Assembly (NCBI RefSeq): GCF_037975245.1
Contig: NC_092577.1
Location: 37,130,398 to 37,194,397 of the forward strand
Direction: 5' to 3'
From: Apostichopus japonicus
Lineage: Eukaryota > Echinodermata > Holothuroidea > Aspidochirotida > Stichopodidae
DNA: 64,000 nt
Part shown: positions 1-64,000 of the stretch, piece after piece
Numbering within the stretch: position 1 is the first letter of the stretch
How the letters are laid out: every line of letters begins with the position of its first letter
Translations under genes and position numbers: made by a program
Notes under the pieces: model-generated
The model's input: the letters and a program-made list of their open reading frames with translations, nothing else
Told to the model about the DNA's origin: nothing
Databases searched by the model: none

Positions 1-403
1 GAATTTGATTCAGAGTGAAAATACCAAACAGTTGAAAACCTGGCATACAGAAAAGAGAGTTCATTTGGAAATGATTTGGGATACATATCTTACAGAAGTT
101 CCTTTAATATGTCAAAGATTCACGAGGAGAGTAGGATCAGGTCTCAGACCCTTCAAATTATTCAGTTTCTTAATATTCATAACTGCTGATATGGCATTGA
201 AGGTTGTGTATCTCAGTTTGTAGTATGTGTTTTCTGTTTTGACAAACTGAGGCTCCAATAAAGATGAACATTAGGTTTGAACCATCTTTTATATAACTTT
301 TGTTGCTTTCAACTCTTTATTCTTTCCCATACTCTTATTTGTCCAGTACTTTTCTCGCTCAATATCTGCACATTTGATTTCTTTGATGTTTTCATTTAAA
401 TAG
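1..403 (+). other. Probable last intron of the bystin gene
   Basis: This stretch precedes the bystin terminal exon and ends in a normal acceptor (TTTCATTTAAATAG at 390-403). I found no bystin-like exon in it; the preceding exon should lie left of the window. An AATAAA around 257 is taken as chance because it lies inside the intron. Confidence 0.6.
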
Positions 404-614
404 GTTTGTGATGGACAAGAGAGAGTTACCTGTTCTCTGGCACCAGTCTTTGTTAACCTTTGTTCAGAGATACAAGGAAGACATTTCTAGCGAGCAAAAA
501 CAGGCCCTGTTAGATCTCCTTAGGTCCCAGACACACCCCAGCATTACCCCTGAGATCAGGAGGGAGATCATAAACTCTAAATCAAGAGACTCTGAAGAAC
601 CAATTGTGGGCTAG
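404..614 (+). CDS. BYSL: Bystin, C-terminal exon (gene enters from the left)
   Basis: Bystin is a conserved nucleolar factor for 40S ribosomal subunit assembly (yeast Enp1 family). The exon begins after the acceptor AG at 402-403. Its first base completes a codon, after which about 69 residues are read to the TAG at 612-614. The reading contains DKRELPVLWHQSLLTFVQRY and then SITPEIRREI, which match the conserved end of animal bystins, where the protein stops a few residues after the EIRRE motif. The first in-frame ATG (411) is internal to the protein and is not a start. Only this exon is in the window. The short 3' UTR carries a poly(A) signal 23 nt after the stop. Identification rests on recognised family sequence and is fairly sure; the upstream gene structure cannot be checked here. 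Confidence 0.88.
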
Positions 615-636
615 ATGAGGTTTCTTTCATCCGTGA

Positions 637-642
637 AATAAA
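637..642 (+). promoter_or_regulatory. Poly(A) signal AATAAA of the bystin gene
   Basis: AATAAA lies 23 nt downstream of the bystin stop codon, on the same strand. It implies a very short 3' UTR. Confidence 0.6.
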
Positions 643-2105
643 AGACAAGTACAGACATTTTCATCATCCCCTTTCATCGGAACTATTCAATGATTTCTAA
701 ATTGGTAGAAGAGCATTTGCCCGAAAGGAATACTTGATGTGCTGTCCACACACTGGCAAGAATGAATTGGCTTGGGAAGTATTCAGAAGTTTATTCAATG
801 CTTCCAATATCTTTAGAAGAACTTTTCAGATTTAAAAACGAGAGGATTGCAACTTGCTGTACATCAGGTTGAGATGCTCGCTTGTATGATTGAGGAGTAC
901 ATAAGAGGCAGAAAGAGCGAGATGGAATTGTCGCTCAAACCTTTTCATTCTATGAGCAAAACTCATAAGTCTTGAGAAACAACTGACTTTTGTTCACTCC
1001 GGAACAGTGGGAAGGTTTAATAGTAACAGAACCAGATGTTTCCATTAAAGATCATTAACTTCAGACATTACGGTCATGCTAAAATATCGTAACAATATGG
1101 TCCATGGACTTAACTAATCAGGTTCATTGCACAAAGTGAAGATTAAGTCACAAAATGTCTTAAATGGAACAGTGGCTGTTGTGACGAATTGAAAGGTATG
1201 AGACTGTTTGAAGTTGTCATTGATGTTTTAAATAATAGTGGCTTGGTTTGGTAAATAGGTGAACAAATGCACAGTATTAACTTTCAAAGTTTATAGAAAG
1301 GTTACCTTGTATAAAAAAGGCTATGAAGAAAGTCCCAATTATCAGGGTGGGATTACTAGAGAGTGATAACATTACCTTGGTACTTATAGTTTAGTAGTTT
1401 AATAAGTGTAATATTCTAGAGAAAGGAATTGATTTCAAAATGTCAGATGTTCTTCAAATGTGGTAATATTGACAGAAAAAGGAAATGAAAAGTTTCAGAG
1501 GAACCTCACAACTTTATCGTTGACGTCCAAAGCTGTGCGTGGTGCATTTGAAGGGCTATAAAGATGCTCTTGATGCATGGTGTAATGGAAGTGGTGGTAG
1601 TCAAAACATGTCTTAAGTAGAAAATTAACAGTGCCCATCTGTGGCTGTTTTGTCTGCATAATGAACCGTCTTCTAGTTCCATGTCCTTTCTCTTGGAGAA
1701 ATAGACCTCAATATGGAGTCGTCTAGTGTGTAATATATGACCAGAAGAACTCTAATATTGTCCTCACTATGTATGATTCCTTTTTGTATCGACATCGAAA
1801 TTAAACTGATGAAAATATTAAGTTGGCGTGATTTAGTAATAATTGCTATCAATTTAAAATGTTGGTGATGTTTGGAAATTTTTGACATGTGTCTGTTCCA
1901 TGAAGGATTTATGAAAACAAAATTGAGCTGGTAAAGTTTATGTTCGTAGCATAATATAAAATTAAGTGTAAATGTTCGTCATTTTACTGCTCAAGTCTAA
2001 CTCAGTGACAATTTATATACCACATTGAAGAAATAAAGCAGGAGAAGGTACAGGCATGTAAAGGTGACAAACACAAAATAATTGTCCTTTAATTCATGAA
2101 TCCAT
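643..2105. other. Intergenic DNA, no gene recognised
   Basis: AT-rich sequence between the bystin poly(A) signal and the 84-bp satellite. The only longer open frame (1673-1888 on -) has no recognisable motif or flanking splice sites. It may contain decayed repeat DNA, but no boundary can be shown. Confidence 0.5.
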
Positions 2106-5100
2106 CAGCTTCATTGGATAATATAATATCTTATGAAAAATGATCTAACACAGCATGCAAGAGATGATCAACACAAGCGACATCATGCACAGCTTCATTG
2201 GATAATATAATATCTTATGAAAAATGATCTAACACAGCATGCAAGAGATGATCAACACAGGCGACATCATGCACAGCTTCATTGAATAATATAATATCTT
2301 ATGAAAAATGATCTAACATAGCATGCAAGAGATGATCAACACAGGCGACATCATGCACAGTTTCATTGAATAATATAATATCTGATGAAAAATGATCTAA
2401 CACAGCATGCAAGAGATGATCAACACAGGCGACATCATGCACAGCTTCATTGGATAATATAATATCTGATGAAAAATGATCTAACACAGCATGCAAGAGA
2501 TGATCAACACAAGCGACATCATGCACAGCTTCATTGAATAATATAATATCTTATGAAAAATGATCTAACACAGCATGCAAGAGATGATCAACACAAGCGA
2601 CATCATGCACAGCTTTATTGGATAATATAATATCTTATGAAAAATGATCTAACACAGCATGCAAGAGATGATCAACACAGGCGACATCATGCACAGCTTT
2701 ATTGGATAATATAATATCTTATGAAAAATGATCTAACACAGCATGCAAGAGATGATCAACACAGGCGACATCATGCACAGCTTCATTGAATAATATAATA
2801 TCTGATGAAAAATGATCTAACACAGCATGCAAGAGATGATCAACACAAGCGACATCATGCACAGCTTCATTGGATAATATAATATCTTATGAAAAATGAT
2901 CTAACACAGCATGCAAGAGATGATCAACACAGGCGACATCATGCACAGCTTCATTGGATAATATAATATCTGATGAAAAATGATCTAACACAGCATGCAA
3001 GAGATGATCAACACAAGCGACATCATGCACAGCTTCATTGAATAATATAATATCTTATGAAAAATGATCTAACACAGCATGCAAGAGATGATCAACACAA
3101 GCGACATCATGCACAGCTTTATTGGATAATATAATATCTTATGAAAAATGATCTAACACAGCATGCAAGAGATGATCAACACAGGCGACATCATGCACAG
3201 CTTGATTGGATAATATAATATCTTATGAAAAATGATCTAACACAGCATGCAAGAGATGATCAACACAGGCGACATCATGCACAGCTTCATTGAATAATAT
3301 AATATCTTATGAAAAATGATCTAACACAGCATGCAAGAGATGATCAACACAAGCGACATCATGCACAGCTTCATTGGATAATATAATATCTTATGAAAAA
3401 TGATCTAACACAGCATGCAAGAGATGATCAACACAGGCGACATCATGCACAGCTTCATTGGATAATATAATATCTTATGAAAAATGATCTAACACAGCAT
3501 GCAAGAGATGATCAACACAGGCGACATCATGCACAGCTTCATTGGATAATATAATATCTTATGAAAAATGATCTAACACAGCATGCAAGAGATGATCAAC
3601 ACAAGCGACATCATGCACAGCTTCATTGAATAATATAATATCTTATGAAAAATGATCTAACACAGCATGCAAGAGATGATCAACACAGGCGACATCATGC
3701 ACAGCTTTATTGGATAATATAATATCTTATGAAAAATGATCTAACACAGCATGCAAGAGATGATCAACACAGGCGACATCATGCACAGCTTTATTGGATA
3801 ATATAATATCTTAAGAAAAATGATCTAACACAGCATGCAAGAGATGATCAACACAGGCGACATCATGCACAGCTTTATTGGATAATATAATATCTTAAGA
3901 AAAATGATCTAACACAGCATGCAAGAGATGATCAACACAGGCGACATCATGCACAGCTTCATTGGATAATATAATATCTTATGAAAAATGATCTAACACA
4001 GCATGCAAGAGATGATCAACACAGGCGACATCATGCACAGCTTCATTGAATAATATAATATCTGATGAAAAATGATCTAACACAGCATGCAAGAGATGAT
4101 CAACACAGGCGACATCATGCACAGCTTCATTGAATAATATAATATCTTATGAAAAATGATCTAACACAGCATGCAAGAGATGATCAACACAGGCGACATC
4201 ATGCACAGCTTCATTGGATAATATAATATCTGATGAAAAATGATCTAACACAGCATGCAAGAGATGATCAACACAGGCGACATCATGCACAGCTTCATTG
4301 GATAATATAATATCTGATGAAAAATGATCTAACACAGCATGCAAGAGATGATCAACACAGGCGACATCATGCACAGCTTTATTGGATAATATAATATCTG
4401 ATGAAAAATGATCTAACACAGCATGCAAGAGATGATCAACACAAGCGACATCATCATGCACAGCTTCATTGGATAATATAATATCTGATGAAAAATGATC
4501 TAACACAGCATGCAAGAGATGATCAACACAAGCGACATCATCATGCACAGCTTCATTGGATAATATAATATCTTATGAAAAATGATCTAACACAGCATGC
4601 AAGAGATGATCAACACAGGCGACATCATGCACAGCTTCATTGGATAATATAATATCTTATGAAAAATGATCTAACACAGCATGCAAGAGATGATCAACAC
4701 AGGCGACATCATGCACAGCTTCATTGGATAATATAATATCTTATGAAAAATGATCTAACACAGCATGCAAGAGATGATCAACACAGGCGACATCATGCAC
4801 AGCTTCATTGGATAATATAATATCTTATGAAAAATGATCTAACACAGCATGCAAGAGATGATCAACACAAGCGACATCATGCACAGCTTCATTGGATAAT
4901 ATAATATCTGATGAAAAATGATCTAACACAGCATGCAAGAGATGATCAACACAAGCGACATCATGCACAGCTTCATTGGATAATATAATATCTGATGAAA
5001 AATGATCTAACACAGCATGCAAGAGATGATCAACACAAGCGACATCATGCACAGCTTCATTGGATAATATAATATCTGATGAAAAATGATCTAACACAGC

Positions 5101-7319
5101 ATGCAAGAGATGATCAACACAAGCGACATCATGCACAGCTTCATTGGATAATATAATATCTGATGAAAAATGATCTAACACAGCATGCAAGAGATGATCA
5201 ACACAAGCGACATCATGCACAGCTTCATTGAATAATATAATATCTGATGAAAAATGATCTAACACAGCATGCAAGAGATGATCAACACAGGCGACATCAT
5301 GCACAGCTTCATTGAATAATATAATATCTGATGAAAAATGATCTAACACAGCATGCAAGAGATGATCAACACAAGCGACATCATGCACAGCTTCATTGAA
5401 TAATATAATATCTGATGAAAAATGATCTAACACAGCATGCAAGAGATGATCAACACAGGCGACATCATGCACAGCTTTATTGGATAATATAATATCTGAT
5501 GAAAAATGATCTAACACAGCATGCAAGAGATGATCAACACAGGCGACATCATGCACAGCTTTATTGGATAATATAATATCTTAAGAAAAATGATCTAACA
5601 CAGCATGCAAGAGTTGATCAACACAGGCGACATCATGCACAGCTTCATTGGATAATATAATATCTGATGAAAAATGATCTAACACAGCATGCAAGAGATG
5701 ATCAACACAGGCGACATCATGCACAGCTTCATTGGGTAATATAATATCTTATGAAAAATGATCTAACACAGCATGCAAGAGATGATCAACACAAGCGACA
5801 TCATGCACAGCTTCATTGGATAATATAATATCTGATGAAAAATGATCTAACACAGCATGCAAGAGATGATCAACACAGGCGACATCATGCACAGCTTCAT
5901 TGGATAATATAATATCTGATGAAAAATGATCTAACACAGCATGCAAGAGATGATCAACACAGGCGACATCATGCACAGCTTCATTGGATAATATAATATC
6001 TTATGAAAAATGATCTAACACAGCATGCAAGAGATGATCAACACAAGCGACATCATGCACAGTTTCATTGGATAATATAATATCTGATGAAAAATGATCT
6101 AACACAGCATGCAAGAGATGATCAACACAAGCGACATCATGCACAGCTTCATTGGATAATATAATATCTGATGAAAAATGATCTAACACAGCATGCAAGA
6201 GATGATCAACACAAGCGACATCATGCACAGCTTCATTGGATAATATAATATCTTATGAAAAATGATCTAACACAGCATGCAAGAGATGATCAACACAAGC
6301 GACATCATGCACAGCTTCATTGAATAATATAATATCTGATGAAAAGTGATCTAACACAGCATGCAAGAGATAATCAACACAAGAGACATCATGCACAGCT
6401 TCATTGGATAATATAATATCTGATGAAAAGTGATCTAACACAGCATGCAAGAGATGATCAACACAAGCGACATCATGCACAGCTTCATTGGATAATATAA
6501 TATCTGATGAAAAATGATCTAACACAGCATGCAAGAGATGATCAACACAAGCGACATCATGCACAGCTTCATTGGATAATATAATATCTGATGAAAAATG
6601 ATCTAACACAGCATGCAAGAGATGATTAACACAAGCGACATCATGCACAGCTTCGTTGAATAATATAATATCTGATGAAAAATGATCTAACACAGCATGC
6701 AAGAGATGATCAACACAAGCGACATCATGCACAGCTTCGTTGAATAATATAATATCTGATGAAAAATGATCTAACACAGCATGCAAGAGATGATCAGCAC
6801 AAGCGACATCATGCACAGCTTCATTGGATAATATAATATCTGATGAAAAATGATCTAACACAGCATGCAAGAGATGATCAACACAAGCGACATCATGCAC
6901 AGCTTCATTGAATAATATAATATCTGATGAAAAATGATCTAACACAGCATGCAAGAGATGATCAACACAAGCGACATCATGCACAGCTTTATTGAATAAT
7001 ATAATATCTGATGAAAAATGATCTAACACAGCATGCAAGAGATGATCAACACAGGCGACATCATGCACAGCTTCATTGGATAATATAATATCTGATGAAA
7101 AATGATCTAACACAGCATGCAAGAGATGATCAACACAAGCGACATCATGCACAGCTTCATTGAATAATATAATATCTTATGAAAAATGATCTAACACAGC
7201 ATGCAAGAGATGATCAACACAAGCGACATCATGCACAGCTTCATTGAATAATATAATATCTTATGAAAAATGATCTAACACAGCATGCAAGAGATGATCA
7301 ACACAAGCGACATCATGCA
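2106..7319. repeat. 84-bp satellite array, about 62 units
   Basis: Head-to-tail units of 84 bp with recurring landmarks GACATCATGCACAGC, TAATATAATATC and AACACAGCATGCAAGAGATG. Two units near 4450 and 4537 have an extra CAT and are 87 bp. Units differ at a few positions: TTCATTGGAT versus TTCATTGAAT or TTTATTGGAT, ACAAGCG versus ACAGGCG, and TATCTTATG versus TATCTGATG. Because 84 is divisible by three, the minus strand reads as a repeated 28-residue peptide. The T form of the last variable site is a stop (TAA) on that strand and the G form is a serine codon (TCA). Runs of G-form units therefore give long apparent ORFs (4825-5556 and 6253-7152). The array ends abruptly at both sides. Most likely non-coding satellite. 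Confidence 0.97.
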
Positions 7320-7752
7320 GAAACATTGAGATCATTTTGTGTTTTAAATACCGTGCACAGAAAATCTCATATATTTTATGAATTCTGCAGAAACGATGAA
7401 AGAGACCCATTTAGGAATGACATGCAAATTTCACCAGGAGGCTTAGTAAATGTTTGATTTCTTTATTACTTTGTATATATTATATATATTTCTACACAGC
7501 CTGTCAGTATTCTATTAACTACTGTGAAAACAGGCTTTAATTTTTACCAGGCTCCCTAGCCCAACCGGCCACCGGGCATTGCCCAAATACCTGTGAGGCC
7601 AGTCCGCCACTGTCTCTATTTAACAACAAATATCCAACATGTTCGTTTAACAAAACATTTGCAGTATAGTTTACAATAGTCTTCTAAATAACAATTTCAG
7701 ATACGAAAGAAAGGATGAGGCAGAATGACGGAAGACAGGGCTTTTATGTGTG
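7320..7752. other. Intergenic DNA with a transposon-like fragment
   Basis: No gene seen. Around 7545-7615 there is a GC-rich block unlike its surroundings (GGCCACCGGGCATTGCCC, then GAGGCCAGTCCGCCACTG). It looks like the end of a dispersed element, read on the minus strand as AGTGGCGGACTGGCC. No target duplication could be defined. Confidence 0.4.
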
Positions 7753-7927
7753 GAAACGTTACCCAGGAGGACACGAGTTTTACAATTTCTAGGTAGACAC
7801 TCGCATTATCTAAACGTTACCCAGGAGGACATGAGTTTTACAATTTCTAGGCAGGCACTCGCATTATCTAAACGTTACCCAGGAGGACATGAGTGTGACA
7901 ATTTCTAGGTAGAAACTCGCATTATCT
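7753..7927. repeat. 58-bp tandem repeat, 3 copies
   Basis: Three consecutive copies, each starting AAACGTTACCCAGGAGGAC and ending CTCGCATTATCT, at about 7753, 7811 and 7869, with only a few substitutions between them. Confidence 0.9.
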
Positions 7928-8330
7928 TTTGATGCTTGATTTAATGCCAATTGTGAAGTAGTAATGAAAGTGAGACGAATATGGCGTCGCCACTGGCTCC
8001 CGGACCACATTAACCACAACATACAACACAACAAAGAACAGTATAATCATTATGCAACTGATATATGACAAGTACGGCAAGTATTGCCGTATGGAAACTG
8101 TATACACACAAAAGTTGGAAGTGGGATACTGCGCAAAACAAAGTCTGATACAGAGGCAAGTTCACACCCAGTTAACAAAAACAAGAAAGACTTGAGGAAT
8201 TAATCGCTCTATAGAAGGCATACAATACTACTCAATTTAATTCTGACTTATCATGTAATATATCCGTGATACTCACATATTGCAAATACAGGCAATGTTT
8301 TGTTTCTGTTAGTTTCAATCATTAAATGCA

Positions 8331-8700
8331 GTGGCGTAGCCAGGATTTTTTCAGTTGGGGGGGCGCACTGGGGGGCTTGACCATTTCCTGGGAGGGCGTC
8401 TTGTTACTATCTAAGCGGAGCGCCACCATGATGGCGCGCAGCGTATCGAAAAATGTTAGCTAAAAAAGCCTCCTAGATCATCGGAAATGACACTTCCCAG
8501 GCCTTGTAAGCATGGGCGTCAATCCGATTTGAAACGTGGGGGGGGGGGGGACGTAATCGATTCGAGTATTCCGGCCGCAAGTACTATCTAAGCGGAGCGC
8601 CACCATCAGTTGGCGAGCAGCGTACCAAGAAAATTTCAGATTGCAATACCTGCCAGATCGCTGGAAATGGCACTTGCCAGGCTGGATAGCAGCCATCTAG
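8331..8700. mobile_element. Non-autonomous transposon-like element, internally duplicated
   Basis: It begins with CAGTGGCGTAGCCAGG followed by a G-run, a terminus style common in invertebrate non-autonomous elements. Two diverged direct copies of a block of about 100 bp follow: 8404-8506 and 8581-8683. Both start ACTATCTAAGCGGAGCGCC and both end near a GGAAATG-CACTT-CCAGGC motif. The same block occurs inverted at about 45985-46100. There is no coding capacity. The class is unknown. Confidence 0.6.
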
Positions 8701-8704
8701 TTGC

Positions 8705-8969
8705 GTGATTTCGGGAGAAAATGACAATTTCGTCACTCAGGAAATCTGCAATAAAGTTCATGCGGCCTTAATTTTTGGTGGATTATTTCTGTTATTAGTG
8801 ATTCCAATTGACATGAACATTAGAACCCACCGCAAGTTGACAAATGATGCGGCGAACTGGAGACCCCAGCCCCATTTTGCCCTATTTTTCAGGATAGAAT
8901 ACCCCTCTTGTTCGAACCCATGACAACTAACAATCTGTGAATAAATTTACTTCAAAATGGGCACATTAT
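8705..8969. other. Intergenic DNA, no feature recognised
   Basis: The open frame 8705-8923 on + shows no motif or splice context. Nothing else stands out. Confidence 0.4.
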
Positions 8970-9310
8970 AAGGAGACTACTCCTTAATATTCTCAACATT
9001 AGATGGACCAATAACAATTGGTTATCAAACGATGAGCTCTACAATGAAACCAACCAAACACCTTTGGTCATCCATAGTCGCACATAGAAGATTTAGATTT
9101 TTCGGTCATGTAGCAAGACTCAAGGAGGACGCTCCAGCAAAGGTTGCTTTAAGAGAAGCATACTGCTAAACCAGTAGGAAGGCCGTGACTACCTTGCTTG
9201 GAAAAATAAAGTCGCAATTTAAAAACGTAAACATTAACAATTTCGAGGAAGCAATAAACCTTGCACAATATCGAGATACGTAACGGAGGTTAATCAATGA
9301 GCATGTCGGA
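8970..9310 (+). pseudogene. Decayed 3' end of a non-LTR retrotransposon
   Basis: Translation of part of this stretch gives HRRFRFFGHVARLKEDAPAK and then an in-frame stop. This matches the C-terminal region typical of many LINE reverse transcriptases, where an arginine-rich R-x-FGH-x-AR motif is followed by a charged tail. No catalytic domain is present, so it is a 5'-truncated and mutated copy. The exact family and boundaries cannot be set. Confidence 0.55.
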
Positions 9311-9501
9311 TAGACGAGACTAAACTTACTACTTACTACTATCTCCTCATTTACATAGTCGGTCCATGCTCCTTATCAATTTCTATGATATATATTATGT
9401 ACATACCGATGGTGCCTTTTTAGTAGTAAGTAAACAGAAGGGAAATTGTCTTTGGTGAGCAGACGACATATGTACGTACGACACTAGTCCCTTCAATCAC
9501 A
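9311..9501 (+). promoter_or_regulatory. Presumed ACOX1 5' flank and 5' UTR
   Basis: Sequence between the retroelement fragment and the ACOX1 start codon. It must contain the promoter if there is no upstream non-coding exon. No TATA box or other motif is clear enough to call. Confidence 0.3.
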
Positions 9502-9661
9502 ATGCCTGCAAGTAAAGACATTAATGTTGATTCTAGTTTAGATGAATCTAAGATGAATCCCGATATTGCAAGGGAGAGAAGAAAGGCCGAATTTGATCCT
9601 ATCGATCTAACTTACGTCCTGGACAGGGGAAAAGACAGGACGGAACTAAGAAGACGTACCG
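9502..9661 (+). CDS. ACOX1: ACOX1 exon 1 (residues 1-54)
   Basis: ATG at 9502, donor G|GTAAGT at 9662, ends in phase 1. It encodes an acidic 17-residue leader followed by [19 protein letters not shown], the normal N-terminus of the family. The leader may be real or may be 5' UTR. Confidence 0.88.
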
Positions 9662-12600
9662 GTAAGTTTTGATTTTTCATTATTAAGCTAGAGTAGGCCT
9701 AGTCTAGTGCTAGTACTCGCGTTAGTGCAATTAGGGCCTAACGTTAGGCCAAAGAAAAGCTAAGTTAAGCTAAGTAAGGATAGGGCATAACACCATGCAT
9801 GGCCAACAGGATAGGCCTTCAGCCTGGCTACAAATCCAATATACTAATATAGACCTAACTTACTCTAGAGAAGGACTCAACCATCGACTTGTACATAAAT
9901 ATGTAGGTTTCAATACACAGTGAGAAAACTTGCCAACCTTCCAGGGTCATGAAATGTGCTGCCCAGGAATTAACAATATGGACATAACCTTTGTATTTGT
10001 AACTTCAATGTGATTTTGTTTCACATACTACAGAACACCCACTATACAAGAGACATAAACCGTAAATCTGAGAATGATTTCTTAGGTTTGGATGATACTG
10101 ATGGTTGAAATTTACATTGGCTTGATCTGCATGGACCCTTACTGCAGTTAGTTTTTGAAGATCTTCAGAGCCTGGGAAATTGATTATGGATCTGAACTCA
10201 TAATCATGTTATATGCTTCTGTCTATAGATGTAGCCTAGCCTAGGCCAACAGCCTAGGTTTGCTACAGACATTTCAGCTTTGTTTCGTTATTTGGTTTAT
10301 CACTTCACGTATAAACACATAGATTCAACATAACATAAATTGTAGTTACAGAAATTATATACATAAGGTGAAAGGAAATGCACAGAAACCTGACGGACTT
10401 GAAGATTTACACTCCTGTATACAATATACAAAAACATTGAAAATAAGTACAACTAGGAAGACTATAGCAGAAAAGAGACAGCTAGGTTTAAACCACAAAG
10501 TAGAAAAATGGAAAACCACCCAAAACTCCCATTAACCCCGTCTCTCCTTCCCCAGCCATGAAAATTTAACAGCGAGTTGATATGAAGTGACATGCAAATT
10601 ACATTTTACAAGATCAATCCAAGTACAGCAATGAAAACAAGAATTATAATTTCAGTTGAATATGGTTAACGGTTTGAAAATGTGGTAAATTCAATCCACG
10701 TACAAATACATTTATGAAAGTCTTACCTAAAGTTCTGTTTACTGTTGAGTGTTGATTCCACCAGGACTTCCCCAGGCAGCTATACAATGCAGACATTAGT
10801 TGGTAGTACTTAGAATACAAATACATGGGGTATGATGAATTTTTCTTGAAATCACATTCCTGCTACTTTCTGGATAATATCACATTAAACTGCAGTGTGA
10901 TCCCACAGTACTGTATGAAAGCATTGTTATAGAAAAAAGAGCTTCTGCATCCTGGTCATGAAACAGCTTGCATCCGGAGTACACAATTGTTTTAAGAACA
11001 CTCTCACAAGTCAACAAGCATCGCATAGGAATACATCATTGTTAAAATAACATGAATGTTTTTCACTCCTCAAAAGGAACCACACTTTATCTCTCAGTGG
11101 TTGTTTGACAACAGTGTATTGTACAGTATATACACGGTGCAATGTTTTTATTTCTACATGAGTGCCCTACTGAAGTAAAAAGATTGTTTGGTTTGGTTTG
11201 GTGTTTTTTTTTAAAACAAAACATTAACATTTACTGTAGGCCCGGATTGAGAAGCCTAATGTCATCAGTTTCACTGTATCTAGGACAATTATCTACAGAC
11301 TGAATTTAAATGTTTACTATCTTGAAAACTGGAAACAAAATAGAGAAATGCATCCTGTCAGTTGGCATTCAACTTTTACTTCTTGTTTTAGTTGCATTGT
11401 GGCATATCAATGTTCAAATTTCTGCAAATTAAAGTCATCCTTTAAACAGAGATTTTAATACAATGGACTGGTTCCCAGACCCTGTCTGCTTCAAACCTGT
11501 TATCTGGCATTAGAACATCGCATAGGCTATCAAGCGTGTTTTTTGAGGTCCTAAGACTAGAAACATAACCATAGAGGATTATGCTTGATCATTTGTCGTT
11601 TTATTCGGAGCAGAATCAATGGTTTTCGATGACCCTCAGTTCAAGAAAGAAGAGATTGCTTTCATGGACCAAGTAGAACGGTTTAATTACAGCATCAAAC
11701 AGGAGCTGGTAGCCGTAAAGAAAATCAGAGAACTTGGCTGGAATGCAGTCGACAACAGAGAAGAGGTTCAGTGGCTTAGAAGGTATTTCAGTTCTAGAAA
11801 CCACTTTAACTTCTTATCTAACAAATTATTTAGACCATTTGAGTTGTATTGTAATTTAGTTTAGCTTAGTATTTCCCGAGATTTAGGGTGTCAACAGAAG
11901 CTCATTTGAAACCATTCATACATATGATGGTCGCTGCTTGCATGAAGTCTTATATTTTTGATGAGTAATAAAGAATAACATAGGTGTGGAATTGTCGTAG
12001 TCATTCCTTCACCCGGGACTACCATTTAACATCCGTCCAGTGTCCAGGCTGGAGTATACACCTCAGTATCGGACTATACTTGGAGTTATTACAGGAGGTG
12101 AAGGCATATCATTACAGGAGTGCAGCCAATCCAAACCATGGAAGACTTCCTTCAACAAAACTTTTTTTAATAGGTTGGTAGAATCTGGTTCCTGGTGTGG
12201 TTTGAACCCTGTAACCTACAGGTTGTGAGGTTGATCCGCATCAATACCCTAGTAACTACTATACTGGTGTAGTATACTGGTGTAGTATACTGGTGTAGTA
12301 AATGGGTTGAAAGTGGTAGTAAGTCTTATAATAAGGAGTAACATTATTTGGCATTCATCATTATTTACTCATTATATTAATATATGTAGTACTGTATTTT
12401 GCTGAAGACCTCTAATTTGCAGGGATAGTTTCTAGCTGTCAAATTGGCATTCATGATCTACAGATATGTAACCCATCATTCATTAGGCAGACTTTAATAA
12501 AGCCAAAATCTTGTCATATTGAAATTTATCCTTCTGTTGAAATTAAATTGCAAACTCAGTACTCACTAGTTCAATTTACTTTCAAAACCATAGAGTTCTG

Positions 12601-15600
12601 TACTGTACAGTGTACAGTTTGTACCTGTACGAGTGTATAATCTAGTACCAGTAGTATTGACAGCTTTGTCTGTGTGTTTGGTGAAAACACAACATGCAGC
12701 ACAACTGCACGTACATCTTCCCAATCAAGTGCATTGCAAACATAGTTAATTAGCTCCAGGGGTTAGGATATTATGGACTTGTATTCTGTCAGACATGACT
12801 CTGTGTTTTAACCTTCAGTTCTGAATCTTTTACTTGTAAAATCCATGAGCTGCTGGTGCTGTGTGCATACAGTTCATCTAATCAGTAGGGCGGTATCAAC
12901 TGCTTTTATATGAACACACAGAGATTACAGCAATTGAGTTTTATAATCTCATTTTAGTGGCCGCTTAAAAGTCCAAGGTTCAGGCTCTAACTACTCTAGA
13001 TTACTACAGTGTAGAGGCATCATAGAAGAAATCTAAATTTGATAACCAGTGATAAGATCTGAAATTAATGATGTTGGATATCATCAAAATGTACTGCATA
13101 GTGCTTCACATGAGAATATGTTTCAGTTTGCATCAGGTATGACCATAATTTACACTACTTCATTCATAATCATGGATGTAAGAGACTGACTTCGGTCAGC
13201 TTGCGGCTTTGATTAGGCAATGAGGCTTCTTCGTGAGTTCCTGCTTGCAGGAGGATCTAAAATACATGTCATACATACATACATATACATTGATGTATAT
13301 AACGGGAATATTTTAGTGTTCAAATTTGTGTACAATATTGACAATCTCACTGACCTTTGTCTTGCATAGAACACTATACTTCCCATGTACAACACTATTA
13401 TGTTTCTTTGCACTTATACTGTACCATTACCATTTTCCAACGCAATACTATATATGGATTATGCTCTGCATAGTATATGATTAACATTTTGAATATTACA
13501 TTGTCCTATTTATAAATGTTATCATTTATACTGGAATAAAGAAATTGGAAACATGAAGGTGCATGACGAGAATTAGTAGTCCATTAACCATAGGTTGCAT
13601 TTTTTCAGCTCTCTTGACCTCAACTTACTGAAACTTTATCTCTCCTGCAAACAAACTGGTGAGTTTGGAAGAGTTGATTTGTTCACACCTTGCCATGTCT
13701 GCCTTGATCTGATAATGATTTGGCTACTACTGTAGCTGTGTGATGAGTTGCATAATAGATGAATAGGCAGCTCAACTAAGGTGCGAAAAGATGGGACTGA
13801 TCACTCAGCTAACCAACTGGAAAAAACCTGCCGCTCAGTACAAACGGCAGGTTTTTGGATGCTACCTATAGCTAATGGACATTTTCGCTGCATATGAATA
13901 GTTTTTGTTAGTTATTAATAATGTAGGATGGTTACAGAACTTATTAAATGTTAGGACTGTACGACAATGATGTCCATGGCCTATACACTTAGAAACTGAA
14001 AAGGAATGGAACCCTTATCAATATTCATAGGCTTAGCACAATATATCAGAAGTGATAAAGACTGTACCATTACTGTTTAGTACACTCCATCAAACAGAAA
14101 GAAATATGATTGTTGCCATTTTGTTGGGGTACTAGCATATACAGTAGGAAAACTTGGTATTCACATGTAACATTATTAAGATGGCTTTCTTGTAGTGCTT
14201 TAGTCTTGTGTGTAAGATTATAGCCAGGGACAAACAAATTAGATGTTAGACGAATGGCAGTATAAATAATAGTAATAATAAATAATGGAAGTACTGAACA
14301 TACTGTCAGTCTGACATAGTGATACACAGTCTACCAGTCTTAAAGGGGACATGTTTCTCCTCATGTCATCACGAGAATACAGTATGACTGCTGTATCCAA
14401 TACAAATGAGAGTGTACTGGATGGTTGATATTTATACATGTATTCTTCTACAGAGAATACAGTATGACTGCTGTATCCAATACAAATGAGAGTGTACTGG
14501 ATGGTTGATATTTATACATGTATTCTTCTACAGAGAATACAGCATGACTGCTGTATCCAATACAAATGAGAGTGTACTGGATGGTTGATATGTATACATG
14601 TATTCTTCTACAGAGAATACAGCATGACTGCTGTATCCATTACAAATGAGAGTGTACTGGATGGTTGATATTTATACATGTATTCTTCTACAGAGAATAC
14701 AGCATGACTGCTGTATCCATTACAAATGAGAGTGTACTGGATGGTTGATATTTATACATGTATTCTTCTACAGAGAATACAGCATGACTGCTGTATCCAA
14801 TACAAATGAGAGTGTACTGGATGGTTGATATGTATACATGTATTCTTCTACAGAGAATACAGCATGACTGCTGTATCCAATACAAAGAGAGTGTACTGGA
14901 CGGTTGATATTTATACATGTATTCTTCTACAGAGAATACAGCATGACTGCTGTATCCAATACAAATGAGAGTGTACTGGACGGTTGATATTTATACATGT
15001 TTACTTCTCCAGAGAATACAGCATGACTGCTGTATCCAATACAAATGAGAGTGTACTGGATGGTTGATATTTATACATGTTTACTTCTACAGAGGATATA
15101 ATGTAGTGTTCAGACTTAAGTGTATCATTTTTGTAGGCTCTGAAGTTTATCTATTTTAATGTACTATAGATGTGTTTAAGTGCTATGCATCTTTGCACTT
15201 GTGTAGCAGTCTGCCCAGTTTGCATAGCAGTTTGCAATGTAGTACTGTATTCCCAGCTACTGTACAATTTAACATTCTGTGATTCTGGTTGGGTACATAT
15301 TATTTCAGAGATGCTAAATGCTACTACATCTGAAATCATCCTCTTTGTTAATATTTCACAACTATAGTGCCATCCATGGAGCAGAGGAGACAACCATGTC
15401 CCTCCACATGTCCATGTTTATGCAGTCGGTCTCTTTCCAAATGACAGAGGAACAACAGAAAAAGTGGCTGGCTGCTATAACCAACTACACAATAATAGGA
15501 ACCTATGCACAAACTGAACTCGGACATGGTAAGGTTACATACTGTACTGAAGTACAGCTGACTGATTTACTATTAAGAAACTGTTGTGGAAGTTAAACAT

Positions 15601-18600
15601 TGCCTTGAAACTGAGGATAATGATTGTGTTGTGGGAAAGCTAGCAGTTACGTTAATTAATTTCTCAATGTGTGAGTGTTATATCACTCCCAGTATTCACT
15701 GTCTATATTAGACTACATACAATTCAATGATAAGTTGCAGCCAAATGGATTGATCCAGCTACTGTAAATGATGTGTACATAGCAGATTTCTTGGTGTGAT
15801 TGAGTCACCAGCATTCAGTCATGTCTTGATTCGTTAAAACCCTTGTCAGGATGACAAACCAATCCTAATGCACTGTATAATGTGGTTGTATAATTTGTGG
15901 AAGCTTCCATCCATTATCACACATTATCTTATGTTTCACACTGACGGTCAGTCGCCATGGTTACAGTATATACTTTATGTACAGTTAATGTGATTTACAT
16001 TGCATCACAGGGACATACCTGAGGGGCCTGGAGACCACAGCCACCTACGACCCTTCAACTCAAGAATTTGTGCTACACAGCCCAACACTGACCTCTCTGA
16101 AATGGTGGCCTGGAAACTGTAAGTTTTTCATGTTATCCATTGGGAAAGCTAATATCAACATTTAGCTAAACCCATTGTGTAGTTAGGAATTAGTTGTTAT
16201 GATTTAATATTTCAAACAGACTGTTCAGAAATATTTCATGCATGATAACACTTGCACAAAATATAACAGAAGTAGAATGACAGATAATGTTAACAATGTA
16301 TTGCTCACAGATAAAGCAGTACAATGTCATCAAATACTTTTCATCTATATAATCCTTTTGTCATACTTCATAAAAAACAAATCTGTCTCTTTAATTAGTG
16401 GGAAAAATTGTGACTCATGCTGTGGTCGCTGCAAGACTCATCACCAGAGGTAAGGACTATGGTACTCACATGTTCATGGTCCAGCTAAGGAGTATGAAGG
16501 ACCATGGCTCTCTACCAGGTGAGTACTAATAGGGTTCTCCATTCTATGCTGTACTCTCTACCAGGTGAGTACTTATAGGATACTCCATTCTATGCTGTAC
16601 TCTCTACCAGGTGAGTACTTATAGGATACTCCATTCTATGCTGTACTTTCTACCAGGTGAGTACTTATAGGATACTCCATCCTATGCTGTACTCTCTACC
16701 AGGTGAGTACTTATAGGATACTCCATCCTATGCTGTACTCTCTACCAGGTGAGTACTTATAGGATACTCCATCGTATGCTGTACTCTCTACCAGGTGAGT
16801 ACTTATAGCATACTCCAGCTAAAGGGTACACATACTGATATTATGCATTTTATTTGTATTTATGTCTCTATTTATATGTGTATCCAGGTATTGAGCTAGG
16901 AGATATTGGACCAAAACTCGGCTATGCTAACGTTGACAACGGTTTCTTGAGAATGGACCATGTCAGAATTCCACGGGATCAAATGTGTATGAGGTTTTCA
17001 CAGGTTTGTTTTAGTTGTTACCATAAGTCTATCGATATATTTTACATAAAAGAGTGCTACTAGAAGTCATTTAATTAAAATGTGCATATGTTTTGTTACA
17101 TTACACTTCCAAATTTATTGCAATCATTTAAATGCCCATTTTTTATCAAGAATTGAAAACAATTATTGAAAGGTTAATATCTAAATTGGGTAAGAAAAAA
17201 TTGTGTCAACTTTTCTCACAAAGTTTATCTAGATGGATATATATATGTATACATACACATCTATAAACATACATACACATATATATGTATATACTTACAT
17301 CTTCTCTACTTTACCCAGAGAATTCTTCGTAAGCAGCCCGAAAAAACAAATAATACTAAAAGTCAGCATGCTTTGTATCACTGACTGGTAAAAACGTACA
17401 GGAATAGTGTTGTAGACTTTAAATAACCTTAAGGTTTTACAGCTTTTACAAGCTTGCCATCAAAGATTGATTCAGTTATTAAAGATCAATGAAGTTATTT
17501 TTTTTATTTTGACACTTTTAGTCGGTAGTCTAAGCCAGTTTTCTTGCAATTCTGAGCATCCACTCTGAGTGGTGGAGATCTAGTGGGTCATCCATGGCTC
17601 AGTCTTCATGAAAGATCCTTTGTCACAGTGATATAAGTTTGTAGACCACTACCTTATAGGTATATCTTAACCTAAGCCATAAGTGAAACAATATAATGGA
17701 GACTGGGGTTTATATATTGTCTGTTCCACTGTAGGTTAACCCTGATGGTAAAGCCATAAGTGAAACAATATAATGGAGACAGGGGTTTATTTATTGTCTG
17801 TTCCACTGTAGGTTAACCCTGATGGTAAAGCCATAAGTGAAACAATATAATGGAGACTGGGGTTTATTTATTGTCTGTTCCACTGTAGGTTAACCCTGAT
17901 GGTAAAGTCATAAGTGAAAAAATATAATGGAGACTGGGGTTTATTTATTGTCTGTTCCACTGTAGGTTAACCCTGATGGTAAAGTCATAAGTGAAAAAAT
18001 ATAATGGAGACTGGGGTTTATTTATTGTCTGTTCCACTGTAGGTTAACCCTGATGGTAGAGCCATAAGTGAACAATATAATGGAGACTGGGGTTTATATA
18101 TTGTCTGTTCCACTGTAGGTTAACCCTGATGGTAAAGCCATAAGTGAAACAATATAATAGAGACAGGGGTTTATTTATTGTCTGTTCCACTGTAGGTTAA
18201 CCCTGATGGTAAAGCCATAAGTGAAACAATATAATGGAGTCTGGGGTTTATATATTGTCTGTTCCACTGTAGGTTAACCCTGATGGTAAAGCCATAAGTG
18301 AAACAATATTATGGAGACAGGGGTTTATTTATTGTCTGTTCCACTGTAGGTGAACCCTGATGGTAAAGCCATAAGTGAAACAATATAATGGAGACAGGGG
18401 TTTATCTATTGTCTGTTCCACTGTAGGTTAACCCTGATGGTAAAGCCATAAGTGAAACAATATAATGGAGACTTTGGTTTATTTATTGTCTGTTCCACTG
18501 TAGGTTAACCCTGATGGTAAAGCCATAGGTGAAACAATATAATGGAGACTGGGATTTATATATTGTCTGTTCAACTGTAGGTTAACCCTGATGGTAAAGC

Positions 18601-21600
18601 CATAAGTGAAACAATATAATGGAGACGGGTTTATTTATTGTCTGTTCCACTGTAGGTGAACCCTGATGATAAAGCCATAAGTGAAAAAATATAATGGAGA
18701 CTGGGGTTTATTTATTGTCTGTTCCACTGTAGGTGAATCTTGATGGTAAAGCCATAAGTGAAACAATATAATGGAGACTGGGGTTTATTTATTGTCTGTT
18801 CCACTGTAGGTGAATCCTGATGGTACTTATAATGCTCCTCCTCACTCCAAACTGGGGTACAGTAGCATGGTACAGATCAGAAGTGGATTGATATTCTACG
18901 CTGGCTTTGGTCTTTCCAAGGGCGCCACCATTGCAACTCGCTACAGTGCTGTACGTCGGCAGTCTGAACTTATCCCAGGGTGAGTTTTTATGTTTTGTTC
19001 TGTTGGGGTTTGATTATATTTATATATTATACATATATTAAAGTCAAGGTCCTCAAACTTTTTACATCCACGGACACCTGGAAGAATGAAGAAATCTCCC
19101 GACTGTAATATAGAATTTGTATCTACGGCTCCTGCCAAACCCTTTGTGTAATCTCATTCTTTTCAGTCAACCAACTTTGATAGTATATCAGATGAAAATT
19201 TCTGAAGAAAAACTAAAATGAAACAGCTCCCTTAAAGAATATCAAGCAACACTATTAAATCACCTGATTGTACTTTGCAATCACCTTATTGCATTTTCCA
19301 ATCACCTCTTGTATTGTATTATCCAATCACCTTATTGTATCATCCTGTCACATGACTACATTGTCCAATCAGGTAACTTTATTTTGTCTGTAATGCAGGA
19401 GACCTGAACCTCTCATCATGGACTACCAGAGTCAAGAAATGAAACTCTAATATTGTATTATCCAATCACCTTATTGTATCATCCTGTCACATGACTACAT
19501 TGTCCAATCAGGTAACTTTATTTTGTCTGTAATGCAGGAGACCTGAACCTCTCATCATGGACTACCAGAGTCAAGAAATGAAACTCTAATATTGTATTAT
19601 CCAATCACCTTATTGTATCATCCTGTCACATGACTACATTGTCCAATCAGCTAACTTTATTTTGTCTGTAATGCAGGAGACCAGAACCTCTCATCATGGA
19701 CTACCAGAGTCAAGAAATGAAACTCTAATATTGTATTATCCAATCACCCTATTGTATCATCCTGTCACATGACTACATTGTCCAATCAGCTAACTTTATT
19801 TTGTCTGTAATGCAGGAGACCTGAACCTCTCATCATGGACTACCAGAGTCAACAGATGAAACTATAATATTGTATTATCCAATCACCTTATTGTATCATC
19901 CTGTCACATGACTACATTGTCCAATCAGGTAACTTTATTTTGTCTGTAATGCAGGAGACCTGAACCTCTCATCATGGACTACCAGAGTCAAGAAATGAAA
20001 CTCTAATATTGTATTATCCAATCACCTTATTGTATCATCCTGTCACATGACTACATTGTCCAATCAGCTAACTTTATTTTGTCTGTAATGCATGAGACCT
20101 GAACCTCTCATCATGGACTACCAGAGTCAACAGATGAAACTCTAATATTGTATTATCCATTCACCTTATTGTATCATCCTGTCACATGACTACATTGTCC
20201 AATCAGCTAACTTTGTTTTGTCTGTAATGCAGGAGACCTGAACCTCTCATCATGGACTACCAGAGTCAACAGATGAAACTCTTCCCTCAGATCGCTACTG
20301 CCTATGCTTTTATTCTGACTGGATTTCAACTTGGTCAAGTCTTCCTTTCATACATAGCTGAGGCTAAAGAAGGTGACTTCAGTGCTCTTCCAGAGGTACA
20401 TACCACAATTAACTCAAGACATTATAAACCATGCTGAGTACCATAGCTCAGAATTGTGTAATGCACCTTTATATATTAAAACCCTTAATGGAGAGCTAAT
20501 TGGCCCTGCATCTGTGACATGGGCACTTACTGTACAGATGTCACATTACATCATTCACAATGGACAGCTAATTGGCCTTGCATCTGTGACACAGGCACTT
20601 ACAGTACAGATGTCACATTATATCATTCACAATTGACAGATAATTTTCCCTGCATCTGTGACACGGGCACTTACTGTACAGATGTCACATTTTATCATTC
20701 ACAATTGACAGCTAATTGGCCTTGCATCTGTGACACGGGCACTAACTGTACGGATGTCACATTACATCATTCACAATGGACTGCTAATTGGCCCTGCATC
20801 TGTGACATGGGCACTAACTGTACAGATGTCACATTATATCATTCACAATGGACAGCTTAGTGGCCCTGCATCTGTGACACGGGCACTTACTGTACAGATG
20901 TCACATTATATCATTCACAATGGACAGCTTAGAGGCCCTGCATCTGTGACATGGGCACTTACTGTACAGATGTCACATATCATTCACAATGGACAGCTTA
21001 GTGGCCCTGCATCTGTGACACAGGCACTTACAGTACAGATGTCACATTATATCATTCACAATGGACAGCTTAGAGGCCCTGCATCTGTGACATGGGCACT
21101 TACTGTACAGAGGTCACATTACATCATTCACAATGGACAGCTAATTGGCCTTGCATCTGTGACACAATGTATTTTCCTTGACTACTTCACTTCAAATTGA
21201 TAAGAAATATTGCAAATTTAAGGATTGATTTTTTTACATTACGATTGCTAAAATGACGAAAAGTGTTTGCAAATTTTGTTAGAATTGAACTTATTCTGTA
21301 ATTATTCAATAGTTATCATTCATTCAGTTGAGGAATCTATTTAGGTGTTTTGGTTTTGTCAATTAGAATCTCTCCATATTTGAGTATTTTTCAGTATTTT
21401 TCAGTAGTCTTGGTGAAATATGCTGACAAGTACAAATGGCTGCTGCAAAATTGCCAAGAGAAGCTAGAAGATTGTTGTTGAATAATTGAGAAGAAAGAAT
21501 GATAGTTTTAATCAAAATATTGTGCTTCATACTCTTCTAGAAAGGTAGGAATTACCACAGGGTTGGCAAAGATGTGAGACATCTAAATCAGGGTTTGTGG

Positions 21601-24600
21601 GAAATTCATGATCCCAACAGGATTTCACCATGCAAAACAAGTAGTGAAAGATATATAGAGAGCAGACAGTTGTTTATCAAACCCATATATACAGTATGAA
21701 ACAGATCATAAAGAGTGTTGGAATTCCTTTTTATTTGTACCCTACTCAGTCAGTTTTCAAACAAAAGCAGGGACTTGACAGTTGCATGCATTCCTTTATC
21801 TCTACTTTCTTGTCAGCTTCATAGCACATCTGCTGGTTTGAAGGCCTTCTCCACCGAATCTACTAGAGGCGGGCTAGAGGTCTTAAGGATGTCATGCGGG
21901 GGTCACGGTTTCTCCTCGGCGAGTGCATTCCCAGAGATTTATGGTGTCTTTGCACCAGCTTGCACCTATGAAGGAGAAAACACAGTCATGTTACTGCAGA
22001 CTGCTAGGTATTAACACAGTTAGGCAAACAATCGTATATATTCACAAGCAAGGAGGCTTCAAGTGATAGGTGCTGAAAAATTTAGCTACATTGCTGATGG
22101 GCCATTGATACTCTTTTGTCGATTTCCTTTACCCTTATTATGTTGATGCCCTAACCTGAACCTATGACACAAGAAAAGTCAGGTTACTGCAGACTGCTAG
22201 ATTGCATGCAGTGGCATTGTTGCCCCTTAGTCTGCACCTTGTCAAGGATGAATGGGCTTTCTTTCACCAGTCTGCAATTTAAACACATATCACGCATTGT
22301 TGCCCCTTAGTCTGCACCTTGTCAAGGATGAATGGGCTTTCTTTCACCAGTCTGCAAGTTAAACACATATCACGCATTGTTGCCCCTTAGTCTGCACCTT
22401 GTCAAGGATGAATGGGCTTTCTTTCACCAGTCTGCAAGTTAAACACATATCAAGGTGAACATATTGTCAAGTTGCATTAAACTGATGGGCTAAAACTTGT
22501 CTCACTTGTCCAATCTTTGTCTAATTCAGTGTAGTGTCTCTTATGGATGACCAGGGGGAGGAGAAGGGACAGGGTTTTAACAGCATACAATGGCAGGTAC
22601 AGGTAGTCATGGCAGGCCCCTTGTATTTTTTTCTGTAGAGAACTAAGCTAATTTAGCTAAATTAACTTTGGTCATAACAAGAACACGATGGACATATTAT
22701 TAGTATGTTTCATATGGTTGCATTCCTAACATTTTATGGATGCTTTCTTGTGCACCAGGTTTTTGTACTTTCTGTATCTTCTGATGCTTTCCTCCCCCAC
22801 ACCGCCCCCCCCAATTCCCTGCACCACTTCCTTCCAGAAATCCACTATCTATCACTATCTTAGCCGACCTATTTTTCAGAAGAGGGTGATTTGAATTGCT
22901 TCATCTGACTCTCTATTAAGGACGTGTGTGAAGAATGACGCTTGTGCACACATCAAACTTTATTAATCTATATGTCATAGAGGAATTACTTTTCACCGGT
23001 CATTCTGATCCACTGGTAATAATTTTTATATATGTACAAAGTTGCTTTATCATTAATATATCTCTAATTTCTTTTTGTAGGTTTCTTGTTAAGTCTGTAC
23101 GGCAGGCATTTAAGGGTGCTAAGCTGACCCCCTTCATGTCGTACCTGTTACTGAACCAACATGAGAGATGCAGAGCATCCAAACCAGAGGACTTTATGAA
23201 CATGGAAACTCTTCTGCAAGCTTACAAACACAGAGCCAGAAGGTAAACATTCCTGTCAAAGATGTTGTGATTATGATTGAATTCATGAAAACACAGGTAG
23301 AGAAGAAACTTTATGTTCAAGTATTGTGTGTGATTGCACTCCCTTGATCTTGTTTGTTCAAGTGTTATGTGTGAATGCATTCCTTTGATCTTGTTTGTTC
23401 AAGTATTATGTGTGATTGCACTCCTTTGATCTTGCTCGTTCAAGTATTGTGTGTGATTGCACTCCCTTGATCTTGTTTGTTCAAGTATTGTGTGTGAGTG
23501 CACTCCTTTGATCTTGTTTGTTCAAGTATTGTGTGTGATTGCACTCCTTTGATCTTGTTTGTTCAAGTATTGTGTGTGATTACACTCCCTTGATCTTGTT
23601 TGTTCAAGTGTTATGTGTGAATGCATTCCTTTGATCTTGTTTGTTCAAGTATTATGTGTGATTGTACTCCTTTGATCTTGCTCGTTCAAGTATTGTGTGT
23701 GATTGCACTCCCTTGATCTTGTTTGTTCAAGTATTGTGTGTGAGTGCACTCCTTTGATCTTGTTTGTTCAAGTATTGTGTGTGATTGCACTCCTTTGATC
23801 TTGTTTGTTCAAGTATTGTGTGAGATTGCACTCCTTTGATCTTGTTTGTTCAAGTATTGTGTGTTCAAGTATTGTGTGTGATTGCACTCCTTTGATTTTG
23901 TTTGTTCAAGTATTGTGTGAAATTGCACTCCTTTGATCTTGTTTGTTCAAGTATTGTGTGAGATTGCACTCCTTTGATCTTGTTTGTTCAAGTATTATGT
24001 GTGATTGCACTCCTTTGATTTTGTTTGTTCAAGTATTGTGTGAGATTGCACTCCTTTGATCTTGTTTGTTCAAGTATTGTGTGAGATTGCACTCCTTTGA
24101 TCTTGTTTGTTCAAGTATTGTGTGTTCAAGTATTGTGTGTGATTGCACTCCTTTGATTTTGTTTGTTCAAGTATTGTGTGAGATTGCACTCCTTTGATCT
24201 TGTTTGTTCAAGTATTGTGTGTGATTGCACTCCTTTGATTTTGTTTGTTCAAGTATTGTGTGAGATTGCACTCCTTTGATCTTGTTTGTTCAAGTATTGT
24301 GTGAGATTGCACTCCTTTGATCTTGTTTGTTCAAGTATTATGTGTGATTGCACTCTCTTGATCTTGTTTGTTCAAGTATTATGTGTGATTGCACTCCTTT
24401 GATTTTGTTTGTTCAAGTATTGTGTGAGATTGCACTCCTTTGATCTTGTTTGTTCAAGTATTGTGTGTGATTGCACTCCCTTGATCTTGTTTGTTCAAGT
24501 ATTATGTGTGATTGCACTCCCTTGATCATATTTGTTCAAGTATTGTGTGTGATTGCATTCCTTTGATCTTGTTTGTTCAAGTATTGTGTGTGAATGCACT

Positions 24601-27600
24601 CCCTTGATCTTGTTTGTTCAAGTATTGTGTGAGATTGCACTCCTTTGATCTTGTTTGTTCAAGTATTATGTGTGATTGCACTCCTTTGATTTTGTTTGTT
24701 CAAGTATTGTGTGAGATTGCACTCCTTTGATCTTGTTTGTTCAAGTATTGTGTGTGATTGCACTCCCTTGATCTTGTTTGTTCAAGTATTAAGTGTGATT
24801 GCACTCCCTTGATCATATTTGTTCAAGTATTGTGTGTGATTGCACTCCTTTGATCTTGTTTGTTCAAGTATTGTGTGTGAATGCACTCCCTTGATCTTGT
24901 TTGTTCAAGTATTGTGTGTGAATGCACTCCTTTGATCTTGTTTGTTCAAGTATTGTGTGTGAGTGCACTCCCTTGATCTTGTTTGTTCAAGTATTGTGTG
25001 TGATTGCACTCCTTTGATCTTGTTTGTTCAAGTATTGTGTGAGATTGCACTCCCTTGATCTTGTTTGTTCAAGTATTGTGTGAGATTGCACTCCTTTGAT
25101 CTTGTTTGTTCAAGTATTGTGTGTGATTACACTCCCTTGATCTTGTTTGTTCAAGTATTGTGTGAGATTGCACTCCTTTGAACTTGTTTGTTCAAGTTTT
25201 GTGTCAGATTGCACTCCCTTGATCTTGTTTGTTCAAGTATTGTGTGTGAATGCACTCCCTTGATCTTGTTTGTTCAAGTATTGTGTGTGATTGCACTCCC
25301 TTGATCTTGTTTGTTCAAGTATTGTGTGTGATTGCACTCCTTTGATCTTGTTTGTTCAAGTATTGTGTGTGATTGCACTCCTTTGATCTTGTTTGTTCAA
25401 GTATTGTGTGTGATTACACTCCCTTGATCTTGTTTGTTCAAGTATTGTGTGAGATTGCACTCCTTTGAACTTGTTTGTTCAAGTTTTGTGTCAGATTGCA
25501 CTCCCTTGATCTTGTTTGTTCAAGTATTGTGTGTGAATGCACTCCCTTGATCTTGTTTGTTCAAGTATTGTGTGTGATTGCACTCCCTTGATCTTGTTTG
25601 TTCAAGTATTGTGTGTGATTGCACTCCTTTGATCTTGTTTGTTCAAGTATTGTGTGTGATTGCACTCCTTTGATCTTGTTTGTTCAAGTATTGTGTGAGA
25701 TTGCACTCCTTTGATCTTGTTTGTTCAAGTATTGTGTGTGAGTGCACTCCTTTGATCTTGCTCGTTCAAGTATTGTGTGTGATTACACTCCCTTGATCTT
25801 GTATAATGTATCTGTCTTTGGATTATATCTCACACTGTGTGGCCAATCACAGGAGAGTTTAGTGGATAGAATGCTGTTATTTAATCTTGTTATCTCTGTA
25901 GAATGGTGACCCAGGCTGGGAGGAACCTAGAAGCAGATCTGAAGGCTGGAAAGATCAACGCCATAGCCTGGAACAACAACCATCTGCACCTTCTCTCAGC
26001 CTCAACTGTAAGTAGCCAATCCGTGACCAGGCAAATACCCCTGGACGATTACCCCCCAGACAATAATAGGAGCACACAGTGGAGAACACAGGGGAGTACA
26101 TGAGGAGTATGTAGGGGAGTACATAGGGGAAGGGGAATACATCAGGGTGAACATAGGGGAATACTTAGGGGTATACACAGGGTAATAAAGAGGGAGCACA
26201 CAGTGGAGTACACAGGGGAGTACATGAGGAGTATGTAGGGGAGTACATAGGGGAATACATCAGGGTGAACATAGGGGAATACTTAGGGGTATACACAGGG
26301 TAATAAAGAGGGAGCACACAGTGGAGTACACAGGGGAGTACATGAGGAGTATGTAGGGGAGTACATAGGGGAATACATCGGGGAATACATAGGGGAATAC
26401 TTAGGGGTATACACAGGGTAATAAAGAGGGAGCACACAGTGGAGTACACAGGGGAGTACATGAGGAGTATGTAGGGGAGTACATAGGGGAATACATCAGG
26501 GTGAACATAGGGGAATACTTAGGGGTATACACAGGGTAATAAAGAGGGAGCACACAGTGGAGTACACAGGTGAGTACATGAGGAGTATGTAGGGGAGTAC
26601 ATAGGGGAATACATCAGGGTGAACATAGGGGAATACTTAGGGGTATACACAGGGTAATAAAGAGGGAGCACACAGTGGAGTACACAGGGGAGTACATGAG
26701 GAGTATGTAGGGGAGTACATAGGGGAATACATCGGGGAATACATAGGGGTATACACAGGGTAATAAAGAGGGAGCACACAGTGGAGTACATAGGGAAGTA
26801 CATTGGGGAGTGCATAGGTAGTACTCAGGGAAATACATAGGAGAGTACATAGGGAAGTACATCAGGAGCACACAGTGGAGTACACAGGGAAAATACATAG
26901 GGATTACATAGTGAATATACAGGGGATACATAGGGAGTACATAGGGGAATGCATAGGGAGTACATAGGGGATTTCATAATGGAGTACAACAGGGAGTACA
27001 ACAGGAAATACATAGGGAAGTACATATGATAAAAAGCAGAGTTATGTCCTAGATATACACTCTTAGCAAACGTACCAATCATTATTCAAAATGTGATATC
27101 TTTCGAACAATCTAAGATACCTTTCTTTTCACAAAAAGGAACTAAATGAAGCAAATAAAAATTAATTTGGTTATTTCTGTACTTCTCTAAATTTTGAAAT
27201 CCAGCAAAAACTTTGTATATCATATAGTATTAAGCACACACAGAAAGTTGCAAACCTTCAGACTTTGACAGGATCATTTGAAATGAAACTTGATGAGTCA
27301 CACCAGACTTGACCTACACTGTTAAAGGATTTTAGTTAAGCAGCAAAAAAAAATACAGATTTAGGATATTCAAGCTAAAAAGTGGATGTGTGTACAATGC
27401 ATTGAATAGTATGTGTGTCACCACTCAGATATGTGAGTGCTATTGAGGCCACTTTGTTGCATTAGTGTAAAGAAGTATTTGAAAATACAAGCATCTAAGC
27501 ATTACTTAGTGGTTTTATCATTCCATGCACAGGGCAGGACCAGACATAGTCAGTACATGTCTTTCCCCTCCCCCACAACTGTATATCTCCTCTACTTAGG

Positions 27601-29060
27601 AGTAAATACCGTGGTTGCAGGACCAGACATAGTCAGTACATGTCTCTCCCCTCCCCCACAACTGTATATCTCCTCTACTTAGGAGTAAATACCGTGGTTG
27701 CAGGACCAGACATAGTCAGTACATGTCTTTCCCCTCCCCCACAACTGTATATCTCCTCTACTTAGGAGTAAATACCGTGGTTGCAGGACCAGACATAGTC
27801 AGTACATGTCTCTCCCCTCCCCCACAACTGTATATCTCCTCTACTTAGGAGTAAATACCGTGGTTGCAGGACCAGACATAGTCAGTACATGTCTCTCCCC
27901 TCCCCTACAACTGTGTATCTCCTCTACTTAGGAGTAAATACCGTGGTTGTTGTTTCATCACCAGGCTCACTGTCACTTGTTCGTTGTGGACAGTTTCAAC
28001 AAAGCTGTAGAAGCTATCCAGTGTGAGGATAGAACCAGACGCATCCTCCGAGTACTGGTGCAGTTTTATGCTCTCGATGGTATCCTGAAGAACAAAGGAG
28101 AATTCCTTGAGGTTAGTCACTAGACCTTTTTTAAGACATCATTGTTTTGCTGACAGTTTGTGATATTCTTTTATTCAGACTGGAAAAGGTATCATGTATT
28201 GCTTTGCTTTTACAAATAAACACTTCTAATTGTAAGGTAAAAGTGAAACAAGAAATAAACAACAACAGATAAACATGAAAAGAAGAAGGGAAGTTTAATA
28301 GGTACTAATGGTTCACCTTGAACATGTTGGCTGTTAATTCCTATCAAATATTAATGCAGAACATGCTTAAGAAATGCTACATGTGAACATGCTTGATATA
28401 TTGCAACAATATTTAACCTAATTATCCCAGACCTCGTTAATTGCTTCAATTATACATTTCTTGTCATTTATTACTTTGAACTTTTGCGCCTTTCCACAGA
28501 GTGGATTCATCACTGTTGACCAGCTGGATCTCGTAAGTAAGCAGTTCATCTCTCTATTGGCGGTGATTCGTCCTAATGCTGTAGCTCTCGTGGATGCTTT
28601 TGACTTCCGTGACTTGAAGCTGGGTTCTGTTCTTGGTCGCTATGATGGTAACGTCTACGAGAATCTCTACAAGTGGGCAAAGTCTGCACCACTCAACAAA
28701 AAAGATGTAAGTTCTTATCAACCTGCCCTAAGAATTGTTTTTTGTGAGTACTTCTTTCCATAGTTGAGAGATATAATTTGTTTGCATTGCATTGCTTTCA
28801 GCTATTTTACAAATTGTCTGTTTAAAACATTGATTATCGTTTAAACTCCTTTCAAAGATGCTCTCTCATTAACCTCCTGCCTCCGCCATTTCTTCCCCTT
28901 CCTTTCTATGTTGTATTATTTGATTCATATTTGGTAATTTCTAATGATCATAATTATCTCTCCTGTTTCTTCCTCTCTTCCTTAGGTTCCTGATGCTTAC
29001 GATCTTCACATTAAGCCATTTTTAGAGGAGAATCAGAGACGAGTCCAGTCCAGGCTTTGA
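9502..29060 (+). CDS. ACOX1: Peroxisomal acyl-coenzyme A oxidase 1, complete 14-exon gene
   Basis: ACOX1 catalyses the first, FAD-dependent and H2O2-producing step of peroxisomal beta-oxidation, turning acyl-CoA into trans-2-enoyl-CoA. Fourteen exons join with consistent phases into 684 codons plus stop; vertebrate ACOX1 is about 660. Visible landmarks are the N-terminal [10 protein letters not shown] (residues 18-27), [11 protein letters not shown] (154-164), KWWPGNLGK in the middle domain, [25 protein letters not shown] (439-446) with the expected catalytic base Glu441, the LVDAFDF and [15 protein letters not shown] blocks, and a C-terminal SRL, a type-1 peroxisomal targeting signal. The start at 9502 adds 17 residues before the MNPD start usual for the family; ATG 9553 is the alternative. 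Introns 5, 6 and 7 carry tandem arrays that include the neighbouring splice sites. ACOX3 or a plant-type paralogue is less likely given the overall match. Confidence 0.95.
11614..11782 (+). CDS. ACOX1: ACOX1 exon 2 (residues 54-110)
   Basis: Acceptor GGAGCAG at 11607-11613, donor AAG|GTATTT at 11783. Phase 1 in, phase 2 out. It encodes the N-terminal helical region ([19 protein letters not shown] and on to EEVQWLR). Confidence 0.92.
12165..12262 (-). mobile_element. Possible tRNA-derived SINE fragment in ACOX1 intron 2
   Basis: On the minus strand the stretch reads ACTAGGGTATTGATGCGG, then TCACAACCTGTAGGTTACAG and GGTTCAAACC. The last is a good Pol III B-box, and the order resembles a tRNA-like SINE head. 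It is degenerate and has no clear tail or target duplication. Confidence 0.35.
13822..13856. other. Perfect 12-bp hairpin in ACOX1 intron 2
   Basis: AAAAACCTGCCG at 13822-13833 and CGGCAGGTTTTT at 13845-13856 are exact reverse complements around an 11-nt loop. The arms are isolated in AT-rich intron. It may be the remnant of a short inverted-repeat element. Confidence 0.6.
14371..15094. repeat. 80-bp minisatellite, 9 copies, ACOX1 intron 2
   Basis: Units start GAGAATACAG and contain ATGACTGCTGTATCC, GAGTGTACTGGATGG and ATTTATACATGTATTC. Period is 80 bp with one 1-bp deletion near 14886. Each unit has TATTCTTCTACAG followed by AGAATACAG, which looks like a 3' splice site. The array ends 274 bp before exon 3 and does not contain its true acceptor. 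Confidence 0.95.
15368..15528 (+). CDS. ACOX1: ACOX1 exon 3 (residues 110-164)
   Basis: Acceptor AACTATAG at 15360-15367, donor CATG|GTAAGG at 15529. Its one-base start fits exon 2 exactly. The spacing from the Trp of EVQWLR to the Met-Phe of SMFMQS equals that of mammalian ACOX1, so no exon is missing in between. It carries the flavin-contacting [11 protein letters not shown]. Confidence 0.93.
16011..16118 (+). CDS. ACOX1: ACOX1 exon 4 (residues 164-200)
   Basis: Acceptor CATCACAG, donor AAACT|GTAAGT. It encodes [17 protein letters not shown] and SLKWWPGN, core of the beta-sheet middle domain. Confidence 0.94.
16399..16518 (+). CDS. ACOX1: ACOX1 exon 5 (residues 200-240)
   Basis: Acceptor TTTAATTAG, donor CTACCAG|GTGAGT at 16519, phase 1 on both sides. 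It encodes [20 protein letters not shown] and [11 protein letters not shown]. The donor is the first of seven near-identical copies repeated every 46 bp in the following intron. Confidence 0.93.
16503..16815 (+). repeat. 46-bp minisatellite repeating the exon 5 donor, 7 copies
   Basis: CTCTACCAGGTGAGTACT recurs every 46 bp, at about 16509, 16555, 16601, 16647, 16693, 16739 and 16785. The first copy is the end of exon 5 plus its genuine donor. The other six lie in intron 5 and keep the CAG|GTGAGTA consensus. Reading past the first donor gives stops at once (GGT GAG TAC TAA TAG). Confidence 0.95.
16888..17003 (+). CDS. ACOX1: ACOX1 exon 6 (residues 240-278)
   Basis: Acceptor TGTATCCAG, donor TCACAG|GTTTGT, phase 1 in and 0 out. 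It encodes the [11 protein letters not shown] and [13 protein letters not shown] blocks of the acyl-CoA oxidase family. Confidence 0.94.
17672..18830 (+). repeat. 77-bp minisatellite repeating the exon 7 acceptor, about 15 copies
   Basis: The unit contains GTCTGTTCCACTGTAG, an acceptor-like end, then GTTAACCCTGATGGTA and a purine-rich tail with GAAACAATATAATGGAGAC. The last copy is the real acceptor and first codons of exon 7. Earlier copies keep five exon codons (V-N-P-D-G) and then reach an in-frame TAA about 36 nt on. A few late copies read GTGAA like the real exon, suggesting exchange between decoys and exon. Confidence 0.95.
18810..18979 (+). CDS. ACOX1: ACOX1 exon 7 (residues 279-335)
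   Basis: Acceptor TTCCACTGTAG at 18799-18809, donor CCAGG|GTGAGT. It begins VNPDGTYN, the family's V-x-PDGTY motif, and continues to [16 protein letters not shown]. The acceptor is the last of about fifteen copies in an upstream 77-bp array. Confidence 0.93.
19310..20280 (+). repeat. 139-bp minisatellite containing the exon 8 acceptor and exon start, 7 copies
   Basis: TCTGTAATGCAGGAGACC appears about every 139 bp, at 19395, 19534, 19673, 19812, 19951, 20090 (mutated to GCATGAG) and the true one at 20229. Each copy includes the first 48 nt or so of exon 8 and then TAA in frame. The rest of the unit is intron 7 sequence with CATCCTGTCACATGACTAC. Some units also carry CAATCAG|GTAACT, a usable donor, so a decoy exon of 113 nt (19399-19511) is possible. 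Confidence 0.95.
20233..20395 (+). CDS. ACOX1: ACOX1 exon 8 (residues 335-389)
   Basis: Acceptor CTGTAATGCAG at 20222-20232, donor CAGAG|GTACAT. It encodes [20 protein letters not shown] and IATAYAF, then EGDFSALPE. Only this last array copy continues into a full exon; the earlier copies break off after about 48 nt. Confidence 0.92.
20487..21165 (+). repeat. 71-bp minisatellite, about 9.5 copies, ACOX1 intron 8
   Basis: Units contain GCATCTGTGACA, GGGCACTTACTGTACAG and ATCATTCACAATGGACAG, with a period of 71 bp and one shorter unit near 20975. Because 71 is not a multiple of three, frames rotate and give overlapping spurious ORFs. Confidence 0.94.
21817..22007 (+). CDS. ACOX1: ACOX1 exon 9 with catalytic glutamate (residues 390-453)
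   Basis: Acceptor TCTTGTCAG, donor CTAG|GTATTA. It encodes [21 protein letters not shown] and [16 protein letters not shown]. The Glu after Tyr440 is the expected catalytic base that removes the alpha proton. Confidence 0.95.
22214..22452. repeat. 80-bp tandem repeat, 3 copies, ACOX1 intron 9
   Basis: CATTGTTGCCCCTTAGTCTG recurs at about 22215, 22295 and 22375. The copies are nearly identical, indicating a recent duplication. Confidence 0.93.
23081..23242 (+). CDS. ACOX1: ACOX1 exon 10 (residues 453-507)
   Basis: Acceptor CTTTTTGTAG, donor AGAAG|GTAAAC, phase 2 on both sides. It encodes [12 protein letters not shown], a variable linker and [11 protein letters not shown]. Confidence 0.92.
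23312..25803. repeat. 41-bp minisatellite, about 60 copies, ACOX1 intron 10
   Basis: The unit combines GATTGCACTCCTTTGATC and TTGTTTGTTCAAGTATTG with small variants (CCCTTGATC, GTGAGATTGC, TTATGTGTGA). Longer blocks of variants recur within the array, which suggests multi-unit duplications. It fills most of intron 10. Confidence 0.96.
25902..26007 (+). CDS. ACOX1: ACOX1 exon 11 (residues 507-542)
   Basis: Acceptor ATCTCTGTAG, donor TCAACT|GTAAGT. It encodes [17 protein letters not shown] and [14 protein letters not shown], a C-terminal helical segment. Confidence 0.92.
26060..27025. repeat. 118-bp higher-order minisatellite built on short purine-rich subunits, ACOX1 intron 11
   Basis: Between about 26070 and 26800 a unit of about 118 bp repeats six times (marker AATAAAGAGGGAGCACACAG). 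The unit is itself made of subunits of about 9-14 bp such as GGGGAGTACATAGG. From 26800 to 27025 only the short subunits continue, irregularly. The + strand is very G- and A-rich. The minus strand reads as spurious Cys, Pro and Tyr-rich peptides. Confidence 0.93.
27535..27955. repeat. 83-bp minisatellite, 5 copies, just before ACOX1 exon 12
   Basis: ACCAGACATAGTCAGTACAT recurs every 83 bp from about 27538. Units contain a strong pyrimidine tract (CTCCCCTCCCCCACAACTG) and end TAAATACCGTGGTTG. The array stops about 10 bp before the exon 12 acceptor, so it repeats the tract but not the acceptor itself. Confidence 0.94.
27965..28111 (+). CDS. ACOX1: ACOX1 exon 12 (residues 543-591)
   Basis: Acceptor CATCACCAG, donor CTTGAG|GTTAGT, phase 0 on both sides. 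It encodes [17 protein letters not shown] (the family's A-H-C-H-x-x-V block) and [17 protein letters not shown]. Confidence 0.94.
28500..28706 (+). CDS. ACOX1: ACOX1 exon 13 (residues 592-660)
   Basis: Acceptor TTTCCACAG, donor AAAGAT|GTAAGT. It encodes [20 protein letters not shown] followed by [17 protein letters not shown] and PLNK, the most conserved C-terminal part of ACOX1. An internal CTCGTAAGTAAG resembles a donor but is read through here. Confidence 0.95.
28986..29060 (+). CDS. ACOX1: ACOX1 exon 14, stop and PTS1 (residues 661-684)
   Basis: Acceptor CTCTTCCTTAG, TGA at 29058-29060. It encodes [15 protein letters not shown] and ends in the tripeptide SRL, a type-1 peroxisomal matrix import signal. 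Confidence 0.94.
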   Translation, partial: VPDAYDLHIKPFLEENQRRVQSRL

Positions 29061-29454
29061 GGGGTTCTTATTTCTTGAGTCTTCTTTGACAGTACTAAAT
29101 TTAATCAAATTCATCCATTTAATTCTAATCAAAGCTATGCAATTATTTAATGCATCATGGAAATGCAAATCTTGGCTGATTTAATTTGTAATCTTTTGCA
29201 TAATATACTGCCTTCAATGTTTGTGTGCTACTTCATAATTCCCCCAAATATATTCTCAGGATTTTGACCACAAAACAATTGAAATTTTTTCTACAAATCT
29301 TTAAGCATCAAACCAAAGCCATTGAAAGAAGAAATACAAAAGTTGTCATCGTTTTGATTCTTCATTTTGTTTAAGTAAATTCAGCACATATTTGTTTCTT
29401 GAGTCATTTTACGTATGTTTTCTTTATAATTAAAATAATTTTCATGAAATGAAG

Positions 29455-30160
29455 GTTAGGGGGCGGGGGGTCATTGTTTATTTCCAGTCCTTAGTTCATT
29501 GTCCCATAATTTCTTTATTCTGGATTGCTTTATTCTGCTGGATCTTCTAGAGTGCTGGTATAGATTAAATTTATCATCTAACAGACTTGTGAATGGTTAA
29601 TAATTAGGGGTGGGGGTGATTGTTTATTTCCAGTCCTTAGTTCATTGTCCCATAATTTCTTTCTTCTGGATTGCTTTATTCTGCTGGATCTTCTAGAGTG
29701 CTGGTATAGATTAAATTTATCATCTAACAGACTTGTGAATGGTTAGTCATTAGGGGTGGGGGTGATTGTTTATTTCCAGTCCTCAGTTCATTGTCCCATA
29801 ATTTCTTTATTCTCTGCTGCATCTTCTAGAGTGCTGGTAGAGATTCAGTTTATCATCTAACAGACTTGTGAATGGTTAGTCATTAGGGGGGGGGGGGGGT
29901 GTGATTGTTTATTTCCAGTCCTTAGTTCATTGTCCCATAATTTCTTTATTCTCTGCTGGATCTTCTAGAGTGCTGGTATAGATTAAATTTATCATCTAAC
30001 AGACTTGTGAATGGTTAATAATTAGGGGGGGAGGGTGATTGTTTATTTCCAGTCCTTAGTTCATTGTCCCATAATTTCTTTATTCTGCTGGATCTTCTAG
30101 AGTGCTGGTACAGATTCAGTTTATCATCTTACAGACTTTTGAATGGTTAATACTTCTGTT
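29455..30160. repeat. Tandem repeat of about 135-146 bp, 5 copies, after the ACOX1 stop
   Basis: TGATTGTTTATTTCCAGTCC recurs at about 29468, 29612, 29761, 29902 and 30036. Each unit also contains GATCTTCTAGAGTGCTGGTA and AACAGACTTGTGAATGG. Units start with a G-run of variable length. It begins about 400 bp after the ACOX1 stop and may be in its 3' UTR; the poly(A) site was not found. Confidence 0.92.
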
Positions 30161-31676
30161 TTTTAAAGACTTTACAATAATTTAAGATATATGTCAACAT
30201 TAAGTTTTAGTAAATGTTGTTGTCATTGAAAGTCTTAAACCTTATCAATATACCATATTTTGGTAATAAGTAATAGACAGTGTACCATAAACTGAAACTA
30301 TTCTATCTAATAATGCCTGGAAATTTTATTTGCTGATTTGCCATTAGCATCACAGAATCTTTCTTTGAAGCATTAGACGTATAGCTTTTTACAGCCTAGA
30401 GCCATCAGAAATATAAACAGTTTTGAAATATCTAGATGCAATTTACGTCAGATGAAGCAGTTCATATCTACATCCTACAACTTAAATATCATATTGAGAC
30501 TTTGTATTAATTTAAACTAGTAGATAATGGGGTTTTTTTTTGGGGGGGGGGGTTGGGGGGCACACTGTCCTATTTAGATTCTCGATTCTCTCTTGATATA
30601 GTAAATTAGAAATGGTCTTACCTGTTTGACAGAAATTGAAAATGGCATAACTTTGAGTACTTGTTTTGTATAATTGTACATCTCATCTTTCTTACATCTC
30701 TTTATACAAAAGATTTAAAATGTTTTTATGAAACATATTATTGTCATATAATAGAACATGCATAAAACTTACATTTTAAGTTAACCTGAAACACGATTGG
30801 GAAAAAATTAATAGAGCAAAATGAACAAACAAACCCATTTTTATAGCTTTCCTGTTATTTACATTATATTTATATTTTACAGTATATCATGAATAAGCAG
30901 ATATTATTGGGGTTGTAGTAAAACAGAGAAAAGGAAAATATGGGATTAAGAATAGTGTAATTATTCATATTTTCTGGATGAGTGCAACAAGGGGCCCCAG
31001 TCCCATGGAGCCAGACCTGGCTATTGAAACCTCTGCCATGAGGTCAACCAAAGGTCACAGGTCAAAGTTGGTGAAATCTTATTCAAACCATAGTGTCATT
31101 GCTTGTTCAAAATTCATTTAATAATTTCCCAATTTACTTTTTTCTTTATTTGTGTAGAATCATGATCAATATAATTTATTTTACAATATTTTAATGATGC
31201 TGCTGTCTGTGATATAGGCTGCAATATAGAAAAAACTTATCAAAAATTATAAAAGGTATTCAAGCCCAAGTCATTTCCATAGCCTCGTTAATAGATCTCT
31301 TAATTAGGTAGAAGAAAAAGCTTTTATTTTATGCATGTTACCCTGGCAATTTGTAAAAAAATTATAAAATATGTAGGTATCAAATTTGACTATATTTACT
31401 TGTTTTTAAAGATCAACCATATGGAAGTAGTGGTTTTCCATGAAGACAACTACATTATATCAAAATATAGAGATGTCTATTTATGTCATACAGTTTAGTT
31501 ACATATCACAATTGAATTATAATCTTTGATGTCAAAATTCATATTTAAAATAAAAGACCGTACAAATTGAAAGCTTCAAATTTATTAGCTAATAAAAAGA
31601 ATATGAAATCATTTTTAGTTTATTTTTGTGTATTCATGTTGTTATCAAATAATTAATAATGTGTAAATTCTGATGG
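30161..31676. other. ACOX1 3' flank, no gene recognised
   Basis: AT-rich sequence with a T/G-rich low-complexity patch at 30531-30562. No ORF with a motif and no clear element boundary. It may include the end of the ACOX1 3' UTR. Confidence 0.45.
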
Positions 31677-31945
31677 ATGGAGGGGGGGGGGGGGAGTTCT
31701 GCTGGGTCTTGGCTCTATCGTCATCAGCTCCAGGTGGACTGCATGGATTCTGATGATGGGGTGGGGGGGTGTCTTGGCTCTATCCTCAACAGCTCCAGGT
31801 GGATGGGGGTAGGGTCTTGGCTCTATACTCAAAAGCTCCAGGTGGATGGGGGGGTCTTGGCTCTATCATCAACAGCTCCAGGTGGATGGGGTGGGGGGGG
31901 GGTCTTGGCTCTATCCTCAAAAGCTCCAGGTGGACTGTATAAAAG
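31677..31945. repeat. Irregular minisatellite, 5 copies of a core of about 33 bp with G-runs
   Basis: The core GTCTTGGCTCTATC plus CAACAGCTCCAGGTGGA occurs five times between 31704 and 31937, separated by G-rich spacers of variable length. Each core holds CTCCAG|GTGGA, which resembles a donor on the + strand, but no exon is recognised next to it. Confidence 0.85.
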
Positions 31946-32263
31946 TTTGTTGACCACGTCTTTAAAAGGCATAGCTGGTTTATCGACATCCTCCAATCCG
32001 TCCAAGTTTATGTTACATTGCATGTTTTCACTTGCACCTTTCCATTGATGTAATGCACATTGTAGTATTTTATTTATCGATTCGGTAAAACTTGATAAAC
32101 CTAGCAATTTGGACAAGGAATTTGCCCTTTTCGCAAAAATTCCTAAGCGCTCACGTGACTGCAGGTCACCATGTGACGTACATGTGCGGAGGCGTTTCAG
32201 GAAAAAATAGTCTGACAAGCTATTTACTTCAGCACTAACACTACGCCGATATGACACCGTCAT
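31946..32263 (-). other. Unidentified ORF, possible exon of an unknown gene
   Basis: On the minus strand a frame is open from ATG at 32263 (just after TTTTAACAG, an acceptor-like sequence) until it runs into the minisatellite at 31945. It gives about 106 residues of ordinary composition, beginning MTVSYRRSVSAEVNSLSDYF and including DVDKPAMPFKDVVNKLL, before turning into a low-complexity proline-rich tail encoded by the repeat. I do not recognise the family. It may be a real exon, a decayed gene or chance. The proline-rich tail is not likely to be real protein. Confidence 0.25.
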
Positions 32264-32278
32264 ACTGTTAAAATCAAA

Positions 32279-32336
32279 GTGCCAACGAATTGTGTAGTAG
32301 GAGGTTGCAAAAACACTTATCAAAACCGAAATCTAA
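32279..32336 (+). pseudogene. THAP-domain-like N-terminal fragment lacking an ATG
   Basis: The frame reads VPTNCVVGGCKNTYQNRNLK and is followed by AAAG|GTAGTC, a donor-like site. THAP zinc-finger domains begin M-P-x-x-C-x(2-4)-C, and the C-x4-C spacing and surrounding residues fit. In place of the initiator there is GTG, and a TGA lies 27 nt upstream in frame. The rest of the domain (the Trp-Pro core and the C-x2-H pair) was not found downstream. It is probably a broken or isolated THAP exon from a gene or P-element-like transposon. The short length limits confidence. Confidence 0.35.
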
Positions 32337-33410
32337 AGGTAGTCAGTATACTGACTAGATATAGGCCCCAAATGATAGCACGCTGTAATTGCTAGAAGTT
32401 TTCAAAAAGTACTTTCCTGGAAGACTTTACTCTCTAAATTGTTCTCACACAGTTTTAAGAAACACAAGATGACTGTTGTTCTTTACCGTTGTGTTCTCTT
32501 CGCGAAGACAAGCGCGCTTGTGTATCTGCTTTTTTGGAGTTGTGACTTTCTGAAAGCCTTCATTAGCAGCGAGGATGAAACATACCCAAAGCTTTATATT
32601 TCGTTGATTCGATTAATATTGCATCCACTGAGTGGAAACTAAATGCAAACAAGATTAATTTCAACAACAAATGAAGAGATACCCAAGATGTCGTCATATT
32701 TCACAAGATAGGCCTTTCAACTGCGGCAAGACCTCAATATCGTAAGCTACAGTATTTATACACGGCCTTTAATAGCAGCGAATCTTACGAAATATGACCA
32801 AACGTTTAGGTAGTTTTTTAACCATCATTTACTTGTAACTGAAGAATTGCTACCCAAAACGAGTTAACAAATGTGTGAACAATTCTAACAACCATTTCTT
32901 TTCATGTAGCTGCATGTTTATTGGAAGAGTGAAGTTAATAAATGGTTCTTCTTCATACCGTGAGAAGTACGTCAGTGGAAAGTCCATTGTTGTTTCGCGT
33001 TCGCGGTACACGCCGCAGAATGACGTCACACGGTGATGTGTACGTTTATGAGCATTTACGCATCACGTTTCTGGTCAGTGAGAATCTGCTAACTGTGACC
33101 CCAAATTTCTCTAAATTACTGTCTCTTTCGACCCAACAGGAACCCAAGTACTGTTTGTGTACCAAAATACTTAAGTATGAGCCCCCCTCCCCCCCCCCAA
33201 AAAAATTTGGGGGGCCTCCAGCTATGCACTTTAAGCTACTTAATTATAATAATAATGTTATAGAACGTAATTATGGCCGCGATTATTTTTCTCAGGTTGA
33301 GGTCATATCTGTCATTAGTGGGTTGCCGTGGAAACGTTGATTCATCGCATGACTCCCATAGCAATATGGTCATTTACAGGATACGCCCTTCTTCTACTTT
33401 GTGTGTGCGT
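32337..33410. other. Intergenic DNA up to the retrotransposon
   Basis: No gene recognised. Around 33180-33235 a C-run, an A-run and TTTGGGGGGCCTCC followed by CAGCTATGCAC look like a transposon end of the same general style as those at 8331 and 47724. The open frame 32942-33340 has no motif. Confidence 0.4.
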
Positions 33411-33414
33411 GTAA
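33411..33414. other. Target-site duplication GTAA, left copy
   Basis: GTAA directly precedes the left LTR and recurs directly after the right LTR at 42688-42691. A 4-bp duplication fits Ty3/Gypsy integrases. Confidence 0.75.
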
Positions 33415-34158
33415 TGTAATATTGTGTCGAGCCCGGCTCTTCCGATAGTGATACTTTATCGGGACTCGCGATAGAAAGGTACTGGGATATCTTGATGCCG
33501 TATTTATGCTTCTTCAGGATATGTCTCGAACGGGCGAAAACAATGAGTTCACAGAAAAACAATTTGACGAGATAGGATTTGATTATTGATTCGGTATAAT
33601 TTCTTCTCTGTCGATTCTCTTAACAAATAAAACTAAATTACAATGATTTGACTTGACTTGACTCCGTCAATTAAACAATTAGGAGTGATGAAATAGTAAC
33701 GAAGCAATGACGAACTGATCACGGAGCGCTGACGGAGTGATAAATTTTCTGATCAAGTGGAGAATCTTTCGGCCTCCTTTTACTTTTATACCCTACTTCT
33801 ACAAAAATCCCTCTGCGCACAATCAGTAGGCAGCCAATAAACTGACCATCCTGTATTAACTTAATGATATAAAAATAAGTGCACTGGCACTGATCTGCCC
33901 TGATTGGTTGGGAGTTTGGAAGTCCATCCCCTTTCTATGGAAACTTCCATACCACGTGAGAGAACCTTCTCGAATGTTCCACAGACATAATGGAATCTAT
34001 TTTGGGAAAAGGCCCTGTACCAAGATTCAATAAGATAGTTAAAAAATTCTCGTGGGAAAACTGAATCCATGACCTAGATAAATACATAAGAGGCCTGTAA
34101 GGTGTCTCGATGGAGCTTTTCGGTAACATCAAAGAGATGGTATCACTATTTCATAACA
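33415..34158 (-). repeat. 3' LTR (744 bp)
   Basis: Starts TGTAATATTG and ends TTCATAACA, giving the standard TG...CA termini on either strand. It matches 41944-42687 throughout as far as the eye can tell. Confidence 0.96.
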
Positions 34159-34174
34159 TCCCCCTCAATCTTTT
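34159..34174 (-). promoter_or_regulatory. Polypurine tract
   Basis: In element orientation AAAAGATTGAGGGGGA directly precedes the 3' LTR. It is the expected primer for plus-strand DNA synthesis. Confidence 0.75.
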
Positions 34175-35412
34175 AAAATTTTTGGATACTCCAAAATTTT
34201 AACATCATACTGCTTTAACTTATCATTATCTCAAGAAGGTAGAGTACTGTAAGCACATTCACTAATATTCATTGACTTCAATAAATGGTCTTCTTATATC
34301 TCAAAGGTTAACATCTTGGTTACGAATTACTAAAATGATCATATGGTATATACATTGACACTATCTCCATGAAAATTTTTTGTGTGTACCTCTTCAATAT
34401 TGATGACATCATATGATGTAATCTAAAAAAAAAAAAATATCATTAAGATATCTTAAAGTTACATGACACAGCAAAATATGCAGTATCTCTAACAAAATAC
34501 ATTTATGCATTTCATACATCAATAATACATTTATATCAAAAGTGAAATCATGCCGTGATTTGGGGTGAGATCAGAGAATACTAGACTTAGTTATCTTTTA
34601 ACTGAACCTTAGCGTTCCATAAAAAATTCGTACATTAAAAAAAAGAACCTTAAAATATAGTACAAACTCATTTACAAAACCTCCTCTTTAATGAAGGCAT
34701 AGTTTCAAAACTGTTTTGAAACCTTGTGAATTATAAACATCCACTTCAAGAAAATCAAGAAAATGTGACTCGATAGCATGGTGACCCTAGGTATGCACTC
34801 CGAAATGATCTAGTAAAGTACCAAAGTACTAGATATTCGATACCATAAAAGAGACCCCATAGACTATGACATCAACAAATCTTTCTTCAAATTTACATAA
34901 TACTTAACATCTTGTCTTTTCAACTTCATGATGAAATTAACTTTTGCATGAATATTTGAGGAAAAGAAAATATATACATAAGTTCCTCAAAAGATCTATA
35001 CTTTCATCTATACATCTTTAACTGTTGCTGTAAGCAAAAGTTGCATATCACCAATGCTGTCTCTAAATAGCCTTCAATATAACATAAATGATGCAATGTA
35101 AATATCCTTAAAATATTTCTCAATATATGAAAACCCATGTTGCTAATATTCCGGATATGTTCTAATTGCCGGGTAAACGTTTGAACGAATTCATAAGGAG
35201 AAAATATGGTACACTCATTACACATTTGTTATAAAAGATGAAACTAGGTCACTTGGTGGCGTTTAAACAATAAAGCTTATATTGTTACACCATACAGTAC
35301 AATGACTTCCACTTAATAGGTATGCAGGTAATTGCCATGACACATTCCATTCATACAATTGTGGGCTAAACACCTGTTCATCTGAACTTAAAGCAATATG
35401 CAGTTACACATT
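34175..35412 (-). other. Long non-coding region between pol and the 3' LTR
   Basis: About 1.24 kb with no convincing ORF (longest 73 codons, 35004-35225, no motif). An envelope gene would sit here in an errantivirus-like element, but no signal peptide, transmembrane segment or other remnant is visible. It also contains an A-run at 34425-34437. Confidence 0.6.
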
Positions 35413-38400
35413 CTAACCATATAATGTTTGCAACATTCTGCCTGGACTGCCTGTAATGTTCAATCCCTTTTCATGGAGAAAATTCATTATTTCCCCTGTG
35501 TTGGAATATTTTCCTACATTCCACCAAAAATCATGACTCTTAAAGCCTGTTGGAAAACATGGTGTCTGATAGGTGACCAGAACCTGTAATTCACCCAATT
35601 TGTATCGAGCACGTTGGACTTTCATGTCTCCTTGTGGAGCATTTGCAAAAACTTTCTTTTGCCTTAATATGCTATCTCTGATGGAAGGATATGGAAGTGC
35701 TAATCCTTCATTATGTGCTCTATTCTCTAGAAAGGATGCAACATTCATTGGCTTAGTGCTCATAAGACACATGATGTGATCTGAAGTTACCCCTGGCAAA
35801 ATGTTACCAAACTCATCATGAAACTCAATATGTGCATCTTGCATGACATTAACATTTTCTGCATTAGAAGTGTTACTACTCAAAACATTTCGCATTCGTG
35901 CAACCTTTTCACTTGATGAACCTTTTGTTTTCAAGACCTGACGCAATTTCTGAATGTTAGTGATATTCTTAGTTTCAGAAGATGCTCTTACAAAACATGG
36001 TTTTAGCCTGTTATAATTGAATACATCACTAAGAATTTCTCCTTTGAGAGTGGCCAACAAATAATGAGTCCTATCTAAAACTTGATGGATCACTAGTGGT
36101 CCACACCATTCTGCAGCAATTTTGCGAGAGTTCGCAGTCAAGGAGGAAGACGTTGGCTTATATAGATACACTAATTGACCCGTTGAATAAATTGCACCTT
36201 TGTCCAGTTTTGCACTTATCTTAACATTTTGAGCATCTTGTTGCTTCTTTTGTAAGACTAACATTACCCTTGACAAATGATCAAATCGTTTCTTTAACAA
36301 TGCAGCATATTCTCCATGAGATTGTGATAATCCTGCCATTGGATTGAACGATAAATTTGTAAGATTTGGCGGCTTACGTCCAAATGCAAGTTCAAATGGG
36401 CTATAGCTACCCAACTGAGGAGAGGAAAATGTGTTATATGCATAGGCTGATGTTGGGACAAATCGTACCCAATCCGTACCAAACTGATTTAAGTTCACTT
36501 TGAGGAAATTTGAAAGAGTCTGAATGTGTCTTTCAACCTGTAAGCTTCCATGATTGCTTACACTGATGAACTTTTGTTCAATGCCTAAAGCCTTACTTAA
36601 GAGCTCCACTAATTTTCCTGTAAGAGAAGCTGCCGCATCACTTATAATACAAGACGGTGGACCAAAGGTTGTGACTACCCTCTGTAATAATGCTTCACAT
36701 ATTGTTTCAGCATCAAGAGTCTTAAGAGAAACACATACAACAAATCTAGTGATCTCATCACAAACAACCATCAAATGTTTAAATCCTGTAGCCGTTGTGG
36801 GCATAGTCTTGAAATCCAGACTAAGTCTGTCAAAAGGACGATAAGAATCAGGAATGCGAGCATGATATTGTCTCAATTTGTCCGGTTTCTTACGGAATTC
36901 TTGACAACGGAGACATGCCTGAATATAATTACTGATGCGTTGAAACATATTGCGCAGATAGAAATGCTGTCTAATAGTCAAATATGTACGCATTACACCC
37001 TGATGATTACTTAACAAGTCATCATGATATCGAGATATTATTTGTTCTACCATAGTCTCAGGTACGACTAACTGAAGAGTCATCTTAGCATCATTAGTCT
37101 CATGCAAAAATATCCTGAATAACAAACTATTACATAACAAATAATCCTCTGCTTGAGAACGAACAGTTCTAGCATGCTTAACATTACCTGGAATAATGTC
37201 ATGTGCAAGAAAATCATAAATTGGTTTGTAGTAAGGACAAGTTTGTTGTTGAATTTGCAACTCTTTTACATCAAATGGCAGATCATAGTTTTTGATCAGC
37301 TTTCCTCGAATTGCCTTCATGACTTTATTCAATTCCTTTTGTTTTGGAATGTGCCCTGTAACCAAATGATCAATGTTTGTTATGACTGGCTTTGGCTGAA
37401 CAAATAATTCTGGTGGTGGTTCTCTGACTACCTCTGGCACTCTATGTCTATTCTGATCCACTAATCTTGGCTCTGTAGGTTGAGAAACACTTGTAAAATT
37501 TGGCACAACTAATATGTCAGGGCTAAATGTACGTCTATTTTCACTCGGCATAGTAATAGTAGGCCTTTGACTATATGTATCTCTCTTATCAGTAGAAATA
37601 ACTGGTGTAGTCGTCTTTTGTGACTCAGATTGTGGTCTCTGTGTAACATGCTCCTTAGAATGTTTTGCCTTAGGAACGGATGTCCTTTCAACTCTATTTG
37701 TTGATTCTCTGGCTGGGGAATCCTGCTTGGACTCCTTTGTGACTTTATTCGGAAATAAATCTGGAACTTCGACTCCCATTGACCTTGCCATTGACCTTGT
37801 CATGATTGGATTAAATGTCTCCTTAGGTAAAGTTGAAAAATCCTCATAAGAACTGACCTCTTGAGCAACCTGATCTATTTCAGAGTGAAATTCCTGTGGT
37901 GCTCTAGACAAATAATCTGCCAAAACCAATTCTGAGCCTTTCTTATAACCAACCTGAAATGTATATTCTGACAATTTGAACAGAAGCTTACGTAAGCGTG
38001 AAGTTGCTGGTTCTTGTTTTGACTTAAACAATTCAACAATGGCTGAGTGATCAACATATGCCTCAAATTCTACATTTTGCAATAAATGTTTGAATGCTGT
38101 CACATTAATAAATAGACCCATCATTTCTAATTCAGTTACACTATACCTCTGACATGCTGGTGGTAATATCTTAGAGTAATATGCAATAATATTCTCTTTG
38201 CCATTAACTCTTTGTGTCAGGTACGATCCTGTTGCTACTCGTGATGTGTCGCTATATAATACAAAACGACCATATTTCTGTGGCATATGCAATATAGGTG
38301 GATTACACAACAACTCTTTAATACTTAGAAATGCACACTGATGTTCCTCTGTCCATTTAAATACCTTTCTCTTACGACTCAAATGATGTAATGGTCTCAA

Positions 38401-40287
38401 TAGTGCTTGAATATTTGGAAAAAACGAAGCCACATAATTAACTGCACCTACAAATCGTCTTACTGACTTAACATTGTGTGGTTTCGGTGTGTTCCTAATC
38501 GCTGCACATCTGTCATGCAAAGGTTGGATACAAGCCTCACCTTCTGGGGTTATTGAGAGCAAATGTCCCATATATCGGACTGAATTTTGGAAAATGCTAC
38601 ACTTTTTCGGAGAGATTTTCAATCCATTGTCCATTAAAACCTTAAAAATTGCCTGTAGGTGTTGTTTGTGAGATTGTTTGTCTGCACTGTACACAATAAT
38701 ATCGTCATGATGAGCAATACAGAACTTATTTGAATTTGGGATCGTTGCCAAAATATCATTAATTTGCGACTGAAAGATCGCTGGAGATAAATTCAATCCC
38801 TGTGGTAAGCGTTTATAATAATAATGCTTTCCTCCATGAAATGAAGCAATACCTGTATATTGTTGTGCATGAACACTAAGTGGCAGACAGAAGAATGCAG
38901 ACTTTAAATCAAGAACACCCAAAATTTTGGCTCCAGAGTACCCTATGGTACGGATAGTCTCATTCAGTAATGGAAATGGGTGATTGAGACGTTTTATTCT
39001 ACTGTTCAAGTAGCGAAAATCTGTGACAACTCTTTTGTCTTTTGTTCCCTTCTTTGGAATTAGGAAAACCGGTGAGGTATAAGACTGATGTCCTACCGCT
39101 AAGATTCCTAATCGCACTAATTTGTCAAGCTCACTGGCGACAATGACTTTGTCCTCATCTGAAAGTCTATAGGGACGTATGTAAAATGGCTCATCATTAG
39201 TAAGCGTAATATCAGCCTCATAATTTGGACAGTGAGATAATTCACCATAAAGAGAAAATGCATCTCTATGTGAGTCTAGAAATTCATATATGCTCTCTGT
39301 TTCTGAAGCATTTAGAATACTTTGTTCCAAATTAATGTTATCTCTCATGATTTCCTGTTCGGATTTGGAAACCAGGGGATCATCAGTTGTCAAATGTGGA
39401 TAACGATGTAAATTATATCGTGTAATTTCATCACGGTTCTCTTTAGAGTTAGAATTGGTTTGAAAAAGAGACGGTTTTTCGATGTCTCTCATGACATTGA
39501 GAAAATCTAGACATTCAGTAGGTATGTCTTCTGTGACCGTAATGATATCTGCTAAATTTAAATGAGCCACTGTGCGAGAAGGATGCAGAAAAAATTTCCG
39601 GTTACCCATGTTGCTTAGTAGAATCTTTGTTCTACCTTTATGCATTTTCACTAACATTCGTGAAGGACACATACGAGATATTAGAGGAAACGGTTTAATA
39701 ACCACATCTGCATTTCGTGCATATAGTGGAAGACGTCCCTGTACAGTAATGTATCTTTGCTGACCTGGGTAAATAACAAATCTCTGCACTGGCCTAAGGA
39801 AGACTTTGGCTTGTTTAATTCTAAAACAGTTTGTGGTAAAGTCCAAAGATCCATTCAATTCCTTCAGAGTTTGACTACCTAATATTAAGTCAATACCTGT
39901 CAGGTTTGCAGCAATTAAAGCAGAAAGTTGAAATTCATGACCCTGAATTTTGACCTGAAATGTTATCGTGCTATACGCATGAATAAACTGACCATTACCC
40001 AACTTTAGGTTTACTACATCAACTGAGACTGGTTGTATAGAGGATAAATACTTTGAATTTTGCACTGTAGAAGAAGAAATGATAGAGCGTGTTGCTCCAC
40101 TATCAAACAACAATGAAATTCCTTTACCATCATGTAAAGTACCTCTTACAAAATTACGTGTGTCCAGTTGAATATCCACATTACGGTCGTTCCCTGTATA
40201 TCTAGAACTAGGAATATTACTATTCTTCCAAATATTATTTGCTTTACGTTTCGATCTTCCTTTACTTGGTACTTTGTCTGGAGTCAC
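35413..40287 (-). CDS. pol: Pol polyprotein: protease, RT, RNase H, integrase
   Basis: An open frame of 1624 codons. Protease: LLFDSGATRSI with catalytic Asp62. Reverse transcriptase: Asp460 in VLDLKSAF, LPQGLNLSPAIF at 494-505, and the active-site pair in HHDD (526-529), where most Gypsy elements have Y-x-DD or F-x-DD. RNase H: Asp680, Glu719 or Glu721, Asp746 and Asp791. Integrase: zinc ligands His1088, His1095, Cys1125 and Cys1128; catalytic Asp1158, Asp1217 and Glu1252 (34 residues between the last two); then a GPF/Y-like module near 1400. A linker of about 200 basic and Pro/Ser/Thr-rich residues separates RNase H from integrase. The frame is -1 relative to gag and has no ATG near its start (position 40287 is GTG), so it is probably made by frameshifting. 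Confidence 0.96.
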   Translation of the reverse strand: MTPDKVPSKGRSKRKANNIWKNSNIPSSRYTGNDRNVDIQLDTRNFVRGTLHDGKGISLLFDSGATRSIISSSTVQNSKYLSSIQPVSVDVVNLKLGNGQFIHAYSTITFQVKIQGHEFQLSALIAANLTGIDLILGSQTLKELNGSLDFTTNCFRIKQAKVFLRPVQRFVIYPGQQRYITVQGRLPLYARNADVVIKPFPLISRMCPSRMLVKMHKGRTKILLSNMGNRKFFLHPSRTVAHLNLADIITVTEDIPTECLDFLNVMRDIEKPSLFQTNSNSKENRDEITRYNLHRYPHLTTDDPLVSKSEQEIMRDNINLEQSILNASETESIYEFLDSHRDAFSLYGELSHCPNYEADITLTNDEPFYIRPYRLSDEDKVIVASELDKLVRLGILAVGHQSYTSPVFLIPKKGTKDKRVVTDFRYLNSRIKRLNHPFPLLNETIRTIGYSGAKILGVLDLKSAFFCLPLSVHAQQYTGIASFHGGKHYYYKRLPQGLNLSPAIFQSQINDILATIPNSNKFCIAHHDDIIVYSADKQSHKQHLQAIFKVLMDNGLKISPKKCSIFQNSVRYMGHLLSITPEGEACIQPLHDRCAAIRNTPKPHNVKSVRRFVGAVNYVASFFPNIQALLRPLHHLSRKRKVFKWTEEHQCAFLSIKELLCNPPILHMPQKYGRFVLYSDTSRVATGSYLTQRVNGKENIIAYYSKILPPACQRYSVTELEMMGLFINVTAFKHLLQNVEFEAYVDHSAIVELFKSKQEPATSRLRKLLFKLSEYTFQVGYKKGSELVLADYLSRAPQEFHSEIDQVAQEVSSYEDFSTLPKETFNPIMTRSMARSMGVEVPDLFPNKVTKESKQDSPARESTNRVERTSVPKAKHSKEHVTQRPQSESQKTTTPVISTDKRDTYSQRPTITMPSENRRTFSPDILVVPNFTSVSQPTEPRLVDQNRHRVPEVVREPPPELFVQPKPVITNIDHLVTGHIPKQKELNKVMKAIRGKLIKNYDLPFDVKELQIQQQTCPYYKPIYDFLAHDIIPGNVKHARTVRSQAEDYLLCNSLLFRIFLHETNDAKMTLQLVVPETMVEQIISRYHDDLLSNHQGVMRTYLTIRQHFYLRNMFQRISNYIQACLRCQEFRKKPDKLRQYHARIPDSYRPFDRLSLDFKTMPTTATGFKHLMVVCDEITRFVVCVSLKTLDAETICEALLQRVVTTFGPPSCIISDAAASLTGKLVELLSKALGIEQKFISVSNHGSLQVERHIQTLSNFLKVNLNQFGTDWVRFVPTSAYAYNTFSSPQLGSYSPFELAFGRKPPNLTNLSFNPMAGLSQSHGEYAALLKKRFDHLSRVMLVLQKKQQDAQNVKISAKLDKGAIYSTGQLVYLYKPTSSSLTANSRKIAAEWCGPLVIHQVLDRTHYLLATLKGEILSDVFNYNRLKPCFVRASSETKNITNIQKLRQVLKTKGSSSEKVARMRNVLSSNTSNAENVNVMQDAHIEFHDEFGNILPGVTSDHIMCLMSTKPMNVASFLENRAHNEGLALPYPSIRDSILRQKKVFANAPQGDMKVQRARYKLGELQVLVTYQTPCFPTGFKSHDFWWNVGKYSNTGEIMNFLHEKGLNITGSPGRMLQTLYG

Positions 40288-40304
40288 TGTATGATGAGTG
40301 CAAT

Positions 40305-40330
40305 CATAAGTGCTCCCTAATGAAAATTCT
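40305..40330 (-). promoter_or_regulatory. Gag-pol overlap, probable -1 frameshift region
   Basis: In element orientation gag ends AGAATTTTCATTAG. The pol frame is one base back and open across this point and upstream of it (reading through ACCTCAGAA). The T4 run just before the gag stop could allow a one-base slip. It is not a canonical X-XXY-YYZ heptamer, so the exact site is uncertain. Confidence 0.55.
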
Positions 40331-41261
40331 GAGGTGGTACTTTGTTTACATTAGCCTCCATTTCATGGCTTAGGCGAATTTGGCAATATTGTGCAAAATG
40401 ACCTCGATTTTGGCAGTAATGACATGTGATTGAAGGATTAAAATATGGTAACCTTCTCCTGTTATTATTCTGACCTGTCCTAGGACCACGAGAATCACGA
40501 GAACTATATCTTTGCCTCATATCTTTAGGATTGTCTTGCGATTCCGACCTACGTGACTGATCAAACTTGGTTTCTAATTCCTGAATTTTGGTACACAACT
40601 CGTGTATCTCAGAAGATGCAGAAATAGTAGGAGTCTGAACAGAAGACGCTTTGTCGTGCATTGCCATAAATGGTTCGGAAGAAGCTGGTGGTTGACTTTG
40701 TATTTGTAAGTCAAAATAGCACTGTACTTTCATGACCAAATCTGCAATTGTTGCTTGTGGTGATGCAGACATTAACACTGCTGAGCGGCATTGCAAAGGC
40801 AGGGTCGAGATGAATTTATCTCTAATTTGGTCCTCGCCATAGCTTAATTGTGCTGCAGCTTTTGAAATTTTGGCCAAATGAGCTTGAGCTGTATCACCTG
40901 GCGTATAGCTTAATGCTTGAAATGCCTGTGATTTAGCGTAGGAAGAAGTGCCTGGACTGAAACGAGCAAGGAATTGCTTTCGAAGATCAGCAACAGTTGA
41001 AAAATTTTTGTTTTCAATCCAGAGTCTGGCTTGGCCTTTAAGTGTTCGCTTAAATATGCGACATATTTCATTAAATTCTTCCGCTACAGGGGTGGTTTGG
41101 GACGGCAATTTATGCACCTCTAAATAATCTTCAAATCCCAAATAATGAGCTTCGGCTAAATCTGCATCAATTACATCGCCCTGAAATCGTGATGGCAAAA
41201 AATCAGTGGGTCTATGTTTCTGCATAACAGAGGTCGAAGTTTCCTGTTTACTGACGGACAT
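40317..41261 (-). CDS. gag: Gag polyprotein with CCHC zinc knuckle
   Basis: 314 residues forming the structural polyprotein of the retrotransposon particle. The middle region (about residues 60-190, including KGQARLWIEN and LRKQFLARFSPG) resembles the retrotransposon gag capsid family. One nucleocapsid zinc knuckle, CHYCQNRGHFAQYC, sits at about residues 280-293 with C-x2-C-x4-H-x4-C spacing, preceded by a basic arginine-rich stretch. The protein ends in a TAG that overlaps the pol frame. The start ATG at 41261 is the first in the frame after the leader. Confidence 0.93.
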   Translation of the reverse strand: MSVSKQETSTSVMQKHRPTDFLPSRFQGDVIDADLAEAHYLGFEDYLEVHKLPSQTTPVAEEFNEICRIFKRTLKGQARLWIENKNFSTVADLRKQFLARFSPGTSSYAKSQAFQALSYTPGDTAQAHLAKISKAAAQLSYGEDQIRDKFISTLPLQCRSAVLMSASPQATIADLVMKVQCYFDLQIQSQPPASSEPFMAMHDKASSVQTPTISASSEIHELCTKIQELETKFDQSRRSESQDNPKDMRQRYSSRDSRGPRTGQNNNRRRLPYFNPSITCHYCQNRGHFAQYCQIRLSHEMEANVNKVPPQNFH

Positions 41262-41925
41262 TATGCCGAATACAATTAGGCTAGTTATGAGTATACAACA
41301 TGAGCCTTTACTTAATTGAACACACTATCGACCGCAATTAAATACAAATAACAAATATTCAATACATGGACACGATTAAAATAACTTAACGGTACACTCT
41401 GATCTCAAATAGGGGTTGGGATACAAATTGGCATGATTTCACTCACCCTTAAGTTTAACTAAGAACTGGTAGTGGAACTGCAAACGATGATTGAAGTCCC
41501 TCGGTTAGTAGTAGTAGTAGTGGCAGGTAGTAGCAGGTAGTAGCAGTAGCAGGCGGGCCTACATTTCGTGTGCTGCAGATTCGTTCGCCGTTAACATCGG
41601 GTAGAGTCTAGGCTTAGATCGCGAAAATGTTCAGTTCTGATGTTTAGAGCTGTAGTATGACTAACTACGTACTAGTTGCGCGAATGTTCAAACGCGAACT
41701 GCATGCTGGGTTGATTAACGTTAGTGTACAGATCAGTGGTTCCGGTGTACAGACTTAGGCTAGTATAGGCCGTCTTCCCTCGTAGAGTGTTTCAGTTAGG
41801 CTAGGTCGTGAACATACGTTGTGTTCCTCGTTAGGTCTTCGGGCCCAAAAAAATCTCCTGTTCGTTATTGAACGTAACGAACGAAAGCTGTGAAAAGTTC
41901 CGTTTCCGTTTTCTTCCTGAAGAAA
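41262..41925 (-). other. 5' leader of the retrotransposon
   Basis: About 660 bp between the primer-binding site and gag. It includes a GTAGTAG/GCAGTAGCAG trinucleotide-like tract at about 41506-41557. Packaging and dimerisation signals would be expected here but cannot be read by eye. Confidence 0.55.
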
Positions 41926-41943
41926 GCCCCCGCTCCTCCACCA
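41926..41943 (-). promoter_or_regulatory. Primer-binding site
   Basis: In element orientation the 5' LTR ends ...ATTACA and is followed directly by TGGTGGAGGAGCGGGG. TGG pairs with the CCA end of a tRNA, as expected for a PBS. The tRNA type was not identified. Confidence 0.6.
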
Positions 41944-42687
41944 TGTAATATTGTGTCGAGCCCGGCTCTTCCGATAGTGATACTTTATCGGGACTCGCGA
42001 TAGAAAGGTACTGGGATATCTTGATGCCGTATTTATGCTTCTTCAGGATATGTCTCGAACGGGCGAAAACAATGAGTTCACAGAAAAACAATTTGACGAG
42101 ATAGGATTTGATTATTGATTCGGTATAATTTCTTCTCTGTCGATTCTCTTAACAAATAAAACTAAATTACAATGATTTGACTTGACTTGACTCCGTCAAT
42201 TAAACAATTAGGAGTGATGAAATAGTAACGAAGCAATGACGAACTGATCACGGAGCGCTGACGGAGTGATAAATTTTCTGATCAAGTGGAGAATCTTTCG
42301 GCCTCCTTTTACTTTTATACCCTACTTCTACAAAAATCCCTCTGCGCACAATCAGTAGGCAGCCAATAAACTGACCATCCTGTATTAACTTAATGATATA
42401 AAAATAAGTGCACTGGCACTGATCTGCCCTGATTGGTTGGGAGTTTGGAAGTCCATCCCCTTTCTATGGAAACTTCCATACCACGTGAGAGAACCTTCTC
42501 GAATGTTCCACAGACATAATGGAATCTATTTTGGGAAAAGGCCCTGTACCAAGATTCAATAAGATAGTTAAAAAATTCTCGTGGGAAAACTGAATCCATG
42601 ACCTAGATAAATACATAAGAGGCCTGTAAGGTGTCTCGATGGAGCTTTTCGGTAACATCAAAGAGATGGTATCACTATTTCATAACA
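41944..42687 (-). repeat. 5' LTR (744 bp)
   Basis: Same termini and length as 33415-34158, with no difference seen. It should carry the element's promoter and poly(A) signal. Confidence 0.96.
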
Positions 42688-42691
42688 GTAA
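42688..42691. other. Target-site duplication GTAA, right copy
   Basis: Matches 33411-33414 on the far side of the element. Confidence 0.75.
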
Positions 42692-44188
42692 CTCACAAAG
42701 AGACACCATGCACAACACGCGAAGAATAAGCACAGTAGGACACATCCACCGAGAACAGAAGCTGTAAATAGAGATAAAAGGAGACAAACAAAATAAATAT
42801 AAAAATGAATAAATAAATAAATAAATGAAGGGCTATTGACACTCCATAATGTTAGGAACAAACACCGTGTGATATGTTGCATTAGTATGACTTCCCATCT
42901 TGTTTTAGTAGTACTTCCAAAACCATTATAAATAACTGATATATTTGTTTTATTTATCTCGATTTCTCTTCATTTATGTCTTGAAGACTATATTAGGCTT
43001 CTTTTTTGAAGAAAATCAAACAGTTGTGGAGATGACACGACACCCCATGACACGTACTGTCATTCACTTCTTGAATGACCGAAAAATTGACACGGCATAA
43101 TGATAAATCACAGTCAAATTAACATATTAAGAGTTTGAAACAATATAATTAGATGGGGGTTTTCATATGGCAGGGTGGAGTAGTTTTAAATTTTGCCTCT
43201 CGTGCAACTGGAACATCTCTTATAAATCTTGAATTATTTATGTGAGGATTGTAGAATGGTCTGTCACTTCACTGCTGTAACAATTTCCAGGTGTAGATCC
43301 AGGGGTGTACACAACAACCGCTCCACCTCCCCCCGACCCCCCCCCCCCAAGTACATAAATAGTGCTTAGCACAACCTTGTGTGTACACCCTCCACATCTC
43401 CTGAATGACCAATGGACCACACCCCTTCCATTCTGTAATCCTGGATCCGTAAATTCAGTTCAAAGAGCTAGTCAGATTAGTCTATCTTACCTCCAATAAT
43501 TACAGCTTTTCTACCACATTCTGTGCTTTGTCGACACCCTTGGAAGCTTGGGCCTACGTGAATTAAGAAAAGCACTAAATAATTGACAAAATTACAAGAC
43601 GTTTTAACAATGGTTAGACAATCAAGTGATCGAAAAAGCTGTTAAAAATATGAAATAAGTTTATTTTTTGAAATGACCTTCTGAACATTTATCTAGATAA
43701 GAAAAGGCGGATGGGAATTTTGTTGAGATACAGATCCTTGAAAGTGTCAAAATAAAAAACTAAACAATGTTCACATTTGATGTACTTTTCATTACACTCT
43801 CTCAAACATTTTATATGAATGTTGCTATTTTAACATTATAACTAATTACAAATTGTGAAATGGACCATTATTTATAGGTTACATACCTATGGTTCCTCCT
43901 TAGATTGCTGGGGTCCCTCCTTAAATTGATTGGGTCCCTCCAACTCAGAATGCCTAGCTAGGGGCCTGGAGTGAGCATGTTTTATTTCCATAGCTATGCT
44001 TTAAATTGTTTAATGAGACTATTTTCAATATTATTTCAGTTAGAAGCTCAATGAGTCTTTTTTTATGAGGGGGGGGGGGGGGCTTTCTGTCAGTATGGTT
44101 ACTAACTGTTTTGACCATGAAAATGACCAGGCTAAGCTTAAATAGAACACGTTTCGATGCAAAGCATATTTGTGAAAAAAATACTTAC
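42692..44188 (-). other. Probable intron of the transmembrane gene
   Basis: Lies downstream (minus strand) of a strong donor at 44188. No next exon was recognised. It includes an AAAT microsatellite (42785-42826) and a C-run element end near 43317-43350 (CCACCTCCCCCCGACC). Confidence 0.45.
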
Positions 44189-45372
44189 TGAAGATGAAGG
44201 TCAAAATGACTCCAGTCACTGTCATCAGAAACAAAACACAGATGATTAATAGGAAAACCATAATGATTCTTTTACAAGATGTTAATTCATTCTGATGTTT
44301 GGCAGATTGAATAATTGGCTGGACTGACGAGTCCATTCGTCTTATCGTCTGTCGTGGTCTATCGTACCGTGGATTATTGTGCCTATATTGGTTTCGACTC
44401 CGGGGTCTCTCAGGTGGTTCTGGTGGACCGGTGGAGGACAAACCATCCATGTCAGGTACAGAGGCTGATTCGGATATGGTCGCGTAAAATGCCGAGTCGG
44501 GAATCGAGACCAAACGTCTCCCAGCGACATTTGAATGACTCCCGGCGACGATGCCGTCAGGGATATTACTTTCTCCCGGAATCCATTCTCGTCCATATCC
44601 CGGTGCTGCGGTGTTGGTACGAGCCGCTGTTCCCGGGTTGTGAATTGGTCCCCGCTGCTCTCCGTTACGATGAGAACTCCTAGCTGTAACATTACGTCTA
44701 GGTCGATCGTAATGACTGTCTACAGCTGTTTTACTCAGATCAATCGTTTCAACATTCTCACGCATTTCCCGTTCACGCATGCGCACTGCTTGTTGTCTAG
44801 CTTGTTCCTTTACCCGCCGTATCGTCTCTAGAGGCACGTATCCATCATGGTCTTGACTTTCCGATTGGCTTCTGTCACCGTGCACGGTCTGTAACCGATC
44901 AAATTGATCCCCATCTCCATCTTCTGAGATCTCCTGAATCCTGGCCAATTCCTCCTCTATTGATGTACTATCTTCTTCCTCTACTCCCTGCTGGAACGAA
45001 TCATTCACATCCGAGAAATCCACGATTGGTTCTAATTTAGAAGCTGTTCTCTCTCTTAATGAATGTGACCTTCTTTTATCAGGATGAAAACCAGCTCTGG
45101 ACCTCATATCGTGAAGTACGTACACCTTCCTTGGATCACCGAGAGGACCTGGAAAGGTCGGCTCTCTATAATGTCTTTCCAGACTCGCAGTAAACATTAG
45201 GTGAGGCATGGCAGTGTGATGTACCCTGGGGTCAAGGTGAACACTGGGTCCAGGTATATGCAAAGGATGGGCTCTTTGGAAATATATTGGCATTGGTCTG
45301 ATGGGAAGAAGGCGTCCTCCTGGATGAAAGGAATACGGCATCGCCCTGCCTCTCTCCATGGTTGCAAATTGT
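44189..45372 (-). CDS. First coding exon of an unidentified single-pass membrane protein
   Basis: On the minus strand the exon follows a strong acceptor (TTTTTTTTTGCAG, ending 45373) and starts at ATG 45359 in good context (AACCATGG). It encodes 390 codons and ends inside codon 391 at a strong donor (TTCA|GTAAGTA). Visible parts: a Pro- and His-rich N-terminus, an acidic segment (GVEEEDSTSIEEELARIQEI), a charged Gln/Arg/Glu helix around RRVKEQARQQAVRMREREM, a basic Arg/Asn/Pro-rich stretch with PPEPPERPRSR, and one hydrophobic segment at about 365-390 preceded by CKR. There is no signal peptide, so a type II protein with a long cytoplasmic head is likely, its outer part encoded by exons not found here. 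Unspliced reading adds 48 residues ending at 44040. I do not recognise the family. Confidence 0.75.
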
Positions 45373-45876
45373 CTGCAAAAAAAAATGAAGTTGTTCCATT
45401 TATTACAAATCTCCCGGAGCGAGATTTTTCATTACACAGATATAGTTGATACAAAACGTGGAGGAGTCGGGGACGGGCCTTGTTTCCTCTCTAATGACGC
45501 TTCGGGTAAGGACGACGTAGCCCAGGTGCACAATAAGCGGCTCTTCCTCCTCAGTTTTGTAAAAGCATCAAATATGCTCCTTTTCATTAACAGGAAATTC
45601 CCCTTCTGGTGTAAAAGTACCATAATTCTCCCATCAGGTCTTGTTTTTGTGTGCTCTCTTGTTATTTTGTCATTTTTTGGTGAATTAGATTAAAATTATG
45701 ATAACATTTACATTAGAAATGGTTCCCTGGTACTATACGAATAATATAAATACGAAGTACCCTTTCTCTGATAAACAGTTGTTGCCACTGATTGTACAGA
45801 GAAACTATTTGGTCTGAACGTATCGAGAAACCTTAAGTTTGCGATTTCCCGGCATCAAATCAAAGTCACATTCCCC
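45373..45876. other. Upstream intron or flank of the transmembrane gene
   Basis: Since the coding exon has an acceptor in front, a 5' untranslated exon should lie further right. None was recognised. Open frames here overlap without motifs. Confidence 0.4.
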
Positions 45877-46150
45877 AGCAGGCACGTAGCTAAGGAGAGG
45901 GGGAAAAGGGACGAGCGCCCCCTCCTTGAGCATATTTGTTTTTATGATATCGCTAGTAATTTCAAAATAGAAACTGCTTAGATGCAACTTACAAGGCCTG
46001 GGAAGTGCCATATCCAGCGATCTGAGAGGCATTTTCGGCCAAAATGTTCTTGTTCGCTTCGCGCCAACTTATGGTGGCGCTACGCTTACATAGTTTGCCT
46101 ACAGGTTTCGCCCCTCGGCAAATTCCTCGCTACGCGCCTGTTCCCCAGTG
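45877..46150. mobile_element. Non-autonomous element with inverted ends
   Basis: Left end CAGGCACGTAGCTAAGGAG and right end GCTACGCGCCTG are near inverse copies (right reversed is CAGGCGCGTAGC). The interior (about 45985-46100) is the inverted counterpart of the block repeated at 8404-8506 and 8581-8683, sharing GATCGCTGG-x-ATGGCACTT-CCAGGC on the minus strand. Confidence 0.6.
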
Positions 46151-47723
46151 CCACCACCGCGACTTTTGTGATTCCCTCCTACCTATTGAACCAGCCTATG
46201 TCGTCCTGGCTACAGAGCATGCTTATTGGGGTCAATCTTCAGTAATATTGAGCCATAATATCATGACGATTCTGACGTTTGTAGTCGATTGATGTTTGAA
46301 TAAATGAGCTGAAGAGAGGAGTTGTATGAATTATTTTTTTGAAAAAAATAAGTTAACTGAATTTAAAGTATGACTTCAAGCACAAAATTATGTACGGTAT
46401 GATATAAAGCGTTGAAAAGTACCTCTATCAGTCAATGTATTAAAACTTTAGTTTGTTTTTAAATTGACGTTTAAACAGCTGAAGTTCATCAATTAAAGTG
46501 CTGGATTGTATGTAAAACGTACACACAAAAAAAGACATAACCTCAGATAAAACACACAACTGGATGAGAAAACATAACCCATATATGAACTCAAATGACA
46601 TGCTTAGAAAGTGACTCAAATTTGTCAAGGACAAATGTCATCATAGGGCAAGCTGTTAAAAGATGTTTTTATTGAGATATTGTAATGTATAAGACAATGG
46701 ATTAAAATTAACAATTGAGCTTGTACTGAGGAGCTGATGTCGTCATATATTGAACCTTAAAGGAGTATTCCAGAGATTTAGCATCACGGTCTTAAAGGTG
46801 AATAGTGAATACCAGAATAACTGATCAAACATTGACTAGCACTCAGATGTTTCTTTTTTGCCTTCGTGGAGATTAAAAATCTGTTTATATCCCTCCTTTT
46901 CATGGAAGGCAGTCATGCTACTACTATTAGCAGGCACAAATATGTTCTTGGCATTGAGAAATCTAAAATGGCATTACAAATCTTCTCTTACAGTTTGAAA
47001 ACTGAAAATCTGATACAGTAAGACGTTAAATGTGTTTTTAGTATAATTTGATAATGACATAATAATTGTACATTGCTCATTTTTGCCGTTACGTTATATG
47101 AACTGAGCCAGTCTGCAGTCGCTGCCCGACCCTCTACTTTAGCTCGTGACCTGATGCAAAGATGCGAATGGATTATACACTGTCTTGTCCAATATATCCT
47201 ATACTAGTGAAGAAACTAGTATTTTCAAAACTTAAAATATTGATAAATCCCACCTTATACGTCTACAGGAACAAGTTGTTATCGCCTTATGTACCTGCTT
47301 CAAAATGATTCGGCCAGTTACGCGCTAATCCGGACGCTATGCATGGTGGTTCACATAGTGGATGAAACGGCACGATTCACCAAATTCGAGTACGAAACGT
47401 CGATTAGGACACTACAGCATGCATATTGACTATATGGTTACTATACGCACGGACTAATACCAATAGCACGTTAGTCATACACCTATTTACAATTGACGGG
47501 TGTGCCACTTAGAGATATAGAGAACGAGAGCGACCATGTGTTTAATTAGTCACTCTGTTCAAAATCAACCATGCATGTCCAGCCTCGAACTGATTTTCTG
47601 TTACCTTACTCTTTTTCAATTTAAAATTTCTGACCTGCGGAGCCAGTCGAGCGTGGAGTGTTACCATTGCTAAATTAATAGTTGTTCACGTAACACCGCC
47701 ATGCAATATGAAATGTTTCTGCC
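46151..47723. other. Intergenic DNA, no gene recognised
   Basis: AT-rich. CTTAAAGGAGTATTCCAGAG at 46757 resembles the start of a TTAA-flanked element, but no partner end was found. Confidence 0.4.
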
Positions 47724-48092
47724 AAGGGCGTAGGAACCGGGGGGCTGGGGGGGAGGGGGGCGCCAGCCCCCAGTGAAAAATATGGAGGGGCGGAAGTATC
47801 ATTCCGTCCCCCCGCTTCGCAAGTCAGAAAACCCCTTTTTCATTTCCAAATGAGAAAAAATCTCATTTGGAGCACCAAATTGCATCTAAGGCCAGGTGAA
47901 AATGCAAAAGTTTTTACAAAATAGAGTGGGTGTTGAAGTGTGCTACATTGCACCAAATTGCATCTGAGGCCACCTGGAAATGCCAAAAAATTCCAAAGGG
48001 GAGGGGGACACCCCCTCCCCTTAGACCCCTCCCCCAGGCCGGCCATCAGTCTTCAGCCCCCCACTCAAAAGTACCTTCCTACGCCACTGGTT
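47724..48092. mobile_element. MITE-like element with GGCGTAGGAA inverted ends
   Basis: The left end AAGGGCGTAGGAACCGGGGG and the right end, read in reverse as CCAGTGGCGTAGGAAGG, are inverted copies, each followed inward by a G-rich block with GGGGGGCTG. Inside, CACCAAATTGCATCT occurs twice about 78 bp apart (47873 and 47951). No coding capacity. Confidence 0.65.
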
Positions 48093-48940
48093 TCTGCTAT
48101 ATTCTTTACCATAAATTTTTTTTCATCAATGTCAAGATAAGACAGAAGTACTTAACAAGTGCTATAAATCAGCTACTTAGCATTTTAACAGCCTATTAAT
48201 ACGGGCACATCACCTACTGCACGGGATACCCAACCATATAGTTAGCATACACCATGCAACTAAAATGAGGAAAACAGAAGAGAGTTCCTGCAAGTAAGAC
48301 TCTCCTCCCCCTTCCCTCCCCCTCCCCCTCTCCAGCGGACCTATACAGCAATGCTTAACAGGAACGCAATCACTTATACATCTTAATCCACTTCCTCAGA
48401 ATTAATCATTTTCCACCTTCAACCTGAAGACATAATATCACGCAAAAGTCCTAGTGATAAGTATAAAAGTAAATAAGATGTATGCGCAGAGCAACCTTGG
48501 AAGTGGAAGATTCTTTCAAATGTTGCCAATTATATAGCAACATTTTGCATGTAATGACGAAAATTCCTCGAAGGCTAGGGGCCACCTGTATCACCATCAT
48601 ACACCATGCACCCTCCACTGGACGACATGACATCTTATTCTCCCTCCTCTTCTCAGTACCAAACAGGTGTTTGCTCTCCTGCTGGTTGGAATTTAGTAAA
48701 ATTATGAAATGGAGAACGGAACGAAGGGATGGTTAGATACAGAAAACCACTCAGTGGTGACGTGCAAACATATTGCTCAGGTCAAGCCTATCTATGTGAC
48801 GATGTATGATAACAAGGATATAGTCAATCCCTAACATTTGCATGTAATGATCGAGTAATATGCACTGAACTGACCAGAGAGAGAGAGAGGGGGGGGGGGG
48901 GGTAGAAGGTTACAGCCGCTGGCCCGAGGTCATTTAAAGG
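48093..48940. other. Intergenic DNA, no gene recognised
   Basis: Contains a C-rich low-complexity patch (48301-48330) and a GA-run followed by a G-run (48879-48902). Nothing else stands out. Confidence 0.4.
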
Positions 48941-49045
48941 GAACCCGGATATACGGAATAACGATAATGTATTTTTATTTTCATAATAAATATTGTATGG
49001 TCCATACAATAATAATACATTATCATTATTCCGTATATCCGGTTC
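48941..49045. mobile_element. Long imperfect hairpin, MITE-like
   Basis: The left arm begins GAACCCGGATATACGGAATA and the right arm, reversed, begins GAACCGGATATACGGAATA. The arms continue through GATAATGTATT with about three differences. The centre is also self-complementary (TTGTATGG and CCATACAA). No target duplication is evident. Confidence 0.75.
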
Positions 49046-49672
49046 ATGTGTGTGAAGGTTGAAAGAGATGACGCCTAAACTTACGCTTATTATGTAATCT
49101 CCCACGGTACTTATAGTATTATAAAAAAAGTTTACCCATGTACGACAGTAACGTGTTATTATCTAGTCACTCTATACCCGGGGGGGGGGGGGCGGTAGCT
49201 AGGGAAGGTGGTATTGCGGCAACTTAGAACCTAACAGGTAAATGTCTGAACATTTTCCCAAAGGCTAATTACCAGCATGAACCGGGTGACCTGCATCCCA
49301 CATATCTGTAACCCCCACCCCACCCGGTTCCCATTAAAAAAACAATTTCCAGATTTTTTTAGAATGAAGCAGACGTCTGCCTACATAAAAATAGGAAAAT
49401 ACTATGGCTGTTATATTTTCCTCCTCTTTCTACATACGCTTCACATAGAGGATTTTTGCGACAGTTTGTACTGCTACACCGGCAATCACAGGAACGAATC
49501 GCTCATAAGAATCGCTGATAACGTGATGAATAGTAAAGATCGATCCAGCACATGTGGCCAAGAAAAATTGGCGATTGCGCCCCTGGCTTCTGCAATGTGT
49601 CCGTTTCGCTCAACGCAAATACGTGAATAAATGAGCTCAGAGATGTTCATTTTCGACTTTTGACTCGTATCA
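49046..49672. other. 5' flank of the CULT-domain gene
   Basis: Contains a run of 12 Gs near 49181. Promoter elements could not be picked out. The frame 49277-49630 has no motif. Confidence 0.35.
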
Positions 49673-49696
49673 ATGTTTTATGCCACCTTTTTCAAT

Positions 49697-49820
49697 ATGG
49701 CTGCCCGCATTGGTGATTTCGACTTTCGGAAATTTAGACATATTTTGATGACGATAACAATATCTATATCTGTTGTAGTTGAATGCGTAACTGCTGATGA
49801 TGCAGATGTGGAATGGGGTG
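49697..49820 (+). CDS. CULT gene exon 1, signal peptide
   Basis: ATG at 49697 (MAARIGDFDFRKF), with an in-frame ATG 24 nt upstream at 49673 as alternative. It encodes the signal peptide and a short acidic stretch (DDADVEWG). Donor GGTG|GTAAGT at 49821, phase 1. Confidence 0.78.
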
Positions 49821-52800
49821 GTAAGTACTCCTTAATCCAATTTCTACACTGTCAAAATGATAAAGTTACTCTACACTAGTGGTAGCTTTGTTAGCCTAAC
49901 GACAGTAACGTTTGCCTTCACTATAACTTAAGCAGCATATACTGTAGGCCTACGCGTAAGTACAACTCACAGAAATTAATATACATAGAAATATAAAACA
50001 GAGGCTTAGGCAACATGAATCTTTAACACCTTTTTATTAATAAAAAAACTTGGTTTTACGAAACAGTTTGTTGCTGCTCACATGCAACAACACTTAACAG
50101 TAACAGTACTTTGTAGTTGTACAGTAACATACTGCACATTTAAAGGGTGTGAAGACTCGCGCAAAAAGAAACGTCTCATGCCGGTAATCTGACCTAGTTT
50201 CGAATGAGGTGTAACCGAAGTGTTACACACCACCATCGATCCCAGAAAATACGCACGCAGGTTGCTATCTTCGGTAATTAGACACTAGTGTACAGTCAGT
50301 ACATACAGCTGCGGTCAATACCCACAGCACAGAGTACAAACGATACAGCGATGGACATCTCAGGTCCAGCTAATGATAACAAGGTATCAAGTTTCATTAC
50401 TGTACTGTCTGCATTTTGTAGCGACAAGCAGAAAACTCTAGTTGCAAGCAACGGTGAATGTGATGTGCTATTAAGTTGGGTTTTTTATTTGCTTTTTCCA
50501 GAGCATTTACTCTGTCGTAACTGCGGTCATGAAGTGGCAAAGGCATCAGACTTAATTAACGTTCCAAGTCCACATGCACTTCTCCAGAGGAATGAGACCA
50601 TCATGGGAAGAGATGTTCTTTTACAGATCTTTCAAAACCCAGGAGGTAGGTTGTTATTGAATGAGGTTCTATATCATTTCAGCAGAATGTGACACTCATT
50701 TAAACTGAATGACTACTTGATGGTATGTACAGTAGGTTAGTATGACGGAATTGCACATGTATCAAACTATCACTTTTTAACACATGACCAAATGGCAATA
50801 ATGAAATTTTGTGGTTTTCATTCAACCATTTACTTTGATCAACTCAAAGTGAACGAACCTTGTCTTTGTTACAGGATTGCAGTTTGACCTGATCACAACA
50901 TCTTCTGCTTTGGTGCAATCAATGAATCAGGTTTGATATGCATTTATTTACATGACTTTTGTTATGATAAGGTTTCATCATGGGGATAAAGTATTAAACA
51001 CAACTTGATAGTCTCATGTGATACACCCAAAAATAACCGTATCATTCCATAATGGTTATGAAGCCCACTATATGATGTGACAAAAGTGAAAAGTCTAGTA
51101 ATTATGTATCATACATAGATGACGTGGTTTTGATTTGTGCTTGTCAGGATTTTGTTCAGGAGGAGAATAACCTTCAGAATTTAGTTGAAAGTAATTGAAT
51201 TTATCTGATTGAATTCATAGCTCTAATTGGTCGTATGTGTGAATTACTTGGTAAAATGTACAGTAATATAACATATATGTAAGTGTTGCTAGTGTATTAT
51301 AGGGTTATATAGGGTTGTACAGCCCTAAGCATAGAGGTTGCATCTTAAACAGGTGTCATAGCCTAACCACTGAAACACATGTTTTTCAGACAAATGCACT
51401 TTTAGGTACACACGAAAACATTTTGAGTTCACAAGTGAGGTTACCAGGCATGCTCACGTGTGTGTCTATCTTGTTCTTCCTGTGATCACAAATTATCACA
51501 GGTGCGGATTGGCACAGGATTGTATGAAAGGGGTGTCATAGTATAACCAGTAACCACTGAACTGGTTCCACCCACCCCACCCCCCAACCACGGGTGTGGA
51601 AGGATGTACAGTGGGGTTGCATGGTGTCATAGAGGACCAGTTGAATGCTATCCAATATACACATTGTTATAAGTAATGACAAGCAAAAAGTATTTTCAGC
51701 AAAATAAAACCTCTGCTGTTGCCAGATACATTAAAGCAGCATTTTGCATTTGGTCGCCGTTTTCTACTTTTTTGACATGTCCATCGAGTTTTTACATATA
51801 TCAATCACAAACAGCAAACTAAGATATTAGCCCAGTTTTTCCCTGCCAACGTTAATTGGCGAGTAATTACGGATATTTGCAGATAATGAGAAAAGTGTCC
51901 CACGACAAATTCCACATTTAAAAATAATCGCATACAGTTCCCCCAACCCACTAGTTTGAATTCAACCAATCAGAGATGAAGTTTGAGTTATGATCCATTG
52001 CTAAAAATAGATTCAAGACTTTGCGTTGGTACAACCAGGGAGTTGTTATGGAACTCCCTGGTACAACTGCCATATAGACTGTACACAAATCAAGCATGGT
52101 GTTGTATTAAGTATTGGTCAATGACGTTCGTATTGTTTAAATACTCATATTATGGGCGATGTTTATTGGGATCCCAACGGAAAATATCTTGGAGAAAAAC
52201 AAAGTTGAAAGATGGAAATATTTCGACTTTTATGCCACCATTTGAAGTAAGATTTAAATAGATAAGCTAGTTATGTATGTCGTTATGGCATAGTGGAGTC
52301 AGTGAGGTTGAGAAAAATCATAGAAAAGGACGCAAGATGCTGCTTTAAGATACTTTTGCCAAACTGTAAGAAATCTTAATTGTGCCATAAAACATGCCTC
52401 TGTGCCATAAAACATGCCTCTGTGCCATAAAACATGTCTCTGTGACATTAACCTTCAAGTTTTGAAGAGTACTTTGGCCCCTACTCTTTGATGATCATTT
52501 TTAATTGATAAATTGTTATGAATCTTGGAATGTTTTACACAAACAAACATTTAGAATTTTGTTGAGTAACATTTTAATCTTCATACTGTCTTTCTTTCTT
52601 CCTTTCTTTGTAGAAATATCCAGCAGATACCTGGTTTGATAATTATACCTGGAGGCTTGTCAAATGTATCAGGTGTCAGGTTCATCTGGGTTGGTAAGGT
52701 TTTATCAGTGTTCATCATATGTTAGCACAGATCATGTAGTTTAAGGGTATAACTTAAAGTCAGTTGTTATTAGTTTTGAAACACTACTGTAGGTGTTATG

Positions 52801-55800
52801 GCGTATGGAACTCTACAGTAGGAGTCATGGCGTATGGAACTCTACAGTAGGAGTCATGGTGTATGTAACTCTACAGTAAGAGTCATGGCGTATGGAACTC
52901 TACAGTAGAAGTCATGGTATATGGAACTCTACAGTAGGAGTTATGGCGTATGGAAATCTACAGTAGGAGTCATGGTATATGGAACTCTACAGTAGGAGTC
53001 ATGGTGTATGGAACTCTACAGTAGGAGTCGTGGTATATGGAACTCTACAGTAGGAGTCATGGTGTATGGAACTCTACAGTAGGAGTCGTGGTATATGGAA
53101 CTCTACAGTAGGAGTCATGGCGTATGGAACTCTACAGTAGGAGTCATGGCGTATGGAACTCTACAGTAAGAGTCATGGCGTATGGAACTCTACAGTAGGA
53201 GTCATGGTATATGGAACTCTACAGTAGGAGTCATGGTGTATGGAACTCTACAGTAGGAGTCATGGTATATGGAACTCTACAGTAGGAGTCATGGTGTATG
53301 GAACTCTACAGTAGGAGTCATGGCGTATGGAACTCTACAGTAGGAGTCATGGTATATGGAACTCTACAGTAGGAGTCATGGTGTATGGAACTCTACAGTA
53401 GGAGTCGTGGCGTTTGGAACTCTACAGTAGGAGTCATATAGTCAAATGTGGAATCATCCTTTACCAGAGAAAACTAAAACTTGAAATGTCAAGTGGTGCA
53501 TTATGAGGCTTAGCTATTCTGTAAATTATATTTTATTTTGTATAATATTTTTAATCCGGTTTCATTTCTAACTTAAGCATACAGTGTACTATTTTGCAAA
53601 TTCCTCCGTGCCAAAAATAATATATTTTGTGTTATTAATGTTAAAGCTTGATTGCTTGAAATTTGGAGGAATTTATTAGTTTTCAAAATAAAAAAAGCAA
53701 TCGTTTTTTTGTTTTTTTCGTTTTACTTCTCCTGTTTCATTATTAAACATTTAGTTACAACACAGAAATATTAGTGTTACTTTACTTTGTTTTTCTTCTC
53801 CTGTTGTTTTATAGCAGATTGCATCTTATTAGGATGGTCCCATGTTTTATGATACTCTGTTTTTCTTTTCCTGCTGTTTTATAGCAGATTGCATCTTATT
53901 AGGATGGTCCCATGTTTTATGTTACTCTGTTTTTCTTCTCCTGTTGTTTTATAGCAGATTGCATCTTATTAGGATGGTCCCATGTTTATGTTACTCTGTT
54001 TTTCTTTTCCTGTTGTTTTATAGCAGATTGCATCTTATTAGGATGGTCCCATGTTTTATGTTACTCTGTTTTTCTTCTCCTGTTGTTTTATAGCAGATTG
54101 CATCTTATTAGGATGGTCCCATGTTTTATGTTACTCTGTTTTTCTTCTCCTGTTGTTTTATAGCAGATTGCATCTTATTAGGATGGTCCCATGTTTATGT
54201 TACTCTGTTTTTCTTTTCCTGCTGTTTTATAGCAGATTGCATCTTATAGGATGGTCCCATGTTTTATGTTACTCTGTTTTTCTTTTCCTGTTGTTTTATA
54301 GCAGATTGCATCTTATTAGGATGGTCCCATGTTTTATGCTACTCTGTTTTTCTTCTCCTATTGTTTTATAGCAGATTGCATCTTATTAGGATGGTCCCAT
54401 GTTTTATGTTACTCTGTTTTTCTTTTCCTGCTGTTTTATAGCAGATTGCATCTTATAGGATGGTCCCATGTTTTATGTTACTCTGTTTTTCTTTTCCTGT
54501 TGTTTTATAGCAGATTGCATCTTATTAGGATGGTCCCATGTTTTATGTTACTCTGTTTTTCTTCTCCTATTGTTTTATAGCAGATTGCATCTTATTAGGA
54601 TGGTCCCATGTTTTATGTTACTCTGTTTTTCTTCTCCTGTTGTTTTATAGCAGATTGCATCTTATTAGGATGGTCCCATGTTTTATGATACTCTGTTTTT
54701 CTTTTCCTGCTGTTTTATAGCAGATTGCATCTTATTAGGATGGTCCCATGTTTTATGTTACTCTGTTTTTCTTCTCCTGTTGTTTTATAGCAGATTGCAT
54801 CTTATTAGGATGGTCCCATGTTTTATGTTACTCTGTTTTTCTTTTCCTGTTGTTTTATAGCAGATTGCATCTTATTAGGATGGTCCCATGTTTTATGTTA
54901 CTCTGTTTTTCTTCTCCTGTTGTTTTATAGCAGATTGCATCTTATTAGGATGGTCCCATGTTTTATGTTACTCTGTTTTTCTTCTCCTGTTGTTTTATAG
55001 CAGATTGCATCTTATTAGGATGGTCCCATGTTTTATGTTACTCTGTTTTTCTTTTCCTGTTGTTTTATAGCAGATTGCATCTTATTAGGATGGTCCCATG
55101 TTTTATGTTACTCTGTTTTTCTTTTCCTCTTGTTTTATAGCAGATTGCATCTTATTAGGATGGTCCCATGTTTTATGTTACTCTGTTTCTCTTCTTCTGT
55201 TGTTTTATAGCAGATTGCATCTTATTAGGATGGTCCCATGTTTTATGTTACTCTGTTTTTCTTCTCCTGTTGTTTTATAGCAGATTGCATCTTATTAGGA
55301 TGGTCCCATGTTTTATGTTACTCTGTTTTTCTTCTCCTGTTGTTTTATAGCAGATTGCATCTTATTAGGATGGTCCCATGTTTTATGTTACTCTGTTTTT
55401 CTTCTCCTGTTGTTTTATAGCAGATTGCATCTTATTAGGATGGTCTAGTGTTTTATGTTACTCTGTTTTTCTTCTCCTGTTGTTTTATAGCAGATTGCAT
55501 CTTATTAGGATGGTCTAGTGTTTTATGTTACTCTGTTTCTCTTCTTCTGTTGTTTTATAGCAGATTGCATCTTATTAGGATGGTCCCATGTTTTATGTTA
55601 CTCTGTTTTTCTTCTCCTGTTGTTTTATAGCAGATTGCATCTTATTAGGATGGTCCCATGTTTTATGTTACTCTGTTTTTCTTCTCCTGTTGTTTTATAG
55701 CAGATTGCATCTTATTAGGATGGTCTAGTGTTTTATGTTACTCTGTTTTACTTCTACTGTTGTTTTATAGCAGATTGCATCTTATTAGGATGGTCCCATG

Positions 55801-58800
55801 TTTTATGTTACTCTGTTTTTCTTCTCCTGTTGTTTTATAGCAGATTGCATCTTATTAGGATGGTCCCATGTTTTATGTTACTCTGTTTTTCTTCTCCTGT
55901 TGTTTTATAGCAGATTGCATCTTATTAGGATGGTCCCATGTTTTATGTTACTCTGTTTCTCTTCTTCTGTTGTTTTATAGCAGATTGCATCTTATTAGGA
56001 TGGTCCCATGTTTTATGTTACTCTGTTTTTCTTTTCCTGTTGTTTTATAGCAGATTGCATCTTATTAGGATGGTCCCATGTTTTATGTTACTCTGTTTTT
56101 CTTTTCCTGTTGTTTTATAGCAGATTGCATCTTATTAGGATGGTCCCATGTTTTATGTTACTCTGTTTTACTTCTCCTGTTGTTTTATAGCAGATTGCAT
56201 CTTATTAGGATGGTCCCATGTTTTATGTTACTGTGTTTTTCTTCTCCTGTTGTTTTATAGCAGATTGCATCTTATTAGGATGGTCCCATGTTTTATGTTA
56301 CTCTGTTTCTCTTCTCCTGTTGTTTTATAGCAGATTGCATCTTATTAGGATGGTCCCATGTTTTATGTTACTCTGTTTTTCTTCTCCTGTTGTTTTATAG
56401 CAGATTGCATCTTATTAGGATGGTCCCATGTTTTATGTTACTCTGTTTTTCTTCTCCTGTTGTTTTATAGCAGATTGCATCTTATTAGGATGGTCCCATG
56501 TTTTATGTTACTCTGTTTTTCTTCTCCTGTTGTTTTATAGCAGATTGCATCTTATTAGGATGGTCCCATGTTTTATGTTACTCTGTTTTTCTTCTCCTGT
56601 TGTTTTATAGCAGATTGCATCTTATTAGGATGGTCCCATGTTTTATGTTACTCTGTTTTTCTTCTCCTGTTGTTTTATAGCAGATTGCATCTTATTAGGA
56701 TGGTCCCATGTTTTATGTTACTCTGTTTTACTTCTCCTGTTGTTTTATAGCAGATTGCATCTTATTAGGATGGTCCCATGTTTATGTTACTCTGTTTTTC
56801 TTCTCCTGTTGTTTTATAGCAGATTGCATCTTATTAGGATGGTCTATTGTTTTATGTTACTCTGTTTTTCTTCTCCTGTTGTTTTATAGCAGATTGCATC
56901 TTATTAGGATGGTCTATTGTTTTATGTTACTGTGTTTTACTTCTCCTGTTGTTTTATAGCAGATTGCATCTTATTAGGATGGTCCCATGTTTTATGTTAC
57001 TGTGTTTTTCTTCTCCTGTTGTTTTATAGCAGATTGCATCTTATTAGGATGGTCCCATGTTTTATGTTACTGTGTTTTTCTTCTCCTGTTGTTTTATAGC
57101 AGATTGCATCTTATTAGGATGGTCCCATGTTTTATGTTACTCTGTTTTTCTTCTCCTGTTGTTTTATAGCAGATTGCATCTTATTAGGATGGTCCCATGT
57201 TTATGTTACTCTGTTTTTCTTTTCCTGTTGTTTTATAGCAGATTGCATCTTATTAGGATGGTCCCATGTTTATGTTACTCTGTTTTTCTTCTCCTGTTGT
57301 TTTATAGCAGATTGCATCTTATTAGGATGGTCCCATGTTTTATGTTACTCTGTTTTTCTTCTCCTATTGTTTTATAGCAGATTGCATCTTATTAGGATGG
57401 TCCCATGTTTTATGTTACTCTGTTTTTCTTCTCCTGTTGTTTTATAGCAGATTGCATCTTATTAGGATGGTCTAGTGTTTTATGTTACTCTGTTTTTCTT
57501 CTCCTGTTGTTTTATAGCAGATTGCATCTTATTAGGATGGTCTAGTGTTTTATGTTACTCTGTTTCTCTTCTTCTGTTGTTTTATAGCAGATTGCATCTT
57601 ATTAGGATGGTCCCATGTTTTATGTTACTCTGTTTTTCTTCTCCTGTTGTTTTATAGCAGATTGCATCTTATTAGGATGGTCCCATGTTTTATGTTACTC
57701 TGTTTTTCTTCTCCTGTTGTTTTATAGCAGATTGCATCTTATTAGGATGGTCTAGTGTTTTATGTTACTCTGTTTTACTTCTACTGTTGTTTTATAGCAG
57801 ATTGCATCTTATTAGGATGGTCCCATGTTTTATGTTACTCTGTTTTTCTTCTCCTGTTGTTTTATAGCAGATTGCATCTTATTAGGATGGTCCCATGTTT
57901 TATGTTACTCTGTTTTTCTTCTCCTGTTGTTTTATAGCAGATTGCATCTTATTAGGATGGTCCCATGTTTTATGTTACTCTGTTTCTCTTCTTCTGTTGT
58001 TTTATAGCAGATTGCATCTTATTAGGATGGTCCCATGTTTTATGTTACTCTGTTTTTCTTCTCCTGTTGTTTTATAGCAGATTGCATCTTATTAGGATGG
58101 TCCCATGTTTTATGTTACTCTGTTTTTCTTCTCCTGTTGTTTTATAGCAGATTGCATCTTATTAGGATGGTCCCATGTTTTATGTTACTCTGTTTTTCTT
58201 CTCCTGTTGTTTTATAGCAGATTGCATCTTATTAGGATGGTCCCATGTTTTATGTTACTCTGTTTTACTTCTCCTGTTGTTTTATAGCAGATTGCATCTT
58301 ATTAGGATGGTCCCATGTTTTATGTTACTGTGTTTTTCTTCTCCTGTTGTTTTATAGCAGATTGCATCTTATTAGGATGGTCCCATGTTTTATGTTACTC
58401 TGTTTCTCTTCTCCTGTTGTTTTATAGCAGATTGCATCTTATTAGGATGGTCCCATGTTTTATGTTACTCTGTTTTTCTTCTCCTGTTGTTTTATAGCAG
58501 ATTGCATCTTATTAGGATGGTCCCATGTTTTATGTTACTCTGTTTTTCTTCTCCTGTTGTTTTATAGCAGATTGCATCTTATTAGGATGGTCCCATGTTT
58601 TATGTTACTCTGTTTTTCTTCTCCTGTTGTTTTATAGCAGATTGCATCTTATTAGGATGGTCCCATGTTTTATGTTACTCTGTTTTTCTTCTCCTGTTGT
58701 TTTATAGCAGATTGCATCTTATTAGGATGGTCCCATGTTTTATGTTACTCTGTTTTACTTCTCCTGTTGTTTTATAGCAGATTGCATCTTATTAGGATGG

Positions 58801-61800
58801 TCCCATGTTTATGTTACTCTGTTTTTCTTTTCCTGTTGTTTTATAGCAGATTGCATCTTATTAGGATGGTCCCATGTTTATGTTACTCTGTTTTTCTTCT
58901 CCTGTTGTTTTATAGCAGATTGCATCTTATTAGGATGGTCCCATGTTTATGTTACTCTGTTTTTCTTCTCCTGTTGTTTTATAGCAGATTGCATCTTATT
59001 AGGATGGTCCCATGTTTTATGTTACTCTGTTTTTCTTTTCCTGTTGTTTTATAGCAGATTGCATCTTATTAGGATGGTCCCATGTTTTATGTTACTCTGT
59101 TTTTCTTTTCCTGTTGTTTTATAGCAGATTGCATCTTATTAGGATGGTCCCATGTTTATGTTACTCTGTTTTTCTTTTCCTGTTGTTTTATAGCAGATTG
59201 CATCTTATTAGGATGGTCCCATGTTTATGTTACTCTGTTTTTCTTCTCCTGTTGTTTTATAGCAGATTGCATCTTATTAGGATGGTCCCATGTTTATGTT
59301 ACTCTGTTTTTCTTCTCCTGTTGTTTTATAGCAGATTGCATCTTATTAGGATGGTCCCATGTTTATGTTACTCTGTTTTTCTTTTCCTGTTGTTTTATAG
59401 CAGATTGCATCTTATTAGGATGGTCCCATGTTTATGTTACTCTGTTTTTCTTCTCCTGTTGTTTTATAGCAGATTGCATCTTATTAGGATGGTCCCATGT
59501 TTTATGTTACTCTGTTTTTCTTCTCCTATTGTTTTATAGCAGATTGCATCTTATTAGGATGGTCCCATGTTTTATGTTACTCTGTTTTTCTTCTCCTGTT
59601 GTTTTATAGCAGATTGCATCTTATTAGGATGGTCTAGTGTTTTATGTTACTCTGTTTTACTTCTCCTGTTGTTTTATAGCAGATTGCATCTTATTAGGAT
59701 GGTCTAGTGTTTTATGTTACTCTGTTTTACTTCTCCTGTTGTTTTATAGCAGATTGCATCTTATTAGGATGGTCCCATGTTTATGTTACTCTGTTTTTCT
59801 TTTCCTGTTGTTTTATAGCAGATTGCATCTTATTAGGATGGTCCCATGTTTATGTTACACTGTTTTTCTTCTCCTGCTGTTTCATAGCAGATTGCATCTT
59901 ATTAGGATGGTCCCATGTTTATGTTACACTGTTTTTCTTCTCCTGTTGTTTTATAGCAGATTGCATCTTATTAGGATGGTCCCATGTTTATGTTACTCTG
60001 TTTTTCTTTTCCTGTTGTTTTATAGCAGATTGCATCTTATTAGGATGGTCCCATGTTTATGTTACACTGTTTTTCTTCTCCTGTTGTTTTATAGCAGATT
60101 GCATCTTATTAGGATGGTCCCATGTTTATGTTACTCTGTTTTTCTTCTCCTGTTGTTTTATAGCAGATTGCACCTTATTAGGATGGTCCCATGTTTATGT
60201 TACTCTGTTTTTCTTCTCCTGTTGTTTTATAGCAGATTGCACCTTATTAGGATGGTCCCATGTTTTATGTTACTCTGTTTTTCTTCTCCTGTTGTTTTAT
60301 AGCAGATTGCATCTTATTAGGATGGTCTATTGTTTTATGTTACTCTGTTTTTCTTCTCCTGTTGTTTTATAGCAGATTGCATCTTATTAGGATGGTCTAT
60401 TGTTTTATGTTACTGTGTTTTACTTCTCCTGTTGTTTTATAGCAGATTGCATCTTATTAGGATGGTCCCATGTTTTATGTTACTGTGTTTTTCTTCTCCT
60501 GTTGTTTTATAGCAGATTGCATCTTATTAGGATGGTCCCATGTTTTATGTTACTGTGTTTTTCTTCTCCTGTTGTTTTATAGCAGATTGCATCTTATTAG
60601 GATGGTCCCGTGTTTTATGTTACTCTGTTTTACTTCTACTGTTGTTTTATAGCAGATTGCATCTTATTAGGATGGTCCCGTGTTTTATGTTACTCTGTTT
60701 TTCTTCTCCTGTTGTTTTATAGCAGATTGCATCTTATTAGGATGGTCCCGTGTTTTATGTTACTCTGTTTTTCTTCTCCTGTTGTTTTATAGCAGATTGC
60801 ATCTTATTAGGATGGTCCCATGTTTTATGTTACTCTGTTTTACTTCTCCTGTTGTTTTATAGCAGATTGCATCTTATTAGGATGGTCCCATGTTTTATGT
60901 TACTCTGTTTTTCTTCTCCTGTTGTTTTATAGCAGATTGCATCTTATTAGGATGGTCCCATGTTTTATGTTACTCTGTTTTTCTTCTTCTGTTGTTTTAT
61001 AGCAGATTGCATCTTATTAGGATGGTCCCATGTTTTATGTTACTCTGTTTCTCTTCTTCTGTTGTTTTATAGCAGATTGCATCTTATTAGGATGGTCCCA
61101 TGTTTTATGTTACTCTGTTTTTCTTCTCCTGTTGTTTTATAGCAGATTGCATCTTATTAGGATGGTCCCATGTTTTATGTTACTCTGTTTTTCTTCTTCT
61201 GTTGTTTTATAGCAGATTGCATCTTATTAGGATGGTCCCATGTTTTATGTTACTCTGTTTCTCTTCTTCTGTTGTTTTATAGCAGATTGCATCTTATTAG
61301 GATGGTCCCATGTTTATGTTACTCTGTTTTTCTTCTCCTGTTGTTTTATAGCAGATTGCATCTTATTAGGATGGTCCCATGTTTTATGTTACTCTGTTTT
61401 TCTTCTCCTGTTGTTTTATAGCAGATTGCATCTTATTAGGATGGTCCCATGTTTTATGTTACTCTGTTTTTCTTCTCCTGTTGTTTTATAGCAGATTGCA
61501 TCTTATTAGGATGGTCCCATGTTTTATGTTACTCTGTTTTTCTTCTCCTGTTGTTTTATAGCAGATTGCATCTTATTAGGATGGTCCCATGTTTTATGTT
61601 ACTCTGTTTTACTTCTACTGTTGTTTTATAGCAGATTGCATCTTATTAGGATAGTCCCATGTTTTATGTTACTCTGTTTTTCTTCTTCTGTTGTTTTATA
61701 GCAGATTGCATCTTATTAGGATGGTCCCATGTTTTATGTTACTCTGTTTTTCTTCTCCTGTTGTTTTATTAGGTGCTATGAACCAGGAGACAAGTTGCAA

Positions 61801-62037
61801 GCTAAATGCCACAACTGTGATAAAGTTAATGAAGCAATTACAGAAAAGATGAGGTTCTTTGGGCTTATATTAAACAGAGTTATTCATCAACAATGTAAGT
61901 ATTCATGCATGATGGATAACAAAGCTTGCTTTTTAAATAGTTTGCCTCGAAATAACAGCCTTCCTAGATCTTTAGTAAAGTACTCAGAAGTAGGATATCT
62001 GAGTGCCTATCGTGATGTATTCCTTGATAGACATTAG
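49697..62037 (+). CDS. Secreted CULT-domain (cereblon-type) protein, 5 exons
   Basis: Five exons join in consistent phases into about 222 residues (230 from ATG 49673). The N-terminus has a signal peptide: hydrophobic ILMTITISISVVV, then ECVTA|DD as the likely cleavage site. The rest is a CULT domain, the ligand- and thalidomide-binding fold of cereblon: zinc pair CRNC in exon 2, pair CIRC in exon 4, and the tryptophan cage in WFDNYTW and HLGW with spacings of 6 and 14, as in human cereblon (Trp380, 386, 400). It closes with FFGLILNRV. There is no Lon-like domain, so it is not cereblon itself but fits the secreted CULT group described in eukaryotes. The biological ligand is unknown. The 3' end is uncertain: GTAAGT at 61895 could be a donor. 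Intron 4 (9.1 kb) is mostly one satellite. Confidence 0.85.
50502..50645 (+). CDS. CULT gene exon 2, first zinc pair
   Basis: Acceptor TTGCTTTTTCCAG at 50489-50501, donor GGAG|GTAGGT. Phase 1 in completes GAG, giving EHLLCRNCGHEVAKASDLIN and on to GRDVLLQIFQNPG. CRNC is the first zinc-binding pair of the CULT fold. Confidence 0.88.
50875..50930 (+). CDS. CULT gene exon 3
   Basis: Acceptor TTTGTTACAG, donor AATCAG|GTTTGA, 56 nt, phase 1 in and 0 out. It encodes LQFDLITTSSALVQSMNQ, a beta-strand region. Confidence 0.82.
51731..52348. mobile_element. Non-autonomous DNA transposon with TTAA ends, CULT intron 3
   Basis: TTAA plus AGCAGCATTTTGC at the left and GCAAGATGCTGCT plus TTAA at the right: 13-bp inverted ends with one mismatch inside a TTAA duplication. 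TTAA targets are used by piggyBac and Kolobok transposases. The 610-bp interior has no transposase. It contains a hairpin at 52034-52062 (ACCAGGGAGTT and its complement). Confidence 0.75.
52381..52440. repeat. 20-bp tandem repeat, 3 copies
   Basis: TGTGCCATAAAACATGCCTC three times in a row, the last with one substitution. Confidence 0.95.
52614..52693 (+). CDS. CULT gene exon 4, tryptophan cage and second zinc pair
   Basis: Acceptor TTTCTTTGTAG, donor GGTTG|GTAAGG, phase 0 in and 2 out. It encodes DTWFDNYTWRLVKCIRCQVH and LG(W). The third cage tryptophan codon is split by the intron (TG|G), so its identity depends on which acceptor is used. Confidence 0.9.
52783..53437. repeat. 29-bp minisatellite, about 22 copies, CULT intron 4
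   Basis: AACTCTACAGTAGGAGTCAT plus GGTGTATGG or variants (GGCGTATGG, GGTATATGG), with a period of 28-29 bp. Variant types alternate, hinting at two-unit duplications. Confidence 0.95.
53776..61772 (+). repeat. 70-bp satellite made of splice-acceptor-like units, about 114 copies, CULT intron 4
   Basis: Each unit runs CAGATTGCATCTTATTAGGA, TGGTCCCATG, TTTTATGTTACTCTGTTTTT, CTTCTCCTGTTGTTTTATAG. The last part is a textbook pyrimidine tract plus AG. The final unit merges into the true acceptor of exon 5 (GTTGTTTTATTAG). Many units have lost one T (69 bp). Variants (TCTAGTG, TCTATTG, CTACTG) occur in the same order in two blocks about 2.03 kb apart (55.4-56.8 and 57.5-58.8 kb), showing duplication of about 29 units. 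From a decoy AG the frame stops at the end of the same unit. Confidence 0.97.
61773..62037 (+). CDS. CULT gene exon 5, C-terminus
   Basis: Acceptor GTTGTTTTATTAG at 61760-61772. It opens with G, completing TGG, then CYEPGDKLQAKCHNCDKVNE and MRFFGLILNRVIHQQ, the end of the domain. CHNC is an additional cysteine pair. The frame runs on to TAA... TAG at 62035-62037, but a strong donor GTAAGT at 61895 could instead lead to an unseen exon. Confidence 0.75.
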
Positions 62038-62360
62038 TTTACTGTTCATCCTTCCATCACCTCTCGCTGCTAGAATAGCAGATAACTTGTCAATCTGGTC
62101 ACTCAAACGTGGGAGAGTCGGGAAGCTAAGATGGTGAGAAAGGAGGGAAGCTAAGATGTTATGTCCTCCTTGCAGGGTTCTAAGTGGAGGGTTGTTCCCT
62201 CTCCTTTGAGAAATGTTGGTAAAAATGTCGGTTGCTTAGATGCGAAATGGTGCTATATTTTGAACCATTTGAAACAATGTTGAAGAATGGAACTGTTTTT
62301 GTTGTAATGCACATTCTTGTTACATATTAAAGTTATCTAATCTAGCGTTAGTGTAATATT
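62038..62360 (+). other. 3' flank of the CULT gene
   Basis: If the open frame to 62037 is the true end, this is its 3' UTR. The poly(A) variant ATTAAA at 62326-62331 supports transcript ends near 62350. Confidence 0.45.
62326..62331 (+). promoter_or_regulatory. Possible poly(A) signal ATTAAA
   Basis: ATTAAA about 290 nt after the candidate stop of the CULT gene. Confidence 0.4.
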
Positions 62361-64000
62361 ATGTCTGTCCCCCCCTTTCTCCGATTTCATATATGGTTAC
62401 TCTTGACAAGAAGCTGCAGCCTTTCGTCTGTAACGATGGCTGCAGCCTCGTTTGTTTCAGACCCCAGTTTGGATGTGGTACTTAAGTTGGTTGGATTAAC
62501 TAGACTTCAAATATACAGACCGTTAAGTGAGTTCCTCAGAAGCAGGGACAGTTCGGCAGTCAGTAAAATACTGTGTTTTACTGGTCACAAGTATTTATAT
62601 GATTTTAAAGCTTGCATACAGCACATGTTGCTCTGTACCCAGTAAGCTTGTACAAATGTATCAGCAATACTATTTGAAAAGGACCTATTAGAAGCACTTA
62701 CAAGTTTCTGACACATGATTAAGATGGATATGAACAACATAAGCAGCTTTTGTTACATTAGAGAACGCTGTTTCATGGCTAGGACCCCGATAATGTCATT
62801 TTAAAATTCTTCGCCGTAATGCTATACTTGAATGATTCACAGATGAACAACAGGCAGTCAATATCAGTTAGCTAAAATGGGACTCAAAAGTGTCTTACCT
62901 CTGGGTATGCTGGAATCTTTATTAAAGTACCATTGAGTATATTTTGAATAATTCATAAATTCATTTTACAGGAAAAAAATGTTCAAACGTAGACTGAGAG
63001 TGAGTATTGATCTTATTGAAATTTCAGATGCAGATTCACTAGTGATGTCACCAAAATTTTACGGAGGGTGAAGGAATCTGATTAGTAATCTTGATTGATA
63101 TGATTCAAAGACACTTGAGGACTCAATCGGCAGGAACCAGTCATTAAATCCAGAAGCTGGAGCATAGAAAATACATTTATTTACCTAGGCGTGTAGATAA
63201 TGGTGAAGGGTCATTATTCTTTGCATATTAACTGTACCTGAAATATGACAACTGAACTGGTGCAGTATTGACATAAGGTGATTAAACGAAACAAAGTGTC
63301 ACAGCCAAATAACACTCTCAAGCTTGGTGTGTGTTTTCTCCATAGTTAAAGAAAGTGCCTTGATATTTTTCTGTCATAGTAAGGATTGAAAAGTAAAGAG
63401 ATATTTGTATTTATGACTTTGTATATTTATATTAAAAGTGCTAACAAATTAAAAAGAAGTTCTCTTGGTTTTTATGAGATTCCTAAAGAAACAAAAGATT
63501 ATCGCAAATCATTCAAAAACGTCTGAAATGAAGAGCTTAATTCTTATAACTCAACATGACTTTTTGTTTGATATATATCATAGAGATAATTATAATTATG
63601 TAGAAGGGATTTCTGTTTGGAAGGAGCTTGTGTATCTGTTTACTCTACATTTTATCGTAAACGACTGGCTGTTAGCTTTAGGGTGCCTTTCTTTCCCAGC
63701 CATGGTTAAAGTAGGGATAAATTGGAATTTCTAAAATATTGTATTTGAAGAGCCATTCTGAAATATGAGACCGTGGCAGTGCATACTAAACATCACATCA
63801 TTCGTATTAGCAATATTTGTGTAAGTTTTCGTTTACAGCATTACAGGGTGTAGGGTAATTTGAGAACCAAATCAAACCTAATTAACAATCAAATTTTAAG
63901 ATTTAAGCTAAAATGAATCCCGAATAAACATACCCTAGTTTTTAGTTTTCACATACAAGTCAAATGGCAGGAGTCTGTGTTGTCATTCCTTAATTAATAA
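62361..64000. other. No gene recognised
   Basis: Two + frames (62361-62645 and 63465-63734) show no motif or convincing splice context. No repeat array or element end is evident in this AT-rich stretch. Confidence 0.4.

Follow-up and report, generated by a model that had tools for sequence, protein, structure and literature searches.

A minisatellite of acceptor-like units runs into the real 3′ splice site of a CULT gene in the sea cucumber Apostichopus japonicus

A tandem array in a CULT gene of the sea cucumber Apostichopus japonicus ends in a truncated 115th copy, which is the real acceptor of exon 5, and each of the 114 complete units upstream carries three AGs and a pyrimidine tract like that of the real acceptor. 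The most likely account is that the array is a minisatellite grown from a seed that included the acceptor. We further consider it probable that the real site is kept in use mainly by scanning and exon pairing, and that this intronic array is near neutral. All positions below refer to the window, the whole 64,000-nt stretch of DNA that was analyzed, and a slash marks a splice junction.

The gene structure follows from exact reproduction of an annotated A. japonicus protein. The coding part of exon 1 (49673..49820), exon 2 (50502..50645), exon 3 (50875..50930), exon 4 (52614..52693), the 122-nt exon 5 (61773..61894) and the coding part of exon 6 to the stop (63028..63071), all on the forward strand, translate letter for letter to P0001 when the last array copy serves as the exon 5 acceptor. 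The assignment of the working site rests on annotation, P0001 being a database entry, and agrees with the initial annotation, which had placed the exon 5 acceptor of a CULT gene at the end of the array. Exon 4 ends on the TG of a split tryptophan codon, the third tryptophan of the CULT domain, and is followed by the donor G/GTAAGG after 52693, while the donor after exon 5 reads AAT/GTAAGT. The residues at the junction, HLGW/CYEPG, are conserved in Holothuria leucospilota P0002, and the split-codon tryptophan aligns with the third tryptophan in chains named ‘Cereblon isoform 4’. A phmmer search of the PDB with a 184-residue CULT query matched chains named cereblon (best E=4e-6) and a Pfam search returned zero families at E 0.001 or better; the start of this query is incorrect, since the part preceding exon 2 was translated from the frame directly upstream of that exon and not from exon 1 of P0001.

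TRF reports a single array at 53782-61769 with a period of 70, 114.4 copies, 97% matches and a score of 14947, which rules out chance or mere low complexity as its origin. With head-to-tail copies of a unit in the 10-100 bp range, it is a minisatellite. Segmentation at an internal anchor divides it into 114 complete units (53782..61738, forward strand), 70 nt long in 91 cases and 69 nt in 23, followed by a truncated 34-nt copy (61739..61772, forward strand). The first 31 of these 34 nt equal the consensus, and the copy terminates in TTTTATTAG/GTGC, the real exon 5 acceptor. The picture of acceptor-like units running into the real acceptor was therefore borne out, as was the earlier count of about 114 copies once the truncated 115th is added, but the start first given, 53776, is 6 nt too early. 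A second array in the same intron, 22.7 copies of a 29-nt unit (52780..53437, forward strand, TRF), has no real splice site within it.

The three AGs of a unit are, in order, TATAG (CATAG in one unit), a CAG in the motif TATAGCAG/ and TTAG (TATAG in two units). The initial annotation had recognized the TATAG and TTAG sites and missed the CAG, which is present in every unit. The consensus contains one branch-like TTTAT, and its tract is 85% pyrimidine, the same as in the real site. Across the array there are 30 distinct unit sequences, and 17 of the 70 columns vary; the six columns of the three AGs show zero variation over 114 copies. Given the number of variable columns, the chance that none of these six varies is 0.18, and selection preserving the AGs is accordingly not shown.

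The 114 copies hold 351 AGs, and splicing at any of them would bring in a stop before exon 6 and hence truncate the protein. In 349 cases the stop precedes the exon 5-6 junction by over 55 nt, such that mRNA decay is predicted. Use of the TATAG site would turn the split codon into TG/C (Cys) and use of TTAG would keep it as TG/G (Trp), and the codon effects first claimed, TGG to TGC at TATAG with the tryptophan kept at a second AG, are both correct. The CAG decoys place a TGA at the junction itself. An early stop had also been foreseen, about 66 nt downstream; leaving the CAG sites aside, the commonest stops in fact end 70 nt past the junction, for 85 AGs, and 52 nt past it, for 84.

To compare decoys with the real site we used a small local weight matrix built from 15 real non-array acceptors. 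The exon 5 site scores 7.5, against a median of 6.2 for the 15 real sites, and the decoy medians are 4.9 for TATAG, 6.6 for CAG and 2.5 for TTAG. The matrix separates used from unused sites poorly, because it is drawn from 15 sites only and, among 2,406 other AGs, 122 reach the median of the TATAG decoys. Even so, 12 of the 114 CAG decoys equal or outscore the real site, and we dismiss the view that it is merely the strongest acceptor. In the two units nearest to exon 5, the CAG decoys reach 8.4 and 8.9, although the matrix is blind to the AG three bases ahead of them. Since their scores are on a par with that of the real site, some misuse is expected.

We propose that a seed block containing the exon 5 3′ splice site was multiplied by slippage or unequal exchange to give the 114 full upstream copies. 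By eye, no clear similarity to exon 5 is apparent in the unit, unlike in the units of the neighboring ACOX1-like gene described below, and the seed may therefore have been situated immediately upstream of the exon. Choice of the 3′ splice site would run from a branch point to the next downstream AG; such scanning, ending at the first AG, has been described (PMC1431707). Because every unit has its own AG-free stretch, the decoys would leave the last copy accessible, and for most copies there need be no competition with it. Exon pairing and a 300-nt exon limit are known from vertebrates and are applied here to a sea cucumber. If the acceptor is paired over the exon with the strong exon 5 donor, GTAAGT, copies close to that donor would be favored, so that only the nearest one or two decoys would give an ordinary exon size. 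Just 2 of the 114 units would keep exon 5 within the vertebrate-derived limit of 300 nt. The initial annotation had the spliceosome obliged to ignore more than 100 near-perfect competitors or to use some of them; the need to reject so many is overstated, in that so few units give an exon of such size and most copies need not compete. For the nearest decoys we expect usage of a few per cent, or a little above that, and this use would be wasted, since all of them give early stops. An array that is mostly tolerated and near neutral, with a modest cost in mRNA, would follow from a working last copy and low wasted use of the nearest decoys.

Several known systems resemble parts of this arrangement. 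NAGNAG tandem acceptors are a known class, and the CULT units likewise carry two AGs 3 nt apart in TATAGCAG; unlike in NAGNAG acceptors, this pair recurs along the array, and the annotated protein makes use of neither AG. The 37-bp repeat in intron 7 of coagulation factor VII also consists of tandem splice-site copies, but they are few and are donors. The closest precedent is the VNTR in intron 18 of human ABCA7, which begins with the GT of the exon 18 donor and reaches up to ~427 copies of a 25-bp unit, or 10,678 bp (PMC5954066), and the initial annotation's statement that no case on this scale has been described does not hold. A decoy donor one unit away is used in 2% of ABCA7 transcripts independently of array length, with a frameshift (PMC5954066). 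As in ABCA7, the CULT array adjoins its exon without a break and supplies the real splice site in its terminal copy, whereas the ABCA7 array is a donor array downstream of its exon and the CULT array, in an echinoderm, is an acceptor array upstream of its exon with a 70-bp unit. The ABCA7 array is known to vary between people; the CULT array is known from one assembly. No donor motif (GTAA, GTRAG) occurs in the doubled CULT consensus unit, and it is the 46-nt ACOX1-like array described below, not the CULT array, that matches ABCA7 as a donor array. Introns can also be gained when AGGT-bearing sequence is duplicated in tandem (PMC4974935), a process that calls for both a donor and an acceptor in the duplicated unit, and the CULT array similarly multiplies splice signals in tandem; since its consensus unit has no donor motif, we reject this process here and do not expect new introns of that kind. 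A recursive splicing ratchet was rejected at the level of the consensus, in which the AGs are followed by CA, AT and GA, never GT. An acceptor array of the CULT kind was not found in the literature searched, which omits most subscription journals.

A different reading, possible but a good deal less likely than near neutrality, is that copy number acts as a rheostat, a longer array causing more decoy use or exon 5 skipping and thus less functional CULT protein. It would fit the truncation caused by every AG in the 114 copies, the scores of the nearest CAG decoys and the fact that exon 5 skipping would also put a TGA right at the junction, and in ABCA7 longer arrays go with strongly more skipping of exon 19 (PMC5954066). 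Decoy use in ABCA7, however, is independent of array length (PMC5954066), and normal exon sizes come only from the nearest CULT units. It is very unlikely that the length of the array is an assembly error, collapsed or expanded. Long near-identical arrays are a classic trouble spot, and one identical sequence makes up 35 of the 114 units, but the 30 distinct units stand in irregular order, the longest identical block present at two places is 9 units (~630 nt), and a published A. japonicus assembly, perhaps not the window's own, had HiFi reads with a mean of 14.7 kb, longer than the array (PMC10344927). We give least credence to an array that helps, its 115 tract copies gathering U2AF and U2 snRNP to reinforce a distal exon that follows 9 kb of intron: the pyrimidine content shared with the real site and the invariant AG columns would suit it, but young repeats are alike anyway, the exact 31-nt tract is kept in only 55 of 114 units, and exon 5 already has its own acceptor and donor.

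The ACOX1-like gene adjoining the CULT gene has 14 exons in an open frame and contains three further splice-site arrays, all on the forward strand and found by TRF, that were absent from the earlier account of the CULT array. At exon 5, seven copies of CAG/GTGAGTACT in a 46-nt unit (16508..16817) share a 12-nt core, and the real donor is the first copy (after 16518). At exon 7, the real acceptor (18809/18810) is the last of 15 copies of TGTAG/GT... in a 77-nt unit (17674..18825). At exon 8, it is again the last copy (20232/20233), here of an array whose 139-nt unit takes in the exon start and is present in 7.0 copies (19312..20282; entered in the matrix and placement tests as 19258-20282, merged with an overlapping short-period row). 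The decoys lead to early stops for 6/6 donors, 14/14 exon 7 acceptors and 5/5 exon 8 acceptors, the last count omitting a sixth decoy that lacks the motif used. No protein near-identical to this gene was present in the best 120 of 2,746 matches or in a second search that returned a single row; the database is clustered at 90% and takes only certain lengths as candidates, and the first query had ~67 starting residues (387-611) outside the later model and some exon pieces missing.

Arrays take up 55% of intron length in the two genes. Four of them touch a splice site, compared with 2.8 expected if seeds fall in introns and arrays are collapsed (P=0.29) and 1.1 expected if seeds fall anywhere in the genes (P=0.02 for 4 or more). 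As the two nulls disagree, we do not claim that arrays are attracted to splice sites; their placement is compatible with chance in array-filled introns.

The CULT array is a natural test of the choice between near-identical splice sites, for which a human donor-side case is already known. To our knowledge, most work on how one 3′ splice site is picked from several equal ones has relied on constructs of low copy number. The natural material here comprises an intron with 115 acceptors, two ACOX1-like introns with 15 and 7, and another with 7 donors. It is a doubtful proposition that splice-site minisatellites, both acceptor and donor, are common and fast-changing in this genome and that their copy number sets the functional mRNA of many genes. 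If true, natural alleles would amount to a titration of splice-site competition over a range from a few copies to over 100. The dependence of choice on distance could be read from junction counts in ordinary RNA sequencing, which would also reveal whether such arrays alter gene output in a farmed species.

The initial annotation had described about 114 tandem copies of a 3′ splice site in the CULT gene, a six-exon gene with its coding parts at 49673-63071 on the forward strand, and this array was borne out: TRF placed it at 53782-61769 with a period of 70, 114.4 copies and 97% matches. When the array was cut on an internal anchor, 114 units were complete; 91 are 70 nt long and the other 23 are 69 nt long, and together they comprise 30 distinct sequences. 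The consensus is matched identically by 35 of the 114 units, and 17 of its 70 columns vary. A truncated copy 115 (61739-61772) follows the consensus over its first 31 nt, a stretch present exactly in 55 of the 114 units, and ends in TTTTATTAG/GTGC (slash, splice position), the real acceptor. Because the unit variants occur in irregular order, with the longest identical block that occurs twice spanning nine units, the array looks like one that has grown rather than one copied by an assembler. In a published A. japonicus HiFi assembly (PMC10344927), not necessarily the source of this window, the mean read is 14.7 kb, which exceeds the length of the array. A degenerate piece of the unit, 78% alike, lies at 53712-53743, 69 nt upstream of the first unit, and is perhaps an old copy.

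The protein built from the window matches P0001, an uncharacterized protein annotated in Apostichopus japonicus, and is matched by P0002 from Holothuria leucospilota with 68% identity over 76% of the query, a coverage lowered by a wrong start in the query that left the matches unaffected. A search over GT/AG choices around tblastn matches, in which the exon 5 acceptor was sought just near 61765-61784, found one six-exon model, giving all 197 residues of P0001 letter for letter. Array AGs could not yield P0001, since an early stop follows each. Exon 5 is internal (61773-61894, 122 nt; donor AAT/GTAAGT), and the codon divided between exons 4 and 5 encodes the CULT domain's third Trp, as aligned to ‘Cereblon isoform 4’ chains, which are bacterial. 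P0001 is reproduced exactly with exon 5 starting at 61773, so this database protein uses copy 115 as its acceptor.

The 114 complete units contain 351 AGs: each unit has three, and base changes have created nine more. If spliced, the three unit AGs would give TG/C (Cys), TG/A (an immediate stop) and TG/G (Trp retained), and with every one of the 351 array AGs the reading frame ends ahead of exon 6. A stop more than 55 nt before an exon-exon junction is the usual rule for mRNA decay, and 349 of the 351 AGs place it more than 55 nt upstream of the exon 5-6 junction; for the remaining two AGs, which lie in unit 114, the distance is 42 nt. Skipping of exon 5 produces a TGA at the junction as well.

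Acceptor strength was scored with a weight matrix built from 15 other real acceptors of the CULT gene and the neighboring ACOX1-like gene. The real CULT acceptor scored 7.5, against decoy medians of 4.9 for TATAG, 6.6 for CAG and 2.5 for TTAG (114 of each). For comparison, the 15 real acceptors ranged from −3.7 to 11.05 by leave-one-out (median 6.2), and 2,406 other AGs outside arrays had a median of −2.0 and a 95% point of 4.9, with 122 at or above the TATAG median and 33 at or above the real CULT site. None of the 114 TATAG or 114 TTAG decoys scored up to the real site in this matrix, whereas 12 of the 114 CAG decoys, which incur no penalty in the matrix for the AG three bases upstream, scored at or above it; the two nearest reached 8.4 and 8.9. 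Because the best decoys equal the real site, the choice is not accounted for by sequence strength. The decoy consensus and the real site have the same pyrimidine content (85% over 27 nt). A scan of the consensus between 60 and 10 nt upstream shows a single yTnAy branch-like motif, TTTAT, whose first base lies 39 nt ahead of where TATAG ends.

Arrays also contact splice sites in the ACOX1-like gene (9553-29060), modeled with 14 exons and a 667-residue open frame. It is a paralogue of the database protein P0004, with 587 of 667 positions identical when counted with an earlier exon 11 start. No near-identical protein was found among the best 120 of 2,746 matches in a length-limited database clustered at 90%, and the single match of a second search was not one either; the arrays may have broken the annotation of this gene, or clustering and length limits may hide the match. 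Seven copies of CAG/GTGAGTACT, 46 nt apart, form a donor array at the end of exon 5 (16508-16817), a cleaner natural test, here of donor choice, than the CULT array. Two acceptor arrays, whose units contain the first bases of the exon, carry 15 copies of TGTAG/GT about 77 nt apart (17674-18825) and seven 139-nt units, six of them matching the motif used (19312-20282). With the exon-adjacent copy taken as the real site in each, the remaining copies examined (six donors, and 14 and five acceptors) lead to early stops.

The two genes hold 14 arrays, which account for 55% of a total intron length of 30,309 nt; three span a real splice site and one, in the CULT gene, abuts one. A null with seeds anywhere in the genes expects 1.1 contacts (P=0.02 for four or more). 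The fairer null, with introns collapsed to one unit per array, expects 2.8 (P=0.29), and the abundance of arrays in small introns is therefore enough to explain the splice-site arrays in both genes. Across the window, 18 arrays occupy about 36% of the sequence, three short ones excluded, a share that appears high for DNA that carries genes. An 84-bp unit is repeated 62 times at 97% likeness at 2106-7319, upstream of the ACOX1-like gene. Elsewhere, long pol-like and gag-like retroelement ORFs, Ty3/Gypsy-like by eye, occupy 35413-41324 on the reverse strand, and the segments 33377-34150 and 41834-42679 on either side have peptides in common and may be the element's end repeats. A 462-residue open frame at 44040-45428, also reverse, shows by eye a likely membrane segment toward its end.

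Why might copy 115 still be used? According to PMC1431707, the search for the acceptor AG runs downstream from the branch point and usually takes the first AG, and AGs that lie close together compete through the base preceding each. Each unit holds its own AG-free stretch, so one unit would not compromise the one after it. Should recognition of exon 5 start from its strong donor and work across the exon, only units giving a normal exon length could compete; an exon of 300 nt or less results from two of the 114 units (193 and 263 nt).

The initial annotation was aware of no described array this large, yet the ABCA7 VNTR, the closest known case, has about 12 to 427 copies of a 25-bp unit. That VNTR begins at the exon 18 donor GT and extends up to 10,678 bp; a decoy donor one unit off served about 2% of transcripts whatever the array length, and array length raised skipping of the following exon (PMC5954066). 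A TERT intron 6 VNTR with short (24-27) and long (40.5-66.5) alleles is reported to be linked to TERT splicing (PMC11830802). From the ABCA7 pattern, the nearest CULT decoys would be expected to be used at a few per cent, perhaps more. ABCA7 repeats a donor, and no acceptor-side array was found in the literature searched, whose coverage excludes most subscription journals. The CULT array is thus the acceptor-side mirror of a repeated splice-site array already known.
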